64,000 bases of DNA from Deltaproteobacteria bacterium (GTDB lineage Bacteria; Myxococcota_A; UBA796; SXON01): assembly GCA_947445035.1 (NCBI GenBank), contig CANFCK010000024.1:1-64000 (forward strand). Reading direction: 5' to 3'. Position 1 is the first letter of the stretch, and every line of letters starts with the position of its first letter. Below, piece by piece: positions 1 to 64,000 of the stretch. Position numbers and translations under genes: made by a program. Under the pieces are notes generated by a model. It was not told where the DNA came from. It saw nothing but the letters and a program-made list of their open reading frames with translations, and made no database searches.

Positions 1-149
1 GTCGTGTACCCGTCCGCGTCCACGTCCAGATTGCCGCCGTCATCGATGTTGTTCTGCCCGGCGGTGTCCTCCTCCGCTTTGGAGTCGACGTCGGCGCCGG
101 TACATGCGAGGCCAAAAAGGAACGACAGACCGAGGGGGGAGCGGTTCAT
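1..149 (-). CDS. Secreted lipoprotein, N-terminal part (runs off the window)
   Basis: Reading leftward from an ATG at 149, 49 residues are visible before the window ends. They form a short hydrophobic signal segment (LGLSFLFGLAC) with Cys16 as probable lipidation site, although Gly at -3 of the lipobox is atypical. The mature start is acidic and ends in DVDADGYT, which looks like the first half of an Asp/Gly calcium or MopE-type metal-binding motif common in Myxococcota secreted proteins. The main body lies outside the window, so its function is unknown. Export and lipidation are inferred from the leader only. Confidence 0.7.
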   Translation of the reverse strand, partial: MNRSPLGLSFLFGLACTGADVDSKAEEDTAGQNNIDDGGNLDVDADGYT

Positions 150-204
150 AGTACGAATGTACCGCACAACTCCGCCGGTCGGATCAGTCTGCGGACGTTT
201 CCGC

Positions 205-1482
205 TCACCGCGGGTCGAACACCAGCGTGGTCGGCGTCAGCGCCGTCGCCGAACGCGCCCGAGCAACCTCGGTGCCGCCCTCGCTTTCGAGCGCGATGAT
301 CTCGCCCGCACCGTCCTGCGGATCGTTGCCATACCACACCCTTCCGTCGCGATCGGTGGCGAGCCCGGCCGGGAGGTCGAGCACGTTGCCGCCGGCGAAC
401 TGGTCCGGAGCGCGCAGCGATTCGCCGGTGTCAGCGACGTCGAAGCGGGCCAGCGCCGGGTTGGTCCAGTAGTTCACCCACAGCCGGCCGGCCGCGTCGA
501 ACCCGAGGCCGGTCGGACCATTGAGGGTGTGCGTACCGGTCTCGTCGTCCCAGCCGGCGGTGAAGGCGACCTCGGGCGTCAACGTCGCCGCACCGCCCGA
601 CGCGCTCTGCCCCGCCGCCAGGGCAAAGACGTATTCGCTGGCGAAGTCCGCGATCCACAGGCGGTCGTCCGGGCCCACAATCATCGACTCCGGAGCGACC
701 ATCCCGTCCACCTCGAATACCGCCGCGGGCGCGCCGGGGACGGTGCCCTCGGCAAGGAACGCCAGCGTCTGCTCGGCGCTGAAACCCCACACGCCGCGGG
801 TGTCGGAGCTGGTGTGCCGCACCAGCACCCACAGTTGGTTCTTGGCGTCGAAGGCCAGGGCTGCGATCTGCACCGCGTCAGCGAAGACGTCGCCGCCGAG
901 CGTCAGTGGGTCTGCGCTTCCGTCCGCCCCGCCCGGGGGGTAAACCTCCAACCGTGCACCGTACGTCGGCGATGTCGCGACCCATAGGTTGCCCATCGCG
1001 TCCACCGCAAAGCCGCGGAGGTCATTGGAGAGGTCGACGTTGATGGTCAGCACCGGCTCCACGTCCCCGCCCGTGGCGAGGGCGTCAACGTCAAAACCGT
1101 GGGCCGCCTCACCACTGAGCGCCCACAGCTTGCCGCTGGAGGGCTGCAGTTCCCACGACGCGGCCCATTCCTGGACCTCGCCGTCGACGATGCACGCGCG
1201 CTGGACCGTGTCATTCAGCAGGCCGTACGCGCGACCGACGGGCGCACCCTCTACCGTGCCGCGCAGCGCCGCGAGCGTGTAGAGACCTGCCGGAAGCTCG
1301 ACCGTCGTGTCGGACTCCACCCGGGTGACAAAGGCGCCGTCTGCGTCGTAGACCTCGACCGCAGGGACGGTCGCCCACGTCTCCGCCGGGAGGTCGAGCA
1401 CGAGGTCAAGGGTGCCGGTGCCGGTGTCGCTGCACACGTCGGGTTCGGGTTCGGGGCAGGCGAAGAGGGCGAAGAGCAACAT
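205..1482 (-). CDS. Outer-surface lipoprotein with NHL/SMP-30-like beta-propeller
   Basis: The 425-residue product starts at the ATG at 1482, preceded by a GGAG at good spacing; the frame stays open 20 codons further upstream without a leader-like sequence. MLLFALFAC is a short lipoprotein signal with Cys9. After a Thr/Asp-rich linker and a small beta domain, from about residue 150 there are at least five repeats of the type GFAVDAMGNLWVA, LAFDAKNQLWVL, GLGFDAAGRLWVN and GLATDRDGRVWYG. This is the blade signature of NHL/SGL-type beta-propellers, which bind ligands or act as lactonase-like enzymes. No catalytic metal site can be assigned. The neighbour downstream on the same strand is also a lipoprotein, but no shared pathway is evident. 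Confidence 0.75.
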   Translation of the reverse strand: MLLFALFACPEPEPDVCSDTGTGTLDLVLDLPAETWATVPAVEVYDADGAFVTRVESDTTVELPAGLYTLAALRGTVEGAPVGRAYGLLNDTVQRACIVDGEVQEWAASWELQPSSGKLWALSGEAAHGFDVDALATGGDVEPVLTINVDLSNDLRGFAVDAMGNLWVATSPTYGARLEVYPPGGADGSADPLTLGGDVFADAVQIAALAFDAKNQLWVLVRHTSSDTRGVWGFSAEQTLAFLAEGTVPGAPAAVFEVDGMVAPESMIVGPDDRLWIADFASEYVFALAAGQSASGGAATLTPEVAFTAGWDDETGTHTLNGPTGLGFDAAGRLWVNYWTNPALARFDVADTGESLRAPDQFAGGNVLDLPAGLATDRDGRVWYGNDPQDGAGEIIALESEGGTEVARARSATALTPTTLVFDPR

Positions 1483-1689
1483 GGCGACTCCGAGAGGGGG
1501 GGGGGAGTAAGCGGAAACGCGCGACAGGCGGATATCCTTCAAATCCGGCGGCAGCGATAGAGCGGAGGGGCCCGGGCCTATGGCGCTAGCGCTCGAAGCT
1601 CGTGGTACCGTCGCACCAGGTCAGAGCAACTCCCCGGACAGCGGCCATGCGCGGCGCCGGGAGGTCCGGGTCCGCAGGCGGCCGCCCCC

Positions 1690-3519
1690 TCAGCGCACCT
1701 TGACCTTGTGCCGGTAGTCGAAGCCGACCCACAGCGCTTCGTCGAGGACCAAGGTCTTCTCGAAGAAGTAGGCGTTGCCCGTGAGCGGGAGCTGGACCTC
1801 GACCGGCTCGACTCCCTGGCCCAGCGCGCCGGTTTCGCCCTGGTTCTGGACCTCGGCGTTGACCGCCTGGCGATCGTTCTGAGAGACGACGGCTTCCGCC
1901 GGCAAAACCGGCGCCGCCGAGAACCAATCGACCCGACGCACGGTGCCCTCCGACGTACGCGGCAAGATGGTCGCCGTCGCCGGCAGGTAGACCGTCCACT
2001 GCAACACGCTGGTGGGCGCATCCACGCGGGGGAGCTCGACCTTCATCTCGCCACGACCCTTGGCCAGCTCTCCGCCGCCTTCCACGTAGACCAGCTCCAC
2101 GAGGAAGGCGGACAGCGCGCCCCCGGAGGCATCGCTGCGCACCAGCGGCACCAGCACGCCGCCCTTTTCACCGCGCGCGACCTTCACGCCGCGGCCGGCC
2201 ACCGACGCGCTCCAGACCTCGGCGCCGTCGGGGATCGCGACTTTCAGGAACTGCTTGCGGTTGTTGCGGACGCCGTAGCGGACGCGGGTCATGCGGCGGC
2301 CGTCCTCGGTGACCAGGGTCTCGGCCGAGGTGGTGTCGACCAGCGTCACCAGCATGTCCAGGTCGGGGTGCTGCTTGACCTCCAGCGGAATCTTCACGTC
2401 GCCGCCCCGCGCCCGGTAGGCCAGAAGCACGGGGAAGTCGGTGGCGCCGGTGATCGCGGCAGGAAGCTCTCGGACGTCGATGGGAACGGCTCCGGTGGCA
2501 CCCTTGGCGACCAGCTCCACGGCGCTGCGCGCGTCCACGCCCACGTAGTCGGTTTCGCGGGTGACGCCGGTCAGACGGACCAGCGGGATGTCGGCGCCGC
2601 TGACCAGGGCGCGCTCGTAGTCGATGCCGAGGCGGTAGAGGCCCTCGGCGCCGTAGTTCAGCTCGACGTCGATGCCGCCGGTCTTGGACTGCGTCCAGTT
2701 GCGGATGCCGTTGCCGCGCACGTCGAGCACCGTGACCTCGACCGGCAGATCAACGTGGAACTTGTCGATCTTGTTGTGGAGCACGGTGTAGTCGATGTCG
2801 GCCTTGCACGTGAGCACGCCCTCGCTGACCCCGACGAGCGTACGTGTTTCTGCGTATACGCGGGCCTCCCGCTTGGCCTCTGCTTCGGTCTGGTCCTTGA
2901 CCTTGCGCGCCCAGCTGACGGTGAGGCTGGACATCGCCGGGACGTAGGCCTCCACGCGCCGTTCGTTGCCCACGCTCGTGGCATTGAGGCCTTGTGCACC
3001 GGGCACGGAGAAGTCGAGTTCGTCGGCGCTCTGGACGGAGAGCCCGACGACCGTGGCGCCGGCTGACGGCAGGGGGAGGGTGAAGCCGGTCTCGCCGTCT
3101 CCGGAGAAGAGCTTCACGACGAACTCGAGGTTGGCCTCGAAGTTGCCGGGTTTGTCGGTGATGAGCGTGTAGTAGCCGCTCTGGACGAAAAGCGCGGCGT
3201 CTTTGCCGCCCAGGGTGGCCGAACGGAGCGCCGTGGAGGCGCCCAACAGCGGAACCGTGGTCCAACCCTCCTTCTTGTGAACCACGCCGCGCAGGTTGAG
3301 CTTGACCACCGCATAGGCGTCTTCGCCCTCGCCGACGACCGAGCCGGTGAACACGGCGCGATCGAGCGTCCAGTCGCGGGGACTGACGATCTTCGGCTGC
3401 TGGTCCAGCACGTACTTGCTGTAGAGGGTGTTGAAGTCGTTCCAGGGCAGCTCGACCTTGCCGGCGGCAGAGTTGAAGGGGGAGGCGAAGGCCATCGAGA
3501 GGACGAGGACGAGGGTCAT
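1690..3519 (-). CDS. Secreted protein of unknown function, paralogous to its upstream neighbour
   Basis: This 609-residue protein begins with a signal-like stretch (MTLVLVLSMAFAS). It appears to be all-beta, with no recognised enzyme motif. Residues from about 420 to 520 (GVRNNRKQFLKV, then GEMKVELPRVDAPTS and a following YLP segment) match a block of the protein encoded just upstream (RVRNERRQYLHV, GQMELTLPSVDAP, HLPRGF). The two genes therefore share a homologous domain. The ATG overlaps the stop of the upstream gene by 4 bp (ATGA), so the two are translationally coupled and probably work as a pair at the cell surface or in the periplasm. Export and partnership are inferred. Confidence 0.7.
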   Translation of the reverse strand: MTLVLVLSMAFASPFNSAAGKVELPWNDFNTLYSKYVLDQQPKIVSPRDWTLDRAVFTGSVVGEGEDAYAVVKLNLRGVVHKKEGWTTVPLLGASTALRSATLGGKDAALFVQSGYYTLITDKPGNFEANLEFVVKLFSGDGETGFTLPLPSAGATVVGLSVQSADELDFSVPGAQGLNATSVGNERRVEAYVPAMSSLTVSWARKVKDQTEAEAKREARVYAETRTLVGVSEGVLTCKADIDYTVLHNKIDKFHVDLPVEVTVLDVRGNGIRNWTQSKTGGIDVELNYGAEGLYRLGIDYERALVSGADIPLVRLTGVTRETDYVGVDARSAVELVAKGATGAVPIDVRELPAAITGATDFPVLLAYRARGGDVKIPLEVKQHPDLDMLVTLVDTTSAETLVTEDGRRMTRVRYGVRNNRKQFLKVAIPDGAEVWSASVAGRGVKVARGEKGGVLVPLVRSDASGGALSAFLVELVYVEGGGELAKGRGEMKVELPRVDAPTSVLQWTVYLPATATILPRTSEGTVRRVDWFSAAPVLPAEAVVSQNDRQAVNAEVQNQGETGALGQGVEPVEVQLPLTGNAYFFEKTLVLDEALWVGFDYRHKVKVR

Positions 3520-6467
3520 GGTTTCTCCGGAGAGGTCTGGCGGTATTGGAACTGGAAGGTGGGGAACTCGCCGGCCGGCAACAGTGCCTGGTCGGTGGTG
3601 AGGGTGGGACCGTCAAGGGGCATGGCGAGCGCCATCGGGGAGGCGGTGGCGACGAGCGCGGCCCGGCGCTCGGGGAGCGGGCGTGGGCGGTCGGAGGACG
3701 GGAGGAATTTTCCGTCGCTGTCACCGTCGTCGGTGCCGGTGACCTCGTGGCCGTCAGCCGGTGCCCGGCCGTTCTGAGCCCGGTTTCGGTCGCGACCGGC
3801 GTCGTCGTCCTGTGCGTTGGCGGCGAGGTAGCCGACGGCTTCGAGCTCGACGAGCTTCTCGCGCGCCCCGATCTTGTCGTTCACTTGGAGGTCGGCGCCG
3901 GGGGCGGACGCGAAGGGGTCGGCGGCCATGCGTTCGGCGGTCGCGCGTTCAGCTCTCCCGCCCATCGCGGCGCGGGGTGGCGGCGGGGGCGGCGCGGCGG
4001 CGGCAGGGGCCATGACGGGTGGCGGATCAGCGGCACCGCGCCCAGAGGCGGTGGTGGTCTGTGACTCCTCGTAGACCGCCTTCTTGCCCAGCCCGAAGGC
4101 CTGCTTGCTTTTCTTGGCCGGGGACGCGGTCACGACGACACTCTCGTAGGAGCGGCCGGCGGGAACCTTGGAGAGCACCTTCGGCTCGGGCATCGGCTCC
4201 GGCGCGGGGGGCGCCTCCAAGGGGTAGGCCTCGGACTCCACGCCGGTATCGGGCATGTCGACGACGCCGTCGCCGTCCGCGGTCCAGGTGTTCTCGTTGG
4301 CCGAAGCGCCCCCCGCGCTGTTGTTGCCCACGCCGCCGCTTCCGATGCCGTAGCCGTAGCCCTGGCCTTCGCCTTTGACGCCGAGCCCGCCGAGGTCCTC
4401 GCCCTCGCTGTCCGCGACCGTTGCGCCAGCGGCGCCGGCGGACGCGCCGAATGAGCCCTGCAGTTCGCCCCCGATGATCCCCTCGATCCCATCCCCGTCG
4501 AACGAGAACGAAGAGTTGCCGGGTGACGAGGGTTTATCCGCCTCCTGCCGCTTCTTCTTTTCGGACCGCACCTCCTCCAACTTGCGGGTGGCCACGCTGA
4601 TGTTGGAGGTCTGTTCTGCGTTTTCGAACTGCTCGGTCTTCTTGAGCTCGTTGGCGACCTGAATCGACTCCTCGTAGGCCTCTTCTGCCGCGTCGAGGTC
4701 GCCCGATCGGTAGAGGTAGTCGGCGCTCTTGCTCACCGCCTTTTGCTGTTCTTCGAGGCCGGATGCCTTGGCGCGCGCCATGTCCTTGACCCGTCGCGAG
4801 CCCATGTCGTTCTTGGTGCTGCGACCCTCGATCACGTCGAGGTTGTCCTGCAAGAGCGTGGCGTCCTCGTTGGCGGCGTCGACGTTCTTGGCTTCGTCCA
4901 GCCAGCGCTGCGCGGTGCTCCAGTCGTTGTCCTTGTAGGCGCTGACGGCGTTCTGGAGCGCGGAGGAGACGACTTCCTGCTTGCGACGGTCTTCCTGGGC
5001 TTCGACGCTCTGGTCGGCGAGGGTGTCGCGCTGGCGGAGGTCGCCGACCAACATGGTGCCGCTGCCGCGGGTGGGCGTCCGCAGCGCCCGGAACCCACGC
5101 GGCAGGTGGACTTCCCAGCGCGCCGCCTGGACGGGTGCATCGACGCTCGGCAGCGTCAACTCCATCTGGCCACGCGGCGCCCACACGTCTTGGTCGACGC
5201 CGATCCACTCCACATCGACCGGGAAGCTCAGGAGCCCCTTGACCGTCTCGATCGACTTTTCCAGCGGGATGTAAAGACCACCAGCGCCGTCTGCGAGCCC
5301 GCTGACAGGCTGGTTTCCGACGCGCACCACGATCGGGCGCCACCCCGCGGCGGGCTTGACATGGAGGTACTGGCGACGTTCGTTGCGCACCCGCAGGTTC
5401 ATCCGCAGCGCCAGACGGCCTTCCTGTGCCGCCGCCAGGGTGTAGCGCGCCTGGGTCACGACGGTATCCGGCCCCTGCAGGTTGTCTCCGCCCGCCAGGA
5501 GCACCCGCAACGGCTGAGGTCCGCGCCAGGCGGCCAGCGGCACCCCGTCGCCGAGGTTCTTGGCCCAGGCGGGCAGCTCGGCCATCGGGACGCTGGTCGG
5601 CATCGCGATCGGAATCAGCTCGCCCTCGTCTGAACGGGCCATGGTGACGTACCGATCAACACGCTGAACCCCCGCCGGAGCCGGCGACGGCACCGTCGAT
5701 TCGCCCTTGACCAAACGCACGCGTCCCTTCAGCGTCACGGTGAACAGGCCCTTGACCGGCGACTTCGGCTCGATCACCACCTGCGCGCCCTCCTTGCGCC
5801 ACTTGGCCACGCCAGGTCCCGCGATCTCCAGCTCGTCGAGACCCGCGACGTCGATCGTCAGCCGCTTCGCCTCCCCGCGCACCACTCGCCAGCGAAGCAC
5901 GCCCTCCACGAGAAGCCCGCCGCTGTCGCCCCGAAACACCGTCGCCGCCTCGCCCTGGACCAAGAGCCCCTGCTGGATCAGCTCGCCTTCGACATGCGGG
6001 CGCCAGCTCACGCTGAGGCGCTCGGTCGGCGTCAGCCAGCCGTCGATCGCGCCGTTGACGGTGACGTCCAGGCCGGGGGCGTCGATCTCGACGCGGGTGC
6101 GGGTTGCGGGGAGGATGCCGAGTTCCAGGGAGCCGTCGCCGCCTGCGTACAGCCCTTCGAAGGATTGCTTCACCAATCGGGCCTCGGGCCGAAGCGCCAA
6201 CTCCAGTCCGTCCGGCGTCGCAAGCACTGGACCGTTCACACTGGTGATGAGTAGCTCCGGGCCCACCAGACGGAGCACTTCGCCCCGCGCGTCCGGACTG
6301 CGCAAGGTGTAGGCCGCCTCGACCCGCACCGCCTCCCCGTCCCGGATGTGGAGCCGCCACACCGCATCGGAGGCCGCCCAGCCAATCGGAGCCGGCGCGG
6401 GGCCCCACGGGCTCTCGGCGAGGGCCGGGCCAGCAACGAGCGCAATCAGGAGAGGGATGAGCACCAT
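3516..6467 (-). CDS. Large secreted TPR protein with low-complexity C-terminus, paralogue of the 609-residue neighbour
   Basis: The product is 983 residues with a clear signal peptide ending in ALA (MVLIPLLIALVAGPALA). Residues ~30-480 are beta-rich and include the block shared with the downstream protein (RVRNERRQYLHV to HLPRGF). Residues ~500-605 contain two TPR-like helical hairpins (AVSAYKDNDWSTAQRWL; YLYRSGDLDAAEEAYEES). A Gly-rich tract (GYGYGIGSGGVG, about 700-720), a Pro tract (APPPPPPR, about 825) and an acidic tail follow. The segment VPAGRSYESVVV resembles the linker before the plug of TonB-dependent receptors, but no barrel is present. It heads a two-gene operon. A role in envelope assembly or in a surface complex is a guess. 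Confidence 0.7.
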   Translation of the reverse strand: MVLIPLLIALVAGPALAESPWGPAPAPIGWAASDAVWRLHIRDGEAVRVEAAYTLRSPDARGEVLRLVGPELLITSVNGPVLATPDGLELALRPEARLVKQSFEGLYAGGDGSLELGILPATRTRVEIDAPGLDVTVNGAIDGWLTPTERLSVSWRPHVEGELIQQGLLVQGEAATVFRGDSGGLLVEGVLRWRVVRGEAKRLTIDVAGLDELEIAGPGVAKWRKEGAQVVIEPKSPVKGLFTVTLKGRVRLVKGESTVPSPAPAGVQRVDRYVTMARSDEGELIPIAMPTSVPMAELPAWAKNLGDGVPLAAWRGPQPLRVLLAGGDNLQGPDTVVTQARYTLAAAQEGRLALRMNLRVRNERRQYLHVKPAAGWRPIVVRVGNQPVSGLADGAGGLYIPLEKSIETVKGLLSFPVDVEWIGVDQDVWAPRGQMELTLPSVDAPVQAARWEVHLPRGFRALRTPTRGSGTMLVGDLRQRDTLADQSVEAQEDRRKQEVVSSALQNAVSAYKDNDWSTAQRWLDEAKNVDAANEDATLLQDNLDVIEGRSTKNDMGSRRVKDMARAKASGLEEQQKAVSKSADYLYRSGDLDAAEEAYEESIQVANELKKTEQFENAEQTSNISVATRKLEEVRSEKKKRQEADKPSSPGNSSFSFDGDGIEGIIGGELQGSFGASAGAAGATVADSEGEDLGGLGVKGEGQGYGYGIGSGGVGNNSAGGASANENTWTADGDGVVDMPDTGVESEAYPLEAPPAPEPMPEPKVLSKVPAGRSYESVVVTASPAKKSKQAFGLGKKAVYEESQTTTASGRGAADPPPVMAPAAAAPPPPPPRAAMGGRAERATAERMAADPFASAPGADLQVNDKIGAREKLVELEAVGYLAANAQDDDAGRDRNRAQNGRAPADGHEVTGTDDGDSDGKFLPSSDRPRPLPERRAALVATASPMALAMPLDGPTLTTDQALLPAGEFPTFQFQYRQTSPEKP

Positions 6468-6548
6468 CGCCCCGACAACGTAGCGCGCGCGGGGTGCCTT
6501 ACACTCGGTCCCAGTTTGTCAGCGGTGCGCGGCGTGCTACCTCGCCCG

Positions 6549-7370
6549 ATGCTCCGGCACACCCTCCAGACCGCGCCCGGCGCCACGCCGAAACACTGGG
6601 CTTGGCTGCTTCACGGCATCCTCGGCTCCGGCCAGAACCTGCGACTGGTCGCGCGTCGACTGGTCGTGGACCTGCCCGACTGGGGTTTTGTGCTGCCCGA
6701 TCTCCGCAACCACGGCGACAGCCACGACGACGGGCCGCCGCACACGGTTTCCTCCTGCGCCGCCGATCTCGACACGTTGGCGGACTCGTTGGGGCTGGAC
6801 ATCCGGAACGCCATCGGCCACAGCTTTGGCGGCAAGGTGGCCCTGGCCTGGGGGGCCTCGCGCGACGATGACCGGCAGGCCGAGGGCATCTGGGCCCTGG
6901 ATGTGCAGCCGGGCAAGCCAGACGTGCCGCTCGCGATGCAGTCGGACGTCGTGCGGGTGGTCGCGGCGCTCCGGCAGATTTCGATGCCGCTCCCCCGTCG
7001 TGACAGCATCATTTCGGTGCTCTCGGAGCAGGGCTTTAGCCCGATGATGGGCCAGTGGATGACGACCAATCTCCGGCCCGGTGATGGCGGCTTCGTTTGG
7101 CGGTTCGATCTCGACGGGATCGAGGCGATGTTGCGCGACTACGCCTCGGTGGACCTGTGGCCGTGGCTGGAGGATCCGCGGCGGCGGACCCGGGTCGACG
7201 TCGTGCGGGCGGGGCGGTCCGAACGCTGGAACGACGCCGAGTTGGCGCGCTTCCGGCTGCCGCTACTACACTTGCACGTGCTGCCGGACGCTGGCCATTG
7301 GGTGCATGTCGACGACCCGGATGGGCTGCATCGGCTGCTGGTCGCGGGCCTCACCCCAACCGCGCTGTGA
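6549..7370 (+). CDS. Alpha/beta hydrolase (YbfF-like esterase)
   Basis: This 273-residue cytoplasmic hydrolase starts at ATG 6549. It has the fold's canonical elements: an HG oxyanion motif (LLHGILGSGQN, residues ~20-30), LPDLRNHGDS after strand 4, the nucleophile elbow GHSFGG with Ser92, and a late His in DAGHWVHVDDP near residue 253. Length and motif order fit the YbfF/BioH-like esterases that cleave short acyl or CoA esters. The gene is transcribed divergently from the large secreted protein at 6467, leaving about 80 bp for both promoters. Its 3' end overlaps that of the convergent ArsC-like gene by 20 bp. The substrate cannot be read from the sequence. Confidence 0.85.
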   Translation: MLRHTLQTAPGATPKHWAWLLHGILGSGQNLRLVARRLVVDLPDWGFVLPDLRNHGDSHDDGPPHTVSSCAADLDTLADSLGLDIRNAIGHSFGGKVALAWGASRDDDRQAEGIWALDVQPGKPDVPLAMQSDVVRVVAALRQISMPLPRRDSIISVLSEQGFSPMMGQWMTTNLRPGDGGFVWRFDLDGIEAMLRDYASVDLWPWLEDPRRRTRVDVVRAGRSERWNDAELARFRLPLLHLHVLPDAGHWVHVDDPDGLHRLLVAGLTPTAL

Positions 7371-7704
7371 CCTCGTCCGCATCGAGGTTCCAGCCCACAA
7401 TCGTCGGCTTACCATCGCGCTCGACGATGGGCCGCTTGATGAGCATCGGGTCGGCAGCGAACGCCTCCGCCCACTGCGTATCGCTCCACGACTCCTTCTC
7501 CGGGCCGAGGGCGCGGTAGCTGCCGCCGGACGTATTGCGCATCGCCCGAGCGCCGAACTTCGCCACCCACGCGTCTACCTGAGCACGGGAGGGCGGCTCG
7601 TCCCTGAAATCGATGAAGGTGTGGGGCCGGCGTGCGCCGTCCAGCGCCGCACGGGCTTTTTTTACGGTGCCGCAGGAGGGGATGCCATAGACGAGGAGGG
7701 CCAT
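7351..7704 (-). CDS. ArsC/Spx-family thioredoxin-fold reductase (YffB-like)
   Basis: The 117-residue product has the ArsC-family N-terminal active site GIPSCGTVKKA with Cys11. The CxxxKKA form is typical of the YffB branch, which depends on glutathione or a similar thiol. Later landmarks are LIKRPIVERDGKPTIVGW, a conserved basic/proline loop of the family. The usual family length is 110-120, so it looks complete. True arsenate reduction is not assured, because no ars genes are adjacent. Its ATG overlaps the ATG of the divergent gene by 2 bp (7702-7705), so one of the two starts may be misplaced. Confidence 0.85.
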   Translation of the reverse strand: MALLVYGIPSCGTVKKARAALDGARRPHTFIDFRDEPPSRAQVDAWVAKFGARAMRNTSGGSYRALGPEKESWSDTQWAEAFAADPMLIKRPIVERDGKPTIVGWNLDADEVTARLG

Positions 7705-9322
7705 GCTGCCGGATCTAACTGAACCGCCGCCGTCGGCGCTCGTCTCCTTGGAGGCGGCGGACCCCTCGCTCGCGGAGGCCCTGGCCCGTCACGCCGACGG
7801 CGACCTACTCGAAGCGGCGGCGACGGTGCTTTTGCTTGTGGACCCTCGGCTGAGGGACCTCCTGCTCCCCGTCGAGCCCGTCGGCCCCTACCCCGACCGG
7901 CTCCACGAAGACGTCCGCGTCGACCTGATCGAGGCCGACGTGCGCCTCGAGGGCACTCGTCTGGTGGGCACCGTGCGAGGCGTGGGCGCCGCCGACAACG
8001 GCGTCTGGCTGGAGCTCGACACCCGCGGCGGTCCTCTGAACGACCTCCTCCTCGGCTTCGGCCGCGGCTGGTCGCGCGAGGCCACCATCGACGGCGGCGC
8101 GCCCTCCCCGATGCTCGCCCGCGAGGTGATGCCGGTGGTCGGCGACGACAGCGTCTCGTTCTCAGTGGACCTCGCGGGGAGCGCCCGCTTCGATGCGAGG
8201 CACGCGGGACGCGTGACCGCCTCGATCAAAAGCTTCGACGGCAGCATCGCGGACGTCGGTCCGGGGGGCTTCCTCGGCGCCCCGCCCGACGATGCGTTGG
8301 TGCTGTTCGCGAGTTTTGTCGCCGCCGGGCCCATCGCCGACCCCGACCTCGCGCTGGCTGTCGCCATCGGCTTTGGCACCCTGCGCGGGCAGGTGGCCGA
8401 CGGGGTGGTTCCCACCGTGGACGCCGACGCCCTGGCGTGGTTGCGCTACGGCGAGAGCGTGGACGCCTGGCTTGCAGAGCGCGGCGCCACCTGGCGGCTC
8501 AGCACCCAGGATGCGCTTGGCAAGCTGGTGTGGGGGTGGCCCGCGGCTCAGTCGGTGGCCTACGGGCAGTTCGCGCTCGCCAAGCAGCCCGAGCCGCTTT
8601 CCCTTGACGTGTGGCGCTTCGTCGTGCCCAACGTCGCCGACCTGACGGCACTCCGCGACCAGGCGCCCAAGCTCGCCGACCCCGGAGCCACCGCCGACGC
8701 GGTCGACGCCTGGTTGTGGAAGGGGATGGACTACCGCACCAACGACGACCTGATGCGGGCGCTCTGTCGCGACGGCGGCGTCGAGCGCGACACCTGCAAG
8801 GCCTGGAACGCTGAGCGCATCCGAAGCGTCACCCTCGGAAAGGTGGGCGCCGTCGAGGTCGCAGCGTCGGAAGGTGTGAGCGTGGCCTTGCAGCGGCGGC
8901 TCCTCAGCGAGCGCGGCCGCTTCGTCGGCGACTGCGCGGTAGCCACAGGAATGGCCGTCTGGACCCTTCAGGCGCTGGGCATCCCCGCGATCGGCATGGG
9001 CTGGGCGGGCACCGACACCTCCACCCCCACCCACGACGTCCCACTCTGGCTGGACGGCGACACCTTCCGCGCCACCCAGCGGGGGCCCGGCCGCGACTGG
9101 GCCGCCGAAAGCGCGTTTGTCTACGTCACGCTGCCCGGCGTCCACCCGGTCAACGCCTTTGGCCTGGCGCGCGAGCCCAACGGTTGGAGCCGCGGCGGCG
9201 CCGTCGTCGGCGGCTGGACCCGCTTTGCCGAGGTGCGGCGCATCCTCGCCGATGGGCTGCCGGCCTCGATTGTAGGGGGATGGATCGACGTGCAGGCCGC
9301 TGGCGGATGGCCCACATGGTAA
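7703..9322 (+). CDS. Hypothetical protein with degenerate transglutaminase-like domain
   Basis: The 539-residue product is not recognised over most of its length. Near residue 411 it has GDCAVATGMAVWTLQALGIP followed by a loop and HDVPLWLDG. This order resembles the Cys-His-Asp core of transglutaminase-like cysteine peptidases (GDC...LR..GIPA...H.W). The first 390 residues have no signal peptide and no known domain. The ATG at 7703 shares two bases with the divergent ArsC-like ATG, so a start further in (for example a GTG within the first 20 codons) is possible. The 3' end overlaps the YkgJ-like gene, which suggests co-transcription. Confidence 0.65.
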   Translation: MLPDLTEPPPSALVSLEAADPSLAEALARHADGDLLEAAATVLLLVDPRLRDLLLPVEPVGPYPDRLHEDVRVDLIEADVRLEGTRLVGTVRGVGAADNGVWLELDTRGGPLNDLLLGFGRGWSREATIDGGAPSPMLAREVMPVVGDDSVSFSVDLAGSARFDARHAGRVTASIKSFDGSIADVGPGGFLGAPPDDALVLFASFVAAGPIADPDLALAVAIGFGTLRGQVADGVVPTVDADALAWLRYGESVDAWLAERGATWRLSTQDALGKLVWGWPAAQSVAYGQFALAKQPEPLSLDVWRFVVPNVADLTALRDQAPKLADPGATADAVDAWLWKGMDYRTNDDLMRALCRDGGVERDTCKAWNAERIRSVTLGKVGAVEVAASEGVSVALQRRLLSERGRFVGDCAVATGMAVWTLQALGIPAIGMGWAGTDTSTPTHDVPLWLDGDTFRATQRGPGRDWAAESAFVYVTLPGVHPVNAFGLAREPNGWSRGGAVVGGWTRFAEVRRILADGLPASIVGGWIDVQAAGGWPTW

Positions 9323-9645
9323 GGGGGGCCGGGGCGGCTGCGCGCATCGCGAAGGCCGACGCGCTGACCGCCGCCGGCTTCGACTGTCTCAGCTGCGGCG
9401 CGTGCTGTCGGGAGGCCTACCATGCGGTCGAGGTGTCGCGACGGGACCGCTTCGTGCGGCTGCACCCGGAGCTGATCGAGGTGGTGGACGGTCGCCTCAA
9501 CGTCCGCCGCGCCGGCCCCCGCTGCGGCTGTCTCGGCGACGACTACCGCTGCTCCGTCTACGCCGACCGGCCGAAGACCTGTCGCGACTTCGAGCGGGGT
9601 GGCGAGAACTGTCTGGAGGCCAGGCAGCGGGTGGGGTTGGGGTGA
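9307..9645 (+). CDS. YkgJ-type cysteine cluster protein (CxxCxxCC)
   Basis: The small protein has DCLSCGACCREAYHAVEV near the N-terminus and later CGCLGDDYRCSVYADRPKTC and a final Cys. This is the CxxCxxCC plus C-x-Y-xx-RP-x-x-C pattern of the YkgJ/UPF0153 family, which is thought to bind an iron-sulfur cluster or zinc. Its biochemical role is still undefined in the family. Two ATG codons compete, at 9307 and 9316; the second overlaps the stop of the upstream gene (taa at 9320-9322). In either case it is tightly coupled to the transglutaminase-like gene. Confidence 0.85.
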   Translation: MAHMVRGAGAAARIAKADALTAAGFDCLSCGACCREAYHAVEVSRRDRFVRLHPELIEVVDGRLNVRRAGPRCGCLGDDYRCSVYADRPKTCRDFERGGENCLEARQRVGLG

Positions 9646-9657
9646 CGGGGGGGCGAG

Positions 9658-10342
9658 TCAGCGGTACTCACCCTCGCTGACGTCCGGCAACATCGCCAGG
9701 AGGTCGATGGTGTGTGCCTCGAAGCGGGCAAGCCGGTCCGCGTCGAGGATCGCCCCGGTTCGGTGGGGGGTCCGGTCGAGGAGCAGCGACGCCTGACCGC
9801 GCGTGAGCGGAAACGCCGCGAGAATCAGGGCGGCGTGCTCTCGATCCTGCGTTTCCCATCGCTCCACCTTTGCGATGAGGATGTCGTGAGGGTGGGGCGC
9901 CACGAGGACCACATCGGCGGCATCCGCGGTCGTCAACTCCAGCGCCCGCGCCGGCCAGTCTACGGGTGCAGCGAAGGTCTCCGGACCCCAGACCTCGCCG
10001 CATCGCTCACGATGCGGGGGACGTCGAGCGGATCAACCACGGACTCGCCGCGACGAAGGGGTGGGCACTGACCATCTGGCGGCGGGAAAGGCCGTCAAAC
10101 TCCAAGGGGCAAGCCGACCAGGGCCGCTCACTGTCGAGCCACACCGCAAACGGATGGCGCTCGTCCAGAACGGCCAGCCACGCGCAGCCGACGCGGTCCG
10201 TCACGGGCGGGGTTCCGAGCCGCGCGCGAGCCCGCGCCCGCTGCCCGGGTTCAGACCACCGGAGCCGCAAACGCAGCGCCTGGGCTTCCAGAACCGCCGC
10301 GGGATCGGGGGCCAGGCGCGGAGTTGGCTCGATCGACGACAC
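9658..10342 (-). pseudogene. Frameshifted gene, probably nucleotidyltransferase-like (DUF6036-type)
   Basis: Two minus-strand frames with coding-like third positions join here. Frame one runs from a GTG at 10342 to a TGA at 10007-10009 (about 111 residues, including LDERHPFAVWLDSERPWS). The second continues as CGEVWGPETFAAPVDWPAR, then HPHDILIAKVERWETQDREH and further to 9658, but it has no good start of its own. Deleting one base from the run of five C at about 10019-10023 would fuse the frames into one protein of about 228 residues. The motif HPHDILIAKVERW resembles the DLxxxKLxRWxxxD block of DUF6036/AbiEii-like nucleotidyltransferases, which are often antitoxin or toxin partners. A sequencing error cannot be excluded. 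Confidence 0.5.
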
Positions 10343-10346
10343 CCCC

Positions 10347-11429
10347 TCACGATAACCACGTCTCGTAGACAAACGCGCAGTCGCGGCGGATGCGATCAGC
10401 ATCGAGCCCGTACTTCTCCAGGTTATAGGCATGGTTACTGCGGTAACTCCGCTGCTGCTCCGCCGTGGAGCGGATCGCAGCGAGCTGCGCCTCGGTGGGC
10501 TGCATGTCGAAGAAGGGGATCATCTCCGCCATCAACCCGTCGAAGTCGCGCATCATCCGGTCGTACGACACCACCATCACCCGCGTTCGATCGATGCGCC
10601 CTGAGGCCCAGTCGGTGTGGAAGCGACGGAAGAGGTCCACCAACGCCAGATACATGCGCTCGTTGTACCGGTCTCGGATCGGCGCCGGCAGCGTCGAGTA
10701 GCCGAAGGCCTTGTCCAGAACCCCCGTCACCAGACTGAAGGTCGAGGGGATCACGTCGACCGGGTCGCGCACCATGTACAAGATGTGGGCGTCCGGAAAG
10801 CGCTCCAGGAACGCCGGCGTACGCACCCCCGTTGAGAACAGCTTGGCGACCACGCGGTCACCGCCTTGCGACACGAGGTTACGACGCCACACGGCTTCGA
10901 GCCAATCGAAGTCCCGCGCGCTGGTGTCGCGCGTCTCGGGCGCGAACATCGGCAAGCGGTCCTTCTCGTCCCACGCCAAGAAGAAGCCGTAGAGGAAGAA
11001 GCCGTCGAGGTAGCGGAAGAACACCGCCACGTCGTCGGTCTCCACCGAGGAGAGGTTGGTGTCGTGCGCGGCCGAAGCGTGGAATCGGGCGGGGGAGACC
11101 TTCTCCAAAAGCGGCAATAGCGGGCGGAGGAACTTCTGGAGGATGATCGAGGGGTAGAGGCTGCGGTACAGGTGCTGGCCGACGCCGAAGCCCTGCTCGA
11201 CGAGGAAGCGGTGCAAGAACGTCGTCCCGGTGCGAGGGTTGCCGACGATCACGATCGGTCGCTTGACCCGGGTCGTGGCGAGGCGGCGGAAAGCGAGGTT
11301 GTCCAGCGCCATCCAGAACCAGACGTTCAGCCGCAGGCCGCCGTAGACGCAGGCGACAAGCCAGGGGATCACGCGCACATGGAACACTCGCGCCAGCACC
11401 GCGTACACCAGCGCCATCCGGCTCAGCAT
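10347..11429 (-). CDS. Sulfotransferase family protein
   Basis: The 360-residue product has the 5'-phosphosulfate-binding loop IVIVGNPRTGTTFLHRFL at about residues 58-75 and a later VVSYDRMM strand-helix that fits the 3'-phosphate-binding motif. These are the two PAPS contacts of the sulfotransferase fold. The N-terminal 45 residues are hydrophobic, suggesting membrane association. MVRDPVDVIPSTFSL matches the conserved RDP segment of the Sulfotransfer_3 group. Acceptors in related bacterial enzymes include lipids and polysaccharides; here the substrate is unknown. The stop lies just upstream of the frameshifted gene on the same strand. Confidence 0.85.
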   Translation of the reverse strand: MLSRMALVYAVLARVFHVRVIPWLVACVYGGLRLNVWFWMALDNLAFRRLATTRVKRPIVIVGNPRTGTTFLHRFLVEQGFGVGQHLYRSLYPSIILQKFLRPLLPLLEKVSPARFHASAAHDTNLSSVETDDVAVFFRYLDGFFLYGFFLAWDEKDRLPMFAPETRDTSARDFDWLEAVWRRNLVSQGGDRVVAKLFSTGVRTPAFLERFPDAHILYMVRDPVDVIPSTFSLVTGVLDKAFGYSTLPAPIRDRYNERMYLALVDLFRRFHTDWASGRIDRTRVMVVSYDRMMRDFDGLMAEMIPFFDMQPTEAQLAAIRSTAEQQRSYRSNHAYNLEKYGLDADRIRRDCAFVYETWLS

Positions 11430-11451
11430 GGTCGCCGCCTAACCGGCGGCG

Positions 11452-11929
11452 CTACTCCAGGTCGCCGGCCATGCCCGCGGCAAGGACGGCGCCCACGTCA
11501 ACCTCGGCACAGTCTTCGTCGGGAGCGCCGGTGAGCTCCCGGTACGCGCCCAGGGTGCTGGCGGCGGCCAACTCGCGGAACAGGTCGATGTAGTTCTCGG
11601 CGTCCCCGTCGTTGTTGGCAACCCGTCGCGAACCGTCCCCTTCGTCGGAGAGTATCCACACCGCGCGGAGGGCTCCGAATCGCCAGAGGTCCACGCTGCC
11701 TTCGTCGCTGGCACTCAGCGGTGACGGCGCCTCCCAGCACGCCGCCGGCGCCGAGTAAAACGGCAGACGACTCCTCCTTCATCGGGCCCGACGAGTCGAC
11801 CACCAGGAGGAAGTCCACCACCGGCGGCTCCTCCTCTTCGCCGACCGGCGCCGTGAGCGCATCGGCCTGCCGTCCTGCACACGCCAACAGGGAAGGCACG
11901 AAGACGGCCAGGAGTCGCGAGATGCGCAT
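11452..11929 (-). pseudogene. Remnant of a von Willebrand A (vWA) lipoprotein
   Basis: The 5' part (ATG at 11929) encodes a lipoprotein leader with SLLAC (Cys17), a short acidic linker, and VVDFLLVVDSSGPMKEE, which is a vWA MIDAS strand (DxSxx). The reading frame then shifts. A different frame runs to 11452 with FYSAPAACWEAPS, AVWILSDEGDGS and PDEDCAEVDVG. These pieces match the later part of the same family of myxobacterial vWA lipoproteins (FYSP..., AVVFxSDEDDGS). Most of the vWA core is therefore missing and the frames disagree, so the gene is dead or very recently damaged. Confidence 0.6.
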
Positions 11930-11953
11930 TGGGAGTTGTATCCGTCCGCCGCG

Positions 11954-13405
11954 CTATGGCCACCACGCCGCGTCGTCACCCACCGTTGTATCCGGGGGCC
12001 CCAACTCCCCCTGCAAGCGCGCCACCGCCTCGCCAAAAGCGACCACGATCTCCTCGTCGGGCCGCGGCCGCCCCGGGTCCGGACGGTTGGGTCCGTTGCG
12101 CAAGACCCGCCCATGCGCTCGCTGGTCGAAGAGCGGCGCCTGGGGATTTCTGGCGCCGACCACCCGCACCGGCAACGCCAAGGGCGCTCTGGAAAGCTCC
12201 GCATAGATCGCTGGGGAAGCTGCTGGCGTGACCGGGGCCGGGGCCCGCGCGGGGCTCAAAAGCACGACCTCGGCCGCGATCACCAGCGCCGCGCCGACCA
12301 CCCAGGATCGCCGGCCGCGCGCCACGCGCGTCGCACCCCGCGCCGCCATCGCGACGAGCACCAACTGCCCCAGGAGCATGATGCGAGCGTGGTTCCGGAA
12401 GCGGTCGCCCATCGGGATCGCGTGAAGCAGGCTAGCGACGGGATTGCCGAGTCCGGTCGGCTTCCCCGCAACGGACACGTCGTCACCCACCGACGCGAGC
12501 GCACACCCAGCCACCGCCGCCCAACCGGCCGGCCCACCCCCCACAACGGCCAGGGCAATCGTCGCATAGCCTAAGTACGTCGGGTGTTCTCGCACCACGG
12601 CTCCCACGGTGTCCACCTTGCCGACCGCGAGGAAGCTGGCCGCGTCGGCGCCTCGCCAGGGATTGAGCGCCCAAAGCGGCTCGGCCGCTGGCGCCCGCGG
12701 ACGCGCCGGGGTCGGCTCACGAAGCTGGCTGGCAAACGGAGCCGCCGCCGCCGAGGCCAGCACGCCTGCGAGCAAGGCGCCACCGAGTATTCCGCGCCAC
12801 TGGTCGCGACTCTGAAACAGCGCACGTACGCCCAGTATGACAAGGGCGAGGCCCGCAAACCACGCGAGGTACAGCCCGCAGAGCGCCAGGACCCCCGCCA
12901 GGATGCCCGCCCTCACCCATCGCCCTTCGAGGCCCGCGGCGATCGCAAGGGCAAGGAGGCCAATCGCAAGGTCCTCGGTGAGCCCGCTGGTGATCGAGCC
13001 GAGCCAGATGGGCATCAGGGGTACCGCCACCGCCCCAACGATCGGCGCCCCGCCAACCGCCTTCGCCAACCTCGCGCCCCCGACCGCCGCCAGCACCACG
13101 CCCGCCGCAATTAGCAGGTTCCACGCCGCCCTCAGCCCCACAAGCTGCGCCAACCCCGCTGCCAGCCAGGTGGGCAGGCCGTCGAGGATGGGCCAGGAGG
13201 CTGCCCCCGCCGCCAAGCTGGTTCCCGACGGCCAGGCCGGCCACGCGTCGGCCGCCCACGCCTGCACCCACGCGTGTCCGTAGACTTCGGCGCCTTGGGA
13301 GGCGACATAGCCCCCCTGCCACCACGCCGGTCCCGTGATGAACGCCGCGAGCGCCAGGCCGATCGACAGGGGCGCGAACCAGTGCCTACTCATCCGACGG
13401 CCCAT
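11954..13405 (-). CDS. Polytopic membrane protein (GT-C-like, function unknown)
   Basis: About 483 residues from the ATG at 13405, chosen because a run of G lies 6 bp upstream; ATG 13393 is an alternative. The sequence has about ten hydrophobic helices (for example AAWNLLIAAGVVLAAVGGA and AIALAVVGGGPAGWAAVAG) joined by short loops, then a hydrophilic C-terminal tail of about 60 residues. The general look is of a GT-C glycosyltransferase or a membrane protein of similar topology, but the diagnostic acidic loop after helix 1 is not clear. It lies about 70 bp downstream of the last injection-system gene on the same strand and could be co-transcribed, though no functional link is visible. Confidence 0.6.
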   Translation of the reverse strand: MGRRMSRHWFAPLSIGLALAAFITGPAWWQGGYVASQGAEVYGHAWVQAWAADAWPAWPSGTSLAAGAASWPILDGLPTWLAAGLAQLVGLRAAWNLLIAAGVVLAAVGGARLAKAVGGAPIVGAVAVPLMPIWLGSITSGLTEDLAIGLLALAIAAGLEGRWVRAGILAGVLALCGLYLAWFAGLALVILGVRALFQSRDQWRGILGGALLAGVLASAAAAPFASQLREPTPARPRAPAAEPLWALNPWRGADAASFLAVGKVDTVGAVVREHPTYLGYATIALAVVGGGPAGWAAVAGCALASVGDDVSVAGKPTGLGNPVASLLHAIPMGDRFRNHARIMLLGQLVLVAMAARGATRVARGRRSWVVGAALVIAAEVVLLSPARAPAPVTPAASPAIYAELSRAPLALPVRVVGARNPQAPLFDQRAHGRVLRNGPNRPDPGRPRPDEEIVVAFGEAVARLQGELGPPDTTVGDDAAWWP

Positions 13406-13476
13406 CACTGACCCCCCGCTTTGCGTCCGCACTCACGACGTTGGGCGCCGCACCGGAACGTCGGCTATGGGGCTGA

Positions 13477-14511
13477 CTAGGTTCCGAGCGTGTTCCCACA
13501 GAAAGACAGCTCGGTGGTGTAGCCGGAGGACGGGCTGATCACGTGCCGCGTGCTCACGATGTAGTATTTGCCGTTGTGGGGCATCTGCAGCCCGACGAAC
13601 TCGACGATGGCGCCCGCGTAGAGCGCATCGTCCCCGTCGACGATGCACGTGCCGCGCGCGAACTGGCGGGCCAAACGATTCAGCTCGGCCTTGGCGACAT
13701 CGTTTGCCATCGACTGCGAGGCGATGGGCACGTCGGTGATGTACGCGATCTGCTCGCCGAACTTGGACTCTGACAGCTTGGCGCCCGCCTGACCCCCGCC
13801 GATGGTCTCGATGTCGCCCGCAGAGGCGGTTCCGACGATCTCCTTCTTCTGGCGAATGTCCCACCCACGCACGACCACCTTGGTGACCTGATCCTGCGAG
13901 TTGAAGTTCATCCGCATGCTGCGGAGATTCTTTCCCATCTCGATCTTCTTGGGAGTGGTCGAGAGGCTGGCCTTCTTGAAGTGGAGCGTGCCCTCGTCGA
14001 CGGTGACCTGGAAGTTGTTCCGCGCCGCCAGCCGCTTGAGGAAGGTGAGGTTGGACTCGTTGCGCTGGAGCACGTAGTCGTGCGTTTCCGGCGTCGGATC
14101 ACACTTGACGGAAAGGTTCGATTCCCCACCGACGGTCTTGGCGATGTCGCTGTCCTTCTTCTTCTCGAAGGTCCGCGTCTTGCGGCCGCGGCCGAGGCGG
14201 TGGGCGTTGTCCAGCGCCTTCACGGTGAGCGTTGCGATGCCGTCGGCGCCCCAGCTCGGCTCCATCGCGGTGATCTCGCCCTTGAAGAGGGTGCGGCTGC
14301 CGCTGCCCATCTGGACCTCGACCGTTTGCCCGATCTCGGCCTCCCACTTGGGCGTGCCTTCGACGCCGCTCAGGCGCAAGGTCAGCATCTCCACCATGTC
14401 TACGTGGTCTTCGACCACGATCGACTCCACGCCGTCCCCCTCCGGCTGGGTGAGGGTTTGGCTTCCGAGGACGATTTTATAGCTGGTGGCGCTACGAGTG
14501 GACCCGGCCAT
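13477..14511 (-). CDS. eCIS spike-hub protein, gpD/VgrG-like (Afp8/Pvc8 type)
   Basis: The 344-residue product fits the late-control-D family. It has an N-terminal beta barrel (SIVVEDHVDMVEMLTLRL, then VEVQMGSGSRTLFKGEIT) and the second barrel start DYVLQRNESNLTFLKRLAAR, which is a hallmark of gpD/VgrG hubs. It ends in the short domain that in eCIS carries the central spike base (FVGLQMPHNGKYYIVSTRHV). In the particle it would sit below the tube as the trimeric hub. It is 12 bp downstream of the LysM adaptor gene. No gp25, PAAR or gpJ gene follows, which is where they normally lie. The family call is confident; function is inferred from homologous Afp and PVC particles. Confidence 0.9.
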   Translation of the reverse strand: MAGSTRSATSYKIVLGSQTLTQPEGDGVESIVVEDHVDMVEMLTLRLSGVEGTPKWEAEIGQTVEVQMGSGSRTLFKGEITAMEPSWGADGIATLTVKALDNAHRLGRGRKTRTFEKKKDSDIAKTVGGESNLSVKCDPTPETHDYVLQRNESNLTFLKRLAARNNFQVTVDEGTLHFKKASLSTTPKKIEMGKNLRSMRMNFNSQDQVTKVVVRGWDIRQKKEIVGTASAGDIETIGGGQAGAKLSESKFGEQIAYITDVPIASQSMANDVAKAELNRLARQFARGTCIVDGDDALYAGAIVEFVGLQMPHNGKYYIVSTRHVISPSSGYTTELSFCGNTLGT

Positions 14512-14523
14512 GAGTGGCTCCGA

Positions 14524-15378
14524 TCAGAAGATCTTTTTGAGGGCGTTCTTGGCAGCAGCGCTGGCAGCGCCGGTGACTGCCTTCTTGTTCGCGTCTTCGG
14601 CCGCTTTCCAAGCGCCCTTCGCATCGCCCGCGAGCACCGCGTCGACCGCCGCCCCGATCGCTTCCTTGCCGGCGGCGAGGGCTGCGCTCTTTGCGGCAGC
14701 CATGGCCTTGCTGGCGGCCGAGCTGGGTACCGTGAGCGTCTTTCCCGTCAGGTCGGCCATGGGGTCGGTGATCTTGTTGGCCGTGGCCAGCGCCCGCATG
14801 TCGACGCCGTTGGCCGCGGCCACCTGGGACACGGTCTCGCCGCCCTTGACGGAGATGAGCTTGATCTTATCGGCATTGAAGCGGCCAGAGCTGCCATAGC
14901 CGGCGAAGTTCGCCAGCTCCCACTGCTTGAGCTTGACGCTGCACCGCGCCCGCACTGCGGTGCCGTCCGAGGCGAACATCAGGAAAGTCGTCGAGATGCT
15001 TTCGATCACACACTGGAGCTCGAAGGTGCCCCATTGGAAGTGGAGCGCGGGCGGCCGCTTCTTGTCCTGCTCGGCGGGTTCGCCCTGCGCGGGAGTCTGG
15101 TCGGCGTTGGTCAACGACAACAGCTTGTCGACCCAAACCTTCTGCACGTTGGCGCCATCGGCCGTCGTGTCAAAGATCAGGTCGAACGACGCCGTCATCG
15201 GGGCGCCCTTCTGGAATTGGATCGGGTTGTTCGACTGTCCCTGATTGCTGGCTTCTTGCCAGGTCACGGACTTCTCGACCCGAAATTCCTTCGGGTTGTA
15301 CTGGACTTCGAACCCGGTGACCCCGGTGTCGAGGTTCAGGAACGACGCTTTCGAAGAGCTACCACCAACTGGTTTCAT
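14524..15378 (-). CDS. eCIS LysM adaptor protein (Afp7/Pvc7-like)
   Basis: The start at 15378 follows GGAGG by 6 bases; an ATG 6 bases upstream sits too close to that ribosome site. The product is about 284 residues. The N-terminal domain (FEVQYNPKEFRVEKSVTWQ, later PIQFQKGAPMTASFDLIFD) is the tail-tube-initiator-like fold of Pvc7 and T4 gp53/54-type adaptors. A LysM-like module follows (GGETVSQVAAANGVDMRALA ending TGKTLTVPSS). The C-terminal 80 residues are Ala/Lys-rich. In known particles this protein links the tube to the hub. The gene overlaps the end of the Ala-rich gene by 20 bp, so the two are probably coupled. Confidence 0.85.
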   Translation of the reverse strand: MKPVGGSSSKASFLNLDTGVTGFEVQYNPKEFRVEKSVTWQEASNQGQSNNPIQFQKGAPMTASFDLIFDTTADGANVQKVWVDKLLSLTNADQTPAQGEPAEQDKKRPPALHFQWGTFELQCVIESISTTFLMFASDGTAVRARCSVKLKQWELANFAGYGSSGRFNADKIKLISVKGGETVSQVAAANGVDMRALATANKITDPMADLTGKTLTVPSSAASKAMAAAKSAALAAGKEAIGAAVDAVLAGDAKGAWKAAEDANKKAVTGAASAAAKNALKKIF

Positions 15379-18300
15379 CGCCATCCTCCGTCCGCCGTTC
15401 CCGGCGGGTTTCAAGCTCACGGTTCACGACTTCGAGCACTTCGCGAGCGAAGACTTCGACGTCCAACTTCCCACCTTCGCCGCTGCCGCCGCTGACCGGG
15501 GCAGAGCCTTCCGCGCGCGCCGCCGCGGTATCTTCCGCCATTCGAACCTGCCCCCGCGCGTCGCTGAGCCGGCGTTCGGTCTCTGCGAGGTGGATGAGGT
15601 CGGTGAGGCGTTTGACGAGCTTGCTGACACGATCATCGGCGCCCCCGGCGCCGCGCACCGTCGCCGAAGAACGCACCGGACGGGTGGTTCCCCGATGGAC
15701 CGAGGCGCTGCTCGCAACGGGCTCCGAGCCACCGCGCAACATCGTCGCCGTCGGCCTCGGCACGTCGGGGGCGCGCGTGGAGAGGGTGGCCCCTTCCGCC
15801 GCGGCGGGCTTCCGAATCTCCTGGCGGATCTGTTCGACCACGTCACGCATCGGCGCTGAGAGCGGCACGGGACCGGGCATCGCGCCGGCGCGTGCGGCGA
15901 TGACGTTGACCACCTGCTCCGCGGTGGTGGCCCTGGCCAGCGACTCAAAGAGCCCCTGTGCCGAGCGCACCATTGGGGTGCCGTCGGAGCGCGCGGCCCA
16001 GGTGGGGGCGCCCGCGGCCGGCGTCGCCGCCGACACATCCGCGAGCGTGGTTTCCAACGACGGTCGTGCTGCGCGCACGGTGGGAGCGGCGCTGCGGGAG
16101 GCGGCGGCAGCGCGCCGGGCGGGAGTGCGGGAGGCCACCGCCTCGCGACGCGGGCCGGGGGTGACAGGGGAGGTGCCCTCGGAGAGGGAACCCACACCCG
16201 CAGGCGCCCTCGACGGAACCGTGCCGCCGCCGGCTTCGGAGCGAGCCGTCCGGGCAGAGACGAACTCCGCCTCAGGGGTGTTGAATGCGCCCGCACCCGC
16301 GAACACGCCATCCGGAGAACGCACGCCCATCGCGCCCCGGTACGCGGTCGCCGACGCGACGGCCGTCCGCGCCGATACCCAGTCGGTTGGCCGAGAACGA
16401 GTGACTGGTGCACCGGAGAACTGCCCCTGGGGGGGAGTGCCGCTGGCCGCATTGACGAAGCGGACCTGCGGGGTGCGAATCGTCGGTGAGCGAGGATTCG
16501 GCGCCGTCGACACGGCTATCGGACCGCTGATGCTGGGCAGCACCGATAGCCCAGGAAGGGCCTGCGCCACGCGGGCGGAGACGTAGCGCCCGTCGGGGGT
16601 TCGCACGGGCGTAGACTGGCTCCAGCTGCTCTGCACGAGGCCGGCTTCCGTCAACTCGGCGAGGAGCTGGGGAGGGACTGGGAAAACCGCCTCGGGCGCG
16701 CGGGGAGCGGCGCCGCGTGACGAGGGGGTCGGAGCGACGCCAGCGACCGGCGCTGCCGCCAGTCGTGCCGCCGGCGACACCGCCCGACGGGGTGGGGTGC
16801 CCGCGGTAGCGACCATCGTCGAATCCGCGTTCGGCCGCGCCCACGAGAGCGGACCCGACCGACGCACGGATGCGGGCGTGGACGCCTGCACCAGCGAAAC
16901 CGGCGCGCGCGCCGCAGGGCCGGAGGGTACCGCGCGGGCCACCGCGCGGGCGACGCCGCCGGCACCGGAAAGGGATGTCTTCGTCGGACGCGCCGCCGCC
17001 ACCACCGGGGCCACGACGCGGGCATCCGCGGCGACCGAACGGGCGGCCGGTGGCGTCGCTATCGACGTGCCGGGCGACGCGCCCTCCCGCTCCGGCAGAA
17101 CGAACGACGGCGGAGTGGCGTGCGGGAGCGCCGAGCGCGACGGGCGTGCGAGGTCAGCGAGCCGCGCCACAGCCCAGCCGACCGAGCCGGACGGGTGATC
17201 CACAGCGAGCGGCGCCTTGCCGACGACGGTGCCATCCGCCCCACGCGGCGTGGCGCCGACCCGCGTTGGCGCCGCTGCTGAGGGCGCCGCGCCGATGCCG
17301 CCAAGGGTGCCAACCGAAGCGCGGGGAGCCCCGCGTCCGGGAAGCGGGGACGCGGCGGGAGACTGGAGCTCGGGCGCGCTCGATGCGGCCACAAACTGAC
17401 CACCTGGGAGCCGCACCGCCGCCGACCGCCGGGCGCGGGCGACTGGCTGAGCCGCGCCGGCCGTCGCCTCTGCCGCGACAGCCACTGGGAGCGAAGAGCC
17501 GGGCCGTAGCGCAGGCAGGGCCCGACGCGCGGCGCGAAGGCTGGCTGCCACCGGGGGGAGGGCGACACGCGATCCGACTGGAGCGGCCGAAGCCTGCGCC
17601 ACCGCGGCGGGCGACGCTCCCGATGCGACGACCCGCTGCGAGGGCGCTGCCACCGACGTCGTAGCTGCTCCTACCGCCGGCGGCGCCGCCGGGGCTGCGG
17701 GCAGCACCGCGTCGGCGGCGCGCACCCGACTCGGGCGCGTGAATGCGCCGCTGGCCGTACGCACCAGGCGCGCTTCTGCCTGCGATGGCGGCCCTGCGTC
17801 GCCACGGGCCGTTGCGGCGGGCGCCACGGCAGCGTCCAATCCGATTGGCGCTACCGAACCGTAAACGGCCCGCGCGACCGCGGCCGCGGCCGGGCGGAAG
17901 CGCTGGACCGATTGGGGCGCAAACCCTGCTGCCTCGCCGCCGGCTGCTTCGCGGCCAGCGGCCGAGGAAGGCCGCGCGACAGGAGACGCCGCAACCGGGC
18001 GCCCGGCGCTGACGCGCGCAGCCGAGAGCGGCGACGCGCTGAGCGTGCTGACTTCGCGGCGGGTTTCTCCACGCGCGGCCGCCCGCTGCGCGGGCGGCGT
18101 GCGCCGCGCCGCCGCGGGGCGCATGGCTTCGCCGCGGGCGGGTACCGCCAGGGCTCCTGCCGCCGCTCGATCGAATTCCGCCTCGCCACCACTCGAAGCA
18201 GCCAGCGCGACCTGTACGGCGCGCGTACTGGCCCCAGAGGTGCGTGGCGCCGCTCCGCGAGCCACGGCGCGGGCCATAGACGCGGCGGGTGCCACAAAGG

Positions 18301-19030
18301 ACGCTTCGACCTGCCGGACGATCGGGCGCGCGAGCGCCGAGCGGCGGATGATCTCGACCGTTTCGACAGGGGTGGGATCGTCGACCAGAATACGCCGACG
18401 GACGCGCGCTATCGAGGCGCGTGCACTCTGGGGCAACTCCGCCACAGCGTCGGCGTGGGTGCGCGCCGCGACGGCGCCGGCAATCCGGGCCCCGGCGTAC
18501 GACGCCGCGCCCTGGCTGCGCGCGACACGCGCGGCTACGAACGGGGTGCTCTTCCACGGGTCCGACACCCCTGGCGTCGGCACGTTCGGCCGCCACGCCA
18601 CCCCCGCGAAGGTAGGCGGCGCCTCACCCGCGGCGGCGGCGGGCGCCGGCGCGAGCGGAAGCTGCATCGCTTCCAGCGCCAGCGACGCGATCCGCGGCGT
18701 CGGTAGTTTGCCTTCGCCCGGCCAGGCACGACGCGCGGCGCGCATCGTGGTGCCGGCACGTTGTTCGAGGAAGCGTTCCTGCCGGCGTTCGCGGCGTCGG
18801 CGCGCCGACGCGAGCTTCCGGAGCATCGCGTAGTAGGGCGCCGCAGACAAGAAAACCATCCCGTCGGCTTTGCCGCCGGTTTGAGCAGGCGCCAACGGCG
18901 CGCCCCAGGGATCGTCGAGGCCGAGGCGGGCGTAGAACGCGGGCGACATCCCGAGCCGGGGACGGCGACGCGTGCGCGCCTCCATCCGATCACTCAGGCC
19001 CTCTCCAGGGATTCGCCGATTCTCCGCCAT
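15359..19030 (-). CDS. Giant Ala/Pro/Arg-rich protein inside the eCIS cluster
   Basis: This 1223-residue protein has no recognised domain. The first ~100 residues are basic and more ordered (SPAFYARLGLDDPWGAP, YYAMLRKLASARRRRERR). The middle ~950 residues are low-complexity Ala, Arg, Pro, Ser and Thr with degenerate repeats such as VRTPDGRYVSARVAQ, IRTPQVRFVNAASG, VRSPDGVFAGAGA, EAEFVSARTARSEA and VRLPGGQFVAASSAPE. The last ~115 residues are charged and helical (SKLVKRLTDLIHLAETERRL; EVFAREVLEVVNRELETRRE). It lies between the tube and the LysM adaptor genes, a position with no giant protein in Afp or PVC. A ruler, scaffold or lumen component is possible. Confidence is high that it is a gene and low on its role. 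Confidence 0.75.
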   Translation of the reverse strand: MAENRRIPGEGLSDRMEARTRRRPRLGMSPAFYARLGLDDPWGAPLAPAQTGGKADGMVFLSAAPYYAMLRKLASARRRRERRQERFLEQRAGTTMRAARRAWPGEGKLPTPRIASLALEAMQLPLAPAPAAAAGEAPPTFAGVAWRPNVPTPGVSDPWKSTPFVAARVARSQGAASYAGARIAGAVAARTHADAVAELPQSARASIARVRRRILVDDPTPVETVEIIRRSALARPIVRQVEASFVAPAASMARAVARGAAPRTSGASTRAVQVALAASSGGEAEFDRAAAGALAVPARGEAMRPAAARRTPPAQRAAARGETRREVSTLSASPLSAARVSAGRPVAASPVARPSSAAGREAAGGEAAGFAPQSVQRFRPAAAAVARAVYGSVAPIGLDAAVAPAATARGDAGPPSQAEARLVRTASGAFTRPSRVRAADAVLPAAPAAPPAVGAATTSVAAPSQRVVASGASPAAVAQASAAPVGSRVALPPVAASLRAARRALPALRPGSSLPVAVAAEATAGAAQPVARARRSAAVRLPGGQFVAASSAPELQSPAASPLPGRGAPRASVGTLGGIGAAPSAAAPTRVGATPRGADGTVVGKAPLAVDHPSGSVGWAVARLADLARPSRSALPHATPPSFVLPEREGASPGTSIATPPAARSVAADARVVAPVVAAARPTKTSLSGAGGVARAVARAVPSGPAARAPVSLVQASTPASVRRSGPLSWARPNADSTMVATAGTPPRRAVSPAARLAAAPVAGVAPTPSSRGAAPRAPEAVFPVPPQLLAELTEAGLVQSSWSQSTPVRTPDGRYVSARVAQALPGLSVLPSISGPIAVSTAPNPRSPTIRTPQVRFVNAASGTPPQGQFSGAPVTRSRPTDWVSARTAVASATAYRGAMGVRSPDGVFAGAGAFNTPEAEFVSARTARSEAGGGTVPSRAPAGVGSLSEGTSPVTPGPRREAVASRTPARRAAAASRSAAPTVRAARPSLETTLADVSAATPAAGAPTWAARSDGTPMVRSAQGLFESLARATTAEQVVNVIAARAGAMPGPVPLSAPMRDVVEQIRQEIRKPAAAEGATLSTRAPDVPRPTATMLRGGSEPVASSASVHRGTTRPVRSSATVRGAGGADDRVSKLVKRLTDLIHLAETERRLSDARGQVRMAEDTAAARAEGSAPVSGGSGEGGKLDVEVFAREVLEVVNRELETRRERRTEDGDETSWW

Positions 19031-19043
19031 CTTTCCCTCCCGC

Positions 19044-19817
19044 CTAAGTGATCTGGATCCCGGAGTGGGCGATCTCTACCATCTCGACCGCGACTTCGGC
19101 GCTGTCCGCCGAAAAGTGCGGGCCTTCCCACGCGACGGGCCAGCCATCGGTGAAGTTGTACCGCCGCACTTCTTCGCCAGCGATGGTCATCATCACGATG
19201 CTGCCGCTTTTGCGCTTGGCGAATTCGTCCGACAGGATCTCGTTGCGCCACTGGGCAAGCTGGGTGTCGCTGCTGACGCCGTAGCGCAGCACGATGTTGT
19301 CCCACCGGGACTGGCCCGGAAGCTTGTGCACCCGGTGATTGACCCCGCCTTCTTCGATCTCGAAGATGGCCGTGCTGGACTTCAGCCCGCTGGCTTCTTT
19401 GAACTGGGCAACCGGGGTCGTGCTGCCGCCCAGCACCAGGTAAAACATGAAGCTCCCCTCGGGGTCGGCCACCCGGGGGCTCTTTTCAGGCCCGGTGTTG
19501 GTGCCGATCGACGTTTCCGCCCGTGCGTTTCCGGTCGCGGCCGTGCCCTTCATGGTGAACTTGATGTCCCCCCCGAAGTCGATCTTGGCGGCCAAGCTGG
19601 GCTGAGAGCCGCCACGGCCGCCGCCACGGCCCGCGCCGCCGGTGATGTCCAGCGACGGCTGAGAGCCAGGTCGTCCGCCGCCTTTTCCCGCGCCCCCGGT
19701 GATGGTGAGCGACGGCTGACTGCCCGGCCGGCCCCCGCCTTTGCCGGCGCCGCCCTTGATCTCGGGGGTGACCTGACCTTCAGCCCGGCCCATTCCGCGT
19801 CCGCGCCAGTCAGCCAT
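19044..19817 (-). CDS. eCIS tail tube protein with Gly-rich N-terminal repeat extension
   Basis: The 257-residue product has a C-terminal domain from about residue 113 (EGSFMFYLVLGG, AQFKEASGLKSSTAIFEIEE, GGVNHRVHKLPGQSRWDNIV, EMVEIAHSGIQIT). This is the T4 gp19-like tail tube fold of Pvc1/Pvc5 and phage tubes. Known eCIS tube proteins are about 150 residues. The extra ~110 N-terminal residues hold three 19-residue repeats (GGAGKGGGRPGSQPSLTIT and two variants, residues 22-78). No signal peptide is seen. In a hexameric ring the extension would point either into the lumen or toward the sheath. The gene follows the second sheath gene with a 36-bp gap. Confidence 0.9.
   Translation of the reverse strand: MADWRGRGMGRAEGQVTPEIKGGAGKGGGRPGSQPSLTITGGAGKGGGRPGSQPSLDITGGAGRGGGRGGSQPSLAAKIDFGGDIKFTMKGTAATGNARAETSIGTNTGPEKSPRVADPEGSFMFYLVLGGSTTPVAQFKEASGLKSSTAIFEIEEGGVNHRVHKLPGQSRWDNIVLRYGVSSDTQLAQWRNEILSDEFAKRKSGSIVMMTIAGEEVRRYNFTDGWPVAWEGPHFSADSAEVAVEMVEIAHSGIQIT
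19584..19754 (-). repeat. Three 57-bp tandem repeats coding Gly-rich 19-mers
   Basis: Three back-to-back 57-bp units encode GGAGKGGGRPGSQPSLTIT, GGAGKGGGRPGSQPSLDIT and GGAGRGGGRGGSQPSLAAK within the tail tube gene. The first two units are nearly identical; the third is more diverged, which suggests expansion from the 5' side. Confidence 0.9.
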
Positions 19818-19853
19818 GAGACCTCCGCAAAAGATCGCTATCCGAAGATCCGT

Positions 19854-21041
19854 CTACGTGCCCGGTGCCCCGAGACGAAGATCGATCAGAATCTGCTCGG
19901 TGGACCCGACCGGCTTGAGCTTCACCTCGACGTGGAGCTCGCCTCGGTCGCGCACGACGAGTGGGTTGGTCGACCGACTACACTCTACCGAATACTCTTC
20001 CATTGCGCGCGTGCCCGACAACAATCCGGCGTTCCACAGCTGCTCGAGTCTGGCCATCACATCGCGCTCAACCACCTTCCAAAGACCGGTTTCGTTGGGT
20101 TCGAAGATGGCCCACTCGTTGTCGCGCCGCAGCTGTTCACCGATCATGCTGACGATGCGGCGGCTGTTGATGAAGCTGAAGGTCGGGTCGGTCGACATTG
20201 TCCGGGCGCCCCAGACCACCACCCCACGGCCGGGGGCGACGAGCAGCGGGTTGATGCCCGCCTCGCCGACCAGCCCGACCTCGCTCCAGTCCATTTCGAC
20301 TTCGGTGTGGGTGACGCCGCGTACCGTGGTGTTGGCCGGGGGCCAGGCGATCCCGGTCGGCTGACGCTCGCGCTCCATCCGGGCGTAGACGCCCATCATC
20401 GCGCCGGAGGGGGGGAGCGCTTTGTCGCCTGCCATCAGGAAGGGGTAGTACACGGCACCCCACGCCCGCGTGGCCGGCTCCCGCGTGCGGAAATCGGCGA
20501 ACCAGCGCTGGAGAAGCTCGCCGTGCAGCCCGTGCGGGGCGTCCATCACGAAGAAGCGGTTGTTCATGGTCCGGCAGTGCGCCAGGAGCTCGTCCGCGAG
20601 GTCTTCGCCGCGCCAGCTGACGCGACCGGTCCTCGCGACGTCGCAGCGGAGGTAGGCCAGCGTCGGAACCGCGACGAGCGCGATCTCCTCTTCGGTGCGA
20701 AGCCGCTCGAAGAGGGACGACAGCGCCCCTTCCGCCAATCCGCCGCCGACGAGCGCCGTCTCATCTTCGATACACACGATCAGCAGGTGGAGCTCGTCGC
20801 CACCGTTCTCAAAGAAGCATCGTGCCGAGCTGCGGGTGATGGGATCGACCAGCTCACGGTGGGGATTGCGCGCGAGGTCTTCCCAGCGGCGCATCGGCAC
20901 GTGGAGAAAGTCGCCGGCGGTGGCGCCCTCGGGCCAGCGCGCGCGGTACAAAAACCCGATCATCGCGGCGATGTCGCACCGCACCAGCTCACGTGAGCGG
21001 CGCGGCGTCGAGTTGTGCTGGATCAGGATGCCGGGGCGCAT
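19854..21041 (-). CDS. Second eCIS sheath-like protein (Pvc3/Pvc4 type)
   Basis: The 395-residue protein ends in the sheath C-terminal domain: GVVVWGARTMSTDPTFSFIN, NEWAIFEPNETGLWKVVERD, QLWNAGLLSGTRAMEEYSVE and a final strand. These align with the main sheath encoded upstream (RVWGARTLGTASDPSWKYIN, QWAVFEPNDHSLWKKITRDL). The N-terminal half differs: it lacks the usual TPGVYIEE start and instead has ILIQHNSTPRRSRELVRCDI. Several eCIS carry two or three sheath paralogues; the minor ones form rings at the baseplate end. Placement between assembly factors and the tube gene fits that use. Confidence 0.85.
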   Translation of the reverse strand: MRPGILIQHNSTPRRSRELVRCDIAAMIGFLYRARWPEGATAGDFLHVPMRRWEDLARNPHRELVDPITRSSARCFFENGGDELHLLIVCIEDETALVGGGLAEGALSSLFERLRTEEEIALVAVPTLAYLRCDVARTGRVSWRGEDLADELLAHCRTMNNRFFVMDAPHGLHGELLQRWFADFRTREPATRAWGAVYYPFLMAGDKALPPSGAMMGVYARMERERQPTGIAWPPANTTVRGVTHTEVEMDWSEVGLVGEAGINPLLVAPGRGVVVWGARTMSTDPTFSFINSRRIVSMIGEQLRRDNEWAIFEPNETGLWKVVERDVMARLEQLWNAGLLSGTRAMEEYSVECSRSTNPLVVRDRGELHVEVKLKPVGSTEQILIDLRLGAPGT

Positions 21042-21051
21042 GTCGAGTCGT

Positions 21052-21255
21052 TCACCGGGGTGCGTTGATCTTCTCGTTGATCGTCGAGATCTCCTTTACC
21101 CAAGTATGCCGCTCCTTGTGCGACAACTCGAGGAGCGGTTCCCGCGCCCAGTGGAAGTGGTAGGCGATGAAAGCTACCTCCTTGAAGATGTTCTCCAGGG
21201 GGTAGCTTACGATTCCCCCAGGCGGCCAAACTCCTTCTCGAACTTGGCGCCGCAT
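21052..21255 (-). CDS. Small conserved eCIS protein (DUF6760-like)
   Basis: The 67-residue product contains SYPLENIFKEVAFIAYHFHW and then LLELSHKERHTWVKEISTIN. This fits a short family found in many eCIS clusters, where it is an assembly factor of unknown mechanism and resembles the phage GpE-type tape chaperone. The start is uncertain. The ATG at 21255 lies within the end of the upstream gene and gives 49 bp of overlap; no other ATG or GTG precedes the conserved block. A shorter product from a non-canonical start is possible. Confidence 0.7.
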   Translation of the reverse strand: MRRQVREGVWPPGGIVSYPLENIFKEVAFIAYHFHWAREPLLELSHKERHTWVKEISTINEKINAPR

Positions 21256-21578
21256 TCGGGACAGGTGACGGTGATCGTCGCTTCGTCTTCGTTGATGCGG
21301 TTGTACATCTCTTCGAGGAAGCGGAGATCGCCAGCAAAGAGGTTTTCGACGGTGCCGGTGTTCACTTCGTTGAGCGAGCCGAGGCGGATCACCACGCGGG
21401 AGAGCAAGACGATGATCAGGTAGGCGCGGTTGCGCTGGACGCGCATGTCCGTCAGCGGGGTGATCTCGTCCTTGGCGTTGGCGAGGCGCATGACGCCTTC
21501 ACGATGGAGCACCCCGTCTTTGTCGACGAAGCCGCGGGGGAGGATGAACTCGTACTCGGTCTTGAAGTCGGCAGCCAA
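21207..21578 (-). CDS. eCIS tail assembly protein with C-terminal zinc-type CPECG knuckle
   Basis: The 123-residue protein has the segment EFILPRGFVDKDGVLHREGV followed by MRLANAKDEITPL and AYLIIVLLSRVVIRLGSL. This is the signature of the small T4-like/eCIS assembly protein encoded next to the sheath in Afp-type clusters. Near the C-terminus CPECGAKFEKEF adds a two-Cys knuckle that could form half of a zinc site. It is one of the chaperone-like factors that are not part of the mature particle in related systems. It lies 94 bp downstream of the sheath, after a strong hairpin. Confidence 0.75.
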   Translation of the reverse strand: MAADFKTEYEFILPRGFVDKDGVLHREGVMRLANAKDEITPLTDMRVQRNRAYLIIVLLSRVVIRLGSLNEVNTGTVENLFAGDLRFLEEMYNRINEDEATITVTCPECGAKFEKEFGRLGES

Positions 21579-21619
21579 GGTGTCCTCGCGGGGATTCTGG
21601 AGTGAGGGGTGGGGGCGTT

Positions 21620-21647
21620 ATGGGGGAGGGCCCTCGCCCTCCCCCAT
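21620..21647 (-). terminator. Strong GC hairpin after the sheath gene
   Basis: A perfect 11-bp stem (ATGGGGGAGGG paired with CCCTCCCCCAT) with a 6-base loop lies 26 bp downstream of the sheath stop. There is no T-tract on the minus strand. It is therefore more likely a partial terminator or an RNA 3'-end stabiliser that raises sheath mRNA over downstream genes than a full stop. Confidence 0.55.
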
Positions 21648-21672
21648 CCCAAGATCAGCAGTTGGAAAGCGG

Positions 21673-23472
21673 CTACTCTTCGATGAGTGCGCCGCCGTCC
21701 CACTGGCCGATGCTGAAGATCACGAACTCCGCCGGCTTGACCGGACAGATGCCGATCTGGATGTTGACCTGGCCCGCGTCGATGAGGTAGCGCGGGTTGG
21801 TCTCGTCGTCACACTTGACGTAGAACGCCTCTTCTGCGGTGGTGCCGAACAGCGCGCCCGAGCGCCAGACGCGCATGAGGTAGGCGCGGAGATCGCGGGT
21901 GATCTTCTTCCACAACGAGTGATCGTTGGGCTCGAACACGGCCCACTGGCTGCCCAACATGATCGACTGCTCGACCATGATGAAGAGCCGGCGCACGTTG
22001 ATGTACTTCCAGGAGGGGTCGGAAGCCGTGCCGAGGGTACGGGCACCCCAGACGCGGACGCCGCGGTCCTTGAAGATGCGCACGACGTTGATGCCGCGGT
22101 CGTTGTACTGCCCCTGCTCCAGCCGGTTGATGTTCTGGCTGAGGCCGGTGATCCCCATCAGGATCTCGTTCGCGGGCGCCTTGTGCACGCCGCGTTCACC
22201 GTCGACGCGAGCGTAAAGCCCGGCGATGTGGCCGCTCGGCGGGACGAAGAGCTCGTTGCGCTCGGACTTGATGAGCTTGCGGCGGTTGGGGCCCGCGATC
22301 TTGATGTGCTCCTGGTTGCCGGTGAACCAGCTGGGCTTGGTGATGCGACACCACGGCACGTAGATGGCGCCATAGCCCTTGTTGCTGGCCGGGATGTCCA
22401 TGGCGCCATCGGAGATGATTGGCCCATCGAGGATCGCGAAGCGGTCCTTGCGGACCTCGCACAGCTCCAGCATTTCGCGCTGCTGGTTGGGGGTGAGGCC
22501 CGGCGCGACCATCAGGGCGATGTCGTCCACGTCGTCGAACGCGTACAACCCGAGCTTGTCGGCCTGGTTTTCACGAACCGAGCCCTCGGTGTCCTGCATG
22601 CCCATCAGGTAGACGTAGCACTTGCCGCCGCCGTTATCGAAGAAGCCGTTGACGCCCGCCACGAAGTTGAAGGTGGTGGGCTGGCTGAGCCAGTCCCGGA
22701 ACTCGGCCTTGAGCGCGTCGTCGCTGTTGAGCGCTTCGTACACCGCGTCTGCCGCGTCGTCGGGGTTGGTGAATGACTTGCCGACGAGGTCTTCGACCGG
22801 GCGGGTTTCGATCAGGTACTGGGCGAAGTAGCTCTGCAACCAGCGGAAGAACTCCGCCTTGTTGGTGATCGCGACCGGGGGCACCGAGTACTCACTGCGC
22901 ATCGCCGAGCCGGCGGTGCCCTTGACCTCGTAGCCGTAGGCGCCGAGCACGTCGGCGGCCGACTTCGGCTGGGGCTTGTCGAGCGGGAAGGTCTCGTGCA
23001 GGGAGTTGAGCAGCTTCTCGACGGCTTCGTCGGAGTCAGTGACCACCTTGCCGTCGACGCTCATGTTCACTTCAGGAACTTCGATCGTCTTTTCGGCCCA
23101 CGTGACCTTGACCTTGCCCTTGGTGCCCGCTTCGAACTTCGGAGCGGTGGGGCCGGCCTTGGCGGCGCCGTACAACTCGAAGTACTTCTTGACGTCGCGC
23201 ACGGCCTTGCGGTCGAGCTTCATCGACTGGGTGAGCGCGGTCGTCGCCTCGGCGGCATCGCCCTTGATGGCGCCCTTTTCGTCGATGAGCTGCGGCGCGA
23301 CCTTGCCCTTGAGCTGGCGCTTGCCGTTGCTCCCGGTGATCGCCGTCGCGTCGATCGGCGGCTTGAAGTTGAACAACCCGAGGAAGCCCGGGATGGACGT
23401 GGAGACCGACGCAATCGGCTTGGCGCCGCTGTCGACCTCACGAATATAGACGCCTGGGGTATGATAATCCAT
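21673..23472 (-). CDS. eCIS contractile sheath protein (Afp2/Pvc2 type)
   Basis: At 599 residues it starts with the sheath signature MDYHTPGVYIREVDSGAKPI and STSIPGFLGLF. The C-terminal half has GVRVWGARTLG, YINVRRLFIMVEQSIM, QWAVFEPNDHSLWKKI and ends QIGICPVKPAEFVIFSIGQW. This is the canonical phage_sheath_1 layout. An insertion domain of about 250 residues in the middle accounts for the length. It forms the outer contractile cylinder, whose contraction drives the inner tube. A GGAGG lies about 8 bp before the ATG, and the stop of the DUF4255 gene is only 3 bp upstream, so it is in the same operon. Confidence 0.95.
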   Translation of the reverse strand: MDYHTPGVYIREVDSGAKPIASVSTSIPGFLGLFNFKPPIDATAITGSNGKRQLKGKVAPQLIDEKGAIKGDAAEATTALTQSMKLDRKAVRDVKKYFELYGAAKAGPTAPKFEAGTKGKVKVTWAEKTIEVPEVNMSVDGKVVTDSDEAVEKLLNSLHETFPLDKPQPKSAADVLGAYGYEVKGTAGSAMRSEYSVPPVAITNKAEFFRWLQSYFAQYLIETRPVEDLVGKSFTNPDDAADAVYEALNSDDALKAEFRDWLSQPTTFNFVAGVNGFFDNGGGKCYVYLMGMQDTEGSVRENQADKLGLYAFDDVDDIALMVAPGLTPNQQREMLELCEVRKDRFAILDGPIISDGAMDIPASNKGYGAIYVPWCRITKPSWFTGNQEHIKIAGPNRRKLIKSERNELFVPPSGHIAGLYARVDGERGVHKAPANEILMGITGLSQNINRLEQGQYNDRGINVVRIFKDRGVRVWGARTLGTASDPSWKYINVRRLFIMVEQSIMLGSQWAVFEPNDHSLWKKITRDLRAYLMRVWRSGALFGTTAEEAFYVKCDDETNPRYLIDAGQVNIQIGICPVKPAEFVIFSIGQWDGGALIEE

Positions 23473-23475
23473 GAT

Positions 23476-24351
23476 TCAGTCCTCCGAGTCTGAGTCAGAA
23501 TCCGCGTTCTTGCGGAAGAAGTGCGCGGTCGGCCCGATGACCGGTCGCGGCTTTTGCGGAGGCAGTCCAGGACGGATGCGCCCGTTTCGAGACGATTCTT
23601 GACCATCCGCTGGGGGCGAGGTGGCCGAGAGCCTTCCCATGCGAACGGTCGAGCCGCCCGCACTCTTGTACAAGGGTCCATCTAACGCCACGCGTGCTCG
23701 ATAAGTCAAGAACGGGCGGTAGGGAGCCTCATGAAGCGTGAACAGATTGATGGCGTCGCCGACCGTGAGATCGTCGGTCAACGCCAAGGAAACCTTTTCG
23801 ACGAGCAGCCCATCATCGGCGCCCTTTTCGTCCTCTTCTTCGGGCGGTTGCCCGGTGAAGCAGTTGACGTCGTAGGTGCGGCCGAGGCTGTCCACCTCGC
23901 GACCGTCGGGGAGCGCAAAGCGGCGCGGTCGATGGATCAGATGGGTGGCTTCGTTGAGGCGGACGAGCAGCCAGCCCATCAATCGTTCGGCATCGCTGCG
24001 GAATTTGCTGTGTACCGCAACGAGATAGTAGAGATCGAGCAGAAGCGGCGGCCGGTGGTAGTAGACCTCGCCCTCGGACGCGTCGGTCTTAACGAAGACC
24101 GGCGCCTGCCGGTGGCGCTTGCTGTTGAGCAACGCCGGGTTCTGGGCCAGGCGGTACATGTAGATGTACAGCACCTCTTCGCGATCCTTTGGGATGAACT
24201 TCAGCTCTTCTTCGAGCCGCGGCGGCTGCCCGCCGAGGTTGTAGCCGTCGACCAAAAACTTGTGGAGCGCCTCGGTGGTTTCGCCGATGATGCCCCGGCC
24301 CGACGCCGGCCCGGCGGTGGCCAGGAGCGCGGCGTGCTCCGCGGGGGTCAA
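23476..24351 (-). CDS. eCIS terminal/cap protein, DUF4255 (Pvc16-like)
   Basis: The 291-residue protein has an N-terminal ~200-residue DUF4255 domain: ALHKFLVDGYNLGGQPPRLE, VYYHRPPLLLDLYYLVAVHS, RLMGWLLVRLNEATHLIHRP and SLALTDDLTVGDAINLFTLH. In PVC and Afp, Pvc16 forms the cap that ends sheath and tube growth. The C-terminal ~80 residues are Pro/Ser-rich and end in an acidic DSDSDSED. Its ATG overlaps the stop of the upstream 145-residue ORF (ATGA). The gene is first or second in the visible eCIS operon, which is the common position. Confidence 0.9.
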   Translation of the reverse strand: MTPAEHAALLATAGPASGRGIIGETTEALHKFLVDGYNLGGQPPRLEEELKFIPKDREEVLYIYMYRLAQNPALLNSKRHRQAPVFVKTDASEGEVYYHRPPLLLDLYYLVAVHSKFRSDAERLMGWLLVRLNEATHLIHRPRRFALPDGREVDSLGRTYDVNCFTGQPPEEEDEKGADDGLLVEKVSLALTDDLTVGDAINLFTLHEAPYRPFLTYRARVALDGPLYKSAGGSTVRMGRLSATSPPADGQESSRNGRIRPGLPPQKPRPVIGPTAHFFRKNADSDSDSED

Positions 24352-24785
24352 CGCGGCACCGGCAGCGGGGGGAGCGGCACCGCCAGGTTCACGCGCGGGG
24401 CGAACGCGCGCGGGCGGGGGACAATGGCGGAGGGCGATCCCACTTCTGGCCAGTCGGCGTGGGCCTCGTGGAGGGCGGCGCCGAAGCGTGGACGCGGAGC
24501 GGCGGTGGGCGAGGGCTCCAAGAACGCGACCCGTTTCGGGCGAACGCCGGCCATCGCGTAAGGGGTGCGAATCAGCCGGATGAGCTGAGGCGCGTAGGGG
24601 AGCGAATCGATCACGCGCTTGGTGGGGCGCTGCCGGACGTCCAAAAGCTCCTTCAGGTCGCGCGGTGGCACCGGATCGGGCCGCGCCCGCCGATCTTCGC
24701 TGAGGTGCAGGCGGACGCGACCCTCCGGGTGGACGCCGGCGCCAGGAAGGCGGCGGTCAAGGCGATTCCGGGGGTCGAAACGCAT
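24348..24785 (-). CDS. Hypothetical Pro-rich protein heading the eCIS operon
   Basis: A 145-residue product from ATG 24785 (MRFDPRNRLDRRLPGAGVHP). Residues ~40-85 look ordered (DLKELLDVRQRPTKRVIDSL, IRLIRTPYAMAG); the rest is Pro/Arg-rich and ends in PLPPLPVPR. The frame is open for 263 codons upstream, but that extension is Arg/Pro junk typical of a shadow frame, so the internal ATG is chosen. It is translationally coupled (ATGA) to the DUF4255 gene. No family is recognised. Position suggests an eCIS accessory factor; alternatively it is a leader ORF with no independent role. Confidence 0.5.
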   Translation of the reverse strand: MRFDPRNRLDRRLPGAGVHPEGRVRLHLSEDRRARPDPVPPRDLKELLDVRQRPTKRVIDSLPYAPQLIRLIRTPYAMAGVRPKRVAFLEPSPTAAPRPRFGAALHEAHADWPEVGSPSAIVPRPRAFAPRVNLAVPLPPLPVPR

Positions 24786-24865
24786 CGGCCGCCGACCGTA
24801 TCGCGGTGGCGCTTGGCGCAAGGGGGTTGATGGAAAGATCGTTAACGGCGCCGCCGCCGCCTGGC

Positions 24866-25762
24866 TCAGAGTGGCCGGGAGGGCTGGCCGGGGATGCGTT
24901 CGACGGCTCGAACTTCCATGCCGCCGTGGCCGGGGACCGAGCAACTCGCGGTGCCGCGCCAACCGGGCTCGGCCAGCCGAAACGACCAGCGTGTGTCTCG
25001 CAGGGAATCGGAGCACGGCAGCAGGCCGTCGCCGGTCGCGCCGACGAGGGTGCCCGCTACGCTGGAGCCGGGCTGTTGGCCGGGGGCTTACGCTGCGACG
25101 CCCGCCGCCAACCCCTGTGCGCGCAGCGAGGCCGCCGCCCCGGCGTGCAGCCGCCCGCCGGCGACGGGGTAGCCGCGAGTTCAGGGCGCTGGCGACGGCC
25201 CGCGCGACGGTTGGCCGCCGGGGCAGCCATTCTTCCCCACACCCAACACGGTCGTCCCATCGGGCTGAGGGATGCGCTCCATACCCCAACTGGGCGCGCC
25301 GGCCGGGAGCCACAGCGCGCCGACCGCCGGGTCCACTTCTCCGCCCGGCACGTAGTCGATGACGTCGATGGTCATGCTCCCGAGCCCCTCGACCGTGCAG
25401 GTTGCGGCTCCGCGCCAGCCCGGGGTCAACGTCCAGAACAACCAGTGTCTTCCGCGTCCGGACAGGCACATGAAGGAACAACGGCCGTCCGGACCCGCCA
25501 AGTGTCCGGACTGCGACGTGTATCCGCCTGGCATTTCGTTCCCATCGTGCGCGTCGAGCAACTCGGCGGCGCACGGTTCGTTGGCGACGCGAACCTGAAC
25601 ACTACTGATGCACCCCGCGGGCGCTCCGGGCGCCTCCACCCGCGTCACTTCGGTGGCAACGAGCGGCTCGAGCTGGGGATACGACAGTACCGGCGGCACT
25701 GGCGCGAAGCATGCGAGAATGACGGGGAGGAGCATCAGCGATCTCCGGCAGGCGACGGTCAT
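24866..25762 (-). pseudogene. Lipoprotein gene with a duplicated Cys domain, broken by in-frame stops
   Basis: From the ATG at 25762, one frame runs to 24866 interrupted by TGA (25181-25183) and TAA (25088-25090). The first part has a signal LMLLPVILAC and the block CSFMCLSGRGRHWLFWTL, then TPGWRGAATCTVEGLGSM and VIDYVPG. After the two stops the same frame carries a second copy of the block: LLPCSDSLRDTRWSFRL, AEPGWRGTASCSVPGHGGM and VERIPG. The shared PGWRGxAxCxVxGxGxM pattern shows a tandem domain duplication within a former single gene. The first 193 codons could still make a short lipoprotein. No known family is recognised. Confidence 0.6.
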
Positions 25763-26059
25763 TTAGTCAGGGTGTATCCTGCGATATCCAGCGAAACAGG
25801 CAGTCATCCGCACGCAGGGGTTGATAGATGTGTACTCACAGGTGCAAACCCCCTCATTGGCTACGCATTCGGAGGCTTCTTGGAGATTGCACGAGCAACT
25901 CCCGCATCCGTCGCTCGTCCCGCTCGTGAACAAGTCCACGAGCCACGACCAGGCGTCGCCAGCCCAGCTCGCACTGGCGGTTTCCTGGCGCCCCCCCATC
26001 CGCGTCACCGTCGACCCCGCGCTCACCGCGCCGCTGTAGACCTTGTTTGATGCGAACAC
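25763..26059 (-). CDS. Small Cys-rich hypothetical protein
   Basis: A 98-residue ORF from a GTG at 26059, in the same frame as, and just 4 bp after, the stop of the upstream damaged gene; it ends directly against the ATG of the next one (TAAATG). Its middle contains DGCGSCSCN followed by ECVANEGVCTCEY and a final Cys, eight Cys in about 40 residues. There is no signal peptide. It may be an independent gene or the tail of a longer gene cut by the upstream TGA. Both flanking genes carry nonsense mutations, so its own activity is doubtful. Confidence 0.4.
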   Translation of the reverse strand: MFASNKVYSGAVSAGSTVTRMGGRQETASASWAGDAWSWLVDLFTSGTSDGCGSCSCNLQEASECVANEGVCTCEYTSINPCVRMTACFAGYRRIHPD

Positions 26060-26062
26060 CGC

Positions 26063-26536
26063 TCAGACCTTGGTGTCGACGCGCAGGCTGACCATCGCGA
26101 GCTCGGTCGTGGTGCCGCTGCTGTCGGTGACTTCGCCGCCCCACTGGAGGAAGTTCTTGGCGCCAGCCTGGATGTCGGTGAACGTGCCGAATTTCACCCC
26201 GTCGTTGGTCTGGGTCATGTTCGCAGCGTCGATGGCGACCGGGGCGTCTCAGGTCTGGAGATCGTTCGAGTAACGCACGGCCGGCCGCACCTTGATGGCG
26301 CCGCTGGACTGGGCGACTTCGAGCGTGCATCGCGCGAAGTTGACCCCTGCGGACGACTGCGGCGCCGCCAGCGGGTGGAACAACCAGGTGTTGTTCGTCT
26401 TGTTGGACCAGACGGGGATGGGGCCGAGGGTCCTGGAATCGTTGCAGGACATGGGACGCTCTGTGTTGGGTGGTGAACTCCAGGTGTTCAGAACATACTC
26501 TTCCACTGTCGCGAGCACAGGCATTTTTAGTCGCAA
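26063..26536 (-). pseudogene. Beta-sandwich-like gene with premature TGA at a probable Trp codon
   Basis: The frame from ATG 26536 reads TVEEYVLNTWSSPPNTERPM, then KTNNTWLFHPLAAPQSSAGV and AVRYSNDLQT. It meets TGA at 26249-26251 (codon 96) and continues with DAPVAIDAANMTQTNDGVKF, LQWGGEVTDSSGTTTE and LAMVSLRVDTKV before a natural stop at 26063. The text either side is equally protein-like, so TGG to TGA at a Trp codon is the simplest explanation. Total former length is about 157 residues. The G+C appears lower than in flanking genes, a hint of foreign origin. Family unknown. Confidence 0.6.
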
Positions 26537-26700
26537 CGTTTAGACTTGCCACGATTTCGCCACAGCCAATGAGACGCCGCCTTGATCATAGAAGAATTGA
26601 TTCTAACGGAGTGGCAGTGACGATGGGCTGGCACCTGCCCGAGCCGACTGCACCGCCGACGTGACTGAGTTCCGGGTGCCAGGCGGCGCCGTCGGGGAGA

Positions 26701-26745
26701 CGGAGGCGACGGAGGCGACGGAGGCGGCGGAGGCGGCGGAGGCGC
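26701..26745. repeat. 9-bp tandem repeat (CGGAGGCGR)
   Basis: About five units of CGGAGGCGA or CGGAGGCGG lie in tandem in a gene-free stretch. Forward and reverse ORFs through it encode only Glu-Ala or Pro runs and are not considered genes. Confidence 0.85.
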
Positions 26746-26769
26746 CGCGGTCGCCCTCTCCCCGCGCGC

Positions 26770-26950
26770 GGCTCCCGTTGCGGCTGGGGTGCCGGCCCAC
26801 CCTCCCGGCACCGAGAGCAAAACCCGCCTCCGGGCTCTCCTTGCGCCCGGGGTGAGGCCTCACCCACCGTGCATTGAGAGAAAATCGCCCCATTGGCTCC
26901 CGTTGCGTCCGGGGTGGGCCCTCACCCTCCGGCTGTTGCAGCCCGGCCTA
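26770..26950. repeat. Three imperfect ~60-bp direct repeats with inner GGGTG/CACCC symmetry
   Basis: Three adjacent units begin GGCTCCCGTTGCGGCTGGGG, GGGCTCTCCTTGCGCCCGGG and TGGCTCCCGTTGCGTCCGGG. Each is followed by a GTGxGG...CACCC segment able to fold, and two share a GAGAGxAAAA tail. The 26537-26980 gap holds this array and the 9-bp repeat and no gene that I can support. Confidence 0.65.
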
Positions 26951-26980
26951 TGTGATCCACCTGTGGTTCGGCCAAGCTGA

Positions 26981-27190
26981 TCCAGACTCTACGAAATCAT
27001 CCGGCTGCGGTACGAGCGGCGCTCCATGATCATCACCTCCAACCGCAGCGCCGCTGAGTGGCCCGGCGTCTTCGGGGATCCACTGCTCGCCAGCGCCGCC
27101 GTCGACCGCCTCCGTCACCACGCCCACATCATCGAGATCGACGGACCCTCGTTCCGCGATCCCACGGCCCACAAGGCCGCCGCCGCATGA
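26981..27190 (+). pseudogene. istB: C-terminal remnant of IstB (IS21-family transposition helper ATPase)
   Basis: Seventy codons in frame encode RLYEIIRLRYERRSMIITSN, AEWPGVFGDPLLASAAVDRL and HHAHIIEIDGPSF. This is the conserved end of IstB (RYERxSxIITSN, EWxxVFGDPxxASAxxDRLxHHAHxIEI). A stop at 26978-26980 and unrelated repeat DNA lie immediately upstream, so the Walker A and B parts of the roughly 250-residue ATPase are gone, and no istA is present. It is a dead scar of an IS21-type element. Confidence 0.85.
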
Positions 27191-27282
27191 CTCCGAACGT
27201 GGATCAGCATGGCCGGTCCTTGACACTGCCGCAGGACCTCGACGCGCTCGAAGCCTGGCTCGGCGCGCTCGCCGCGCCCTGA
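27187..27282 (+). CDS. Tiny ORF coupled to the istB remnant
   Basis: A 31-codon ORF whose ATG overlaps the istB stop (ATGA) encodes a peptide with LPQDLDALEAWLGALAAP. It matches nothing that I recognise. It may be a leftover of the insertion element's right end and may not be expressed. Confidence 0.25.
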   Translation: MTPNVDQHGRSLTLPQDLDALEAWLGALAAP

Positions 27283-27339
27283 GGTACACTGCCTCGATGG
27301 TGCGTCCTGAACACTCCGATCCCGACGAGGCCCGAGCCG

Positions 27340-27560
27340 GCGAGCGGTCGAAGCGATGTTGCACCGAACCAACGGGTGTAAGTCCGGTCGGGGTAATCGC
27401 CGGAGAGCCCCGTAGCGGGCCCCAGGCGGAGGGGGAGACCCCTCTGGCCCGAGCGGGGCGTCAAGAGCCGTCTACAGGGCGGGAGCAAGGGGGCGGGCCG
27501 CAAGTTCACGTGAAGCCTGCAGCCTCGTCAGAGAAACAATGGAGGGGCCGAGGCGGTCAT
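27340..27560 (+). ncRNA. Probable 5' RNA portion of a degraded group II intron
   Basis: Directly before the maturase fragment, the sequence has GGGTGTAAGTCCGGTCGGGG, GGAGAGCCCCGTAGCGGG and further GC-rich paired stretches. These resemble domain I of bacterial group II introns (GTGxxAGTCC...CCGTAGC). The expected 5' GUGYG start and domains V and VI were not located with certainty, so boundaries are approximate. Confidence 0.5.
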
Positions 27561-27600
27561 TTCACGGCGAAGTCAACATCCGTCGGCACCAGCCCGGAAC

Positions 27601-27831
27601 GTGCTCATCCGCGACCTGAACCCGATCCTGCGCGGTTGGGGCGGCTACTTCCGCACCGGGAACGCGGCGAAGAACTTCAACCGGGTGGACCAGTACGTGA
27701 CGGAGCGGCTCCGAGGCTTCCTCGTGAAGCGCAAGGGTCGAAACCTCCGCCCGGGACAAGAAATCCGCATGCACGGTTTGAAAGGGGGTTTTGACTCACA
27801 ACCCGACGGCTTGCCGTCGGAAACGAGGTAA
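27601..27831 (+). pseudogene. ltrA: Group II intron maturase, C-terminal fragment
   Basis: The fragment reads IRDLNPILRGWGGYFRTGNA, AKNFNRVDQYVTERLRGFL and VKRKGRNLRPGQ. This is the maturase (GIIM) domain of intron-encoded reverse transcriptases (LNPxxRGWxxYFRxG...FxxxDxYxxxRLRxxxxKRxGR). The ~350-residue reverse-transcriptase part with YADD is missing, and the end diverges after MHGL, where the family has a conserved GLxxLRGT. The intron cannot move by itself. A GTG at 27601 opens the frame, but no ribosome site is apparent. Confidence 0.85.
27803..27820 (+). terminator. Perfect 8-bp hairpin
   Basis: CCGACGGC, a TT loop and GCCGTCGG form a perfect hairpin at the end of the maturase fragment, 22 bp before the Uma2-like start. 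There is no T-tract. It may be an intron RNA remnant or a weak terminator. Confidence 0.4.
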
Positions 27832-27841
27832 GAATCTACCA

Positions 27842-28198
27842 ATGCCGTCCGCCGCCCACCAATCCAGCCCCCTCGACGAACTGCTGAGCCGTGGGGAAGA
27901 CGCCCGGTTGGAAGTGGTAGACGGCTTGTTGTGCCGAATCGAGACCAGCGGCGAACACGCGGATGCCCAGGCGGGCGTCCTGAGCGCCGTCCGGGGCAGC
28001 TACCACCGGAGTTCGGGGGGCGACGTGCGAGGCGGGGGCTGGTGGATCGTCGACCCGGCGCGCGAGGAGGTGACCATCCTGCGGTGGTCGCTCGAGGGGT
28101 ACGTGATCGTGGAGGTCTCGCCCGTGGACGGCGTGCTGCGGGCACCCCCCTTCGAGCAGGCCGAGATCAGGGTGGCGGGCCTGTTCGGGAAGGATTGA
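27842..28198 (+). CDS. Uma2/DUF820-like protein lacking the nuclease core
   Basis: A 118-residue ORF. Its N-terminal half (RLEVVDGLLCRIETSGEHAD, AVRGSYHRSSGGDVRGGGWW) follows Uma2-family PD-(D/E)XK proteins up to the GGWW turn. It then jumps straight to the family's late strands (IVDPAREEVTILRW, EGYVIVEV, LRAPPFEQAEIRVAGLF). The ~65 residues in between, which in the family carry PDxx, ExLSPS and the catalytic Lys, are absent, yet the frame is kept at the junction near residue 68. Usual length is about 180-190. The product is probably inactive or only structural. Its stop is next to the GTG of the following gene. Confidence 0.7.
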   Translation: MPSAAHQSSPLDELLSRGEDARLEVVDGLLCRIETSGEHADAQAGVLSAVRGSYHRSSGGDVRGGGWWIVDPAREEVTILRWSLEGYVIVEVSPVDGVLRAPPFEQAEIRVAGLFGKD

Positions 28199-28200
28199 GC

Positions 28201-29085
28201 GTGCCCCGCCAACGCAGCAACGCCAGCACCACCGACCGCGCGTCACGACGCATCCGTTCGGACACCAAGGACGCGCTGCTTGGCGCCGGGCCCGAGCAAC
28301 TTCGTCGACTCGGAAAGGTGCTCGGCAACGATGCGCTCGCCAACAAGATGGAGCTCAACGATCGCGTCCGCGACGTGCTCCTGGCCTTTCTAACGGAGCG
28401 CCTGCAAGCGCTCGAAGCGGCGCAGAAGGCCGAGCGGCGCGCGCTTCGAAACCGCAGCGAGTGGTTCCGACGGGTGATGCGGGGGGAAAAGGGCGTCGCG
28501 CTGCCCGAACCCCAACGCTGGGCCGGGCCGGCGCTCCTGTACCAGAAGGCGGCCCAAGCGCTCTGCGCGGGAGAGCTTGGTCGCGGCGCCGACTTGCTTC
28601 GCAAGGCCACCGAGGCCGACCGCGCCTGCCACAAATCGGCTCCCAAACAGCTGGAGCTCAGCACGCGGTCCAAGGTGCCCGCCGAGGAGCCGGCGGCGAT
28701 TGCCGAGGTCCAGGCAGGCGAAGGCTGCGCGCCGACCACCGCCCCCGCGGCGCTCGCAGCCGCCTCGCGCATTGTCGCGGTCGGGGACACCGCCGATGTG
28801 GTGCCCGTCTGGTCAGTCGGGAAGGCCCACAACTGGTGGGAGCTGGAGATCGACGAAGAGGCCGAAGAAAAGGCCCGCCTCGCCGGCGAGAGTCCGAGTC
28901 GCCGGCTGCGAGAGCCCGCTGCGAAGGCCGACCTGGCGCGGAGGCCGGATCGGCCCGCTTCCGCAGTCGCGCCCGCGGTCGCGTCGGTGAGCGTGCAGGT
29001 GGCGCCGGCCTCGAAGGAGGTGTCGCGTGAGTCTGGGCTTGCGACGGCGGACGCCTCGGTCGCAAAGAAACGACCACGTCGCTGA
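28201..29085 (+). CDS. Hypothetical protein with N-terminal LGN-like motif
   Basis: A 294-residue product from GTG 28201, 2 bp after the Uma2-like stop. The N-terminal region is helical: EQLRRLGKVLGNDALANKM at residues 32-50 resembles the LQxxLGNxAVxxLL motif seen in many eCIS-associated (DUF4157-linked) proteins. Charged helices follow (LTERLQALEAAQKAERRALR). The middle has a TPR-like turn (YQKAAQALCAGELGRGADLL). The C-terminal third is Ala/Pro-rich with a basic end (KKRPRR). No enzyme motif is seen. The eCIS operon is 3.4 kb away on the other strand, so a cargo role is speculation. Confidence 0.5.
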   Translation: MPRQRSNASTTDRASRRIRSDTKDALLGAGPEQLRRLGKVLGNDALANKMELNDRVRDVLLAFLTERLQALEAAQKAERRALRNRSEWFRRVMRGEKGVALPEPQRWAGPALLYQKAAQALCAGELGRGADLLRKATEADRACHKSAPKQLELSTRSKVPAEEPAAIAEVQAGEGCAPTTAPAALAAASRIVAVGDTADVVPVWSVGKAHNWWELEIDEEAEEKARLAGESPSRRLREPAAKADLARRPDRPASAVAPAVASVSVQVAPASKEVSRESGLATADASVAKKRPRR

Positions 29086-29299
29086 GGGGGCGCGGCAGCG
29101 GTGGAGCCGCAAAGCGCGGGCCCTCGGGCCACCGGCCCGGAGCGACGACGCGGTGCCCGAAGGGCAGCCGCCACGACTGGTTCGGAGTCCGCCGTCGATT
29201 GGTTTCCCTCGCATGGAAACGTTCCTTGCCCGCCCGGCGAGCGGATTCGCGGGGCTCGCCGGCCTCTATGGCAACCGCCCGGCCGGATACGCTGCGCCG

Positions 29300-30406
29300 A
29301 TGTCCGTCGTCGATACGCTCACTCGTCTGGTCGCGTTCCCGACCGTATCGAATCAGCCGGTCACCGCGCTCGCTGGCTACGTGGCGGAGCGCTGCGAGGC
29401 CGCCGGGTTCCGGGTCGATCGTTTTCCGGCCCCGGGCGAAGGGAAGCTGAACCTGGTGTGTAGCAAGGGGCCCCGCGGCACCGATGGCATCGTGCTTTCA
29501 GGGCATATGGACGTGGTGCCGGTGGTGGGCCAGCCGTGGACCGGTGACCCCTTCGTGCTGCGGCAGTCGGGGAGTCGGCTGGTCGGGCGCGGCACGGCCG
29601 ACATGAAGGGGTTCATCGCCGCGACGATCGAGGCGCTGGCAGCCCTGCCGACGCTTGAGCGCGAGCTGGTGCTGGTGTGGACATGCGACGAGGAGGTGGG
29701 TTGCCTCGGCTCCAAGGACCTCGTGCCCAAGCTGGCGGACCGGCCGTTGCCACGGTTGTGCGTCATCGGAGAGCCGACGAGCTTCCGCATCCTGCGCATG
29801 CACCCAGGACACACGGCGGTGCGCATCACTTGCGGCGGGAGAGCGGCCCATTCGAGCAAGCCGGACCTCGGCGAAAACGCAATTGCCAAGGCGGCGCGGG
29901 TCATCGACCGTCTTGACGAACTGGCGTCCGATTGGCGGCGAGACGTGCGCTTTGCAGACCTTCTGGAGCGGCCGTTCGTGGTCATGAACGTGGCCACGAT
30001 CCAGGGCGGCAACGCCATCAACATCGTGCCCGATCGCTGTGTGCTCGATGTCGGCTTCCGGGCCCTGCCAGGCATGGTGGTCGCTGATCTGGTGGGCCAA
30101 CTGCGAGAACGCGTCGGGAATCTTGGCATCGTCGAGATGCTGCGAGAGACTCCGGCGATGTTGACGGCGGAAGGCGGGGAGTTGGAGGGGCTGTTGCGAC
30201 CGGACGCGAGCGCGCCCGGCACCGGGGCGGCTTCGTTTGCCACGGACGGCGGGAACTTCGCCGCCCTGGGCATGGAGTCGTTGGTCTTCGGGCCCGGCAG
30301 CATCGATGTCGCGCACATGGCCGACGAGTACGTCGATGGGGGCGAACTCCACCGCGCGGTGGACGTCGTGACCGGAATCGTCAGTCGGCGGTGCGGCGCG
30401 CGCTAA
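29300..30406 (+). CDS. argE: Acetylornithine deacetylase-like M20 metallopeptidase
   Basis: 368 residues from ATG 29300, where homology to the family starts; the frame is open further upstream with non-conserved text. Zinc and catalytic features of the M20/ArgE family are present in order: SGHMDVVPV, GRGTADMKGFIA, WTCDEEVGCLGSKD with catalytic Glu, VIGEPTSF and the late His in VAHMADEYVDGGEL. The GHTAVRITCGGRAAHSS dimerisation block is typical. It would hydrolyse N-acetylornithine to ornithine and acetate in arginine synthesis; related enzymes act on other N-acyl amino acids. No other arg genes are nearby. Its stop overlaps that of convergent hutF by 4 bp. Confidence 0.85.
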   Translation: MSVVDTLTRLVAFPTVSNQPVTALAGYVAERCEAAGFRVDRFPAPGEGKLNLVCSKGPRGTDGIVLSGHMDVVPVVGQPWTGDPFVLRQSGSRLVGRGTADMKGFIAATIEALAALPTLERELVLVWTCDEEVGCLGSKDLVPKLADRPLPRLCVIGEPTSFRILRMHPGHTAVRITCGGRAAHSSKPDLGENAIAKAARVIDRLDELASDWRRDVRFADLLERPFVVMNVATIQGGNAINIVPDRCVLDVGFRALPGMVVADLVGQLRERVGNLGIVEMLRETPAMLTAEGGELEGLLRPDASAPGTGAASFATDGGNFAALGMESLVFGPGSIDVAHMADEYVDGGELHRAVDVVTGIVSRRCGAR

Positions 30407-31755
30407 CCGTGAATCGCCATCCGCCGGATGGCTCGCTCCGCTTCCGCAGCAATGGCCTCGCCCCCGGGGATGTGCCCGTCCTTGATGACGTGGCGGCCGC
30501 CGACCCAGACATCGCTGACCGCCGCTGGGCTGCCGTTGAAAACCAACGCGGGGAGCAGCCGTGAGGCAGCGAACTCGATGCGGCGCACGTCGATGGCGAC
30601 CAGGTCGGCGGGGTTCCCGACCTGAATGGCGCCCCCCTCGAGACCCAGCGCGTGCATGCCATTGCGGGTGCCGCGGTCGATCAGCGCGGCCGCGAGTCCG
30701 TCGATGCCGACATGGGGGGTGACGTTGCGACGGCCGAGTACACCGCGGCTGTGCCACTCCAGGGCGCGCATTTCGGCGAACGGGTCGATGCTGGCGTGCG
30801 AATCGGTGCCGATGCACACCGGCGCCGTCACCTGCCAGGCGGGGAAGAAACCGTCGCCGAGGTCGAGTTCGGTGGTGGGAGCTGCGCACACGTTGGCGTG
30901 GGCCTCATGGAGCAGGGCCAGCTCGCTGGCATCGGGATGGGTGAGGTGTACGGCGGTGAAGCGGGTGCTGAGCAGGCCGGCGTCGGCGAAGACCTCCAGC
31001 GGGCGTTTGTGGTGCTCGGCGAGGCACTGCTCGACCTCGGCGGGCTGCTCGTCGACGTGGGCGTGGACGATCGACGGCACGCGCGACAGGGAGCGCAACC
31101 AGTCCGCAGAGCAGGCGCGGACGCTGTGTGGGGCGACGCCGACGTCGATGCCATGCGCACGAATTCGCTCCCACGAGGCGATCACGTGGTCGGGGTGCCG
31201 GTCGAGGAAGCGCGCCTGCCGGGGGTTCGCGTCCTGATGCCAGCCAGCGCGCTCGTATGCGACCCGCAGGAGCACGATGCGCATGCCGACGCGCCGCGCG
31301 GCATGCACCACCCGCATCGCGAGCTCGTCCCGGTCGACGTAGGGCGTACCATCCGGCTGATGATGGACGTAGTGGAACTCCCCAACGGTGGTGAATCCCG
31401 CCTTGAGCATCTCGGCGAAGGCGAGCGTGGAGATGGCTTCGATCGCCTCGGGGTCGAGCCGGTGCGCGAGCGCGTACATCGCCTCCCGCCAGGTCCAGAA
31501 GCTGTCCTCGACGCCCCGCGCCGCGTGCTGCACCCAGCCGCGAAGGCCCCGCTGGAAGGCGTGGGAGTGGGCGTTGACGAAGCCGGGGAAAAGCGCACGA
31601 TGCGGCAGCGGAAGCGACGGGAAGCCATCGTTACCGCGGCGGCCGACGCTCATGATTTTTCCGGTGCCGTCGGTGGCGGAGACCAGCACCGCGGTGTCGG
31701 CCTTCAGCGCGCCGTCAACGTAGACAAACTCAGGTTCTAGCCAGGTTATCGACAT
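30403..31755 (-). CDS. hutF: Formimidoylglutamate deiminase
   Basis: This 450-residue amidohydrolase has PGFVNAHSHAFQRGLRGW (metal-binding HxH), EFHYVHHQPDGTPY, IVHAHVDEQPAEVEQCLAEH, HLTHPDASELALL and CIGTDSHASIDPFAEMRALE (metal Asp). These blocks are specific for HutF, which converts N-formimidoyl-L-glutamate to N-formylglutamate and ammonia in the five-step histidine degradation route. The partner HutG, HutH, HutU and HutI genes are not in the window. Length matches the family (about 450). The upstream gap carries a hairpin. Confidence 0.92.
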   Translation of the reverse strand: MSITWLEPEFVYVDGALKADTAVLVSATDGTGKIMSVGRRGNDGFPSLPLPHRALFPGFVNAHSHAFQRGLRGWVQHAARGVEDSFWTWREAMYALAHRLDPEAIEAISTLAFAEMLKAGFTTVGEFHYVHHQPDGTPYVDRDELAMRVVHAARRVGMRIVLLRVAYERAGWHQDANPRQARFLDRHPDHVIASWERIRAHGIDVGVAPHSVRACSADWLRSLSRVPSIVHAHVDEQPAEVEQCLAEHHKRPLEVFADAGLLSTRFTAVHLTHPDASELALLHEAHANVCAAPTTELDLGDGFFPAWQVTAPVCIGTDSHASIDPFAEMRALEWHSRGVLGRRNVTPHVGIDGLAAALIDRGTRNGMHALGLEGGAIQVGNPADLVAIDVRRIEFAASRLLPALVFNGSPAAVSDVWVGGRHVIKDGHIPGGEAIAAEAERAIRRMAIHG

Positions 31756-31841
31756 TGGTTACCCGGAAGGAAAGGCCGCGGCGGCCTCTCCCCCTATCGC
31801 GCCATTCCCTCCGGGCTTCAACCTTCGGTTTCCGGCCTGCG

Positions 31842-31872
31842 ACGCCCGTCGCTTTTCTAACGCGACGGGCGT
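31842..31872 (-). terminator. Perfect 11-bp hairpin between two minus-strand genes
   Basis: ACGCCCGTCGC, a 9-base loop and GCGACGGGCGT lie between the stop of the 680-residue TPR gene (31919) and the hutF start (31755). The stem is perfect. Without a U-run it is a weak intrinsic terminator at best, but its position fits separation of the two transcripts. Confidence 0.5.
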
Positions 31873-31918
31873 GGCGCTGTCCCCCTCACGGCGTTTCATC
31901 ACCCCTCCACTCATCATC

Positions 31919-33961
31919 CTACCCCTCCGACCGCGCGCCCAGGTAGTGCCACCCGCCGTCGGCGGTCGGGCCGAACGACAGTACGAAGTTGCCGAAGACA
32001 CTCTCGCAGACCAGGTCGGCCTGACGATTCGGGTCGCCGCGGCTCAGCAGGTCGCCGATGCCCGAGAAGCTCAGCCGAATCTTGTCGCCGTCCACAACGT
32101 TCGTCGCCGCCTCGATCGTCGCATCCCCATAGCGCAGGGTGAAGCGCGGGCGCAACCAGACGAGCTTCGCTGGGAGCTCGATCTCCAGGGCATCCTGGAC
32201 GAGTCCGTCGTCGCGCCGAACCATCGCGGACCGCCCCGCCTCGTCGACCACACGTGACCACCGGTCGGTTGCGTCACGGTCCGGCACTTCGACCCGCCGG
32301 CGCTCCTTTGCGGCCGCCAGCAGCTCCGCTTCGTGCTTTTCAGTGTCCACCCACAGCACACCGTCGTCGGTGACGAGGATGGCGCGAAGCTCGACGATGT
32401 CGTTCTCGGTGCGCGGCTCGCCGAAAACTTCGGTGTCGACGTCGATGGTCCCGAACGAGGTCTTGGCATGCCGCGCCACCTCCGGCACGGTTCGTTCCCC
32501 AGCGAAGGTCACATAGTCGCCAGTCAGCATGTCGGTGAACCGGACACACAAGACCAGCGCCGCGTTCTTGAGCGCACGATCACTGCGATTGTTGACCTCC
32601 AGCGCAAGCTGGGTGCCGATGCCGAACAGGGACTTCTCGGCTCGCAGGTCAAGCCAGCTTTCCTCGGGGAAGATCGCCCGGAAGTCCTCGCCCAGCACCG
32701 ACTCTGCCCAGGTGAGGTCGGTCAGGATGTAGTCCCATTGGCGTTGGGCGCGGCGCCGTTCGAAGTGGTCGATCACCGCGGCCTTTCCGGCATCCGGGTC
32801 GCCGCGATCGTAGGCGGTGCGCGCAAGGTGCAGCTCCGGCGAGAACCAGCCGGCGCCCACCATCGTGGCGCTGTACGACTCCACGATGCCGGCGCCAGCA
32901 CGCGATTTTCGCAGCGAGGAGCGCATGCGGTAGGGGTCGAGCGCGTCGTCGAGGCGCGCGGCCTGGGTGGGGTAGGCGAGGGTGGCGTGCCGGAAGTCGT
33001 CGGCCGCGCCCGCAGCGTCACCGCTCGCTTCGCGGAGCGTGCCCCGCAAAAGCAAGGCGGGCGCCATCGCGCCAGGCTTGGTGCCGTCGGCGAAGGGGGC
33101 CAGGAGCGCCTCAGCCTCGCCGAGGGACTCGCGCGTGTTCTGCGCGAGGAGCGCGCGGGCCAAGAGCATGTGCGCTTCGCGTTCGTGGGGGGCCAGCTCG
33201 ATCGCGGCCCGCGCCTCGCGTTCGGTCTCCCCCCAGTCTTCGCGCGACGACGCCATCCACGCCCGATCGCGGTGGTACGACACCCGGTCGTAGGCCTCCA
33301 TCCACTTGGCCCACACGGTCGCATAGGCGATCGACGCCTCGATGAGCGCGCGCTCTTTGGCGTCGACATCGCGGATGAGCGAGCGGCGATCGGCCTCGGC
33401 GGCCCGGAGCTCGTCCAGGCGGCGCTCAGCGGCGGCACGATCGACCTTGAAGGAGGCGTCGGGGACCATCCCACCTTCGCCCTCGACGGCCACGACAGAC
33501 AACGTGGTGAGCACGACGTCGCGGGTGAAGGTCCAGGTGGCCTCTTGTGCCTCAAGCTCCGTCTGTCGCGAGTAGAGCGACAACTGCGCGTCGAGGATCT
33601 TGGTGCGAGCGTCAAGCACCTCGCGCGGGACGCCGCGCCAGTCCTCGGCGGCGACCGACGCCAGGAAGCTGTGGAGATCGTCCTGATGCCGCATCGACTG
33701 GTCCACCTGGTGGAGCACGCGGATGGTCTTGTCGATGTCGATGTCGTCACCAGCATCGGCTTCCAGGCGAGCGCGAGCGGGCGCGAACGCCTCCTCGGCG
33801 GCGATGGCCTGCGCGGCGAGCGCAGCCTCCTCCGCCTTGTGCAGCCACCACCAGATGCCTCCCGCCGCCCCCAGCGACACCAGCCCGGCCACGCCGGCGG
33901 CCACTGCGCACCCGCGCAGGAAGCGAGCGGTAGACGAAGGGGCGGGCGAGGGGCTGAGCAT
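31919..33961 (-). CDS. Membrane-anchored TPR-like protein of unknown function
   Basis: 680 residues from ATG 33961; the frame extends 60 codons further but overlaps the upstream gene. One transmembrane helix at residues ~17-40 (CAVAAGVAGLVSLGAAGG) is followed by a long predominantly helical domain with TPR-like units (EREARAAIELAPHEREAHML; LLRGTLREASGDAAGAADDF). From about residue 430 a beta-rich C-terminal domain begins (QLALEVNNRSDRALKNAALV; SFGTIDVDTEVFG). The topology suggests one membrane anchor and a large periplasmic body. It is the last of a three-gene set with the 921-residue TPR protein and a small membrane protein. Confidence 0.65.
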   Translation of the reverse strand: MLSPSPAPSSTARFLRGCAVAAGVAGLVSLGAAGGIWWWLHKAEEAALAAQAIAAEEAFAPARARLEADAGDDIDIDKTIRVLHQVDQSMRHQDDLHSFLASVAAEDWRGVPREVLDARTKILDAQLSLYSRQTELEAQEATWTFTRDVVLTTLSVVAVEGEGGMVPDASFKVDRAAAERRLDELRAAEADRRSLIRDVDAKERALIEASIAYATVWAKWMEAYDRVSYHRDRAWMASSREDWGETEREARAAIELAPHEREAHMLLARALLAQNTRESLGEAEALLAPFADGTKPGAMAPALLLRGTLREASGDAAGAADDFRHATLAYPTQAARLDDALDPYRMRSSLRKSRAGAGIVESYSATMVGAGWFSPELHLARTAYDRGDPDAGKAAVIDHFERRRAQRQWDYILTDLTWAESVLGEDFRAIFPEESWLDLRAEKSLFGIGTQLALEVNNRSDRALKNAALVLCVRFTDMLTGDYVTFAGERTVPEVARHAKTSFGTIDVDTEVFGEPRTENDIVELRAILVTDDGVLWVDTEKHEAELLAAAKERRRVEVPDRDATDRWSRVVDEAGRSAMVRRDDGLVQDALEIELPAKLVWLRPRFTLRYGDATIEAATNVVDGDKIRLSFSGIGDLLSRGDPNRQADLVCESVFGNFVLSFGPTADGGWHYLGARSEG

Positions 33962-33986
33962 CGCTGCCCGGTATCCAGCTTCGTCG

Positions 33987-36752
33987 TCAGCCGGGTGCGG
34001 GCGCGGGCAGGCCGCGCGCACGATCGGCTCGGGGACCGGTCGGCGCCAGCTCCAGATAGCCGCCCCACGCTTCGGCGGAGCGCTGGTCCCCCTCGCGCGC
34101 GTCCGCGTAGAAGCGGCCGCGTTCGTAGAGTGCCAGCCCAAGCTCTGGCTCGAGGTCGGCAGCCCGGTCGAAGTGCTGGGCCGCCAAGAGCCGCTGCCCC
34201 GTCCGTTCGAGGTAACGACCCAGATAAACGTGCGCGGCGGCGTCGTCGAGGCCGCTGCGCCGCAGCGCCGTCAGCTCAGTGCCAGCGAGCGGCTCGATTC
34301 GTTGCGTGGCCGCCAGAACCCTGGCCCGCGGCGCCAGCCGCCGAAGGCCGGGGTCGTCCGACGCGTCAAGCGCGGCCACCGCGAGGTCGGCGACGCCGGC
34401 CGCGTCCTCACGGCGCGCGTTGACGGCCAGAAGCGCGCGCGCCCAGGCGCCGATCGGGGTGTTGCCGTGCACAGAGTTGATGTCGGGGGCGCCTGCCTGA
34501 CCCGACCAGCCGTACACCAACGCCAGGAGGTCTTCGCGCAGCGGGGGGTTTGCGACCCGGGCAACGGCGTGGGCCTCGACAACGCGGTCAAGCTCCAAGA
34601 GCACCAGCACCAGCGCTTGCTGCACGGCCGGATCAGCCCGGTAGATATCCGACAGCGTCTGGAGTTTACGCGCCGCCAGCAAGAAGTCCGACTGGACGAC
34701 GTCTTCGGAAGCCAAAAGCATGAGCAGATCGGCATGGGTGCCGTCGCGTGCGACGCCTTGGGCGGCGGCGCGCAGCGCACGATCGCGGCGTCCACCCTCC
34801 AGCCAGGCTTGCGCCTCGACCCAGGCGGCCTGACCAACCTGACGCGGCGACAGGCCCAGGACACCGTAGGTCTTGCGGAAGACATCGGCTGCCGCCGCCC
34901 TCTCCGCAGGGGTGCCCTCGCGCAGTTGCAACTCCAACAACCGCGCTTGCACGTGGTTGGGAGCCACCGACAGGAAGAGGGTGATGATCGCGCGCGCCTC
35001 GGCCCGTTGCCCGAGGGCCATGAGCACCTGGGCGCGCCCGAGCCGATAGCGAGGCTCTTGCGGCGCGACCAGCCCCGCAAGGTCGACGAGGGCGGCGTCG
35101 GCGTCGCCGAGCTGCGCGTGGATCCGCGCGAGCAGCAGTCGGGCCTCGTCGTCGGCCGCCGGCTCCCGGCCGATCGCCGCGAGCGCGGAGGCGGGATTCC
35201 GAAACGCCAGCAGTTCGGCGGCGCGCAGGTAGGCGAGCCGGTTGGGGTCGATGCCTTGTGGCTCCGCGAGCAGGGCATCCACCTGCTCCTGGAGGGCATG
35301 GTCCCCGCGGAACTCCGCCCAGATGACCATTCTGAGCCGCGCAAGCTCGGTCGCCTCGACCGGCCCCTCCGCATGCTCAGCCAGGCGGGCTTCCGCCTCG
35401 ACCAGCGCCGGGTAGTCGGCGGAGGCCAGCACCCGGGCAACATCCACGCTGACCCGCGCCGCATCCAAAAGGCCGGTGGCGCGTGCGATGAGCATGCCCA
35501 GCAGCACCAACACCAGACCCATGCCGCCGAGGAGCGCGCCGCCGAGCAGCACGCGGAGCACCAACCCGCGGGCTGGCGCCGCGGCGGGCTCGGGCGCACG
35601 CTTCGTTGGCACGGGTCGAACCGGGATCGGGTGCTTCTCGATCACCTCGATGGGCGGGTGGTAGGCGCTCGTCCGCGTTTCGGGTTCCGATGAGGGCGGG
35701 GCGGCCTCGACCAGCGGCGTTCCGCCGTGACTGCGCCAACTCTCTGATTCTTCGACGTCATCGAGGTCGGAGGGCACCGGGTCGACGCCCATCGACGCCT
35801 GCCAGTCCCGCAGGTTCAGCACCTGGTTCGAGCCCCCTCGCCTGCGATGCATGGCGCCCTGCTCCCCGTCGCCGACGACCATGAGAATCTGGGTGTCGCC
35901 GGCGCCCCCGCAGGTGATGCTTTGAAGCGGGGCGGGCGCGGGAACGTCCGAGTGCGCCGTGCGCTCCTCCTGGTCGGCGTCGTCTGCGGGCGGAATCGCG
36001 GTCGATGCGTCGGCGGGACCTTGGAAGAGCGAGGGGAACGGCGCCTCGCCCGCCATCGGCTCCAACAGCACGTCACCGGTGTCGCCGAGGCTCTCGGTAT
36101 GCTCGCTTTCTTCGGGAAGCGTGTCGAGCTCCAGGATCGCGGGCAGGGCACGTTTGACCTGCAGGTCGATCGGCTCGCTCCCCCGGTAGTCGCCAGCGAG
36201 GGCCCACCGCAACCCCAGGACCCGGCCGTTCTTGGGCTGCTCGTTGCCCAGTCGCGACAGCAACACCCCCGCGCGCGCCAACGCCCCAGCGGCGAGGAAT
36301 TGTTCCGCCAGCGTGAGCCTGGCGACGAAATCACCCTCGGCTTCTACCTCGCGGGCGGTGACTTCGGGCCGTGGCGGCTCCTGTGTCGACCGGAGGACGA
36401 GCTCCGTGACGTCGTCGCCGGCCGCGCGAAGGGTTTCCAAGACGGAACGCGCCCGCAGCGGCCAACCCCGCTCCAGGTACGCCTCGGCAAGCAAGCGGAG
36501 CGCAGCGCGGTCGGCCGGGGCCACCTCCACCGCTTCTCTCGCCCGCGCCAGCGCACGATCGACCTGCTTCAGCTGCAGGAGCGCCCGGCCGGCTGCGACT
36601 CTGGCCGGCAAGGTGGGCGCTGCTTCCGCGCTCCAGGCAGTCACCAACCGGAGCACGCCCACGGCATCACCCCTGACAGAGAGGGCCTGGACGGCACGCT
36701 CGCGGCGACGTTCGACGTCGAGGGGCAGCAGCCGTGGAGGGGGGGTGGACAC
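33987..36752 (-). CDS. Large TPR protein with a single central transmembrane helix
   Basis: The 921 residues split into three parts. Residues 1-~390 are cytoplasmic, with TPR units (RVAAGRALLQLKQVDRALAR; LLAEAYLERGWPLRARSVL), a low-complexity acidic stretch and a linker. Then comes one membrane helix at ~397-422 (LLGGALLGGMGLVLVLLGML). The remainder is about 500 residues of further TPR repeats, ending ALYERGRFYADAREGDQRSA. Such architecture fits a scaffold joining cytoplasmic and periplasmic partners. It is 25 bp upstream of the 680-residue gene. No signal peptide or enzyme motif is present. Confidence 0.65.
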   Translation of the reverse strand: MSTPPPRLLPLDVERRRERAVQALSVRGDAVGVLRLVTAWSAEAAPTLPARVAAGRALLQLKQVDRALARAREAVEVAPADRAALRLLAEAYLERGWPLRARSVLETLRAAGDDVTELVLRSTQEPPRPEVTAREVEAEGDFVARLTLAEQFLAAGALARAGVLLSRLGNEQPKNGRVLGLRWALAGDYRGSEPIDLQVKRALPAILELDTLPEESEHTESLGDTGDVLLEPMAGEAPFPSLFQGPADASTAIPPADDADQEERTAHSDVPAPAPLQSITCGGAGDTQILMVVGDGEQGAMHRRRGGSNQVLNLRDWQASMGVDPVPSDLDDVEESESWRSHGGTPLVEAAPPSSEPETRTSAYHPPIEVIEKHPIPVRPVPTKRAPEPAAAPARGLVLRVLLGGALLGGMGLVLVLLGMLIARATGLLDAARVSVDVARVLASADYPALVEAEARLAEHAEGPVEATELARLRMVIWAEFRGDHALQEQVDALLAEPQGIDPNRLAYLRAAELLAFRNPASALAAIGREPAADDEARLLLARIHAQLGDADAALVDLAGLVAPQEPRYRLGRAQVLMALGQRAEARAIITLFLSVAPNHVQARLLELQLREGTPAERAAAADVFRKTYGVLGLSPRQVGQAAWVEAQAWLEGGRRDRALRAAAQGVARDGTHADLLMLLASEDVVQSDFLLAARKLQTLSDIYRADPAVQQALVLVLLELDRVVEAHAVARVANPPLREDLLALVYGWSGQAGAPDINSVHGNTPIGAWARALLAVNARREDAAGVADLAVAALDASDDPGLRRLAPRARVLAATQRIEPLAGTELTALRRSGLDDAAAHVYLGRYLERTGQRLLAAQHFDRAADLEPELGLALYERGRFYADAREGDQRSAEAWGGYLELAPTGPRADRARGLPAPAPG

Positions 36753-36782
36753 GCCGCGGTAGCGTAACCGTGCGTGCCGAGG

Positions 36783-36986
36783 CTACCGAACCCCCGCCAT
36801 CCTCCGTTCCACAGGGCGCAACCCGGCGCTGAGGTGACCGGCGACCGCCCGCACATCCGCCTCCGCCTCGGCCAAATCCGCCTCGGACCATGGCAAAAGC
36901 CATAGCGCCACCACGGCACCCCCGACGAGCCCCGCCACCATCACCATGGTTCCCAGCACTTCAGCTTGCAGCATTGAGTCGAGCAT
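36783..36986 (-). CDS. Small membrane protein
   Basis: The 67-residue product has one hydrophobic helix (LGTMVMVAGLVGGAVVALWL, residues 11-30) and then an amphipathic tail (ADLAEAEADVRAVAGHL). A CCTTGG/GGAGGG-rich leader stands upstream; rev GGAGGGTCAG precedes the ATG at good distance. It opens the minus-strand TPR gene set with a 30-bp gap to the 921-residue gene. No family is recognised. Confidence 0.55.
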   Translation of the reverse strand: MLDSMLQAEVLGTMVMVAGLVGGAVVALWLLPWSEADLAEAEADVRAVAGHLSAGLRPVERRMAGVR

Positions 36987-37091
36987 CTGACCCTCCTTGG
37001 TCGGTTCGTGATCCTGTACCTGTACTGAACACCCACTCCCTATACCTGAACATCCGTTCTAAATCTACTCTCAAAAACATCTTCACCCCCC

Positions 37092-37114
37092 ATCCCGCCA
37101 AAAAATGGTGGGAT
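37092..37114. promoter_or_regulatory. Inverted repeat in an AT-rich divergent promoter region
   Basis: ATCCCGCCA and TGGTGGGAT surround an A5 spacer 29 bp before the WYL regulator start. The whole 36987-37142 gap is clearly poorer in G+C than its flanks and holds near-repeats around TACCTGTACTGAACA and TATACCTGAACA. It must hold promoters for both directions. The inverted repeat is a candidate autoregulatory operator for the WYL regulator. Confidence 0.5.
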
Positions 37115-37142
37115 CGGGAAAACTTTGATAGGCGCCTACCCG

Positions 37143-38120
37143 ATGGACGACGGTTCGCTCAACAAGTCCCAGAAGCTGGTCCGCATTCTGCAGATGCTGC
37201 AGCGGCGCGGCGGAATGACCGCCTTCGAGCTGATGGGGCGGTTCGGGCTCGATGCGCGCACGCTGCGGCGCTACCTCCAGGACCTCCAGGAAATGGGGAT
37301 TCCGGTCGTCGAAGACGGCTACCACGCCAATCGCAACATCGAACTGGACCGCAACTACGCCCGCGCCGGTGTGCAGCTTACGTTGGCCGAGGCGATCTCG
37401 CTCCACTTCGGCCGCACGCTCTTCACCTTCCTCGACGGCACCTCGTTCGCCTCCGACATCGACGACGCGATCGAGCGGCTCGGACCCGCCATCGGACGCT
37501 TTCCGCAGGAGGCGGGCCTGCATCTGGACCGCAAGTTCATGGCGGTTCCGGAGCATCGGAAGGACTACGCGCGTGATGGAGACCTCCTTGACGAGGTGGT
37601 GTCGGCCTTGCTCTTCTCCAACCCGGCAGACGCCGAATACCGTCCGCTCCGGGGGGTGGCCAAGGTCTACCGGTTGGAGCCCTACACCCTCGGGGTCTAC
37701 CGCCAGGGCTTGTACCTCTTTGCTCGCGACGTCGCGGAGGGGCGGGTCAAGACCTACGCCGTCGAGCGATTCATACGCTTTTCCCGTCTGCGACGCGAAC
37801 ATTTTCAGTACCCGACCGACTGGCACCCAGCGCAGACAACTCGCGACGCATTCGGCATCTTTGGCGGCGTGCCGGAGTCGATCGTCGCCCGGTTCACGGC
37901 CGACGCGGCACCCTACATCCGGGAGCGGCACTGGCACCCGACCGCCAGCCTGGAGCCCTTAGAGGACGGCGGCGTGCGCCTGCGCATGCGCGTGGCCAAC
38001 GCCCCGGAGCTGCGCGAGTGGCTGCTCGGCTTCGGGGCCGCCGTGATGGTGGAGGAGCCGACCACGCTTGTCCAGTGGGTCCGCGACCAACACCTCGCGG
38101 CCGCTGCCCGCTACGCATGA
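37143..38120 (+). CDS. WYL-domain transcriptional regulator (HTH type 11)
   Basis: 325 residues from ATG 37143; a TTG 18 bp upstream is also in frame. The N-terminus has a winged HTH (LVRILQMLQRRGGMTAFELM, LDARTLRRYLQDLQEMGIPV). The centre carries the WYL ligand-binding core, with YRLEPYTLGVYRQGLYLFAR and the following YAVERFIRFSRLRREHF. A WCX-type C-terminus follows (GVRLRMRVANAPELREWLLG). Family members bind nucleotides or nucleic-acid fragments and often control defence or DNA damage genes; no such system is adjacent here. The stop overlaps the next ATG (ATGA). Confidence 0.9.
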   Translation: MDDGSLNKSQKLVRILQMLQRRGGMTAFELMGRFGLDARTLRRYLQDLQEMGIPVVEDGYHANRNIELDRNYARAGVQLTLAEAISLHFGRTLFTFLDGTSFASDIDDAIERLGPAIGRFPQEAGLHLDRKFMAVPEHRKDYARDGDLLDEVVSALLFSNPADAEYRPLRGVAKVYRLEPYTLGVYRQGLYLFARDVAEGRVKTYAVERFIRFSRLRREHFQYPTDWHPAQTTRDAFGIFGGVPESIVARFTADAAPYIRERHWHPTASLEPLEDGGVRLRMRVANAPELREWLLGFGAAVMVEEPTTLVQWVRDQHLAAAARYA

Positions 38121-38917
38121 GAGAGCCGGGCAACCCGGGTGATCCCGCCTCGGGGGACGACGCGCTGTACCGGCCCGGCTCTTTCGAAAACTATCGGACG
38201 TTCGGGTTGGGCACCCTGCCCGCAGAGGCCTTCTCCGACGCCGACCGCGCCTTCCACGATGACGTGCAGGCCTGGCTGGCGGGGCACTTGCCGTATGAAG
38301 TCCTGTTGCCCCACCGCGACCGTCTGGGCCTGGACCTGCGGCCCCATCACGACGGGCGGCGGTTGCTTCCTTGCGAGGTTCCCCTCCCCGACGAGCTCCT
38401 CGCCGACATCGTGGAGGATGAGGTCCCCGACCTCGCCGTGCAGACGGAGCGCATCACCGGCGACCCCTTCGAGCGCGCCACCGTCGGCGCCCTCGCCGCC
38501 CTGGCCTGGGTGGACGACCTCGTGGGCAATCGACGGGCGGTGGACGCCTGGATGGAGGACGAACGCGACCCCCGGCTGGTCGCGGCGGCGAGGCGCGTGG
38601 ATCGTGCGCCTCCCTGCCTGTACTTCGACGGTGTTGCGCAGCTGCCGTTGAGCGCCAGGATGACGCCCCCATCGGGCCCGCAGGGCATCTACGTCGCGCG
38701 CGCGTACCGACTCGGCGAGGGGTGGGCGTTCTCCTCCCGCGTGGATTTCCCCAGAGCTCCAGATGTCGCGACACTACAACGCCGACTGGAGGTCGAGGGC
38801 TGGCGGCTACGTACCCGAGAACGCCGGGCTACTTGGGAGGACGTGCTGCGTCAGCGTTCCGAGGTGGTCTACCGCGCGGTCGCGGAGGGAAGCCGGCTCA
38901 AGTTCGCCCCGGGGTGA
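38117..38917 (+). CDS. Hypothetical protein translationally coupled to the WYL regulator
   Basis: A 266-residue soluble product whose ATG overlaps the regulator stop. It is acidic and Arg-rich, with no signal peptide and no motif I can name. Landmarks are SFENYRTFGLGTLPAEAFSD, VQAWLAGHLPYEVLLPHRDR and GIYVARAYRLGEGWAF. The coupling suggests it functions with, or is controlled by, the regulator. It has no frame disruption. Confidence 0.6.
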   Translation: MREPGNPGDPASGDDALYRPGSFENYRTFGLGTLPAEAFSDADRAFHDDVQAWLAGHLPYEVLLPHRDRLGLDLRPHHDGRRLLPCEVPLPDELLADIVEDEVPDLAVQTERITGDPFERATVGALAALAWVDDLVGNRRAVDAWMEDERDPRLVAAARRVDRAPPCLYFDGVAQLPLSARMTPPSGPQGIYVARAYRLGEGWAFSSRVDFPRAPDVATLQRRLEVEGWRLRTRERRATWEDVLRQRSEVVYRAVAEGSRLKFAPG

Positions 38918-38931
38918 CCGAAGGGCGGGTC

Positions 38932-39489
38932 ATGTTGTTCTTCGTGCTTCTGGCCTGTGCTCCCGAGGTCGAGCCTGCCTCGGTGTGCCCCGCCTACTCC
39001 GGCCTGACCGCTGCCGGTCGCACCTGGGAATACGGGGCCTTCGCCGACGGGTCCACCTCGTCTCGGCACCTTGACGCCCTGGGCAGCGACAAGGTCACCA
39101 TCAGCGGCACCGATTGGGCGGATACCTACCTCTGCGATGCGGACGGGCTGTGGATCGTCATGCGAACCGCCACGCTCCCCGACCGGACCGCGCGCTGGGA
39201 GTACGATCCACCCGGGCTCGAAATGCCGGCCGTCATCGAGCCGGGCGTCGCCTGGACCGCCGACGCCGCGTGGTTCTACAGCGACAGCCTGGGAAACACC
39301 AGCACCGCCTCCTCCAGCACCCAGTACGACGTGGTGACGACGGCCCGCAGCAACGTGATCGCGGGCGCTTTCGACACCGTTGAGGTCCACGTGCTTGACG
39401 CGGAGGCAGACGGCGATACCCGCTACTACGCCGATGGTGTCGGCCTCGTGCTCTCCGACCGCGCCCAGCTGGTGGCTGTCGGTCCTTAA
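38932..39489 (+). CDS. Secreted lipoprotein of unknown function
   Basis: The 185-residue product from ATG 38932 starts MLFFVLLACAPEVEPAS, with Cys9 in a good lipobox (LLAC). Only one leader-like ATG exists in the frame. The mature part is beta-rich with many Asp, Thr and Ser and no recognised motif (YGAFADGSTSSRHLDALG, VEVHVLDAEADGDTRYYADG). It lies 14 bp after the upstream gene and before a GT-C glycosyltransferase. Confidence 0.6.
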   Translation: MLFFVLLACAPEVEPASVCPAYSGLTAAGRTWEYGAFADGSTSSRHLDALGSDKVTISGTDWADTYLCDADGLWIVMRTATLPDRTARWEYDPPGLEMPAVIEPGVAWTADAAWFYSDSLGNTSTASSSTQYDVVTTARSNVIAGAFDTVEVHVLDAEADGDTRYYADGVGLVLSDRAQLVAVGP

Positions 39490-39499
39490 AGCGGAGGGC

Positions 39500-41422
39500 A
39501 TGAGCCGGACGTCCGGCGCCGCGATGCCCGCGCCCGGCGAGTACACTGCGCCCGTGAGCGAAACGCGGCGCTTCGATCTGTTGCTGGCCCTGGTCATCGT
39601 GGCGATCGCGGCCGCGGGCATCTTGCCGTGGCCCAACGACGCGGACCTCTCCGGGACGCAGCCCCCATCGTGGTTTTTGCCCTACGACGACGCCTACATC
39701 CACCTCCGTTACGCGCAGCAGTTCGTTCGCGGGATGCCATTCCAGTGGAGCGACGGTGTCCCCTCGTCGGGAGAAACGTCGGTCCTGTTCGCGCTCTTGC
39801 TTGCCCCCGCGGCGGCGGTCTCCGACGACATCGTCTGGCTTTCGACCGCCGGTCGGCTTGTGGGCTTGGGAACCCTGATCTGGGCGGCGTGGGAGGCGGC
39901 GCGGCTGGCGCGCGCGCTAAGGCTGGCGGGGCCGTGGCCGACGGTTACCAGCGCTGCCGTCGTCTTCGGCACGGCGTTGTCGGTCTCCGCGGTGGCGGGC
40001 ATGGACGCAGCACTTGCGGCAGCGTGTCTGCTGCGGCTGGCGCGTTGCTGGGCGGATGGGAGCTGGGCGACAGCGGCTTTGGTCGCGGCGCTGCCGCTGG
40101 TCAGACCGGAGCTCGGGGTGGTGACCGTGGGGGCGGGATTGCTGTCGCTGACGGGGCGACGGGGCCTGACCAGGGTGCAAGCAGCGGTCGCGACCGTGCC
40201 GCTGGTGGCGGGTGCAGCAGCGCTGCTCGCGTTCACGGGCGACTGGCGACCGGCGGGGATGATCGGAAAGTCGATGTTCGCCTTGCCCTGGGTGACGCCC
40301 GCCCGGCTGGTCGAAGCCTATGGGGCGCATTTCCTCGACGAACTCTTGCCGGTTTATTTCGGGTCGGCGCCCTTGGTGATGGTGCCGGGTCTCGGACTCT
40401 TGGCGATTGTAGCTGGCTTTCGCATGGCCAGGGCGCCCGAGGCTCGGGCGCTGCTGGTGCTGTGGGGGCTGCAGTTGGCCCTGGCGCCGTTTTCGACCCA
40501 CCTGCCGTGGCAAGCGATGCGCCACCATCAGCCGGCGCTGGCCCTCGCGGCGGTGATCGCCGTCTTCGGGGTCGGGCGGTTCGTCGGGGCACGCTGGGCG
40601 CGCTTGGCGGCGCCCGTGGCCGCGTCGGTCGGCTTGGCGATGGTGCTGGCCTCCGTCCCGCGCGCGCGGGCGTTCCACGCCCAGGCATCGTCGCGCCTCT
40701 TCGCACGAGCGCCGCTTGCGGCGTGGCTGGACGCCCACCGGGGCGAGGTCACCACGCTGGCCACGCACGAGGCGGGGCTCTTGTCCCTCTTCGGCGTTCC
40801 GCACCCGATCGACCTGATGGGGCTCGGCTCGCCGGCCTTCACCCGGGCGGCGCTGCACCGCGAGGGCGCGGTGCTCGAGAGCCTCGCCCGCGAAGCCGCG
40901 CCCACGGTCCTCGCGGTGGATCTAGAGGTCATGGACCTCGCGCCGCTCCTTGTCGACGCGGTGGTTCCTCCGCGCGAACGTTTCGTGGTCGGGTTCGTGG
41001 ACGGCCCCCTGCTCGCCCGCGTCAATGACGGCGCCAGGCTCGACTTCGGGTACCTCCCGGACGAGGCGAAGGTCGCGATGCGGTGGGAGCCGCCCCCGCT
41101 CACCAACAAGGCGAGCCTCGCCATCCTAGCGCTGGGGGCCGACGACCTCCCTTCCTACCAGGGGTGCCGCCCCGTCACCGGCCGCGTGGGGTTGGAGTTG
41201 GGCGTCGGGCGGTGGGTCGTGCGCTGGACCATGCTCCCCGATCGTCGAGGCACCATCGCCTTCGCGGAGGGGTCAGAACTCGGACCGATCACGACGCTGG
41301 CCGAACGTGCCGATGCCTGGGACGGACGCTGGCACGAGGACGTGGTGACCCTGACTCAGCCCTGGTTGTGGGTCACCAACACCGACGGGCCCGTGTGTTT
41401 GGAGTCGATCCGGTCGCGGTGA
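39500..41422 (+). CDS. GT-C-type membrane glycosyltransferase
   Basis: About 640 residues with ten or more membrane helices. After the first helix the loop has WFLPYDDAYIHLRYAQQFV and PFQWSDGVPSSGETSVLFAL. That Asp-Asp plus GETS pattern matches a group of GT-C enzymes (DDAYITLRYAxNL...GxTSxLW) that use polyprenyl-linked sugars. The C-terminal 200 residues are periplasmic and beta-like. Start candidates are ATG 39500 (GGAGG only 2 bp away), ATG 39524 and GTG 39554. The 3' end overlaps the decayed tetR copy on the opposite strand. Confidence 0.75.
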   Translation: MSRTSGAAMPAPGEYTAPVSETRRFDLLLALVIVAIAAAGILPWPNDADLSGTQPPSWFLPYDDAYIHLRYAQQFVRGMPFQWSDGVPSSGETSVLFALLLAPAAAVSDDIVWLSTAGRLVGLGTLIWAAWEAARLARALRLAGPWPTVTSAAVVFGTALSVSAVAGMDAALAAACLLRLARCWADGSWATAALVAALPLVRPELGVVTVGAGLLSLTGRRGLTRVQAAVATVPLVAGAAALLAFTGDWRPAGMIGKSMFALPWVTPARLVEAYGAHFLDELLPVYFGSAPLVMVPGLGLLAIVAGFRMARAPEARALLVLWGLQLALAPFSTHLPWQAMRHHQPALALAAVIAVFGVGRFVGARWARLAAPVAASVGLAMVLASVPRARAFHAQASSRLFARAPLAAWLDAHRGEVTTLATHEAGLLSLFGVPHPIDLMGLGSPAFTRAALHREGAVLESLAREAAPTVLAVDLEVMDLAPLLVDAVVPPRERFVVGFVDGPLLARVNDGARLDFGYLPDEAKVAMRWEPPPLTNKASLAILALGADDLPSYQGCRPVTGRVGLELGVGRWVVRWTMLPDRRGTIAFAEGSELGPITTLAERADAWDGRWHEDVVTLTQPWLWVTNTDGPVCLESIRSR

Positions 41423-41883
41423 TGCTGCGCGGATGTAGCGCGCGTGCGAGGGCCTTTTCCATCGCGGGGCCGGGGAGGCCGTCGATCCGTGCGAGCGCGA
41501 GGCCGTGGATCGCGGATGCCAGCCCTCGCCCGAGACGAGGCGGTAGAGGTTGGCATGGGCGGCGGCGAAGGCGACCCACCGTCCGGCGGCCTGGTGCAGG
41601 GCGACCGCCTGGCCGCTTGCGACTCGAGCTGTCGCCAGCAGCACCTCGAGCGCGGATGCTGCCACCGCGGCTCGCATGCCCGCGAGGTTTCCGAACAGTC
41701 GTACGAGCGAGGTGGCGGTGACGCCGAGGTCACGCGCGAGGCCGCGGAGGGAGAGCGCGCAGGGCCCGTGGAGGGCGACGATCTGCCGCCCGCGGGCAAG
41801 GGCGGAGGACCCCAGGTTCCCGTGGTGGTAGCGGCGCTTGCGGGTCCAGCCGTGGGCGACCGTGGGCGGAGGTGGGTGTCCAT
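41373..41883 (-). pseudogene. Decayed TetR-family regulator, duplicate of the gene at 59.4-60.0 kb
   Basis: The start codon and first residues (MDTHLRPRSPT) are in one frame. A second frame continues with RKRRYHHGNLGSSALARGRQ, SLRGLARDLGVTATSLVRLF and FAAAHANLYRLVSGEGW, and a third ends with SAIHGLALARIDGLPG. The intact paralogue carries all these blocks in one frame. Compared with it, this copy lost about 7 bp near codon 8 and about 118 bp between the GEGWH and SAIHG blocks. It therefore cannot make a working regulator. Confidence 0.85.
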
Positions 41884-41884
41884 G

Positions 41885-41915
41885 GGCCCTATGTTAGCGT
41901 CGCTACTATAGGGCC
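41885..41915. promoter_or_regulatory. 31-bp palindromic operator upstream of the SGNH operon
   Basis: Left arm GGCCCTATGTTAGCG and right arm CGCTACTATAGGGCC pair at 13 of 15 positions around one central base. A variant stands at the same place before the intact TetR paralogue. TetR-family dimers bind such palindromes next to their own genes. Confidence 0.75.
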
Positions 41916-42002
41916 GCAAAGGGTCCAAGGTGCCGCGGCCGTTCGCCAGCTGCGGCCCTTCCCCCCCCCGGCCGTGATAGTGGCCGCTGACCTGGAGGTT
42001 CC

Positions 42003-42932
42003 GTGACCACCTTCCTCACCCTCAGCTTGCTGGCTTGTGTCCAGGACACCTCCATCGCCGACACGGCCGCCGACGCGGCCGACACCGGGGAGGACGAGGA
42101 CACCGGCAGTGTCGACCGCGATCCGCTCGTGGGCAGCTACTTCCCCGAGGACTACGCTCCCGAATCCCTCGCGCGGATCATCTTCGTCGGGGACTCGATC
42201 ACCGCCGGCAACGGCGCGACCAAGAACGGGCGCGCGTACACCGAGCTCCTCGAAGAGAACGACGACGACGAGTGGCCGGACGCCACGTGGCTCGACCTCG
42301 CGGGAATCTACGAGTCCCCGCCGGACGTCATCGACGACTCCCGCGCCGGCGCCACGACGTCCTCGTTGGTGCTGCAGCAGCTCGACTACGTCACCGAGGA
42401 CCTTGGCGACACGGTCTCCGGGCCCACCGCGGTGGTGGTCACCATCGCCGGCAACGACGTGCAGGGCCTGCTCTGGAACACTGAGGACACCGAGAAGACC
42501 GTCGAGAAGATCATCAAGAATCTGGACAAGTTCTACGACTACTTCGAGGACCCGGTGCGCTTCCCCGACGGCGCCTACGTGTACCTGGCCAACGTGTACG
42601 AGCCCTCGGACAACGTGGGCCAGGCTGACGAGTGTTTCTATGGGTTGAACCTTGAAGATGCTCTCGCATCCCTGGCAACCGCGAACGCGGCGACCCTCGC
42701 GAACGCCCAGGAGCGCGGCGTTGCTTGGATCGACATGCGCGGCCACTTCCTCGGCCACGGCTACAACGGCGACGACCCCGAGAACGAGTTCCACAACCCG
42801 GACGACCCGAGCGTTTGGTTCGACGAAGACTGCATCCACCCCAACGACCGCGGCCACCACGAAATCCGTCGGCTGTTCTGGTACGCCCTGGCCGGAAAGG
42901 AATTCCCCGGCGACGGGGCCGACGTCCAGTGA
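42003..42932 (+). CDS. Secreted SGNH/GDSL hydrolase lipoprotein
   Basis: 309 residues from GTG 42003 with GGAGG 4-8 bp upstream. The leader MTTFLTLSLLAC (Cys12) is followed by a Thr/Asp-rich linker. Then come the SGNH blocks: FVGDSITAGNGA with nucleophile Ser65 (block I), VTIAGNDVQG (block III Asn) and DEDCIHPNDRGHHEI (block V Asp and His). It is a likely esterase of surface glycans or lipids. It starts a plus-strand operon of four exported products and lies about 90 bp downstream of the palindromic operator. Confidence 0.85.
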   Translation: MTTFLTLSLLACVQDTSIADTAADAADTGEDEDTGSVDRDPLVGSYFPEDYAPESLARIIFVGDSITAGNGATKNGRAYTELLEENDDDEWPDATWLDLAGIYESPPDVIDDSRAGATTSSLVLQQLDYVTEDLGDTVSGPTAVVVTIAGNDVQGLLWNTEDTEKTVEKIIKNLDKFYDYFEDPVRFPDGAYVYLANVYEPSDNVGQADECFYGLNLEDALASLATANAATLANAQERGVAWIDMRGHFLGHGYNGDDPENEFHNPDDPSVWFDEDCIHPNDRGHHEIRRLFWYALAGKEFPGDGADVQ

Positions 42933-43342
42933 CGCTCCCGGTGCTGCTTCTGGCCGGGTGCGGTCCCGAGCCGGTCTCGTTCAGCTTCGACCCCGCCACG
43001 TTGGAGTATGGCATCGTGTCCTTCCCGCCGGAAATGCCGGAACCCGCCTACGAGAGCATGGTGCTTTCGATCACCAACACCGGCGAAACCGACGGCAATC
43101 TGACGCTCCCCGAACCCGACCTCGACATCTTCTGCATCGCCGGGTTCGGCAAGGAAAACTACCCTGCCGACCTCGGCGAGGTCCGCGCCGGGTCCACCTA
43201 CATCCTCAACGTGGGCCTGTGCGGATACCCCCCGTCCATGCAGGACCTCCTGGTCGAAACTGGCTTCGAGGTCGAGACCGACGGCGACCCCGCTGCGCTC
43301 GACGTGGCCGTCACCTTCACGCCGAATCGCATCACCAACTGA
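42929..43342 (+). CDS. Small lipoprotein with Ig-like fold
   Basis: A 137-residue product whose GTG overlaps the preceding stop (GTGA). MTLPVLLLAGC is a canonical lipobox (LAGC, Cys11). The mature part has the pattern FDPATLEYGIVSFPPEMP, MVLSITNTGETDGNLTLPEP and YILNVGLCGYPPSMQ. This resembles the choice-of-anchor / ASPM-SPD-2-Hydin beta-sandwich domains that occur in myxobacterial surface proteins. Function is unknown. Confidence 0.65.
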   Translation: MTLPVLLLAGCGPEPVSFSFDPATLEYGIVSFPPEMPEPAYESMVLSITNTGETDGNLTLPEPDLDIFCIAGFGKENYPADLGEVRAGSTYILNVGLCGYPPSMQDLLVETGFEVETDGDPAALDVAVTFTPNRITN

Positions 43343-43352
43343 CGGAGCGCCG

Positions 43353-43865
43353 ATGTCGTACCTGGTCTTTCTGACTTTCTTGGCCAACGCCGCCCACGCT
43401 GACGAAGCGCTTCGGGTCCGGGTGATCGACCTGTTGTCCGGCATCGAGACGTCCCCCAGCGCAGCTGCTTGGGCCGCGCTGGGACCGGCCGCTGCCGCCG
43501 AGCTCTTGGTCGTCGCGACCGACCCAGCCGCGCTCCCGACGCAGCGGGGCAACGCGCTCCTCGCGCTCGGCAACTTCCCTTCGCCGGCCGCGCTCGCGCT
43601 GCTGACGGCAAACCTGAGCGGCCCCGCCTCCGACTCGCTTTTGCGGCGGAAGGCGGCGCTGGGGCTCGCGCGCGGGTGGGGCGCCGCGGCGGTGCCGACG
43701 CTTTCGGCCGCCCTCGGCGATGCCGACGTTCAGGTGCGAATGAGCGTGGTGCGCGCTTTGTCGGGGATCGATGACGCCACGGCCCGCGCGGCGTTGCAGG
43801 GGCGGTTGGCCACGGAGCCCGATGCCGCCGTACGCAAGTTGCTCGCGGCGGGGGTGACCCCGTGA
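43353..43865 (+). CDS. Secreted HEAT-repeat protein
   Basis: The 170-residue protein has a hydrophobic N-terminus (MSYLVFLTFLANAAHA) and then alpha-helical HEAT-like repeats: ALPTQRGNALLALGNFPSPA, LRRKAALGLARGWGAAAVPT, VRMSVVRALSGIDDATAR. Such repeats make protein-binding solenoids. The stop overlaps the GTG of the metzincin gene, so it may be a chaperone or partner for the protease. No catalytic residues are seen. Confidence 0.7.
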   Translation: MSYLVFLTFLANAAHADEALRVRVIDLLSGIETSPSAAAWAALGPAAAAELLVVATDPAALPTQRGNALLALGNFPSPAALALLTANLSGPASDSLLRRKAALGLARGWGAAAVPTLSAALGDADVQVRMSVVRALSGIDDATARAALQGRLATEPDAAVRKLLAAGVTP

Positions 43866-44965
43866 GCCGCCTTCTGGTCGGCGCCCTCGTGCTCGCTGGC
43901 TGCCCTGGGGATGCCCTGTTGGACGAAGATGTCACCTTCACCGACCTGGGCAGCTTCACAACCGACGATGGGGGCCTCGTCTCGGTCCCCTGGGAGGCCC
44001 CCGAGGGCGTCGTGAGTTCAGAGGTGTTCTGTGGCCCCTATGGCTTCGATGTACTGGCCACTGCAGACGCGGTGACCGATCCCGCGGGCACCGCCGTTTT
44101 CGACGACGACGCGCCGTATGACGGTGGGCTGCGGGTCGGCGCCCTCGACGACATGCTGCCGGTTCTCGTCCCGGTCTCGCCGTCGTTGCCAGCAAGCGCT
44201 GGGGTTTGGACGCTGAGCCTCTTCCTGGACGCGTCCGCCTTGCCCGCGACGGTCACCTGCGGCATGGTGAACCGAGTCGGTGACGTCGCCGCCGACAATT
44301 CCGTCGACATCGCCGTCATCTTCGTCGGCGTGGACGGCATCTCGGCGGGCATGAACGCCACCTCGGGCGCCGGGGACGCCAGCGTCCAAGCGGCCCTGGC
44401 CGCCCTCGGGGATCTGTGGAGCGGGCTAGGCGTCACGCTCGGGGACGTCCGCTACGACGACTTCAGTGGCGACGTCGCGACCTACAGCAGCGTGGACGGC
44501 TACGAGGAATTCGGTGAGCTGCTGCGCACCGCCGACGACGAGCCCGAGCTGACGTTCTACTTCGTTCAGGACATCGATCTGGGCGACGGCGCCTCGATCC
44601 TGGGGCTGAGCGGAGGGCCGCCCGGCATCGCCGCGCACGGCGGCACCTCGAAGTCGGGGGTGGCGATCAATGTGGCCAACATCGTCGCCAGTCCGGATCA
44701 GGTCGCGCTGATCATGGCCCACGAGGGCGGACACTTCCTGGGCCTGTTCCACCCGACCGAAAACGACATGTCCGGCGAAGACCCGCTGGACGACACCCCG
44801 GTCTGCGCTACCGACGCCGACGCCGACGGTACCCTGACCAGCGCGGAGTGCGCTGACGCTGGCGCGGACAACGTGATGTGGCCGACGGCACAGGTGGGCA
44901 CCGCGACGACCTTCTCCGCGAACCAGGCCTGGGTCGTGGCGCGGAACCCGATCGCGAAGCCGTAG
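43862..44965 (+). CDS. Metzincin-type zinc metalloprotease lipoprotein
   Basis: 367 residues from a GTG overlapping the previous stop. MSRLLVGALVLAGC is a lipoprotein signal (Cys14). The catalytic zinc site HEGGHFLGLFH, first His at residue 287, fits HExxHxxGxxH, the metzincin signature, with all three His present and Glu288 as base. NVMW about 50 residues later is a good Met-turn. The N-terminal ~270 residues are beta-rich and acidic. The enzyme would face outward on the cell surface. Family assignment (archaemetzincin versus reprolysin-like) is open. Confidence 0.85.
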   Translation: MSRLLVGALVLAGCPGDALLDEDVTFTDLGSFTTDDGGLVSVPWEAPEGVVSSEVFCGPYGFDVLATADAVTDPAGTAVFDDDAPYDGGLRVGALDDMLPVLVPVSPSLPASAGVWTLSLFLDASALPATVTCGMVNRVGDVAADNSVDIAVIFVGVDGISAGMNATSGAGDASVQAALAALGDLWSGLGVTLGDVRYDDFSGDVATYSSVDGYEEFGELLRTADDEPELTFYFVQDIDLGDGASILGLSGGPPGIAAHGGTSKSGVAINVANIVASPDQVALIMAHEGGHFLGLFHPTENDMSGEDPLDDTPVCATDADADGTLTSAECADAGADNVMWPTAQVGTATTFSANQAWVVARNPIAKP

Positions 44966-44981
44966 GTGGCCGAAGGGCCGA

Positions 44982-45296
44982 CTATTCGTCGGTCGACTCG
45001 GCTTCCATGCGGTTGTTGTTCGTCTTCTTCAGAGACTTCTTCTTCTTGCCATCTTCCGGCACGACCGCGGCGGTGACACACTTCGTCGTGGCATCGCCGA
45101 TGGCGACGGGGCTGGCCGGCGGCGCCGGGGTCAGCGACACATCGGCGACGGGCGCAGCGGTCGGCTCGACGGTCACGACCACGCAGGGCACAGGCGCGGG
45201 CTCGACAGCCCCGACAACCACCACCGGAGCGGGGGTGGCAACGGGCGTGGCCACCGCCTCACCGGCGAAGGCGCTGAACAGGAGGGGAAGCAGCAT
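44982..45296 (-). CDS. Secreted Ala/Pro/Val-rich protein with Lys-rich tail
   Basis: 104 residues from ATG 45296, chosen because the signal peptide MLLPLLFSAFAGEAVA starts there. Low-complexity Val/Pro/Ala repeats follow (VATPVATPAPVVVVGAV), then a segment with KKKKSLKKTNNNR. The sequence is probably disordered. It converges on the metzincin gene (stop at 44965) and is divergent from the 373-residue gene at 45462. No family is recognised. Confidence 0.55.
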   Translation of the reverse strand: MLLPLLFSAFAGEAVATPVATPAPVVVVGAVEPAPVPCVVVTVEPTAAPVADVSLTPAPPASPVAIGDATTKCVTAAVVPEDGKKKKSLKKTNNNRMEAESTDE

Positions 45297-45461
45297 GGGA
45301 ACTCCGTAGACGTGAAGGCTAACTCCGGACCGGGCCGGGGTCATCCCGTGACCAACGGTGACGATCCCGAAGCAAGGCGCCGCCGCGCTCGCAGGTTGAA
45401 TCCGTGCGCTCGGCACAGTCCTGAAATCAATGTTAGCCCCGCGGCGCCGGAGTCCCTTCAG

Positions 45462-46583
45462 ATGATCGTCAGCCTGCTCGCGTCTGTCACCATTGCCCAC
45501 GCTGCTTCCTGCGACAAGCAGCTCGCCGCCGTCAAGGGTGCCGACTCCACCACGGTGGCCGCGGCGTACGCCGCCCTCGCCGACTGCGACAAGGCCACGG
45601 CCGAAGCCAGCTTCACCGACGCGCTCACCAAGGCCACCGACACCGAGGCGCTCACGGCGCTCGCCCAAGTCGCGATCGGCAAGGAGCTCTGGAAGCCGAT
45701 GTGGTCGGCGCTCAGCAAGATCAGCAGCTACGACGCGCGGGACGAGGTCGCGACGGCGGTTGGCGCGGGATGCGCCGAGGACCCCAAGGTTGTGGCGTTC
45801 TTGCAAGGGGCGTACTTCGGCCTTCGCGACATCGAGTTCCAGCAGTGGGATGACGCGTTCATCGCCTGCCAGGACGCCGGGCTGACCACCTGGATGGAAA
45901 AGCAGATCAAGGCGCCACCCAAGAAGAACTTCGACGAGAAGTTCGTGAATCTGATGGCGATCTACGTCAAGAAGGTCAAGGTCGACGCCCTCCCGGCCCT
46001 CACCCTGGGGGCCATCGTGGCCGCCAACGCCGATGCGGGCCCCTTCGACGCGATGTTGTTCAAGATGGGCGAGGCCGTGGCGCCGGAGATGGGGGCGGCG
46101 ATGACCGTCGAGTCCACCGCCCGCCTCGAAGTTGCAATGGTCGAGGTGGCCAGCCAGGTCAGCAAAGAAAAGGCGATGGCGGTAGCCAGCCAGCTTGCCA
46201 ACAGCGGGTCGGAGGCGGCCGCTGCCAAGCTGCTTCCAGTCCTTTACGGCGAGTTCGGCAACGGCGGCGTCTACACCTACGGGGCCGCCAGCATCGAGGC
46301 CGGCGACTGTGCCGGCAAGAAGCAGGCGGTGCTGCACTACGCGTCGGTGGCCGAGCCCGGCAAGCGCTGGAGCATTCGCGCCGACATCGAAGCGCCGCTG
46401 CGCACCGCCAAGCTGAAGCTCAAGGGCTGCACGACGGATTCACCGTGGCCCGTGGTGCACTCGCCCGCCCCGGTCAAGGGGAGTGGCGGCGTGGACGCTT
46501 GGGTCAAGGCTCTCGAAAAGGACTGGGCCGAGCGGGGCTACGACGTGAAGCTGCAGAAGGAAAAGGCGATCACGCTCCCCTAG
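45462..46583 (+). CDS. Secreted helical repeat protein
   Basis: 373 residues from ATG 45462. The signal peptide MIVSLLASVTIAHAAS is plausible. The mature part is mostly helical, with HEAT/TPR-like regularity (TVAAAYAALADCDKATAEAS; EALTALAQVAIGKELWKPMW; TLGAIVAANADAGPFDAMLF), and ends in a small beta section (SIRADIEAPLRTAKLKLKGC). It has few Cys and no catalytic motif. The 3' end overlaps the convergent glycosyltransferase by 14 bp. Confidence 0.65.
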   Translation: MIVSLLASVTIAHAASCDKQLAAVKGADSTTVAAAYAALADCDKATAEASFTDALTKATDTEALTALAQVAIGKELWKPMWSALSKISSYDARDEVATAVGAGCAEDPKVVAFLQGAYFGLRDIEFQQWDDAFIACQDAGLTTWMEKQIKAPPKKNFDEKFVNLMAIYVKKVKVDALPALTLGAIVAANADAGPFDAMLFKMGEAVAPEMGAAMTVESTARLEVAMVEVASQVSKEKAMAVASQLANSGSEAAAAKLLPVLYGEFGNGGVYTYGAASIEAGDCAGKKQAVLHYASVAEPGKRWSIRADIEAPLRTAKLKLKGCTTDSPWPVVHSPAPVKGSGGVDAWVKALEKDWAERGYDVKLQKEKAITLP

Positions 46584-47553
46584 GTCCGGGCGCCACAAGC
46601 CGCGCACACGCCGCCGCCCACCCCCCGAAGGTCCGCGACAACGAAAACTGCGCCGAACGTGCGCGGCCGCGGCGCGAGAGCTCCTCGCGAAGCCCGCGGT
46701 CGCCCAGCACGCGCGCCAGCGCCGCGCCGAGCGCCTGGACGTCCCCGGGCGGCACCAGGACGCCAGCGTCGCCGACCAGCGGTCCGAGGCCGCCCACGTT
46801 CGTTGCGATGACCGGCACGCCCGCGGCCATGCCCTCCAGCGCCACCAGCCCAAACCCCTCCCAGCGCGACGGGACCACGAGCACGTCCGCCTCTGCGAGC
46901 AAGGCGGGAACGTCGTCGCGGAGGCCGAGCCAGCTCACCCGCGGGTGGGGTGGTGCAAGGCGGCCGTCGCCTACGATGCGCGCCGACACTGCCTCTGGCA
47001 GCGCGGCGAGCAGGACGTCAAAGCCCTTCTGCGGCACCAACCGACCGATCGCGAGGACTCCTCCCCCGCCTCGCCACGGGGCCGCGAATCGGGCGAGGTC
47101 CACCCCGTTTTCGACGACCCGGACGTCGTTGCCGACGCTGTAGCGCGCTACCGCCTCGCTCACCGCGAGCGTCTGGCGAGGCCAGCCGGCGATGATCCGG
47201 CGGGCGGCGCGGTGCGCGGTTGTCTCGTCCACCTCGACGTTGTGCTCGTGGGCCAGCTGCGGCCGCCCCGCCAGCCGTGCCGCGAGACCGCCCCAGAGGT
47301 TTCCCGCGAACAGGTGGGTGTGCACCACGTCAGCGGACCGCGCCGCCCGTACGAGGCGAGCCAACGCCTTGGCCGAAGGGCGACCCCGCCGTCGCTCGCC
47401 GAGGACCAGCGGCAGCCCCGCAAACGCCGACTCTAGCGGCCCACCGCCGAACACCGTCGCCACCACCACCCCCGGAGTCGCGCGCGCATGGGCGAGCACC
47501 AACCTTTCCGCTCCGCCGGGAGACAGGTCCGCGAGCACGTGGAGGATGCGCAC
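46570..47553 (-). CDS. Glycosyltransferase family 4
   Basis: 327 residues from GTG 47553, where the conserved start VRILHVLADLSPGGAERLVL begins; an ATG further upstream adds unconserved text. GT4 motifs are in order: HTHLFAGNLWGGLAARL, TLAVSEAVARYSVG and ENGVDLARF, GRLVPQKGFDVLLAAL, and the donor-binding VVPSRWEGFGLVALEGMAAG with its Glu residues. It probably adds a sugar to a surface polysaccharide or lipid in the cytoplasm. Its acceptor is unknown. It is divergent from the tiny membrane gene at 47638. Confidence 0.85.
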   Translation of the reverse strand: MRILHVLADLSPGGAERLVLAHARATPGVVVATVFGGGPLESAFAGLPLVLGERRRGRPSAKALARLVRAARSADVVHTHLFAGNLWGGLAARLAGRPQLAHEHNVEVDETTAHRAARRIIAGWPRQTLAVSEAVARYSVGNDVRVVENGVDLARFAAPWRGGGGVLAIGRLVPQKGFDVLLAALPEAVSARIVGDGRLAPPHPRVSWLGLRDDVPALLAEADVLVVPSRWEGFGLVALEGMAAGVPVIATNVGGLGPLVGDAGVLVPPGDVQALGAALARVLGDRGLREELSRRGRARSAQFSLSRTFGGWAAACARLVAPGPRGA

Positions 47554-47637
47554 GCCTCGGTCTATCGCCCCTGGCACGCGGCTTGCTCTCCCCCAGGACG
47601 CTCCTGCTGAACCCCGCTGCGCCCCTCGGAGACTCCC

Positions 47638-47784
47638 ATGGCCCGTTCCCTCAACGTCAAGCATCAAGAAAAACCAGGCACTTCGCCCTTGATGAACACC
47701 TTCCTCGTCCTGGCACTCGGCTGGATGATCTTCGGGGCCTTCGTCTCGAATCTGGCCGATGCCGCGCCGATAGTCGGCCCCTAG
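47638..47784 (+). CDS. Tiny single-pass membrane protein
   Basis: A 48-residue ORF (ATG 47638, GGAG about 8 bp before it) encodes a basic N-terminus (MARSLNVKHQEKPGTSP) and one hydrophobic helix (LVLALGWMIFGAFVSNLADA). It is too short for most gene finders. The strong ribosome site and the membrane pattern support it. Its function is unknown. Confidence 0.5.
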   Translation: MARSLNVKHQEKPGTSPLMNTFLVLALGWMIFGAFVSNLADAAPIVGP

Positions 47785-47852
47785 GCGACGCTGCCGTCGG
47801 CGATCTATGAATCCAATCGAACGCTCGACGATTTATAGAATCGCCAGCTTCG

Positions 47853-48545
47853 TCAGCTCCGCTTCGCCAACCACCGCTCTACCTGGCCGATGATGTCGCG
47901 GTCCGGGACGGTTTCCCAATCCTTGAGGAACGCGACGTTCCCTTTGTCGGTCAAGGGGTGGCTGAAGAGCTGCTTGTAGACCTTCAGCGGCGCGGTGCAG
48001 ACGTGGGCGCCGGCAAGGGCGGACTGGACCACGTGCATCGGGTGGCGGATGCTGGCCGAGAGCACTTCGGTTTCGAGCGCCGGATAGTTCTGGTAGATCT
48101 GCACGATCTTCGCGATCAGGTCGATGCCGTCCTCGCTGACGTCGTCGAGGCGCCCCACGAAAGGGCTGATGTACGCCGCGCCGGCCTTCGCGGCGTAGAT
48201 CGCCTGGGCGGGCTGAAAGCAGAGGGTGACGTTCACACGGATGCCGTCGTCGGCGAGCGCCTTGCAGGTCTTGATGCCCTCGATGGTCAGGGGAACCTTG
48301 ACGACCACGTTGCGGTGAACCTTGGCCAAAAGCCGACCCTCGCGGATCATCGTGGGCGCATCGGTCGCGACGGTCTCGGCCGAGACGGGCCCGTCGATGA
48401 GCTCCGCGATCTCGTGGATGGTGGCGATGAAATCGCGCCCCTCCTTGGCGATGAGCGAGGGGTTGGTGGTGACCCCGTCAAAGAGGCCCCAGCTGGCGCC
48501 TTCGCGGATCTCGTCGAGGTTGGCCGTGTCGAGGAACATCTTCAT
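47853..48545 (-). CDS. tal: Transaldolase / fructose-6-phosphate aldolase-like
   Basis: The 230-residue class I aldolase begins MKMFLDTANLDEIREGASWG and LFDGVTTNPSLIAKEG. The Schiff-base Lys83 lies in NVVVKVPLTIEGIKTC; NVTLCFQPAQAIYAAKAGAA and YISPFVGRLDD follow. This is the short TalC/FSA subfamily, which either transfers dihydroxyacetone in the pentose phosphate pathway or cleaves fructose 6-phosphate. Family members of this length from non-enteric bacteria are mostly transaldolases. It is a cytoplasmic enzyme, and no other pathway gene is adjacent. Confidence 0.92.
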   Translation of the reverse strand: MKMFLDTANLDEIREGASWGLFDGVTTNPSLIAKEGRDFIATIHEIAELIDGPVSAETVATDAPTMIREGRLLAKVHRNVVVKVPLTIEGIKTCKALADDGIRVNVTLCFQPAQAIYAAKAGAAYISPFVGRLDDVSEDGIDLIAKIVQIYQNYPALETEVLSASIRHPMHVVQSALAGAHVCTAPLKVYKQLFSHPLTDKGNVAFLKDWETVPDRDIIGQVERWLAKRS

Positions 48546-48607
48546 GGTGCGTCCGGGAGGTGCCGCGTTCTACGACGGGGGCGGGCGGCGGGCAAGGAGG
48601 GAGGCGA

Positions 48608-50215
48608 TCACCGGGTCTGGCGAGCGCTCAGACGCTCGACCTGCTCGTCAAAGTGAGCTGGGTCCTCGACCGTCGTGCGACACTCGCTCACGCCGGCCTC
48701 GTCCCCGGCGAGGCTGGAGAGGGTGGCCAGGACGAGGGCGTTGGCGGCGGTGCACGGCGGGCGGGGTGCCATCACTTTGGCGGCGGCGGGGGCTTGATCG
48801 TCGAGCAACATCGTGAGCGCCCAGGTTTCGCGGAAGCCTGTGACCGCGGCGCAGCCGCGATCGTAGGCGAGCCGGCCCAGCCGGACACCCTCCGTCGGCT
48901 GACCGGCGGCCAGCGCGGCCGAGAGGGTCTGTGTCGCCAGGGTGCAGATCGGCGGTTCCCCGCGCAGGGCTCGTTCGTACCAGGGCAGCGCGGCGGCCGG
49001 TTCCCCGGAGCGGCTGAAGGCATCGGCAAGCCACGCCTGGGTGTACGGCGTGTCGAGGTCGCGCTGCGCGGCCGCGTTCAGCGAGACGTCATCGTGCCAC
49101 TCGCGCACGCGGTCACCGATGCGCCACACCCAGAAGGGAAGGAGCAGCGCCACCCACAGCGACGACCGCCACGTGGACACCGTGGCCGCCGCCGCCAGCG
49201 CCACCGCCACCATGGGCAAGTAGGCGTAGCGCTCGCCCAGGAGCTGCCGCGTTCCGATACCGACGATCGCCGGCAGCACCAGCCACGCCATGAGCCCCAC
49301 GGCGACGGCCGCCGGCCGGCCGCCCCGCTTCACCGCAAAGCCCGCCAGCATTGCCGCGACGGCGAGGACGGTCGCGTCCTCCGCCAGTCGCTCAGGCAGG
49401 TACACCACGGTATGCCCGTCGGTGAGCGGGTAGGCGATGAGCAGCTTCTGTAGGTAGACGGCCGCGATCGCCGGTCCGTTGGCGAGGGTGGAGAGCGCCT
49501 GGTGCGCCCCACCACCGGGCAGCGACGAAGGACCGAAGCCGGCCCGCATCGCGAGCCAGATGCCAACGGCGACGCCGAGCGGGGCGTACCGCCTGGCCGC
49601 GTCGAGGGCTCGACGCGGGGTTTCCCGTCGGGCGATGTCGAGCGCCGGGAGCAGCGCGACGACGGCGGCGCCCGCGTTCTCCTTGGACAACATCGCGCCG
49701 AGCGCGAGGCCGCCGCCCAGCATCGTGTGCGCCCAGGTGCGCTGCGCCGGCAGCAGCACCGCTGCGGAAGCACACGCCAGGGCCACCGCCATCGAGTCGT
49801 TACGCGCGGAGACCCACGCCACCACCTCGCTCTGGAGCGGGTGCAGCAGGAAAATCGCCGCCGCGACCAGCGCCGCACGCTCGCCCGCCCACGCCCGCGC
49901 CACCCGGTGCACGCCCAGCCCGGCGCACAGGTGCCACATCAGCGAGTGGAGATGGAATCCCCAAGCGTCGTGGCCAAATAATGCCCGGTCCACCGCCAGG
50001 GTGCTGACAAAGAGCGGCCGGTAGTAGCCGGTGTCGGTACCTGCCCACAGGTCGGCGAAGAAGAACCCCGGAATCTGGGCGATCGAGGGTTGGTTCACCA
50101 GGATGAGGGCCGGGTCGTCGGAGACGAAGCCGAGTTGGGTCACCGGCAGGTAGACCGCGACGCACAGCCCGAGCAGCGTCGGTAGCACCAGGCGTTCGAT
50201 GAGCTTCGCCGTCAT
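48608..50215 (-). CDS. GT-C/TMTC-like membrane protein with C-terminal TPR
   Basis: 535 residues from ATG 50215, which overlaps the folK stop (ATGA). After the first helix come VSDDPALILVNQPSI and GTDTGYYRPLF. The Asp-Asp and the YYRPL segment are typical of TMTC-type GT-C mannosyltransferase-like proteins. About nine helices follow. The end carries a TPR-like block (AWLADAFSRSGEPAAALPWY) and a periplasmic tail. The likely role is transfer of a sugar to a protein or lipid in the periplasm; the target is unknown. Confidence 0.7.
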   Translation of the reverse strand: MTAKLIERLVLPTLLGLCVAVYLPVTQLGFVSDDPALILVNQPSIAQIPGFFFADLWAGTDTGYYRPLFVSTLAVDRALFGHDAWGFHLHSLMWHLCAGLGVHRVARAWAGERAALVAAAIFLLHPLQSEVVAWVSARNDSMAVALACASAAVLLPAQRTWAHTMLGGGLALGAMLSKENAGAAVVALLPALDIARRETPRRALDAARRYAPLGVAVGIWLAMRAGFGPSSLPGGGAHQALSTLANGPAIAAVYLQKLLIAYPLTDGHTVVYLPERLAEDATVLAVAAMLAGFAVKRGGRPAAVAVGLMAWLVLPAIVGIGTRQLLGERYAYLPMVAVALAAAATVSTWRSSLWVALLLPFWVWRIGDRVREWHDDVSLNAAAQRDLDTPYTQAWLADAFSRSGEPAAALPWYERALRGEPPICTLATQTLSAALAAGQPTEGVRLGRLAYDRGCAAVTGFRETWALTMLLDDQAPAAAKVMAPRPPCTAANALVLATLSSLAGDEAGVSECRTTVEDPAHFDEQVERLSARQTR

Positions 50216-50733
50216 GCTTCGCGATTGGCGGCCGGCCGCAGCCGGGGGAGTGTGCCGAAGATCGGGAGTCGCGAGATGGCGGGCGGAAGCTCGGCGTACG
50301 GTACCCCCGTCCGGGGGTGGCGGGCTTCGGGGGCCACCTCGAGGAGAGGGACCAGCGCAAAGTCGCGTTGGTGGAGGCGAGGGTGCGGCACCGTGAGGGC
50401 ATCGCTGTTCAAGGAGACGCCCTCGATCCACAACAGGTCGAGATCGAGGACGCGGTCGGCCCACCGCCGGGAGGGGCGCCGGCCCAGGCGCACTTCCGTC
50501 GCCCGGAGTGCCGCCGCAAGCGCCTCGGGCGGTAGCGTGGTCGCCACGAGAACCGCCGCGTTGAGGAAGGCCGCGCCCGCGATCCCGCCGGCCGGAGCGG
50601 ACCAGTAGAGGCGGCTGCTGCCGCGCACATGGACACCCGGCCACACTGAAAGGAGCCGCAGCGCCAGCTCGATGGTGCGCGCACGATCACCGAGGGAGGC
50701 GCCCAGGCCGATGACGGCGCGGGTCCACCTCAC
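50212..50733 (-). CDS. folK: 6-hydroxymethyl-7,8-dihydropterin pyrophosphokinase
   Basis: 173 residues from GTG 50733, which overlaps the preceding stop (GTGA). The HPPK family features are AVIGLGASLGDRARTIELAL, YWSAPAGGIAGAAFLNAAVL, RWADRVLDLDLLWIEGVSL and VPHPRLHQRDFALVPLLEVA. It transfers pyrophosphate from ATP to the pterin in folate synthesis. The commonly seen SN before LGD is here AS, a small divergence at the N-terminal substrate loop. It sits between a TPR protein and a GT-C protein, an unusual setting for a folate gene. Confidence 0.92.
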   Translation of the reverse strand: MRWTRAVIGLGASLGDRARTIELALRLLSVWPGVHVRGSSRLYWSAPAGGIAGAAFLNAAVLVATTLPPEALAAALRATEVRLGRRPSRRWADRVLDLDLLWIEGVSLNSDALTVPHPRLHQRDFALVPLLEVAPEARHPRTGVPYAELPPAISRLPIFGTLPRLRPAANREA

Positions 50734-51620
50734 TTCCGGAGGAGCTTCCACTCCTCCATGCGCCGCTTGCGCAAACGCTCGGCCTCCGCAGCCTGGCCCC
50801 GGACGACCCCGTCGGCGCCTACCACCCAAGCGTCCCCCCTTGGGTTTTCCGGCAACGCGAAGCCAAGGGTGGACAGGGCCATGGGCGTCGCGAGCGGTCC
50901 GTGTGCGTCCATCCAGGCCAGGCAGGCGGCTTCCCACCCCGAAACCAGCTCGTTGTGGCGCAACTTCCCGCGCTGGTACTCGAGGCTCTCGATCACCGCG
51001 GGATCGGTTGCGGTGGTGAGCTGCTCGTCGAGGTAGGCGAGCCCCGCCTGCCGGCTGCCGGCCTGGTCGCGCAAAGCGGCGGAGAGGCCGCCGTACCAAG
51101 GAGGGGCGGTCTTGCGCATGGCCGCCCGCTCGACCCAGACTGCGGCCGCGCCCGGGTCCTCGTTGTAGATCAGATCGTTCATGCCTCGCGACAGGGGGCA
51201 CCAGGCGTCGTCGGGGCGCTCTTCGGTACATCGAGCGAAAACCTCCGACGACGCGTCGATGGCGCCGACCACTCTGAGCATGGCGCCGCCGTATTTGTAC
51301 GGCGTGGACCAGCGCGGGTCCAACTCCGTCACCGTGTCGATCATCCGGCCGAGCCACTCGACCCAGGCCGGATCCACGCTGGAGCCGTACCGCTCGCCGA
51401 AAAGCAGCACGGTGCGTACCCACATCAGATCAGCGGCCACCTCTTCGAAGCCGCTGCTCGACATGCGCACGCCCTCCGCGGAGGGGAGGAAAACCAGCAC
51501 GGCGTCGAGGTTGCGGACGCGTCGCGTGGCGTCGAGCTGGGGTTGGGACGCGGCCAGAGTGGCGATCGCCGCCAAAAAGACGGAAGAGAGGGCCATCCGG
51601 AGCATGGCTATTTCTAGCAT
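50730..51620 (-). CDS. Exported or membrane-anchored helical-repeat protein
   Basis: 296 residues; ATG 51620 or 51605 can start it. The N-terminus is hydrophobic (MLRMALSSVFLAAIATLAAS). The body is helical, TPR-like but without clear consensus (WVEWLGRMIDTVTELDPRWS; AAAVWVERAAMRKTAPPWYG; VIESLEYQRGKLRHNELV). It starts an operon with folK and the GT-C/TPR protein (GTGA and ATGA overlaps). The pilA terminator lies just upstream. Similar proteins are common in Myxococcota near type IV pilus genes, without known function. Confidence 0.6.
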   Translation of the reverse strand: MLEIAMLRMALSSVFLAAIATLAASQPQLDATRRVRNLDAVLVFLPSAEGVRMSSSGFEEVAADLMWVRTVLLFGERYGSSVDPAWVEWLGRMIDTVTELDPRWSTPYKYGGAMLRVVGAIDASSEVFARCTEERPDDAWCPLSRGMNDLIYNEDPGAAAVWVERAAMRKTAPPWYGGLSAALRDQAGSRQAGLAYLDEQLTTATDPAVIESLEYQRGKLRHNELVSGWEAACLAWMDAHGPLATPMALSTLGFALPENPRGDAWVVGADGVVRGQAAEAERLRKRRMEEWKLLRK

Positions 51621-51656
51621 CCATACCTGGGACCCGCCACCGGTCGGCGCCCGTCC

Positions 51657-51690
51657 AAAAACAGAAACGGACCCCGTGAGGGGCCCGTCC
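51657..51690 (-). terminator. Rho-independent terminator of pilA
   Basis: On the minus strand, ACGGGCCCC, a TCAC loop and GGGGTCCGT form a 9-bp stem with one mismatch. The run TTCTGTTTTT follows. It lies 29-62 bp after the pilA stop, a textbook intrinsic terminator, and would isolate abundant pilin mRNA from the operon downstream. Confidence 0.85.
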
Positions 51691-51718
51691 TGTTGGTCAC
51701 CGACCGGAGTCGATCAGC

Positions 51719-52156
51719 CTAGTAGACGTCGAGGTCAGCGGAGTCGAGCGTCGCGTTGAGGGACTCGGTTGCGCTGTAGTCCGCGTTGGTCGTGTCCCCG
51801 TCCACGTCGCAATAGCCGGCGACGACGAACGTGGTCGCGGAGCCAGTGGAGCCGTAGCTGCCGCGCACGAAGCCGTCCGGCTCCCAGCCGACGTTGTCCC
51901 ACAGGACGGTCTGGGTGAACACCGCCGGGGTCTTGCTGACGGCGCCCGGGGTATCGGGGAGACTGACAAACTCGTTGTACGAGGCTTCGTAGGCGACCAA
52001 GGCGGTCTTGATGCCGTCGACGTTGCCGGGGACTTCCGCGCGCTTCGACTTGAGCTGCATGCGGGCGAAGTTGGGGATCGCGATGGCGGCGAGGATGCCG
52101 ATGATCGCGACGACGATCATCAATTCTACGAGAGAGAAGCCCTTGTTCTGACGCAT
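51719..52156 (-). CDS. pilA: Type IV major pilin PilA
   Basis: The 145-residue prepilin has a 6-residue leader MRQNKG cleaved before Phe by PilD. The classical N-terminal helix is FSLVELMIVVAIIGILAAIA, with Glu at mature position 5. The mature C-terminal domain is acidic (DLDVY end) with one Cys; a YCDVDGDTTNADYSATES turn is visible. Length fits the major pilin. Upstream lies a consensus sigma-54 promoter and the pilR gene; downstream is a strong terminator. Pili would be used for twitching or social motility and DNA uptake. Confidence 0.95.
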   Translation of the reverse strand: MRQNKGFSLVELMIVVAIIGILAAIAIPNFARMQLKSKRAEVPGNVDGIKTALVAYEASYNEFVSLPDTPGAVSKTPAVFTQTVLWDNVGWEPDGFVRGSYGSTGSATTFVVAGYCDVDGDTTNADYSATESLNATLDSADLDVY

Positions 52157-52214
52157 TGTATGCTCCGATGTGATTTGGGGAGAGTCCCTGGCGTGTGCCA
52201 GTTGCGGCACCATG

Positions 52215-52232
52215 ATGCAAGGGCCGTGCCAA
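52215..52232 (-). promoter_or_regulatory. Sigma-54 (-24/-12) promoter of pilA
   Basis: The minus strand reads TGGCACGGCCCTTGCAT, a full match to TGGCAC-N5-TTGCW, about 60 bp before the pilA ATG. The activator PilR, a sigma-54 enhancer-binding protein, is encoded next to it. This is the strongest promoter call in the window. Confidence 0.92.
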
Positions 52233-52315
52233 CGGACGATCCTCGATCCTTTTCGCGATCCTGACGTTTTGCGGCAGGGCGTGAAGTGACAATTTCCGTC
52301 ACCTGCCGCGGCGCG

Positions 52316-53715
<1,400 letters not shown>

Positions 53716-53719
<4 letters not shown>

Positions 53720-55188
53720 TCGGCCTCAACCCTCGGGAGGTGGATGGTGAACGTCGTACCCTGGCCCGAGAGCGATGCCACTTCTACCGTGCCTCCGTGG
53801 GCGCGAACAATCTGATCGACGACCGCCAGCCCAAGCCCGGTCCCTCCGGCGCGCCGCGTATAAAAAGGGTCGAAGATCCTTGGTCGCTCCTCTGCCGGGA
53901 TGCCTACCCCGGCGTCGGTGACGCGCACGCAAGCGCTCCCACCCTCCGTAGCCACGACGACACGGATGCCCCCACCCCCCGGCATCGCCTGCGCAGCGTT
54001 GGTGAGCAGGTTCCAGAGCACTTGCCGCAGCCGGTCTGGATCCACACTCGTCCGGACAGACTCAAGATCCAGGGTCACTTCCACCACGCCGGCAAACCGT
54101 GGATCTTGGAGGAACCCATCGACGATATTCGCCACCAACCCATCTAGTTCGAGTGTCACCTTCCGCAGGGTCGGCGTCGCCGAGGCGGTGAGGAAGTCCT
54201 CTACCAAACGGTTGAGCCGCTGGGTTTCCCCCAGTGCCAGCTCGAGGTGTCGGGAAGGCCGATCCTCCCTGAGCAGTTGCAGGATCGCCGAGAGCGCGGC
54301 CAGCGGATTGCGAATCTCGTGCGCCAGGCCCGCGGACAGGTGCCCCGCCGCGACCAGCCGCTCGTCCCGCTGGGCGCGATCACGCATGGCCCAGAGCTCG
54401 GTCACGTCCTCTACGACGATGACGCGGCCCTGGTCGGGGAGGGTCGCCTGGCTGCACACCAGGCGGCGCCCGTCTGCTGGCGTCTCCTCCCACGCCCGAT
54501 GGTGGACCGCGCCCGAGAAAACCTCGGTGACCCGCTTGCCCAGTGCATCTCCGAGCAAGACCCGTCCGCTGGGGTTGATGTCCACGATGCGGTCATCCAC
54601 CCCGGCGATGAGCACGCCCGCTCGCACCCGCTCGATGACCGTCTCTGACGCAACCCGCTGCGCGACGAGGGCCTTTCCGGTGCGGTCGAGCGACTCGGCA
54701 AGCTGGCCACTGAGTATGCCGACGAGGACGAAGGACAGCACCCGAAAGCCCACTTCCAAGTAGCGCACCAGGAGGTCTTCCCCGTCGGCATCGCCCGCGA
54801 AAACGGCCATGACCAAAAGCCCGCTTGCGGCCAAGACGGATACCGCGATGGCACCCCGCCGACCCAGCAGGTACGCGCCCGCAGCGATGACGGGAAAGTA
54901 CAAGAACACCAGCAGCGAGCCTGCGCCCCCGGTGAAGGCGGACAGCATCGATGCCCCGACCACATCCATGAAGAACATGACGGAGAGGAAGCCCACTCCC
55001 GGCTTTCGGAGCCTCGTATACAACGTGCTCGCGATCAGAAGCAAAAGCTGGCCGGCGAGGACGGCGAACAACAGCTCGTCGGCGCGGAGGAACGGACTCT
55101 CGTCCAGCGTCGCGACGCTGGTCACCGCAAGCACCCCCAGCGCGACGACGAAGCGCCCGACGTTGTAGCGCTGGATCCGCTCGGTCAC
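53716..55188 (-). CDS. pilS: PilS, sensor histidine kinase
   Basis: The 490-residue kinase has an N-terminal membrane sensor of about six helices (to residue ~170), a PAS-like domain (VLIAGVDDRIVDINPSGRVL) and the kinase core. The core has the H-box SAGLAHEIRNPLAALSAI, the N-box LWNLLTNAAQAMPGG, DAGVGIPAEERPRIFDPFYT, and GGTGLGLAV. It would sense pilin or a membrane cue and phosphorylate PilR. The gene follows pilC with a 3-bp gap. Confidence 0.95.
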
Positions 55189-55191
55189 GAG

Positions 55192-56415
55192 CTAGTTGAT
55201 GTTTCCGGCCATCTCGAAGATCGGCATGTACATGGCGATGACCAGGCCCCCGACCACCACGCCGAGGAAGGCCATGATCAACGGCTCCAACGCCGAGGTC
55301 AGCGACCCGACGGCCGCGTCCACTTCGTCGTCGTAGAAGTCGGCGATCTTACTCAACATCACGTCCAGCGCGCCCGTGGCCTCGCCGACGCCGACCATCT
55401 GGCAGACCATCGGGGGAAAGACCTTCGATTCCAACAGCGGCTCGGCGATGGTGCGGCCCTCGCTGATGCTCCGGCTGGCCGACTGGATCGCGGCCTCGAT
55501 CACCACGTTGCCGGCCGTCCGCGAGCAGATGTCCAACGCTTCGAGGATGGGCACGCCCGAGCTGATCATCGTCGAGAGCGTGCGACAGAAGCGCGCGACG
55601 CCGACCTTGACGATGATGTCGCCGAAAAGCGGCAGTTTGATCAGCAACGAGTGGAATGCATATTTGCCCTTGGCGGTGCGGGTGATCTGCGTGAAGGCCA
55701 CATAGGCCAGGACCATGCCGATGATGCAGTACCCGATGTTGGCCGTAAGCCACTTCGACAACGCAATGACGAACTGCGTGGGAGCGGGGAGCGCGGCGCC
55801 GAAGTCGGCGAACATGTCCTCGAAGGTCGGGACCACCTTGGTGAGCAGGATCGCGATGACGATGCCCGCCACCGCGAGCACTACGACCGGGTAGGTCATG
55901 GCGCCTTTGACCTGCCGGATCAACTTCTGGTTCTTTTCCAGGTAGGCCGCTAGCCGGTTCATGATCGTGTCGAGCATGCCGCCCACCTCGCCGGCGGCGA
56001 CGAGGTTGACGTACAGATCGTCGAAGGTCTGGGGGTACGTCTTGAGTGCTTCAGCGAAGGTGTTTCCGCTCTCGACCTTTTCTTTGACCACCTTGAGCTG
56101 GTCGCGCATCGTCGGGCTTTCAGACTGGGACGACAAGATGTCGAGGCACTGCACCAGCGGCAGGCCCGAGTCGATCATCGTGGCGAACTGCCTGGAGAAG
56201 ATGACCAGATCGCGCAGCGAAACGCTGGGCTTCAGGAAGGCCGGAAGCGGGATGTTGAGCTTGAAGTCGAGCGCCGACTTCGACTCGGTCACCGAGGTGG
56301 CGCTGATGCGCATCTCCCGCAGCTTGTTGCGCGCCGAAGCCTGATCGGCCGCGTCGATCTTTCCCTTGCGAGTCTCGCCCTGGGCGGTCTTCCCTTCGTA
56401 TGCAAAGACGGCCAT
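55192..56415 (-). CDS. pilC: PilC, inner-membrane platform protein of the type IV pilus
   Basis: At 407 residues it has the typical T2SF duplicated layout: GKTAQGETRKGKIDAADQAS at the start, then FSRQFATMIDSGLPLVQCLD in the first T2SF domain. The second copy is CRTLSTMISSGVPILEALDI, followed by FLGVVVGGLVIAMYMPIFEM at the end. Hydrophobic helices lie near residues ~170-230 and ~375-400. It connects the assembly ATPases PilB and PilT to the pilus; these are not in the window but would normally lie just upstream. It heads the visible minus-strand pil set. Confidence 0.95.
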   Translation of the reverse strand: MAVFAYEGKTAQGETRKGKIDAADQASARNKLREMRISATSVTESKSALDFKLNIPLPAFLKPSVSLRDLVIFSRQFATMIDSGLPLVQCLDILSSQSESPTMRDQLKVVKEKVESGNTFAEALKTYPQTFDDLYVNLVAAGEVGGMLDTIMNRLAAYLEKNQKLIRQVKGAMTYPVVVLAVAGIVIAILLTKVVPTFEDMFADFGAALPAPTQFVIALSKWLTANIGYCIIGMVLAYVAFTQITRTAKGKYAFHSLLIKLPLFGDIIVKVGVARFCRTLSTMISSGVPILEALDICSRTAGNVVIEAAIQSASRSISEGRTIAEPLLESKVFPPMVCQMVGVGEATGALDVMLSKIADFYDDEVDAAVGSLTSALEPLIMAFLGVVVGGLVIAMYMPIFEMAGNIN

Positions 56416-56580
56416 CGCTCAGCGCTCCACGGCCCGGGAGGGTAGCATGGTATCTTCAACGCGGGGGAAGGGGCTCGTCGTTTTCCGGCGCCCGTCGCCC
56501 GGGTAGCGCGGCAGGCGCGGCGCTTTCCCCATCCCGCCCTTGGTGCTCGCGCGTTTCGCGACAGCGTTAGCAGCGGGCCG

Positions 56581-59364
56581 ATGTCGCTGCTGGACAGGGT
56601 TCGCCGCGCTGCGCCGGCAGCGCTTTTCGCCCGCGGCGAGGCCTACGCCCGGGCGGGAGGCGCGCGTCGACTGACACCGGACCGGTACCTCGTCTCGGTC
56701 GTCGGCCGCGACGAGGGCTTCGAGGTGTGGATGGACGGGGAGGACTGGGACTGTACCTGCGGCGCCGAGGTCGGGGCCTGTGCGCACGTGGCGGCGGTGG
56801 CAACCGCGCTCGCGGAGGGCCTGTTGTCGCAGTTGCAGAGCCCGTCGGCGATGGTTACCTACAGTCTTCGTCGCGACGAATCGGGCCTCATCTTCGACCG
56901 CACAATCCCGAGCGGCGCGCCGCGACGCCGGGAGGACGAAGAGGTCAACCGTGTCCTGGCGGGGTGGTGGGGCCGGGCGGGGGCGCCGCGGGGGTTGCTA
57001 CAAGCCGCATTGGGGCCGCTTCGGGGCTTGTCGGTGACGCTGGACGGAGCGCCGATCCGCTGCGCGCCCGAGCCCGTGGAGCCGATGGTGGTAGTGCAGG
57101 ACGACGGCGCGGGCTGGCGCGTGCGCCTGGTCCGGCGCCCCGGCATCGACGAGGCCTTCGTCAACGGCATCCTCCGCATGGGCGACACGCTCCGGCCGAT
57201 CGGCGATGTGGCGATCGACCTGGGGCTGAAACAGCGGCTGGTCCAAGGAGTGGTGTTCGCGCCGAACGAGGCGGCTCGGCTCGTCACGGAATTCTTGCCG
57301 GGCCTCCGGAAGCTCGTGGAGGTCGAGGTCCGCACCACGCGCCTGCCCGATGCGCGTCGCGACCCGCCTCGGCTCGCGTGGGAGGTGAACGCAGACGGGC
57401 ACCGGCTCCGCGCCCAGGCTCGAATCGTGTATGGCGACCCTGCCTACGCCCGCGTCGAGCAGGGGGACCTGCGCCGGCTGGACGCGCGCATCATCCCCAC
57501 CCGCGACGTCGATGCCGAGCGCCGTCTGTACGACGCGGGCGTGCCCGTAGGCGTGCCGGTGGAGCGAGAGGGCAGCGACGCCGTCCACTGGGTTGCGGCC
57601 TTGCCGGCCGCGGCGCGCGACGCGATCCTGGCGCGTGCGCCCGATTTCAAGCTGGTCCGCGGCAGCGGGGACCCAGCGGTGTCGCTCCGCGACCGAGGGG
57701 ACGGTTTTGTCGTCGAGGCAGGGGGTGCCATCGATCCACGCGCCCTCGTCAACGCGTGGCGCGACCACGCGCCGCTGGTGCCGCTTTTGGGGGGCGGTTG
57801 GCGCCCCGTGCCGCAGGCGTGGCTCGATCGGCACGGTGCCGTGCTCGCGGAGCTGCTGGACGCCCAGGACGAAGGGGGTGGGCGGCTGGGGCGCGGTCAG
57901 GCGGGGCTGGCGCTGCAAGCCTTGGAAGAGCTTGGGGTGGAACCCCCTCCCGCGCTGGCCGCGCTCCGCGCGCTCGCAGGCGACTTCTCGGCCGTGCCGC
58001 CCGCGCCGTTGCCAGCAGGCTTCCGCGGCGTGCTGCGCCCCTACCAGCAGCGCGGCGTGGACTGGATCGTGTGGCTCCGCAGCGTCGGCATGGGCGGCAT
58101 CCTCGCCGACGACATGGGGCTGGGCAAGACAGTCCAGTGTCTCGCTTCGCTCGGTCCCGGTCGCCATCTGGTCATCGCGCCCACATCTGTGCTGGGGAAC
58201 TGGGCACGCGAGGCGGGGCGGTTTCGCCCCGATCTCAAGGTGACGGTGTTTCATGGACCGCGCAGGCAGCTCGACGCAGGCGCCGACATCGTGATCACCA
58301 CATGGGCGGTGCTCCGTCTCGATCGGCAGCGGCTGGGGGAACGCTGGGCGACCGTGATGTTCGATGAGGCTCAGGCGATCAAGAATCCAGAGTCCCAAAC
58401 TGCGGAAGCGGCGCGGGCTGTCGACGCCGAGCTGCGTTTGTGCGTGACGGGAACTCCGGTGGAGAACCGCCTCGAAGAGCTGTGGTCCGCGATGCACGTG
58501 GCGAACCCGGGGCTGCTCGGCTCCCGGCGTTCGTTCCGTGAGCGCTTCTCCGGGCCGATGGAGACCGGAAGCCGCACGGCACGGGACAGCCTGCGTCGCC
58601 GCATCCGTCCGTTCGTGCTCCGCCGGAAGAAGGCAGAGGTCGCCCCGGAGCTGCCCAGCCGCACCGACGTTGTGTTGCGATGTACGCTTAGCGAACGGGA
58701 GCGGAGCCTCTACGACACCGTCCGCAGCTTGTCGACGGTGGATGCCAAGCGGATTTTGGCGAGCGGAAAGGGCTGGCTTCAGGTTTTGGAAGTGCTGTTG
58801 CGGATGCGGCAGGCGGCCTGCCACCCGGGGCTCCTGCCGGGGGGTGACCGGGGTTTGGGGAGCGCCAAGCTCGACCTCCTGGTGGAGACCCTGGATGAGC
58901 TCGTCGCCGACGGTCACCGCGTGCTCATCTTCTCGCAATGGACCTCGATGTTGGACCTCGTGGAGCCGGCCCTGCGCACGGGCGGCTGGGACTGGTGTCG
59001 GTTGGACGGCGCCACCCGCGACCGCGAGGCGGAGATCGCACGGTTCTCGGACCCGGACGGGCCGCCGATCTTCTTGTTGTCGCTCAAGGCCGGCGGCACC
59101 GGCCTCAACCTGACCTGCGCCGACTATGTCGTGCACCTGGACCCCTGGTGGAATCCGGCGGTCGAAGACCAGGCGACCGATCGTGCCCATCGCATCGGCC
59201 AGACTCGGCCGGTCGTCTCGATGCGGCTCATCGCCGAAGACACGGTCGAGGAGCGCATCCTGGCCCTGCAGGACCGCAAGCGGGAGCTGGTCGACGCCGC
59301 GCTCGACGAGGACGCACTGGCCAAAGCGCTGACCGGGGACGAGCTGGCGGCCCTGTTTTCGTGA
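56581..59364 (+). CDS. SWI2/SNF2-family helicase with SWIM zinc finger
   Basis: The 927-residue protein begins with a SWIM finger (DCTCGAEVGACAHVAAVATA, CxCx(n)CxH). The C-terminal half has both SF2 lobes: DDMGLGKTVQCLASL (Walker A), FDEAQAIKNPESQT (motif II, DEAQ), FRERFSGPMETGSRTAR, VLIFSQWTSMLDLVEPAL and DQATDRAHRIGQTRPVVSMR (motif VI). Residues ~90-450 are a poorly conserved N-terminal region as in bacterial HepA/RapA-like SWIM helicases. The function is ATP-driven DNA or nucleoprotein translocation; in bacteria the biological role is mostly unknown. It is convergent on tetR with a 1-bp gap. Confidence 0.92.
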   Translation: MSLLDRVRRAAPAALFARGEAYARAGGARRLTPDRYLVSVVGRDEGFEVWMDGEDWDCTCGAEVGACAHVAAVATALAEGLLSQLQSPSAMVTYSLRRDESGLIFDRTIPSGAPRRREDEEVNRVLAGWWGRAGAPRGLLQAALGPLRGLSVTLDGAPIRCAPEPVEPMVVVQDDGAGWRVRLVRRPGIDEAFVNGILRMGDTLRPIGDVAIDLGLKQRLVQGVVFAPNEAARLVTEFLPGLRKLVEVEVRTTRLPDARRDPPRLAWEVNADGHRLRAQARIVYGDPAYARVEQGDLRRLDARIIPTRDVDAERRLYDAGVPVGVPVEREGSDAVHWVAALPAAARDAILARAPDFKLVRGSGDPAVSLRDRGDGFVVEAGGAIDPRALVNAWRDHAPLVPLLGGGWRPVPQAWLDRHGAVLAELLDAQDEGGGRLGRGQAGLALQALEELGVEPPPALAALRALAGDFSAVPPAPLPAGFRGVLRPYQQRGVDWIVWLRSVGMGGILADDMGLGKTVQCLASLGPGRHLVIAPTSVLGNWAREAGRFRPDLKVTVFHGPRRQLDAGADIVITTWAVLRLDRQRLGERWATVMFDEAQAIKNPESQTAEAARAVDAELRLCVTGTPVENRLEELWSAMHVANPGLLGSRRSFRERFSGPMETGSRTARDSLRRRIRPFVLRRKKAEVAPELPSRTDVVLRCTLSERERSLYDTVRSLSTVDAKRILASGKGWLQVLEVLLRMRQAACHPGLLPGGDRGLGSAKLDLLVETLDELVADGHRVLIFSQWTSMLDLVEPALRTGGWDWCRLDGATRDREAEIARFSDPDGPPIFLLSLKAGGTGLNLTCADYVVHLDPWWNPAVEDQATDRAHRIGQTRPVVSMRLIAEDTVEERILALQDRKRELVDAALDEDALAKALTGDELAALFS

Positions 59365-59365
59365 C

Positions 59366-59971
59366 CTAGGAGCCGGTCGGTGTGAGACTGAGCGGTCGAA
59401 GCGCGCGCGCCAGGGCCTTCTCGGTAGCGGGGCCGGTAAGACCGTCGATCCTCGCCAGCGCGAGTCCGTGGATCGCGGAGGCCAAGTAGCAGGCCCGCTG
59501 GGGATCACGACGCGCCCCGAGGGCGACCTCCAGGGCGCGGCGCGGGGACGCCACCCTGAGCATTCCGTGGAGACCGCGCTCGCCTGAACCCGGAGCATGC
59601 CAACCCTCGCCGGAGGCGAGGCGGTAGAGGTTGGCATGGGCGGCGGCGAAGGCGACCCACCGGCTTGCGGCCCGCGGCAGGGCGAGCGCCTGGCCGCTCG
59701 GCACGCGCGCTTCGGCCAGAAACAACTCGAGCGCGGACTCCGCTACCGCGGCGCGCATGCCGGCCAGGTTTCCGAACTGGCGCACGAGCGAGGTGGCCGT
59801 GACGCCGAGGTCACGCGCGAGGCCGCGGAGCGTGAGCGCCAAGGGCCCGTCCCGAGCGACGATCTGGCGCCCGCGGGCAACGGCGGACGGCGCCAGGTTT
59901 CCGTGGTGGTAGCGGCGCTTGCGGTACCAGCCGTCGGCGACGGTGGGCGGAAGGAGGGGGGAGGTGTCCAT
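59366..59971 (-). CDS. TetR-family regulator (intact paralogue)
   Basis: 201 residues from ATG 59971. The N-terminal HTH contains WYRKRRYHHGNLAPSAVARG and LTLRGLARDLGVTATSLVRQ, the consensus for the TetR HTH. The ligand domain starts WVAFAAAHANLYRLASGEGW (TetR_C_33-like, AHANLYRL). The palindrome directly before the ATG and divergent from the aminotransferase operon suggests autoregulation and control of those genes. It is the intact twin of the broken copy at 41.4-41.9 kb. The ligand is unknown; a CoA or amine-derived inducer would fit its neighbours. Confidence 0.9.
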   Translation of the reverse strand: MDTSPLLPPTVADGWYRKRRYHHGNLAPSAVARGRQIVARDGPLALTLRGLARDLGVTATSLVRQFGNLAGMRAAVAESALELFLAEARVPSGQALALPRAASRWVAFAAAHANLYRLASGEGWHAPGSGERGLHGMLRVASPRRALEVALGARRDPQRACYLASAIHGLALARIDGLTGPATEKALARALRPLSLTPTGS

Positions 59972-59974
59972 CGA

Positions 59975-60002
59975 CCCTATGTTAGCCTTGTTACTATAGG
60001 CC
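59975..60002. promoter_or_regulatory. Palindromic TetR operator / divergent promoter
   Basis: CCCTATGTTAGCC and GTTACTATAGGCC form an imperfect palindrome directly before the tetR ATG and about 70 bp before the aminotransferase. It matches the palindrome at 41885-41915 in most positions. On the minus strand TATAGT could be the -10 box for tetR, which would make the mRNA leaderless or nearly so. Confidence 0.65.
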
Positions 60003-60073
60003 CGCAAGGGGTCCACCGGTCCAAAGGTCCCTGGCTGCGTCCGACCGCCGTTCCCGGCGGTTACGCCCCCCCC

Positions 60074-61426
60074 ATGCCCGCCATCCACCTCGTCACCGAA
60101 CTCCCCGGCCCTAAAAGCCGCGCCCTCGTTGCCCGCCGCGAGGCCGCCATGCCATCCGGGGCCGCCAAGCTGACCGGCCTCGCCATCGCCCACGCGCAGG
60201 GCGCAACGATGACCGACGTCGATGGCAACACGGTGCTCGACTTCGCCGGCGGCATCGGGATGCTCGCGGTGGGTCATACCCCTGAGAACGTGGTGGCAGC
60301 GCTCCAGAAGCAGGCGGCCGAGGTGGTACACATGTGCTCGATCATCGCGACACATGAAAGCTCTGTCCTGCTGGCTGAGCGGCTCAACGCGTTGGCGCCG
60401 GGACCGGCGCCCAAGCGGACAGCGCTGATGAACAGCGGCGCCGAAGCGCTCGAGACCGCCGTCCACATCTGCCGCGCGTCGACCAAGCGCCAAGGCGTCG
60501 TCGTCTTTGAGGGCGCCTACCACGGGCGCACCAATCTGACGCTGGCGATGACGTCGAAGTTCAATCTGTTCAAGAAGGGGTTTGGTCCCTTCGCGCCCGA
60601 AGTCTACCGCCTGCCGTTCCCGACGATGTACCGGCGCCCCCCGGCCACCACCGAGGCCGAGTGGATCGATTGGCACTGCGCGCAGCTCGATCATTCGTTC
60701 ACCGCCTACGTGGATCCCTCGCACGTTGCGTGCGTGGTGGTCGAGCCGGTGCAGGGCGAAGGCGGCTTTCTGCCCGCGCCGGCCCCATGGCTTCGCAAGC
60801 TGCGCGCCCTGTGCGATCAGCACGGCATGTTGCTGGTCGCGGACGAGGTCCAGTGTGGAATGGGGCGCACCGGGAAGCTCTGGGCCTGCGAGCATTCAGG
60901 CGTGGTCCCGGACGTGATCACCACGGCCAAGTCCCTCGGCGCGGGCATGCCGATCTCGGCGATCGTCGGTCGCGCCGACGTCATGGACGCCCCGCATCCC
61001 GGCGGCCTCGGGGGCACCTACTCCGGAAGCCCGATGGCCTGCGTGGCGGCGCTCGCAGCGTTAGATACCATCACCGATCCCCGCTTCCTGGCCCGCGCCA
61101 ACGTGCTCGCGGCGAGGATTCGCGGACGGCTTGACGCGCTCCAGGCGCGGTTCCCGCGGCTGGTCGGCGACGTTCGAGGGCTGGGGCCGATGCTCGCCAT
61201 CGAGCTGGTGAAGGACCCCGTCACCAAGGAGCCCTGGTTGGAGGCCACGCAGGCGGTCAACGCCGAGACGCTGACGCGCGGTCTGGTCACGATCCGGGCT
61301 GGGCTCTACAGCAACTGCGTCCGGCTGTTGCCGCCATTGAACCTGACCGATGCCGAGATCGACGAAGGGATGGGGGTGCTGGAGGCCTCGGTCGCGGCCG
61401 TCGCCGCGCGATTGGGCGCGGCGTGA
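60074..61426 (+). CDS. gabT: Class III PLP aminotransferase (4-aminobutyrate-type)
   Basis: 450 residues from ATG 60074. The class III features are DVDGNTVLDFAGGIGMLAVG, HTPENVVAALQKQAAEVVHM, ALMNSGAEALETAVHICRAS, VVFEGAYHGRTNLTLAMTSK, VVEPVQGEGGFLPAPAPWLR, LLVADEVQCGMGRTGK, and the PLP Lys286 in TTAKSLGAGMPISAIVG. It resembles 4-aminobutyrate or 5-aminovalerate transaminases; exact substrate specificity is not provable. Its stop overlaps the next gene (GTGA), and a TetR operator is close to its start. Confidence 0.85.
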   Translation: MPAIHLVTELPGPKSRALVARREAAMPSGAAKLTGLAIAHAQGATMTDVDGNTVLDFAGGIGMLAVGHTPENVVAALQKQAAEVVHMCSIIATHESSVLLAERLNALAPGPAPKRTALMNSGAEALETAVHICRASTKRQGVVVFEGAYHGRTNLTLAMTSKFNLFKKGFGPFAPEVYRLPFPTMYRRPPATTEAEWIDWHCAQLDHSFTAYVDPSHVACVVVEPVQGEGGFLPAPAPWLRKLRALCDQHGMLLVADEVQCGMGRTGKLWACEHSGVVPDVITTAKSLGAGMPISAIVGRADVMDAPHPGGLGGTYSGSPMACVAALAALDTITDPRFLARANVLAARIRGRLDALQARFPRLVGDVRGLGPMLAIELVKDPVTKEPWLEATQAVNAETLTRGLVTIRAGLYSNCVRLLPPLNLTDAEIDEGMGVLEASVAAVAARLGAA

Positions 61427-62493
61427 GCGCCCTTCGGGTCACGCCACTTCACGGCGCCCCCCGGACCCGCGGCCACGCGCACGGCGAAGCGCACGCTGCG
61501 GCCATTCGCGACTACGCCGAGGAACGCATCGGGCTCGCTGCGAACGGCCTCTGGGCGGGACGGCCGGCGACGCGGGACGACGTTCTGCACCTCGCAGGAC
61601 GCCTGCTTCCGGCGCACCGCGCCTACTCGTCGGACCTGATGACCGAGCTCGAAGCGCTCGCGGAGGCCGCGGGCGTGTCCGTCGAGGCGGCGCTCATCGT
61701 GGGCGGGTTCACGGACTTCGTCGACGTGGTTCGCGCTGAGGGCGGTCCGGGCTTCGAGGAAGACGACTGCACCGCGGTGCTCGTGCCGCCCGCTCGCACG
61801 CGAGGACTGGGTGGCCTCTTTGCCCAGACCTGGGACATGCACGATTCGGCCACCCCGCACGTGCTGATGCTCGACATTCGGCCGGACGACGGCCCGGCCG
61901 CGCTCGTCTTTTCGACCGTCGGCTGTCTCGGCCAGATCGGCGTCAACGAGGCCGGCATCACCATCGGCATCAACAATCTCGTTTGCACCGACGGACGCAT
62001 CGGCGTCACCTGGAACTTCGTGGTGCGCGAAGTTCTGGCGCAAACGACGCTGCAAGGGGCGGTCGCGTGCATCCGCGGGGCGCGGTTGGCCGGGGGGCAC
62101 GACTACCTGGTCATGGACGGTCGCGGTCGCGGGGTCAACATCGAGGCCACCGGCCGGGTCCAGGTGGTGAGCACGCTGCTCGAATCGCCGATCGTGCACA
62201 CCAACCACTGCGTACACTCGGCCACGGCCGCGCACGAGGCCAAACGTGATGCGGGGCTTTTGGCCTCGTCCCGGGATCGCTTGCGCACCGCACAGAGCCT
62301 GCTCGCCGAGGGCCCGGTGGACGTCGCGCGCCTGCAAGCGCTCATGGCAGAGCCGACGTGCATCTGCCGACACGGCGGGCCGCCGAGCCACATCGAGACG
62401 AGCGGCGCGCTGATCGTCCGCCCCGCCACCTGTGAACTCTGGGCCACCTGGGGTCCGCCGGACCTGGCGGCGTGGGAGCACTTTTCGGTGTGA
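61423..62493 (+). CDS. C45-type N-terminal nucleophile hydrolase (acyl-CoA:6-APA acyltransferase-like)
   Basis: 356 residues from GTG 61423. The Ntn-type nucleophile is Cys116 in EEDDCTAVLVPPARTRG; the preceding chain would be removed by self-cleavage before Cys116. Strands LFAQTWDMHDSATPHVLML, TVGCLGQIGVNEAGITIGIN and VREVLAQTTLQGAVACIRGA fit the C45 family. Members include penicillin acyltransferases and bile-salt or acyl-amide hydrolases. It is operonic with an aminotransferase and a thioesterase, so acyl-amine or acyl-CoA catabolism is suggested. Confidence 0.8.
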   Translation: MSALRVTPLHGAPRTRGHAHGEAHAAAIRDYAEERIGLAANGLWAGRPATRDDVLHLAGRLLPAHRAYSSDLMTELEALAEAAGVSVEAALIVGGFTDFVDVVRAEGGPGFEEDDCTAVLVPPARTRGLGGLFAQTWDMHDSATPHVLMLDIRPDDGPAALVFSTVGCLGQIGVNEAGITIGINNLVCTDGRIGVTWNFVVREVLAQTTLQGAVACIRGARLAGGHDYLVMDGRGRGVNIEATGRVQVVSTLLESPIVHTNHCVHSATAAHEAKRDAGLLASSRDRLRTAQSLLAEGPVDVARLQALMAEPTCICRHGGPPSHIETSGALIVRPATCELWATWGPPDLAAWEHFSV

Positions 62494-62508
62494 TAGAAGG
62501 CGCGGACC

Positions 62509-63375
62509 ATGCGCGACGTCCTCGGCGAGCTTCTGGTGCTTTTGCGGCTCGAACGGGTCGGAGACCGCATCTTCCGTGGTCAGAGCCAGGACCTCGGCTG
62601 GGGCGCAGTTTTCGGGGGCCAGGTCTTGGGGCAGAGCTTGTCGGCGGCCGCGCAGACCGTGCCCGACAAACGCCACGTGCATTCGATGCACGCCTACTTC
62701 CTCCGTCAGGGCGATGCCCGCTACCCGATCGTGTACGAGGTCGATCCCATTCGCGACGGCACCAGCTTCACCACGCGGCGCGTGGTCGCCAGCCAGCGGG
62801 ATCAGGCGATCTTCATCCTCAGCGCCTCGTTTCAGGGCGTCGAAGCGGGCTTCGACCACGCCGCCACGATGCCGGCTGGCGTGCCCGGTCCCGACGAGCT
62901 GGAGAGTGAGCAGGAGCTGGCCCGACGCGTCGCGGACAAGATCCCCGAGTCCTTCCGGGCCCAAGCGCTCGCCGACCGTCCCATCGAGATTCGTGCCGTG
63001 CAACAGTGGAGCCTGCTCACGCCGAAGAAGTTGCCGCCCCGTCGGCAGCTCTGGTACCGCGCCAACGGGCGCCTCCCGGACGATCCCGCGGTGCATCGGT
63101 ACCTCCTCGCCTACGCCAGCGATTTCAATTTCTTGCCGACGGCGATGATGCCCCACGGCGTCAGCTGGTTGACGCCCGGCATGCAAGTGGCGAGCCTGGA
63201 CCACGCGATGTGGTTTCACCGGCCGTTCCGCTTTGACGAGTGGTTGCTCTACGATGTCGAGAGCCCGAGCGCGAGCGGCGCCCGCGGACTGGTCCTGGGA
63301 CGCTTCTACGATCGTGCTGGGACGCTGGTGGCGTCGGTGGCGCAGGAAGGACTGGTGCGGAATCGCGCCGGCTGA
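62509..63375 (+). CDS. tesB: Acyl-CoA thioesterase II
   Basis: 288 residues with double hot-dog fold. N-terminal conserved segments are RLERVGDRIFRGQSQDLGW, VFGGQVLGQSLSAAAQTVPD, RHVHSMHAYFLRQGDARYPI, VDPIRDGTSFTTRRVVASQR. C-terminal segments are SLDHAMWFHRPFRFDEWLLY, SGARGLVLGRFYDRAGTLVA. This order is the TesB family, which hydrolyses medium and long acyl-CoA. Length matches E. coli TesB (286). It closes the visible operon before a small zinc-ribbon protein. Confidence 0.95.
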   Translation: MRDVLGELLVLLRLERVGDRIFRGQSQDLGWGAVFGGQVLGQSLSAAAQTVPDKRHVHSMHAYFLRQGDARYPIVYEVDPIRDGTSFTTRRVVASQRDQAIFILSASFQGVEAGFDHAATMPAGVPGPDELESEQELARRVADKIPESFRAQALADRPIEIRAVQQWSLLTPKKLPPRRQLWYRANGRLPDDPAVHRYLLAYASDFNFLPTAMMPHGVSWLTPGMQVASLDHAMWFHRPFRFDEWLLYDVESPSASGARGLVLGRFYDRAGTLVASVAQEGLVRNRAG

Positions 63376-63707
63376 CCGGACCACTGTGGTGTGCGAGCTG
63401 CGACAATCTCGCTCAAGTCCTCCGCGAGCGCTCCGGTCGTAAGTGCATGAGGTGCGTCGAACTCCAGCCCTTCGTTGCCGGCCACCGAGAACTCGAACGT
63501 GAGCTCGGCCAGTTGGTTGCAGCGATCGGCGATCGCGACCACGAAGCCTGCGCGAGCCTCCTGGTCGCCTTCTCGGAGGGGCTCTCCGAGCACTTCCTCT
63601 TCGAACACCTCACCACCACCGAGCTGTGCATTCGGGTCGATGATCCGGCCGCAGAGCCAACGGTGCACGTCTCAAGCGACGAATTACGCCAGGCTGGCGT
63701 GGGGTAG
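63372..63707 (+). CDS. Small zinc-ribbon protein (possible CTG start)
   Basis: A frame following tesB encodes PLWCASCDNLAQVL...GRKCMRC, a CxxC-x15-CxxC zinc ribbon, and then helices (HRELERELGQLVAAIGDRDH; LSEHFLFEHLTTTELCI). The only ATG in the expected place (63447) lies within the second CxxC, cutting off the ribbon. A CTG at 63372 overlaps the tesB stop as CTGA, the same geometry as the ATGA and GTGA couplings elsewhere, so it is a tempting start. Alternatively the 87-residue product from 63447 is real. The function is unknown. Confidence 0.5.
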   Translation: MTGPLWCASCDNLAQVLRERSGRKCMRCVELQPFVAGHRELERELGQLVAAIGDRDHEACASLLVAFSEGLSEHFLFEHLTTTELCIRVDDPAAEPTVHVSSDELRQAGVG

Positions 63708-63717
63708 GGACCGCGGG

Positions 63718-64000
63718 TCACGGATCGTCGTCGCACGCGTCGCCGATCCCGTCGCCGTCGCGGTCGGTCTGGTCGAGCACCCACGCGCCATCCGGAGACA
63801 ACGACGGCACCAGGTCGGTGACCGCCACGCCCGCATCGAGCAGTCTCGCCACCACGCCCCAGCCGCCGCCGTAGTCCCGGACCTTTACCAAAAGTGTGTT
63901 CCAACCCGCGACGACGGGAACTTCGGCCTGGAACTGATCGGCGTTGACGCCCTGGCAGCTGCCGACGTCCAGGATCTGCGCCCCGTTCCACCACGCGAAC
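63718..64000 (-). CDS. C-terminal end of a secreted protein with thrombospondin-type Ca repeat
   Basis: The last 93 codons of a minus-strand gene, whose start lies beyond the window, end at TGA 63718-63720. They contain WWNGAQILDVGSCQGVNADQ, VPVVAGWNTLLVKVRDYGGG and a thrombospondin type 3 repeat, DRDGDGIGDACDDDP. The first part resembles PA14/CBM-like domains where WNTLLVKVxDxGG is recurrent. Together with the partial lipoprotein at the left edge it shows this genome's stock of calcium-binding surface proteins. Confidence 0.8.
   Translation of the reverse strand, partial: FAWWNGAQILDVGSCQGVNADQFQAEVPVVAGWNTLLVKVRDYGGGWGVVARLLDAGVAVTDLVPSLSPDGAWVLDQTDRDGDGIGDACDDDP

Follow-up and report, generated by a model that had tools for sequence, protein, structure and literature searches.

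Gene content of the eCIS cluster

The window analysed here, a stretch of 64,000 nt, contains an eCIS cluster in which a protein of 1223 aa, given the working name X, is encoded between a gp19-type tube gene and a LysM adaptor gene (Table 1). The X frame extends on the minus strand from an ATG at 19030 to a stop at 15359, exactly the coordinates and length of the first-pass annotation, and it is the longest frame in the ORF list of the window. Its start codon lies 13 bp past the tube stop and its end shares 62 bp with the LysM ORF as listed, in agreement with the overlap described previously. The translation is rich in alanine (23%), arginine (12%) and proline (10.5%), as had also been claimed, and contains no cysteine. 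The tube protein matched the NCBIfam CIS5 model at 1e-22, a value under that model's cut-off, and no convincing match to the 123-aa CPECG protein was obtained in Pfam. Other baseplate genes of this genome are found on two other contigs, X remaining together with the tube, LysM and hub genes.

Table 1. Position of X, its parts and the neighbouring genes within the 64,000-nt window
Feature	Position	Strand	Evidence
GPD hub / spike N-terminal part (Afp8 type)	13477..14511	-	PF05954 E=1.6e-15
LysM / CIS_tube adaptor (Afp7 type), overlaps X end	14524..15420	-	PF19266 E=4.8e-27, LysM 1.4e-4
X, whole gene	15359..19030	-	open frame; dN/dS well <1 in all parts; syntenic homologues
X, C-terminal helix, residues 1191-1217	15380..15460	-	resembles other slot proteins; spike plug weakly
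X, long conserved helix, residues 1132-1175 (KLVKxLxxLIHLAE...QVRMAED)	15506..15637	-	alignment, AlphaFold2
X, small three-helix element, residues 1024-1073	15812..15961	-	alignment A5, AlphaFold2
X, low-complexity middle, residues 131-1008	16007..18640	-	variable length and sequence; missing from relative G022
X, main cluster of degenerate repeats, residues 809-930, 13-aa unit	16241..16606	-	motif matches, tandem expansion in L031
X, N-terminal conserved region, residues 1-130	18641..19030	-	alignment A6; AlphaFold2 mean pLDDT 69
Inner tube / tube adaptor (gp19 type), N-terminal repeat extension	19044..19817	-	PF06841 E=6.7e-33
Second sheath protein	19854..21041	-	PF17482, PF04984
123-aa protein, C-terminal CPECG zinc motif	21207..21578	-	weak tail assembly chaperone match
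Main sheath	21673..23472	-	PF17482 E=4.4e-17, PF04984
Cap (Pvc16_N)	23476..24351	-	PF14065 E=1.5e-12

X is a real gene under selection, with dN/dS values of 0.06–0.39 depending on the part and on which of four relatives was compared, and with a middle whose identity is only 47% in the more distant pair of relatives compared. An open frame arising by chance in GC-rich DNA, to which the low-complexity translation and the abundance of overlapping long ORFs lend some weight, has practically no probability and was rejected, as it is refuted by this conservation, by frames of 1184–1482 aa that are open in 11 of 11 family loci possessing both tube and LysM genes, and by the lack of any stop within the matched stretch in all 53 matches to the X C-terminal profile. 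Plus-strand frame 1 contains seven stops across 15359..19030.

Conservation of X and of its parts

The X C-terminal profile found matches in 52 of 63 genomes of the host order, and 52 of the 53 matches in the class were located directly upstream of the PF19266 LysM gene when coordinates were compared by eye; homologues of X therefore adjoin the LysM gene rather than occurring mostly away from eCIS loci. A copy near a contig end (G031:C277) is without LysM. In a second collection, which consists largely of the same assemblies and overlaps the first, LysM was present in 21 of 21 loci, and syntenic X homologues were identified in all 20 same-genus or same-family regions having a LysM match. The earlier proposal that X belongs to the core genes of the eCIS in this lineage is thus well supported.

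Beyond the class, 20 of 25 loci from the phylum had a low-complexity ORF of 551–1670 aa in the slot, and 15 of these 20 proteins end in a clearly similar helix. Comparison of the X helix (23 sequences of the order) with these 15 outgroup helices by hhalign gave E=1.4e-6, a result equalled by none of 300 column shuffles; the profile omitted L098, L104, L106, L108 and L139, whose ends are divergent, and of which L108 matched, at 0.22, a family without relation to these proteins. In four class-level loci from outside the order the slot gene is missing, indicating that some related machines manage without X. The L097 locus has a differing gene order, with an acidic ORF of 1704 aa within a 10-kb gap.

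The length of X within the family averaged 1260 aa (SD 84, range 1184–1482, 12 sequences), excluding L178, where the X frame starts 2 kb past the tube gene, and loci at contig ends (L032, L034, L035, L038-L040, L044, L045, L047 and others). Among complete loci of the order the slot protein ranged from 206 to 1879 aa with only the ends conserved, and since the G022 form retains only 206 aa, the long middle of X is not indispensable.

The middle carries degenerate repeats, which the first-pass annotation had described as recurring through 950 residues. The motif [VILFM][RN][TSL][PAG]x2-3[FY][VATE] had seven matches in X, whereas 2000 shuffles averaged 0.045 matches and never gave more than 2; the ratio is flattering because the motif was composed after the repeats had been seen. 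The repeats are real, albeit less widely spread than stated, as five of the seven matches (starting at residues 423, 539, 809, 851, 903, 916 and 1021) fall from residue 809 onward, two of them only 13 aa apart. In L033, L037 and L042 the three main copies have exactly the same spacing (42 and 52 aa), which is nearly kept in L031 and L036, and in L031 the 13-aa unit has undergone tandem expansion (39 bp, 6.7 copies). Seven full-length proteins come from other genera of this family: L042 has the repeats, L049 has some, and in L041, L043, L046, L048 and L050 they are missing or reduced to single loose hits. The repeats belong to the variable middle of X in this genus and a few neighbours.

X is defined by the helices conserved at its N and C termini. 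Those of the N-terminal region span residues 10–21, 30–36 and 64–100. The two ends had been called ordered, which holds for the helices but not for globular domains, given mean AlphaFold2 pLDDT values of 69 (N-terminal) and 64 (C-terminal). Searches with X or its C-terminus returned nothing significant in Pfam, NCBIfam, PHROG or PDB sequences, and the C-terminal model had no Foldseek match at E<=0.001. A T7 virion-assembly match (E about 0.01) and a gp16 tape-measure match in PDB (E 6.7) were taken as chance.

Comparison with the spike plug

The site of X had been regarded as one at which Afp and PVC encode no such protein. The site is not new, however, because published descriptions of Afp and PVC place the small spike plug Afp6/Pvc6 (Alg6) between the tube adaptor and the LysM adaptor, and a phage-type locus has its tape measure there. 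Alg6 is described as trimeric, as lodged in the spike cavity in contact with Alg7 and Alg8, and as required for assembly. X is encoded in this same slot of its eCIS cluster, as is the canonical DUF5908 protein (53 aa) of G187, the one genome that has it, which matched Algo6 in PDB 7aef at 1.3e-6.

Direct searches gave little: the DUF5908 model had no match in X or in 14 relatives, neither DUF5908 nor PF10145 was matched in the genome carrying X, and in relatives such matches were off-cluster only (a weak DUF5908 match in G023, PF10145 in G028). Profiles of the slot C-termini, including alignment A2 to which L098 and L104 contributed, did not retrieve Algo6 from the PDB set, and the DUF5908 protein had no tblastn match in plasmids. 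When 12 slot C-termini (those of 11 outgroup proteins and of G046) were searched against Pfam at E<=10, DUF5908 was nonetheless the sole family reported, with matches below threshold in four of the 12 (best E 0.015).

An alignment of three plug sequences (G187 DUF5908, Algo6 and Asl3322) gave a weak hhalign score of 14.35 with the X helix, attained by 4 of 300 column shuffles, a lenient control because shuffling destroys helix periodicity. The 15 outgroup slot helices scored against the same alignment at a level reached by 1 of 300 such shuffles, and none of 189 windows from other eCIS proteins attained either score. These profile comparisons are suggestive of homology between the X C-terminal helix and the plug, the link running mainly through the outgroup proteins, and both share a C-terminal amphipathic helix ending in charged residues. 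The plug (Alg6/Cis6/Afp6/Pvc6) differs in being 50–60 aa long with an N-terminal strand, MPxEIxEL in the plug alignment, that is absent from X, whose N-terminus is helical; X in turn combines a long disordered chain with a pair of C-terminal helices and is missed by the DUF5908 model.

Being encoded where relatives have a tiny plug and phages the tail ruler, X could be a plug with a long tail that fills the tube. The reading that we favour, to which we assign slightly less than an even chance, is that X is this eCIS lineage's version of the plug-position protein (Cis6/Alg6/Afp6 slot), enlarged into a chain of usually 1000–1900 residues. The C-terminal helices (residues 1132–1217) would form a plug, probably trimeric, in the GPD hub cavity that faces the tube, beside the LysM adaptor, and the Ala/Pro/Arg-rich chain of about 900 residues would extend up the tube lumen toward the cap. 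Charge could retain the chain there: the eCIS tube lumen is described as negatively charged and X proteins of 12 family members have net charges of +47 to +73, although outgroup slot proteins are not always positive (L104 -21, L108 -12, L103 +2). In filling the lumen X would take on some or all of the tape measure's job, and it would presumably be expelled with the tube on firing. Trimer, hub contact, lumen location and ejection are inferred for X.

Tape measure, cargo and scaffold as alternative roles

Lumen plug and ruler, both among the roles first offered for X, remain among its best readings. A true tape measure that determines tube length by its own length, like Afp14 and those of phages, and that runs from a hub-anchored C-terminus to an N-terminus at the cap is an unlikely but serious alternative. 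Tape measures (PF10145; Afp14/Pvc14; diffocin CD1366) resemble X in slot, before the adaptor and hub genes, in being the largest ORF, and in a conserved C-terminus, which in diffocin is described as helices forming a trimer on the spike; the prophage-like locus L144, from the same phylum, has a 937-aa PF10145/PHROG tape measure between its tube and CIS_tube proteins. Family length also varies little in spite of the divergence of the middle, and PF10145 was matched in only one of 19 genomes searched (G028, on another contig). Streptomyces clusters are likewise described as lacking a typical Afp14, and the tapemeasure-related effector Tme of the Streptomyces davawensis CIS as large, about 70% disordered and encoded just upstream of baseplate genes. 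Tme differs from X, which has no recognised domain, in its DUF4157, transmembrane helices and C-terminal nuclease, and neither DUF4157 nor the endonuclease domain was matched in X in Pfam or NCBIfam. A weak similarity links the 123-aa neighbour with tail assembly chaperones (E 0.024; 0.0073 for a relative's copy), an argument weakened by the CPEC protein adjoining the L144 tape measure, which matches T4_baseplate and a 'baseplate hub' PHROG and not a chaperone.

Unlike tape measures, X has a Pro-rich middle in place of a coiled-coil body, as judged by composition, and no transmembrane segment (maximum KD19 of 1.26, and up to 1.66 in tested family rows, in comparison to 2.93 in the L144 tape measure), and it matches no tape-measure family in Pfam, NCBIfam or PHROG. 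By our own arithmetic a chain of 1260 aa would measure ~190 nm as a helix or ~440 nm extended against ~90 nm described for the AlgoCIS tube. The extreme variation from 206 to 1879 aa within one order would require tubes of wildly different length, making a strict ruler doubtful. Species with X versions of 206, 545, about 1260 and 1879 aa offer a natural test of the ruler idea.

A broader proposal, which we consider possible though unlikely, is that the plug and the tape measure belong to a single family, in which a fast-evolving disordered protein in the ancestral tape-measure slot, anchored to the hub by C-terminal helices, does both jobs in many eCIS thought to have neither; Alg6/Pvc6 would then be the remnant after chain loss and the G022 form an intermediate. 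Lineage II eCIS are described as often lacking homologues of Pvc6 (plug) and Pvc14 (tape measure) (PMC11495950). A position-fixed, conserved and disordered protein missed by family models would be a candidate for the missing plug and tape measure alike, and X in this double role would connect the phage tape measure with the plug of eCIS and explain the lumen occupant.

Less probable is a cargo or cargo adaptor, loaded into the lumen perhaps via an AAA ATPase and either delivered or tethering effectors by its repeated short motifs. Disordered N-termini are described as eCIS loading signals, an AAA ATPase and DUF4157-like pair (labels assigned by eye) lies upstream of the cap in six loci of the order (L082, L090-L093, L113), and the repeats of L031 turn over rapidly. 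An N-terminal PGE/D...R motif common to X, where it was found in 11 of 20 proteins, and to two DUF4157-like proteins is a lead towards a shared loading motif, although it is thin evidence (1138 ORF starts gave 6 hits, two each of X type, DUF4157 type and others). Occurring once per machine, with its position and ends conserved, X looks like a structural protein; the lack of a recognised domain lowers the effector reading, and the repeats do not extend beyond this genus and a few of its neighbours.

Somewhat less probable again is a role for X in the cell as a scaffold or chaperone in the assembly of the tube, adaptor and hub complex, without a place in the finished particle. X is encoded amid the parts to be assembled and its chain is long, basic and of low complexity, but the known occupants of the slot, plug and tape measure, are described as particle components in systems with structures.

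The gene and the architecture of its product

The open reading frame for the 1223-aa Ala/Pro/Arg-rich protein, here called X, is a genuine gene: the frame proposed in the first-pass annotation was confirmed, on the minus strand, with dN/dS values of at most 0.39 in every part. In comparisons with the two nearest relatives examined (L153, L154), dN/dS was 0.06–0.12 in residues 1-130, 0.22–0.25 in residues 131-1000 and 0.11 in the C-terminal part; with two farther relatives (L157, L158) the respective values were 0.17–0.21, 0.37–0.39 and 0.16–0.17. Seven stops interrupt the plus-strand reading across the same stretch. Along the minus strand, the cap gene (Pvc16_N) is followed by the genes for the sheath, a zinc-motif protein of 123 aa, the second sheath and the tube, and then by those for X, the LysM/CIS_tube adaptor and the GPD hub. 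The tube gene ends 13 bp before X starts, and X overlaps the LysM ORF. Searches of Pfam, NCBIfam and PHROG with X returned no matches.

Coordinates of the X gene and of eCIS parts in the window and on other contigs of the source genome (G000)
Feature	Location	Strand	Remark
X	15359..19030	minus	open frame; start side 19030, end side 15359
123-aa gene	21207-21578	minus	C-terminal CPECG zinc motif
Cap-to-hub part of eCIS	window 13477-24351		
gp25 and ubiquitin-like/membrane/zinc protein	G000:C36 14859-16263		L071
gpJ-gpI-p311	G000:C1:237972-243513		L175

Conservation of X is limited to its two ends, and the middle is variable. Short helices and a single long basic helix make up the N-terminus; at the C-terminus, a small helical element is accompanied by one helix at residues 1132-1175 and another at 1191-1217. 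The repeats, previously said to recur through 950 residues, did exceed shuffled chance, with 7 motif matches against a mean of 0.045 in 2000 shuffles, figures to be read knowing that the motif was composed after the repeats had been seen; their claimed extent was not borne out, as 5 of the 7 starts fall within residues 809-1021. The unit is 13 aa long and has expanded in tandem in one relative.

Distribution of large proteins at the tube–LysM position

X occupied the same position in all 20 regions fetched from the genus and family of the source bacterium, regions selected for having a PF19266 match, and frames trimmed to the conserved start measured 1184-1482 aa in the 11 with both tube and LysM genes. 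Another family member (G021) lacked both PF19266 and X. A profile built on the final 101 residues, searched against 71 genomes of the class, matched 52, comprising 52/63 within the order and 0/8 outside it. Judged by eye from coordinates, 52 of 53 profile sites lay directly upstream of a PF19266 match, with profile edges about 75 bp apart or less; the lone site without LysM (G031:C277, 11 kb fetched) has a contig end close by. This site (L126:9406-11019) is the second X-like C-terminus of its genome, and unrelated genes follow it. X was missing from 11 genomes of the order; eight of them also lacked PF19266, and three (G042, G046, G053) carried a more divergent CIS, the ORF at this position in G046 being 633 aa. 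A contig scan of a second collection, its assemblies largely the same as the first set, found 21 loci, all with LysM; record titles were mostly Deltaproteobacteria, Myxococcales, proteobacterium or Pseudomonadota, isolates included lake names, and titles naming Klebsiella (2) and Bifidobacterium (1) were judged wrong.

Among 25 phylum-level outgroup loci, all outside the class, 20 carried in this slot an ORF of 551-1670 aa rich in Ala, Pro and Gly (19 with tube and LysM, plus L140, where the contig stops before the tube). Fifteen of these proteins terminate in a DLDGLAAEMSERILRRLKRDKERRG-type helix, and five have divergent ends (L098, L104, L106, L108, L139). Of the remaining loci, L122 has DUF5908 in the slot, L144 is prophage-like, and the extra CIS loci of G139 and G116 (L141, L142, L143) had no comparable ORF, a 289-aa ORF in L142 being of a different kind. 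The largest slot ORF was ≤83 aa in four of five class-level loci outside the order (L094, L095, L096, L110), the fifth (L097) being differently arranged, and no slot ORF exceeded 147 aa in second CIS loci of order genomes (L145-L150). A large slot protein is therefore widespread, though not universal.

Comparison with the spike plug and with tape measures

The most likely reading is that X combines a plug with a lumen chain. The gene order of Afp and PVC served as background to this comparison. In PMC8894135 and PMC8894136, Alg6/Cis6, the orthologue of Afp6/Pvc6, is described as a trimeric plug in the tube-facing spike cavity; it has a C-terminal helix and touches Alg7 and Alg8, and AlgoCIS does not assemble in its absence. 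The tube lumen is described as negatively charged. According to PMC11495950, pvc6, pvc10 and pvc14 homologues are often absent from lineage II eCIS. DUF5908, the plug family, was found at E≤0.001 in two of 188 phylum genomes and not in the source genome. One is G187, where a 53-aa protein occupies the slot and matches Algo6 (7aef, 1.3e-6) and Asl3322 (7b5h, 2.8e-4); the G023 match is weak, below cut-off, has an internal stop and lies on a contig other than that of its eCIS.

Alignment with hhalign of 23 order against 15 outgroup C-termini gave E=1.4e-6 (probability 90), equalled by 0/300 column-shuffled controls. Against the plug (3 sequences), outgroup C-termini scored 17.1 (1/300 shuffles equal) and order C-termini 14.35 (4/300). 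Because shuffled columns lose their helix periodicity, the comparison was extended to 189 windows taken from the other eCIS proteins of these loci, not all of them helical, and the top plug score among these was 12.3. With the C-termini of 12 slot proteins (11 from the outgroup, one from G046) as queries, DUF5908 was the sole Pfam family at E≤10 (4 members, best 0.015). Two results speak against plug homology: X and 14 relatives had no DUF5908 match, and PDB searches with slot profiles did not return the plug. Homology of the X C-terminal helix with the plug is regarded as suggestive. Searches of open-licence papers turned up no account of a protein of this kind for the slot, the nearest being Tme (PMC11126660).

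In the proposed mechanism, the C-terminal helices of X would sit in the hub cavity and its long, cationic, disordered chain would occupy the tube lumen. Being made between tube and adaptor, X would already be there at initiation, and firing would expel it. Net charge is +47 to +73 across 12 family members, and smaller or negative in slot proteins of some outgroups. A filler is physically reasonable, since by our arithmetic three 1260-aa chains (~500 nm3) would fill roughly half of a lumen measuring 90 nm by 3.6 nm, dimensions taken from published accounts. Location, trimeric state and ejection are inferred, and the relatives are represented by draft genomes.

A strict ruler role, as for a phage tape measure, is unlikely given the length range of X, from 206 (G022) through 545 (G031) to 1879 aa (G054) at complete order loci; the family mean is 1260 aa (SD 84). 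The slot can also house a phage tape measure: the prophage-like L144 (G088; 1659-9474) has one there (PF10145, E 2.3e-32, with many PHROG tape measures matching). Its order is sheath (by eye), tube, CPEC protein, tape measure and CIS_tube protein, with a single plus-strand ORF separating the tube and CPEC genes. This order resembles that of eCIS loci. X is Pro-rich and has no membrane segment. PF10145 was absent from 18 of 19 genomes, the source genome included, the single match (G028) lying on a different contig, and inspection by eye of the G032 cluster (689-kb contig) revealed no second long tape-measure-like ORF. The 123-aa CPECG gene stands beside sheath and tube genes in most CIS loci annotated; its product matches a tail assembly chaperone weakly (E 0.024; a relative's, 0.0073), but for the L144 CPEC protein the matches are T4_baseplate and a PHROG labelled 'baseplate hub', not tail assembly chaperones.

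Other eCIS components and neighbouring genes

The eCIS of the source genome is split over three contigs; in other families of the order those parts form a single cluster. Its tube protein has an N-terminal extension of ~115 residues in which a Gly-rich repeat of 57 bp (19 aa) occurs 2.7 times (window 19600-19754), an apparently unusual feature in a tube of the gp19 type. In six order loci, what we take by eye to be a DUF4157-like small protein lies beside what we take to be an AAA ATPase upstream of the cap (L113:6388-9176, L082:3650-6410, L090, L091, L092, L093); L131:15396-16223 has the small protein at the opposite cluster end. X and two of the DUF4157-like small proteins have in common an N-terminal PGE/D..R motif. 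Genes in or near the clusters (L071, G000:C36 14859-15830; L078:7882-8826; L077:12550-13461) encode a protein that, judged by eye, is ubiquitin-like at its N-terminus, contains membrane segments and resembles a zinc finger at its end; it is possibly a membrane anchor of the machine.
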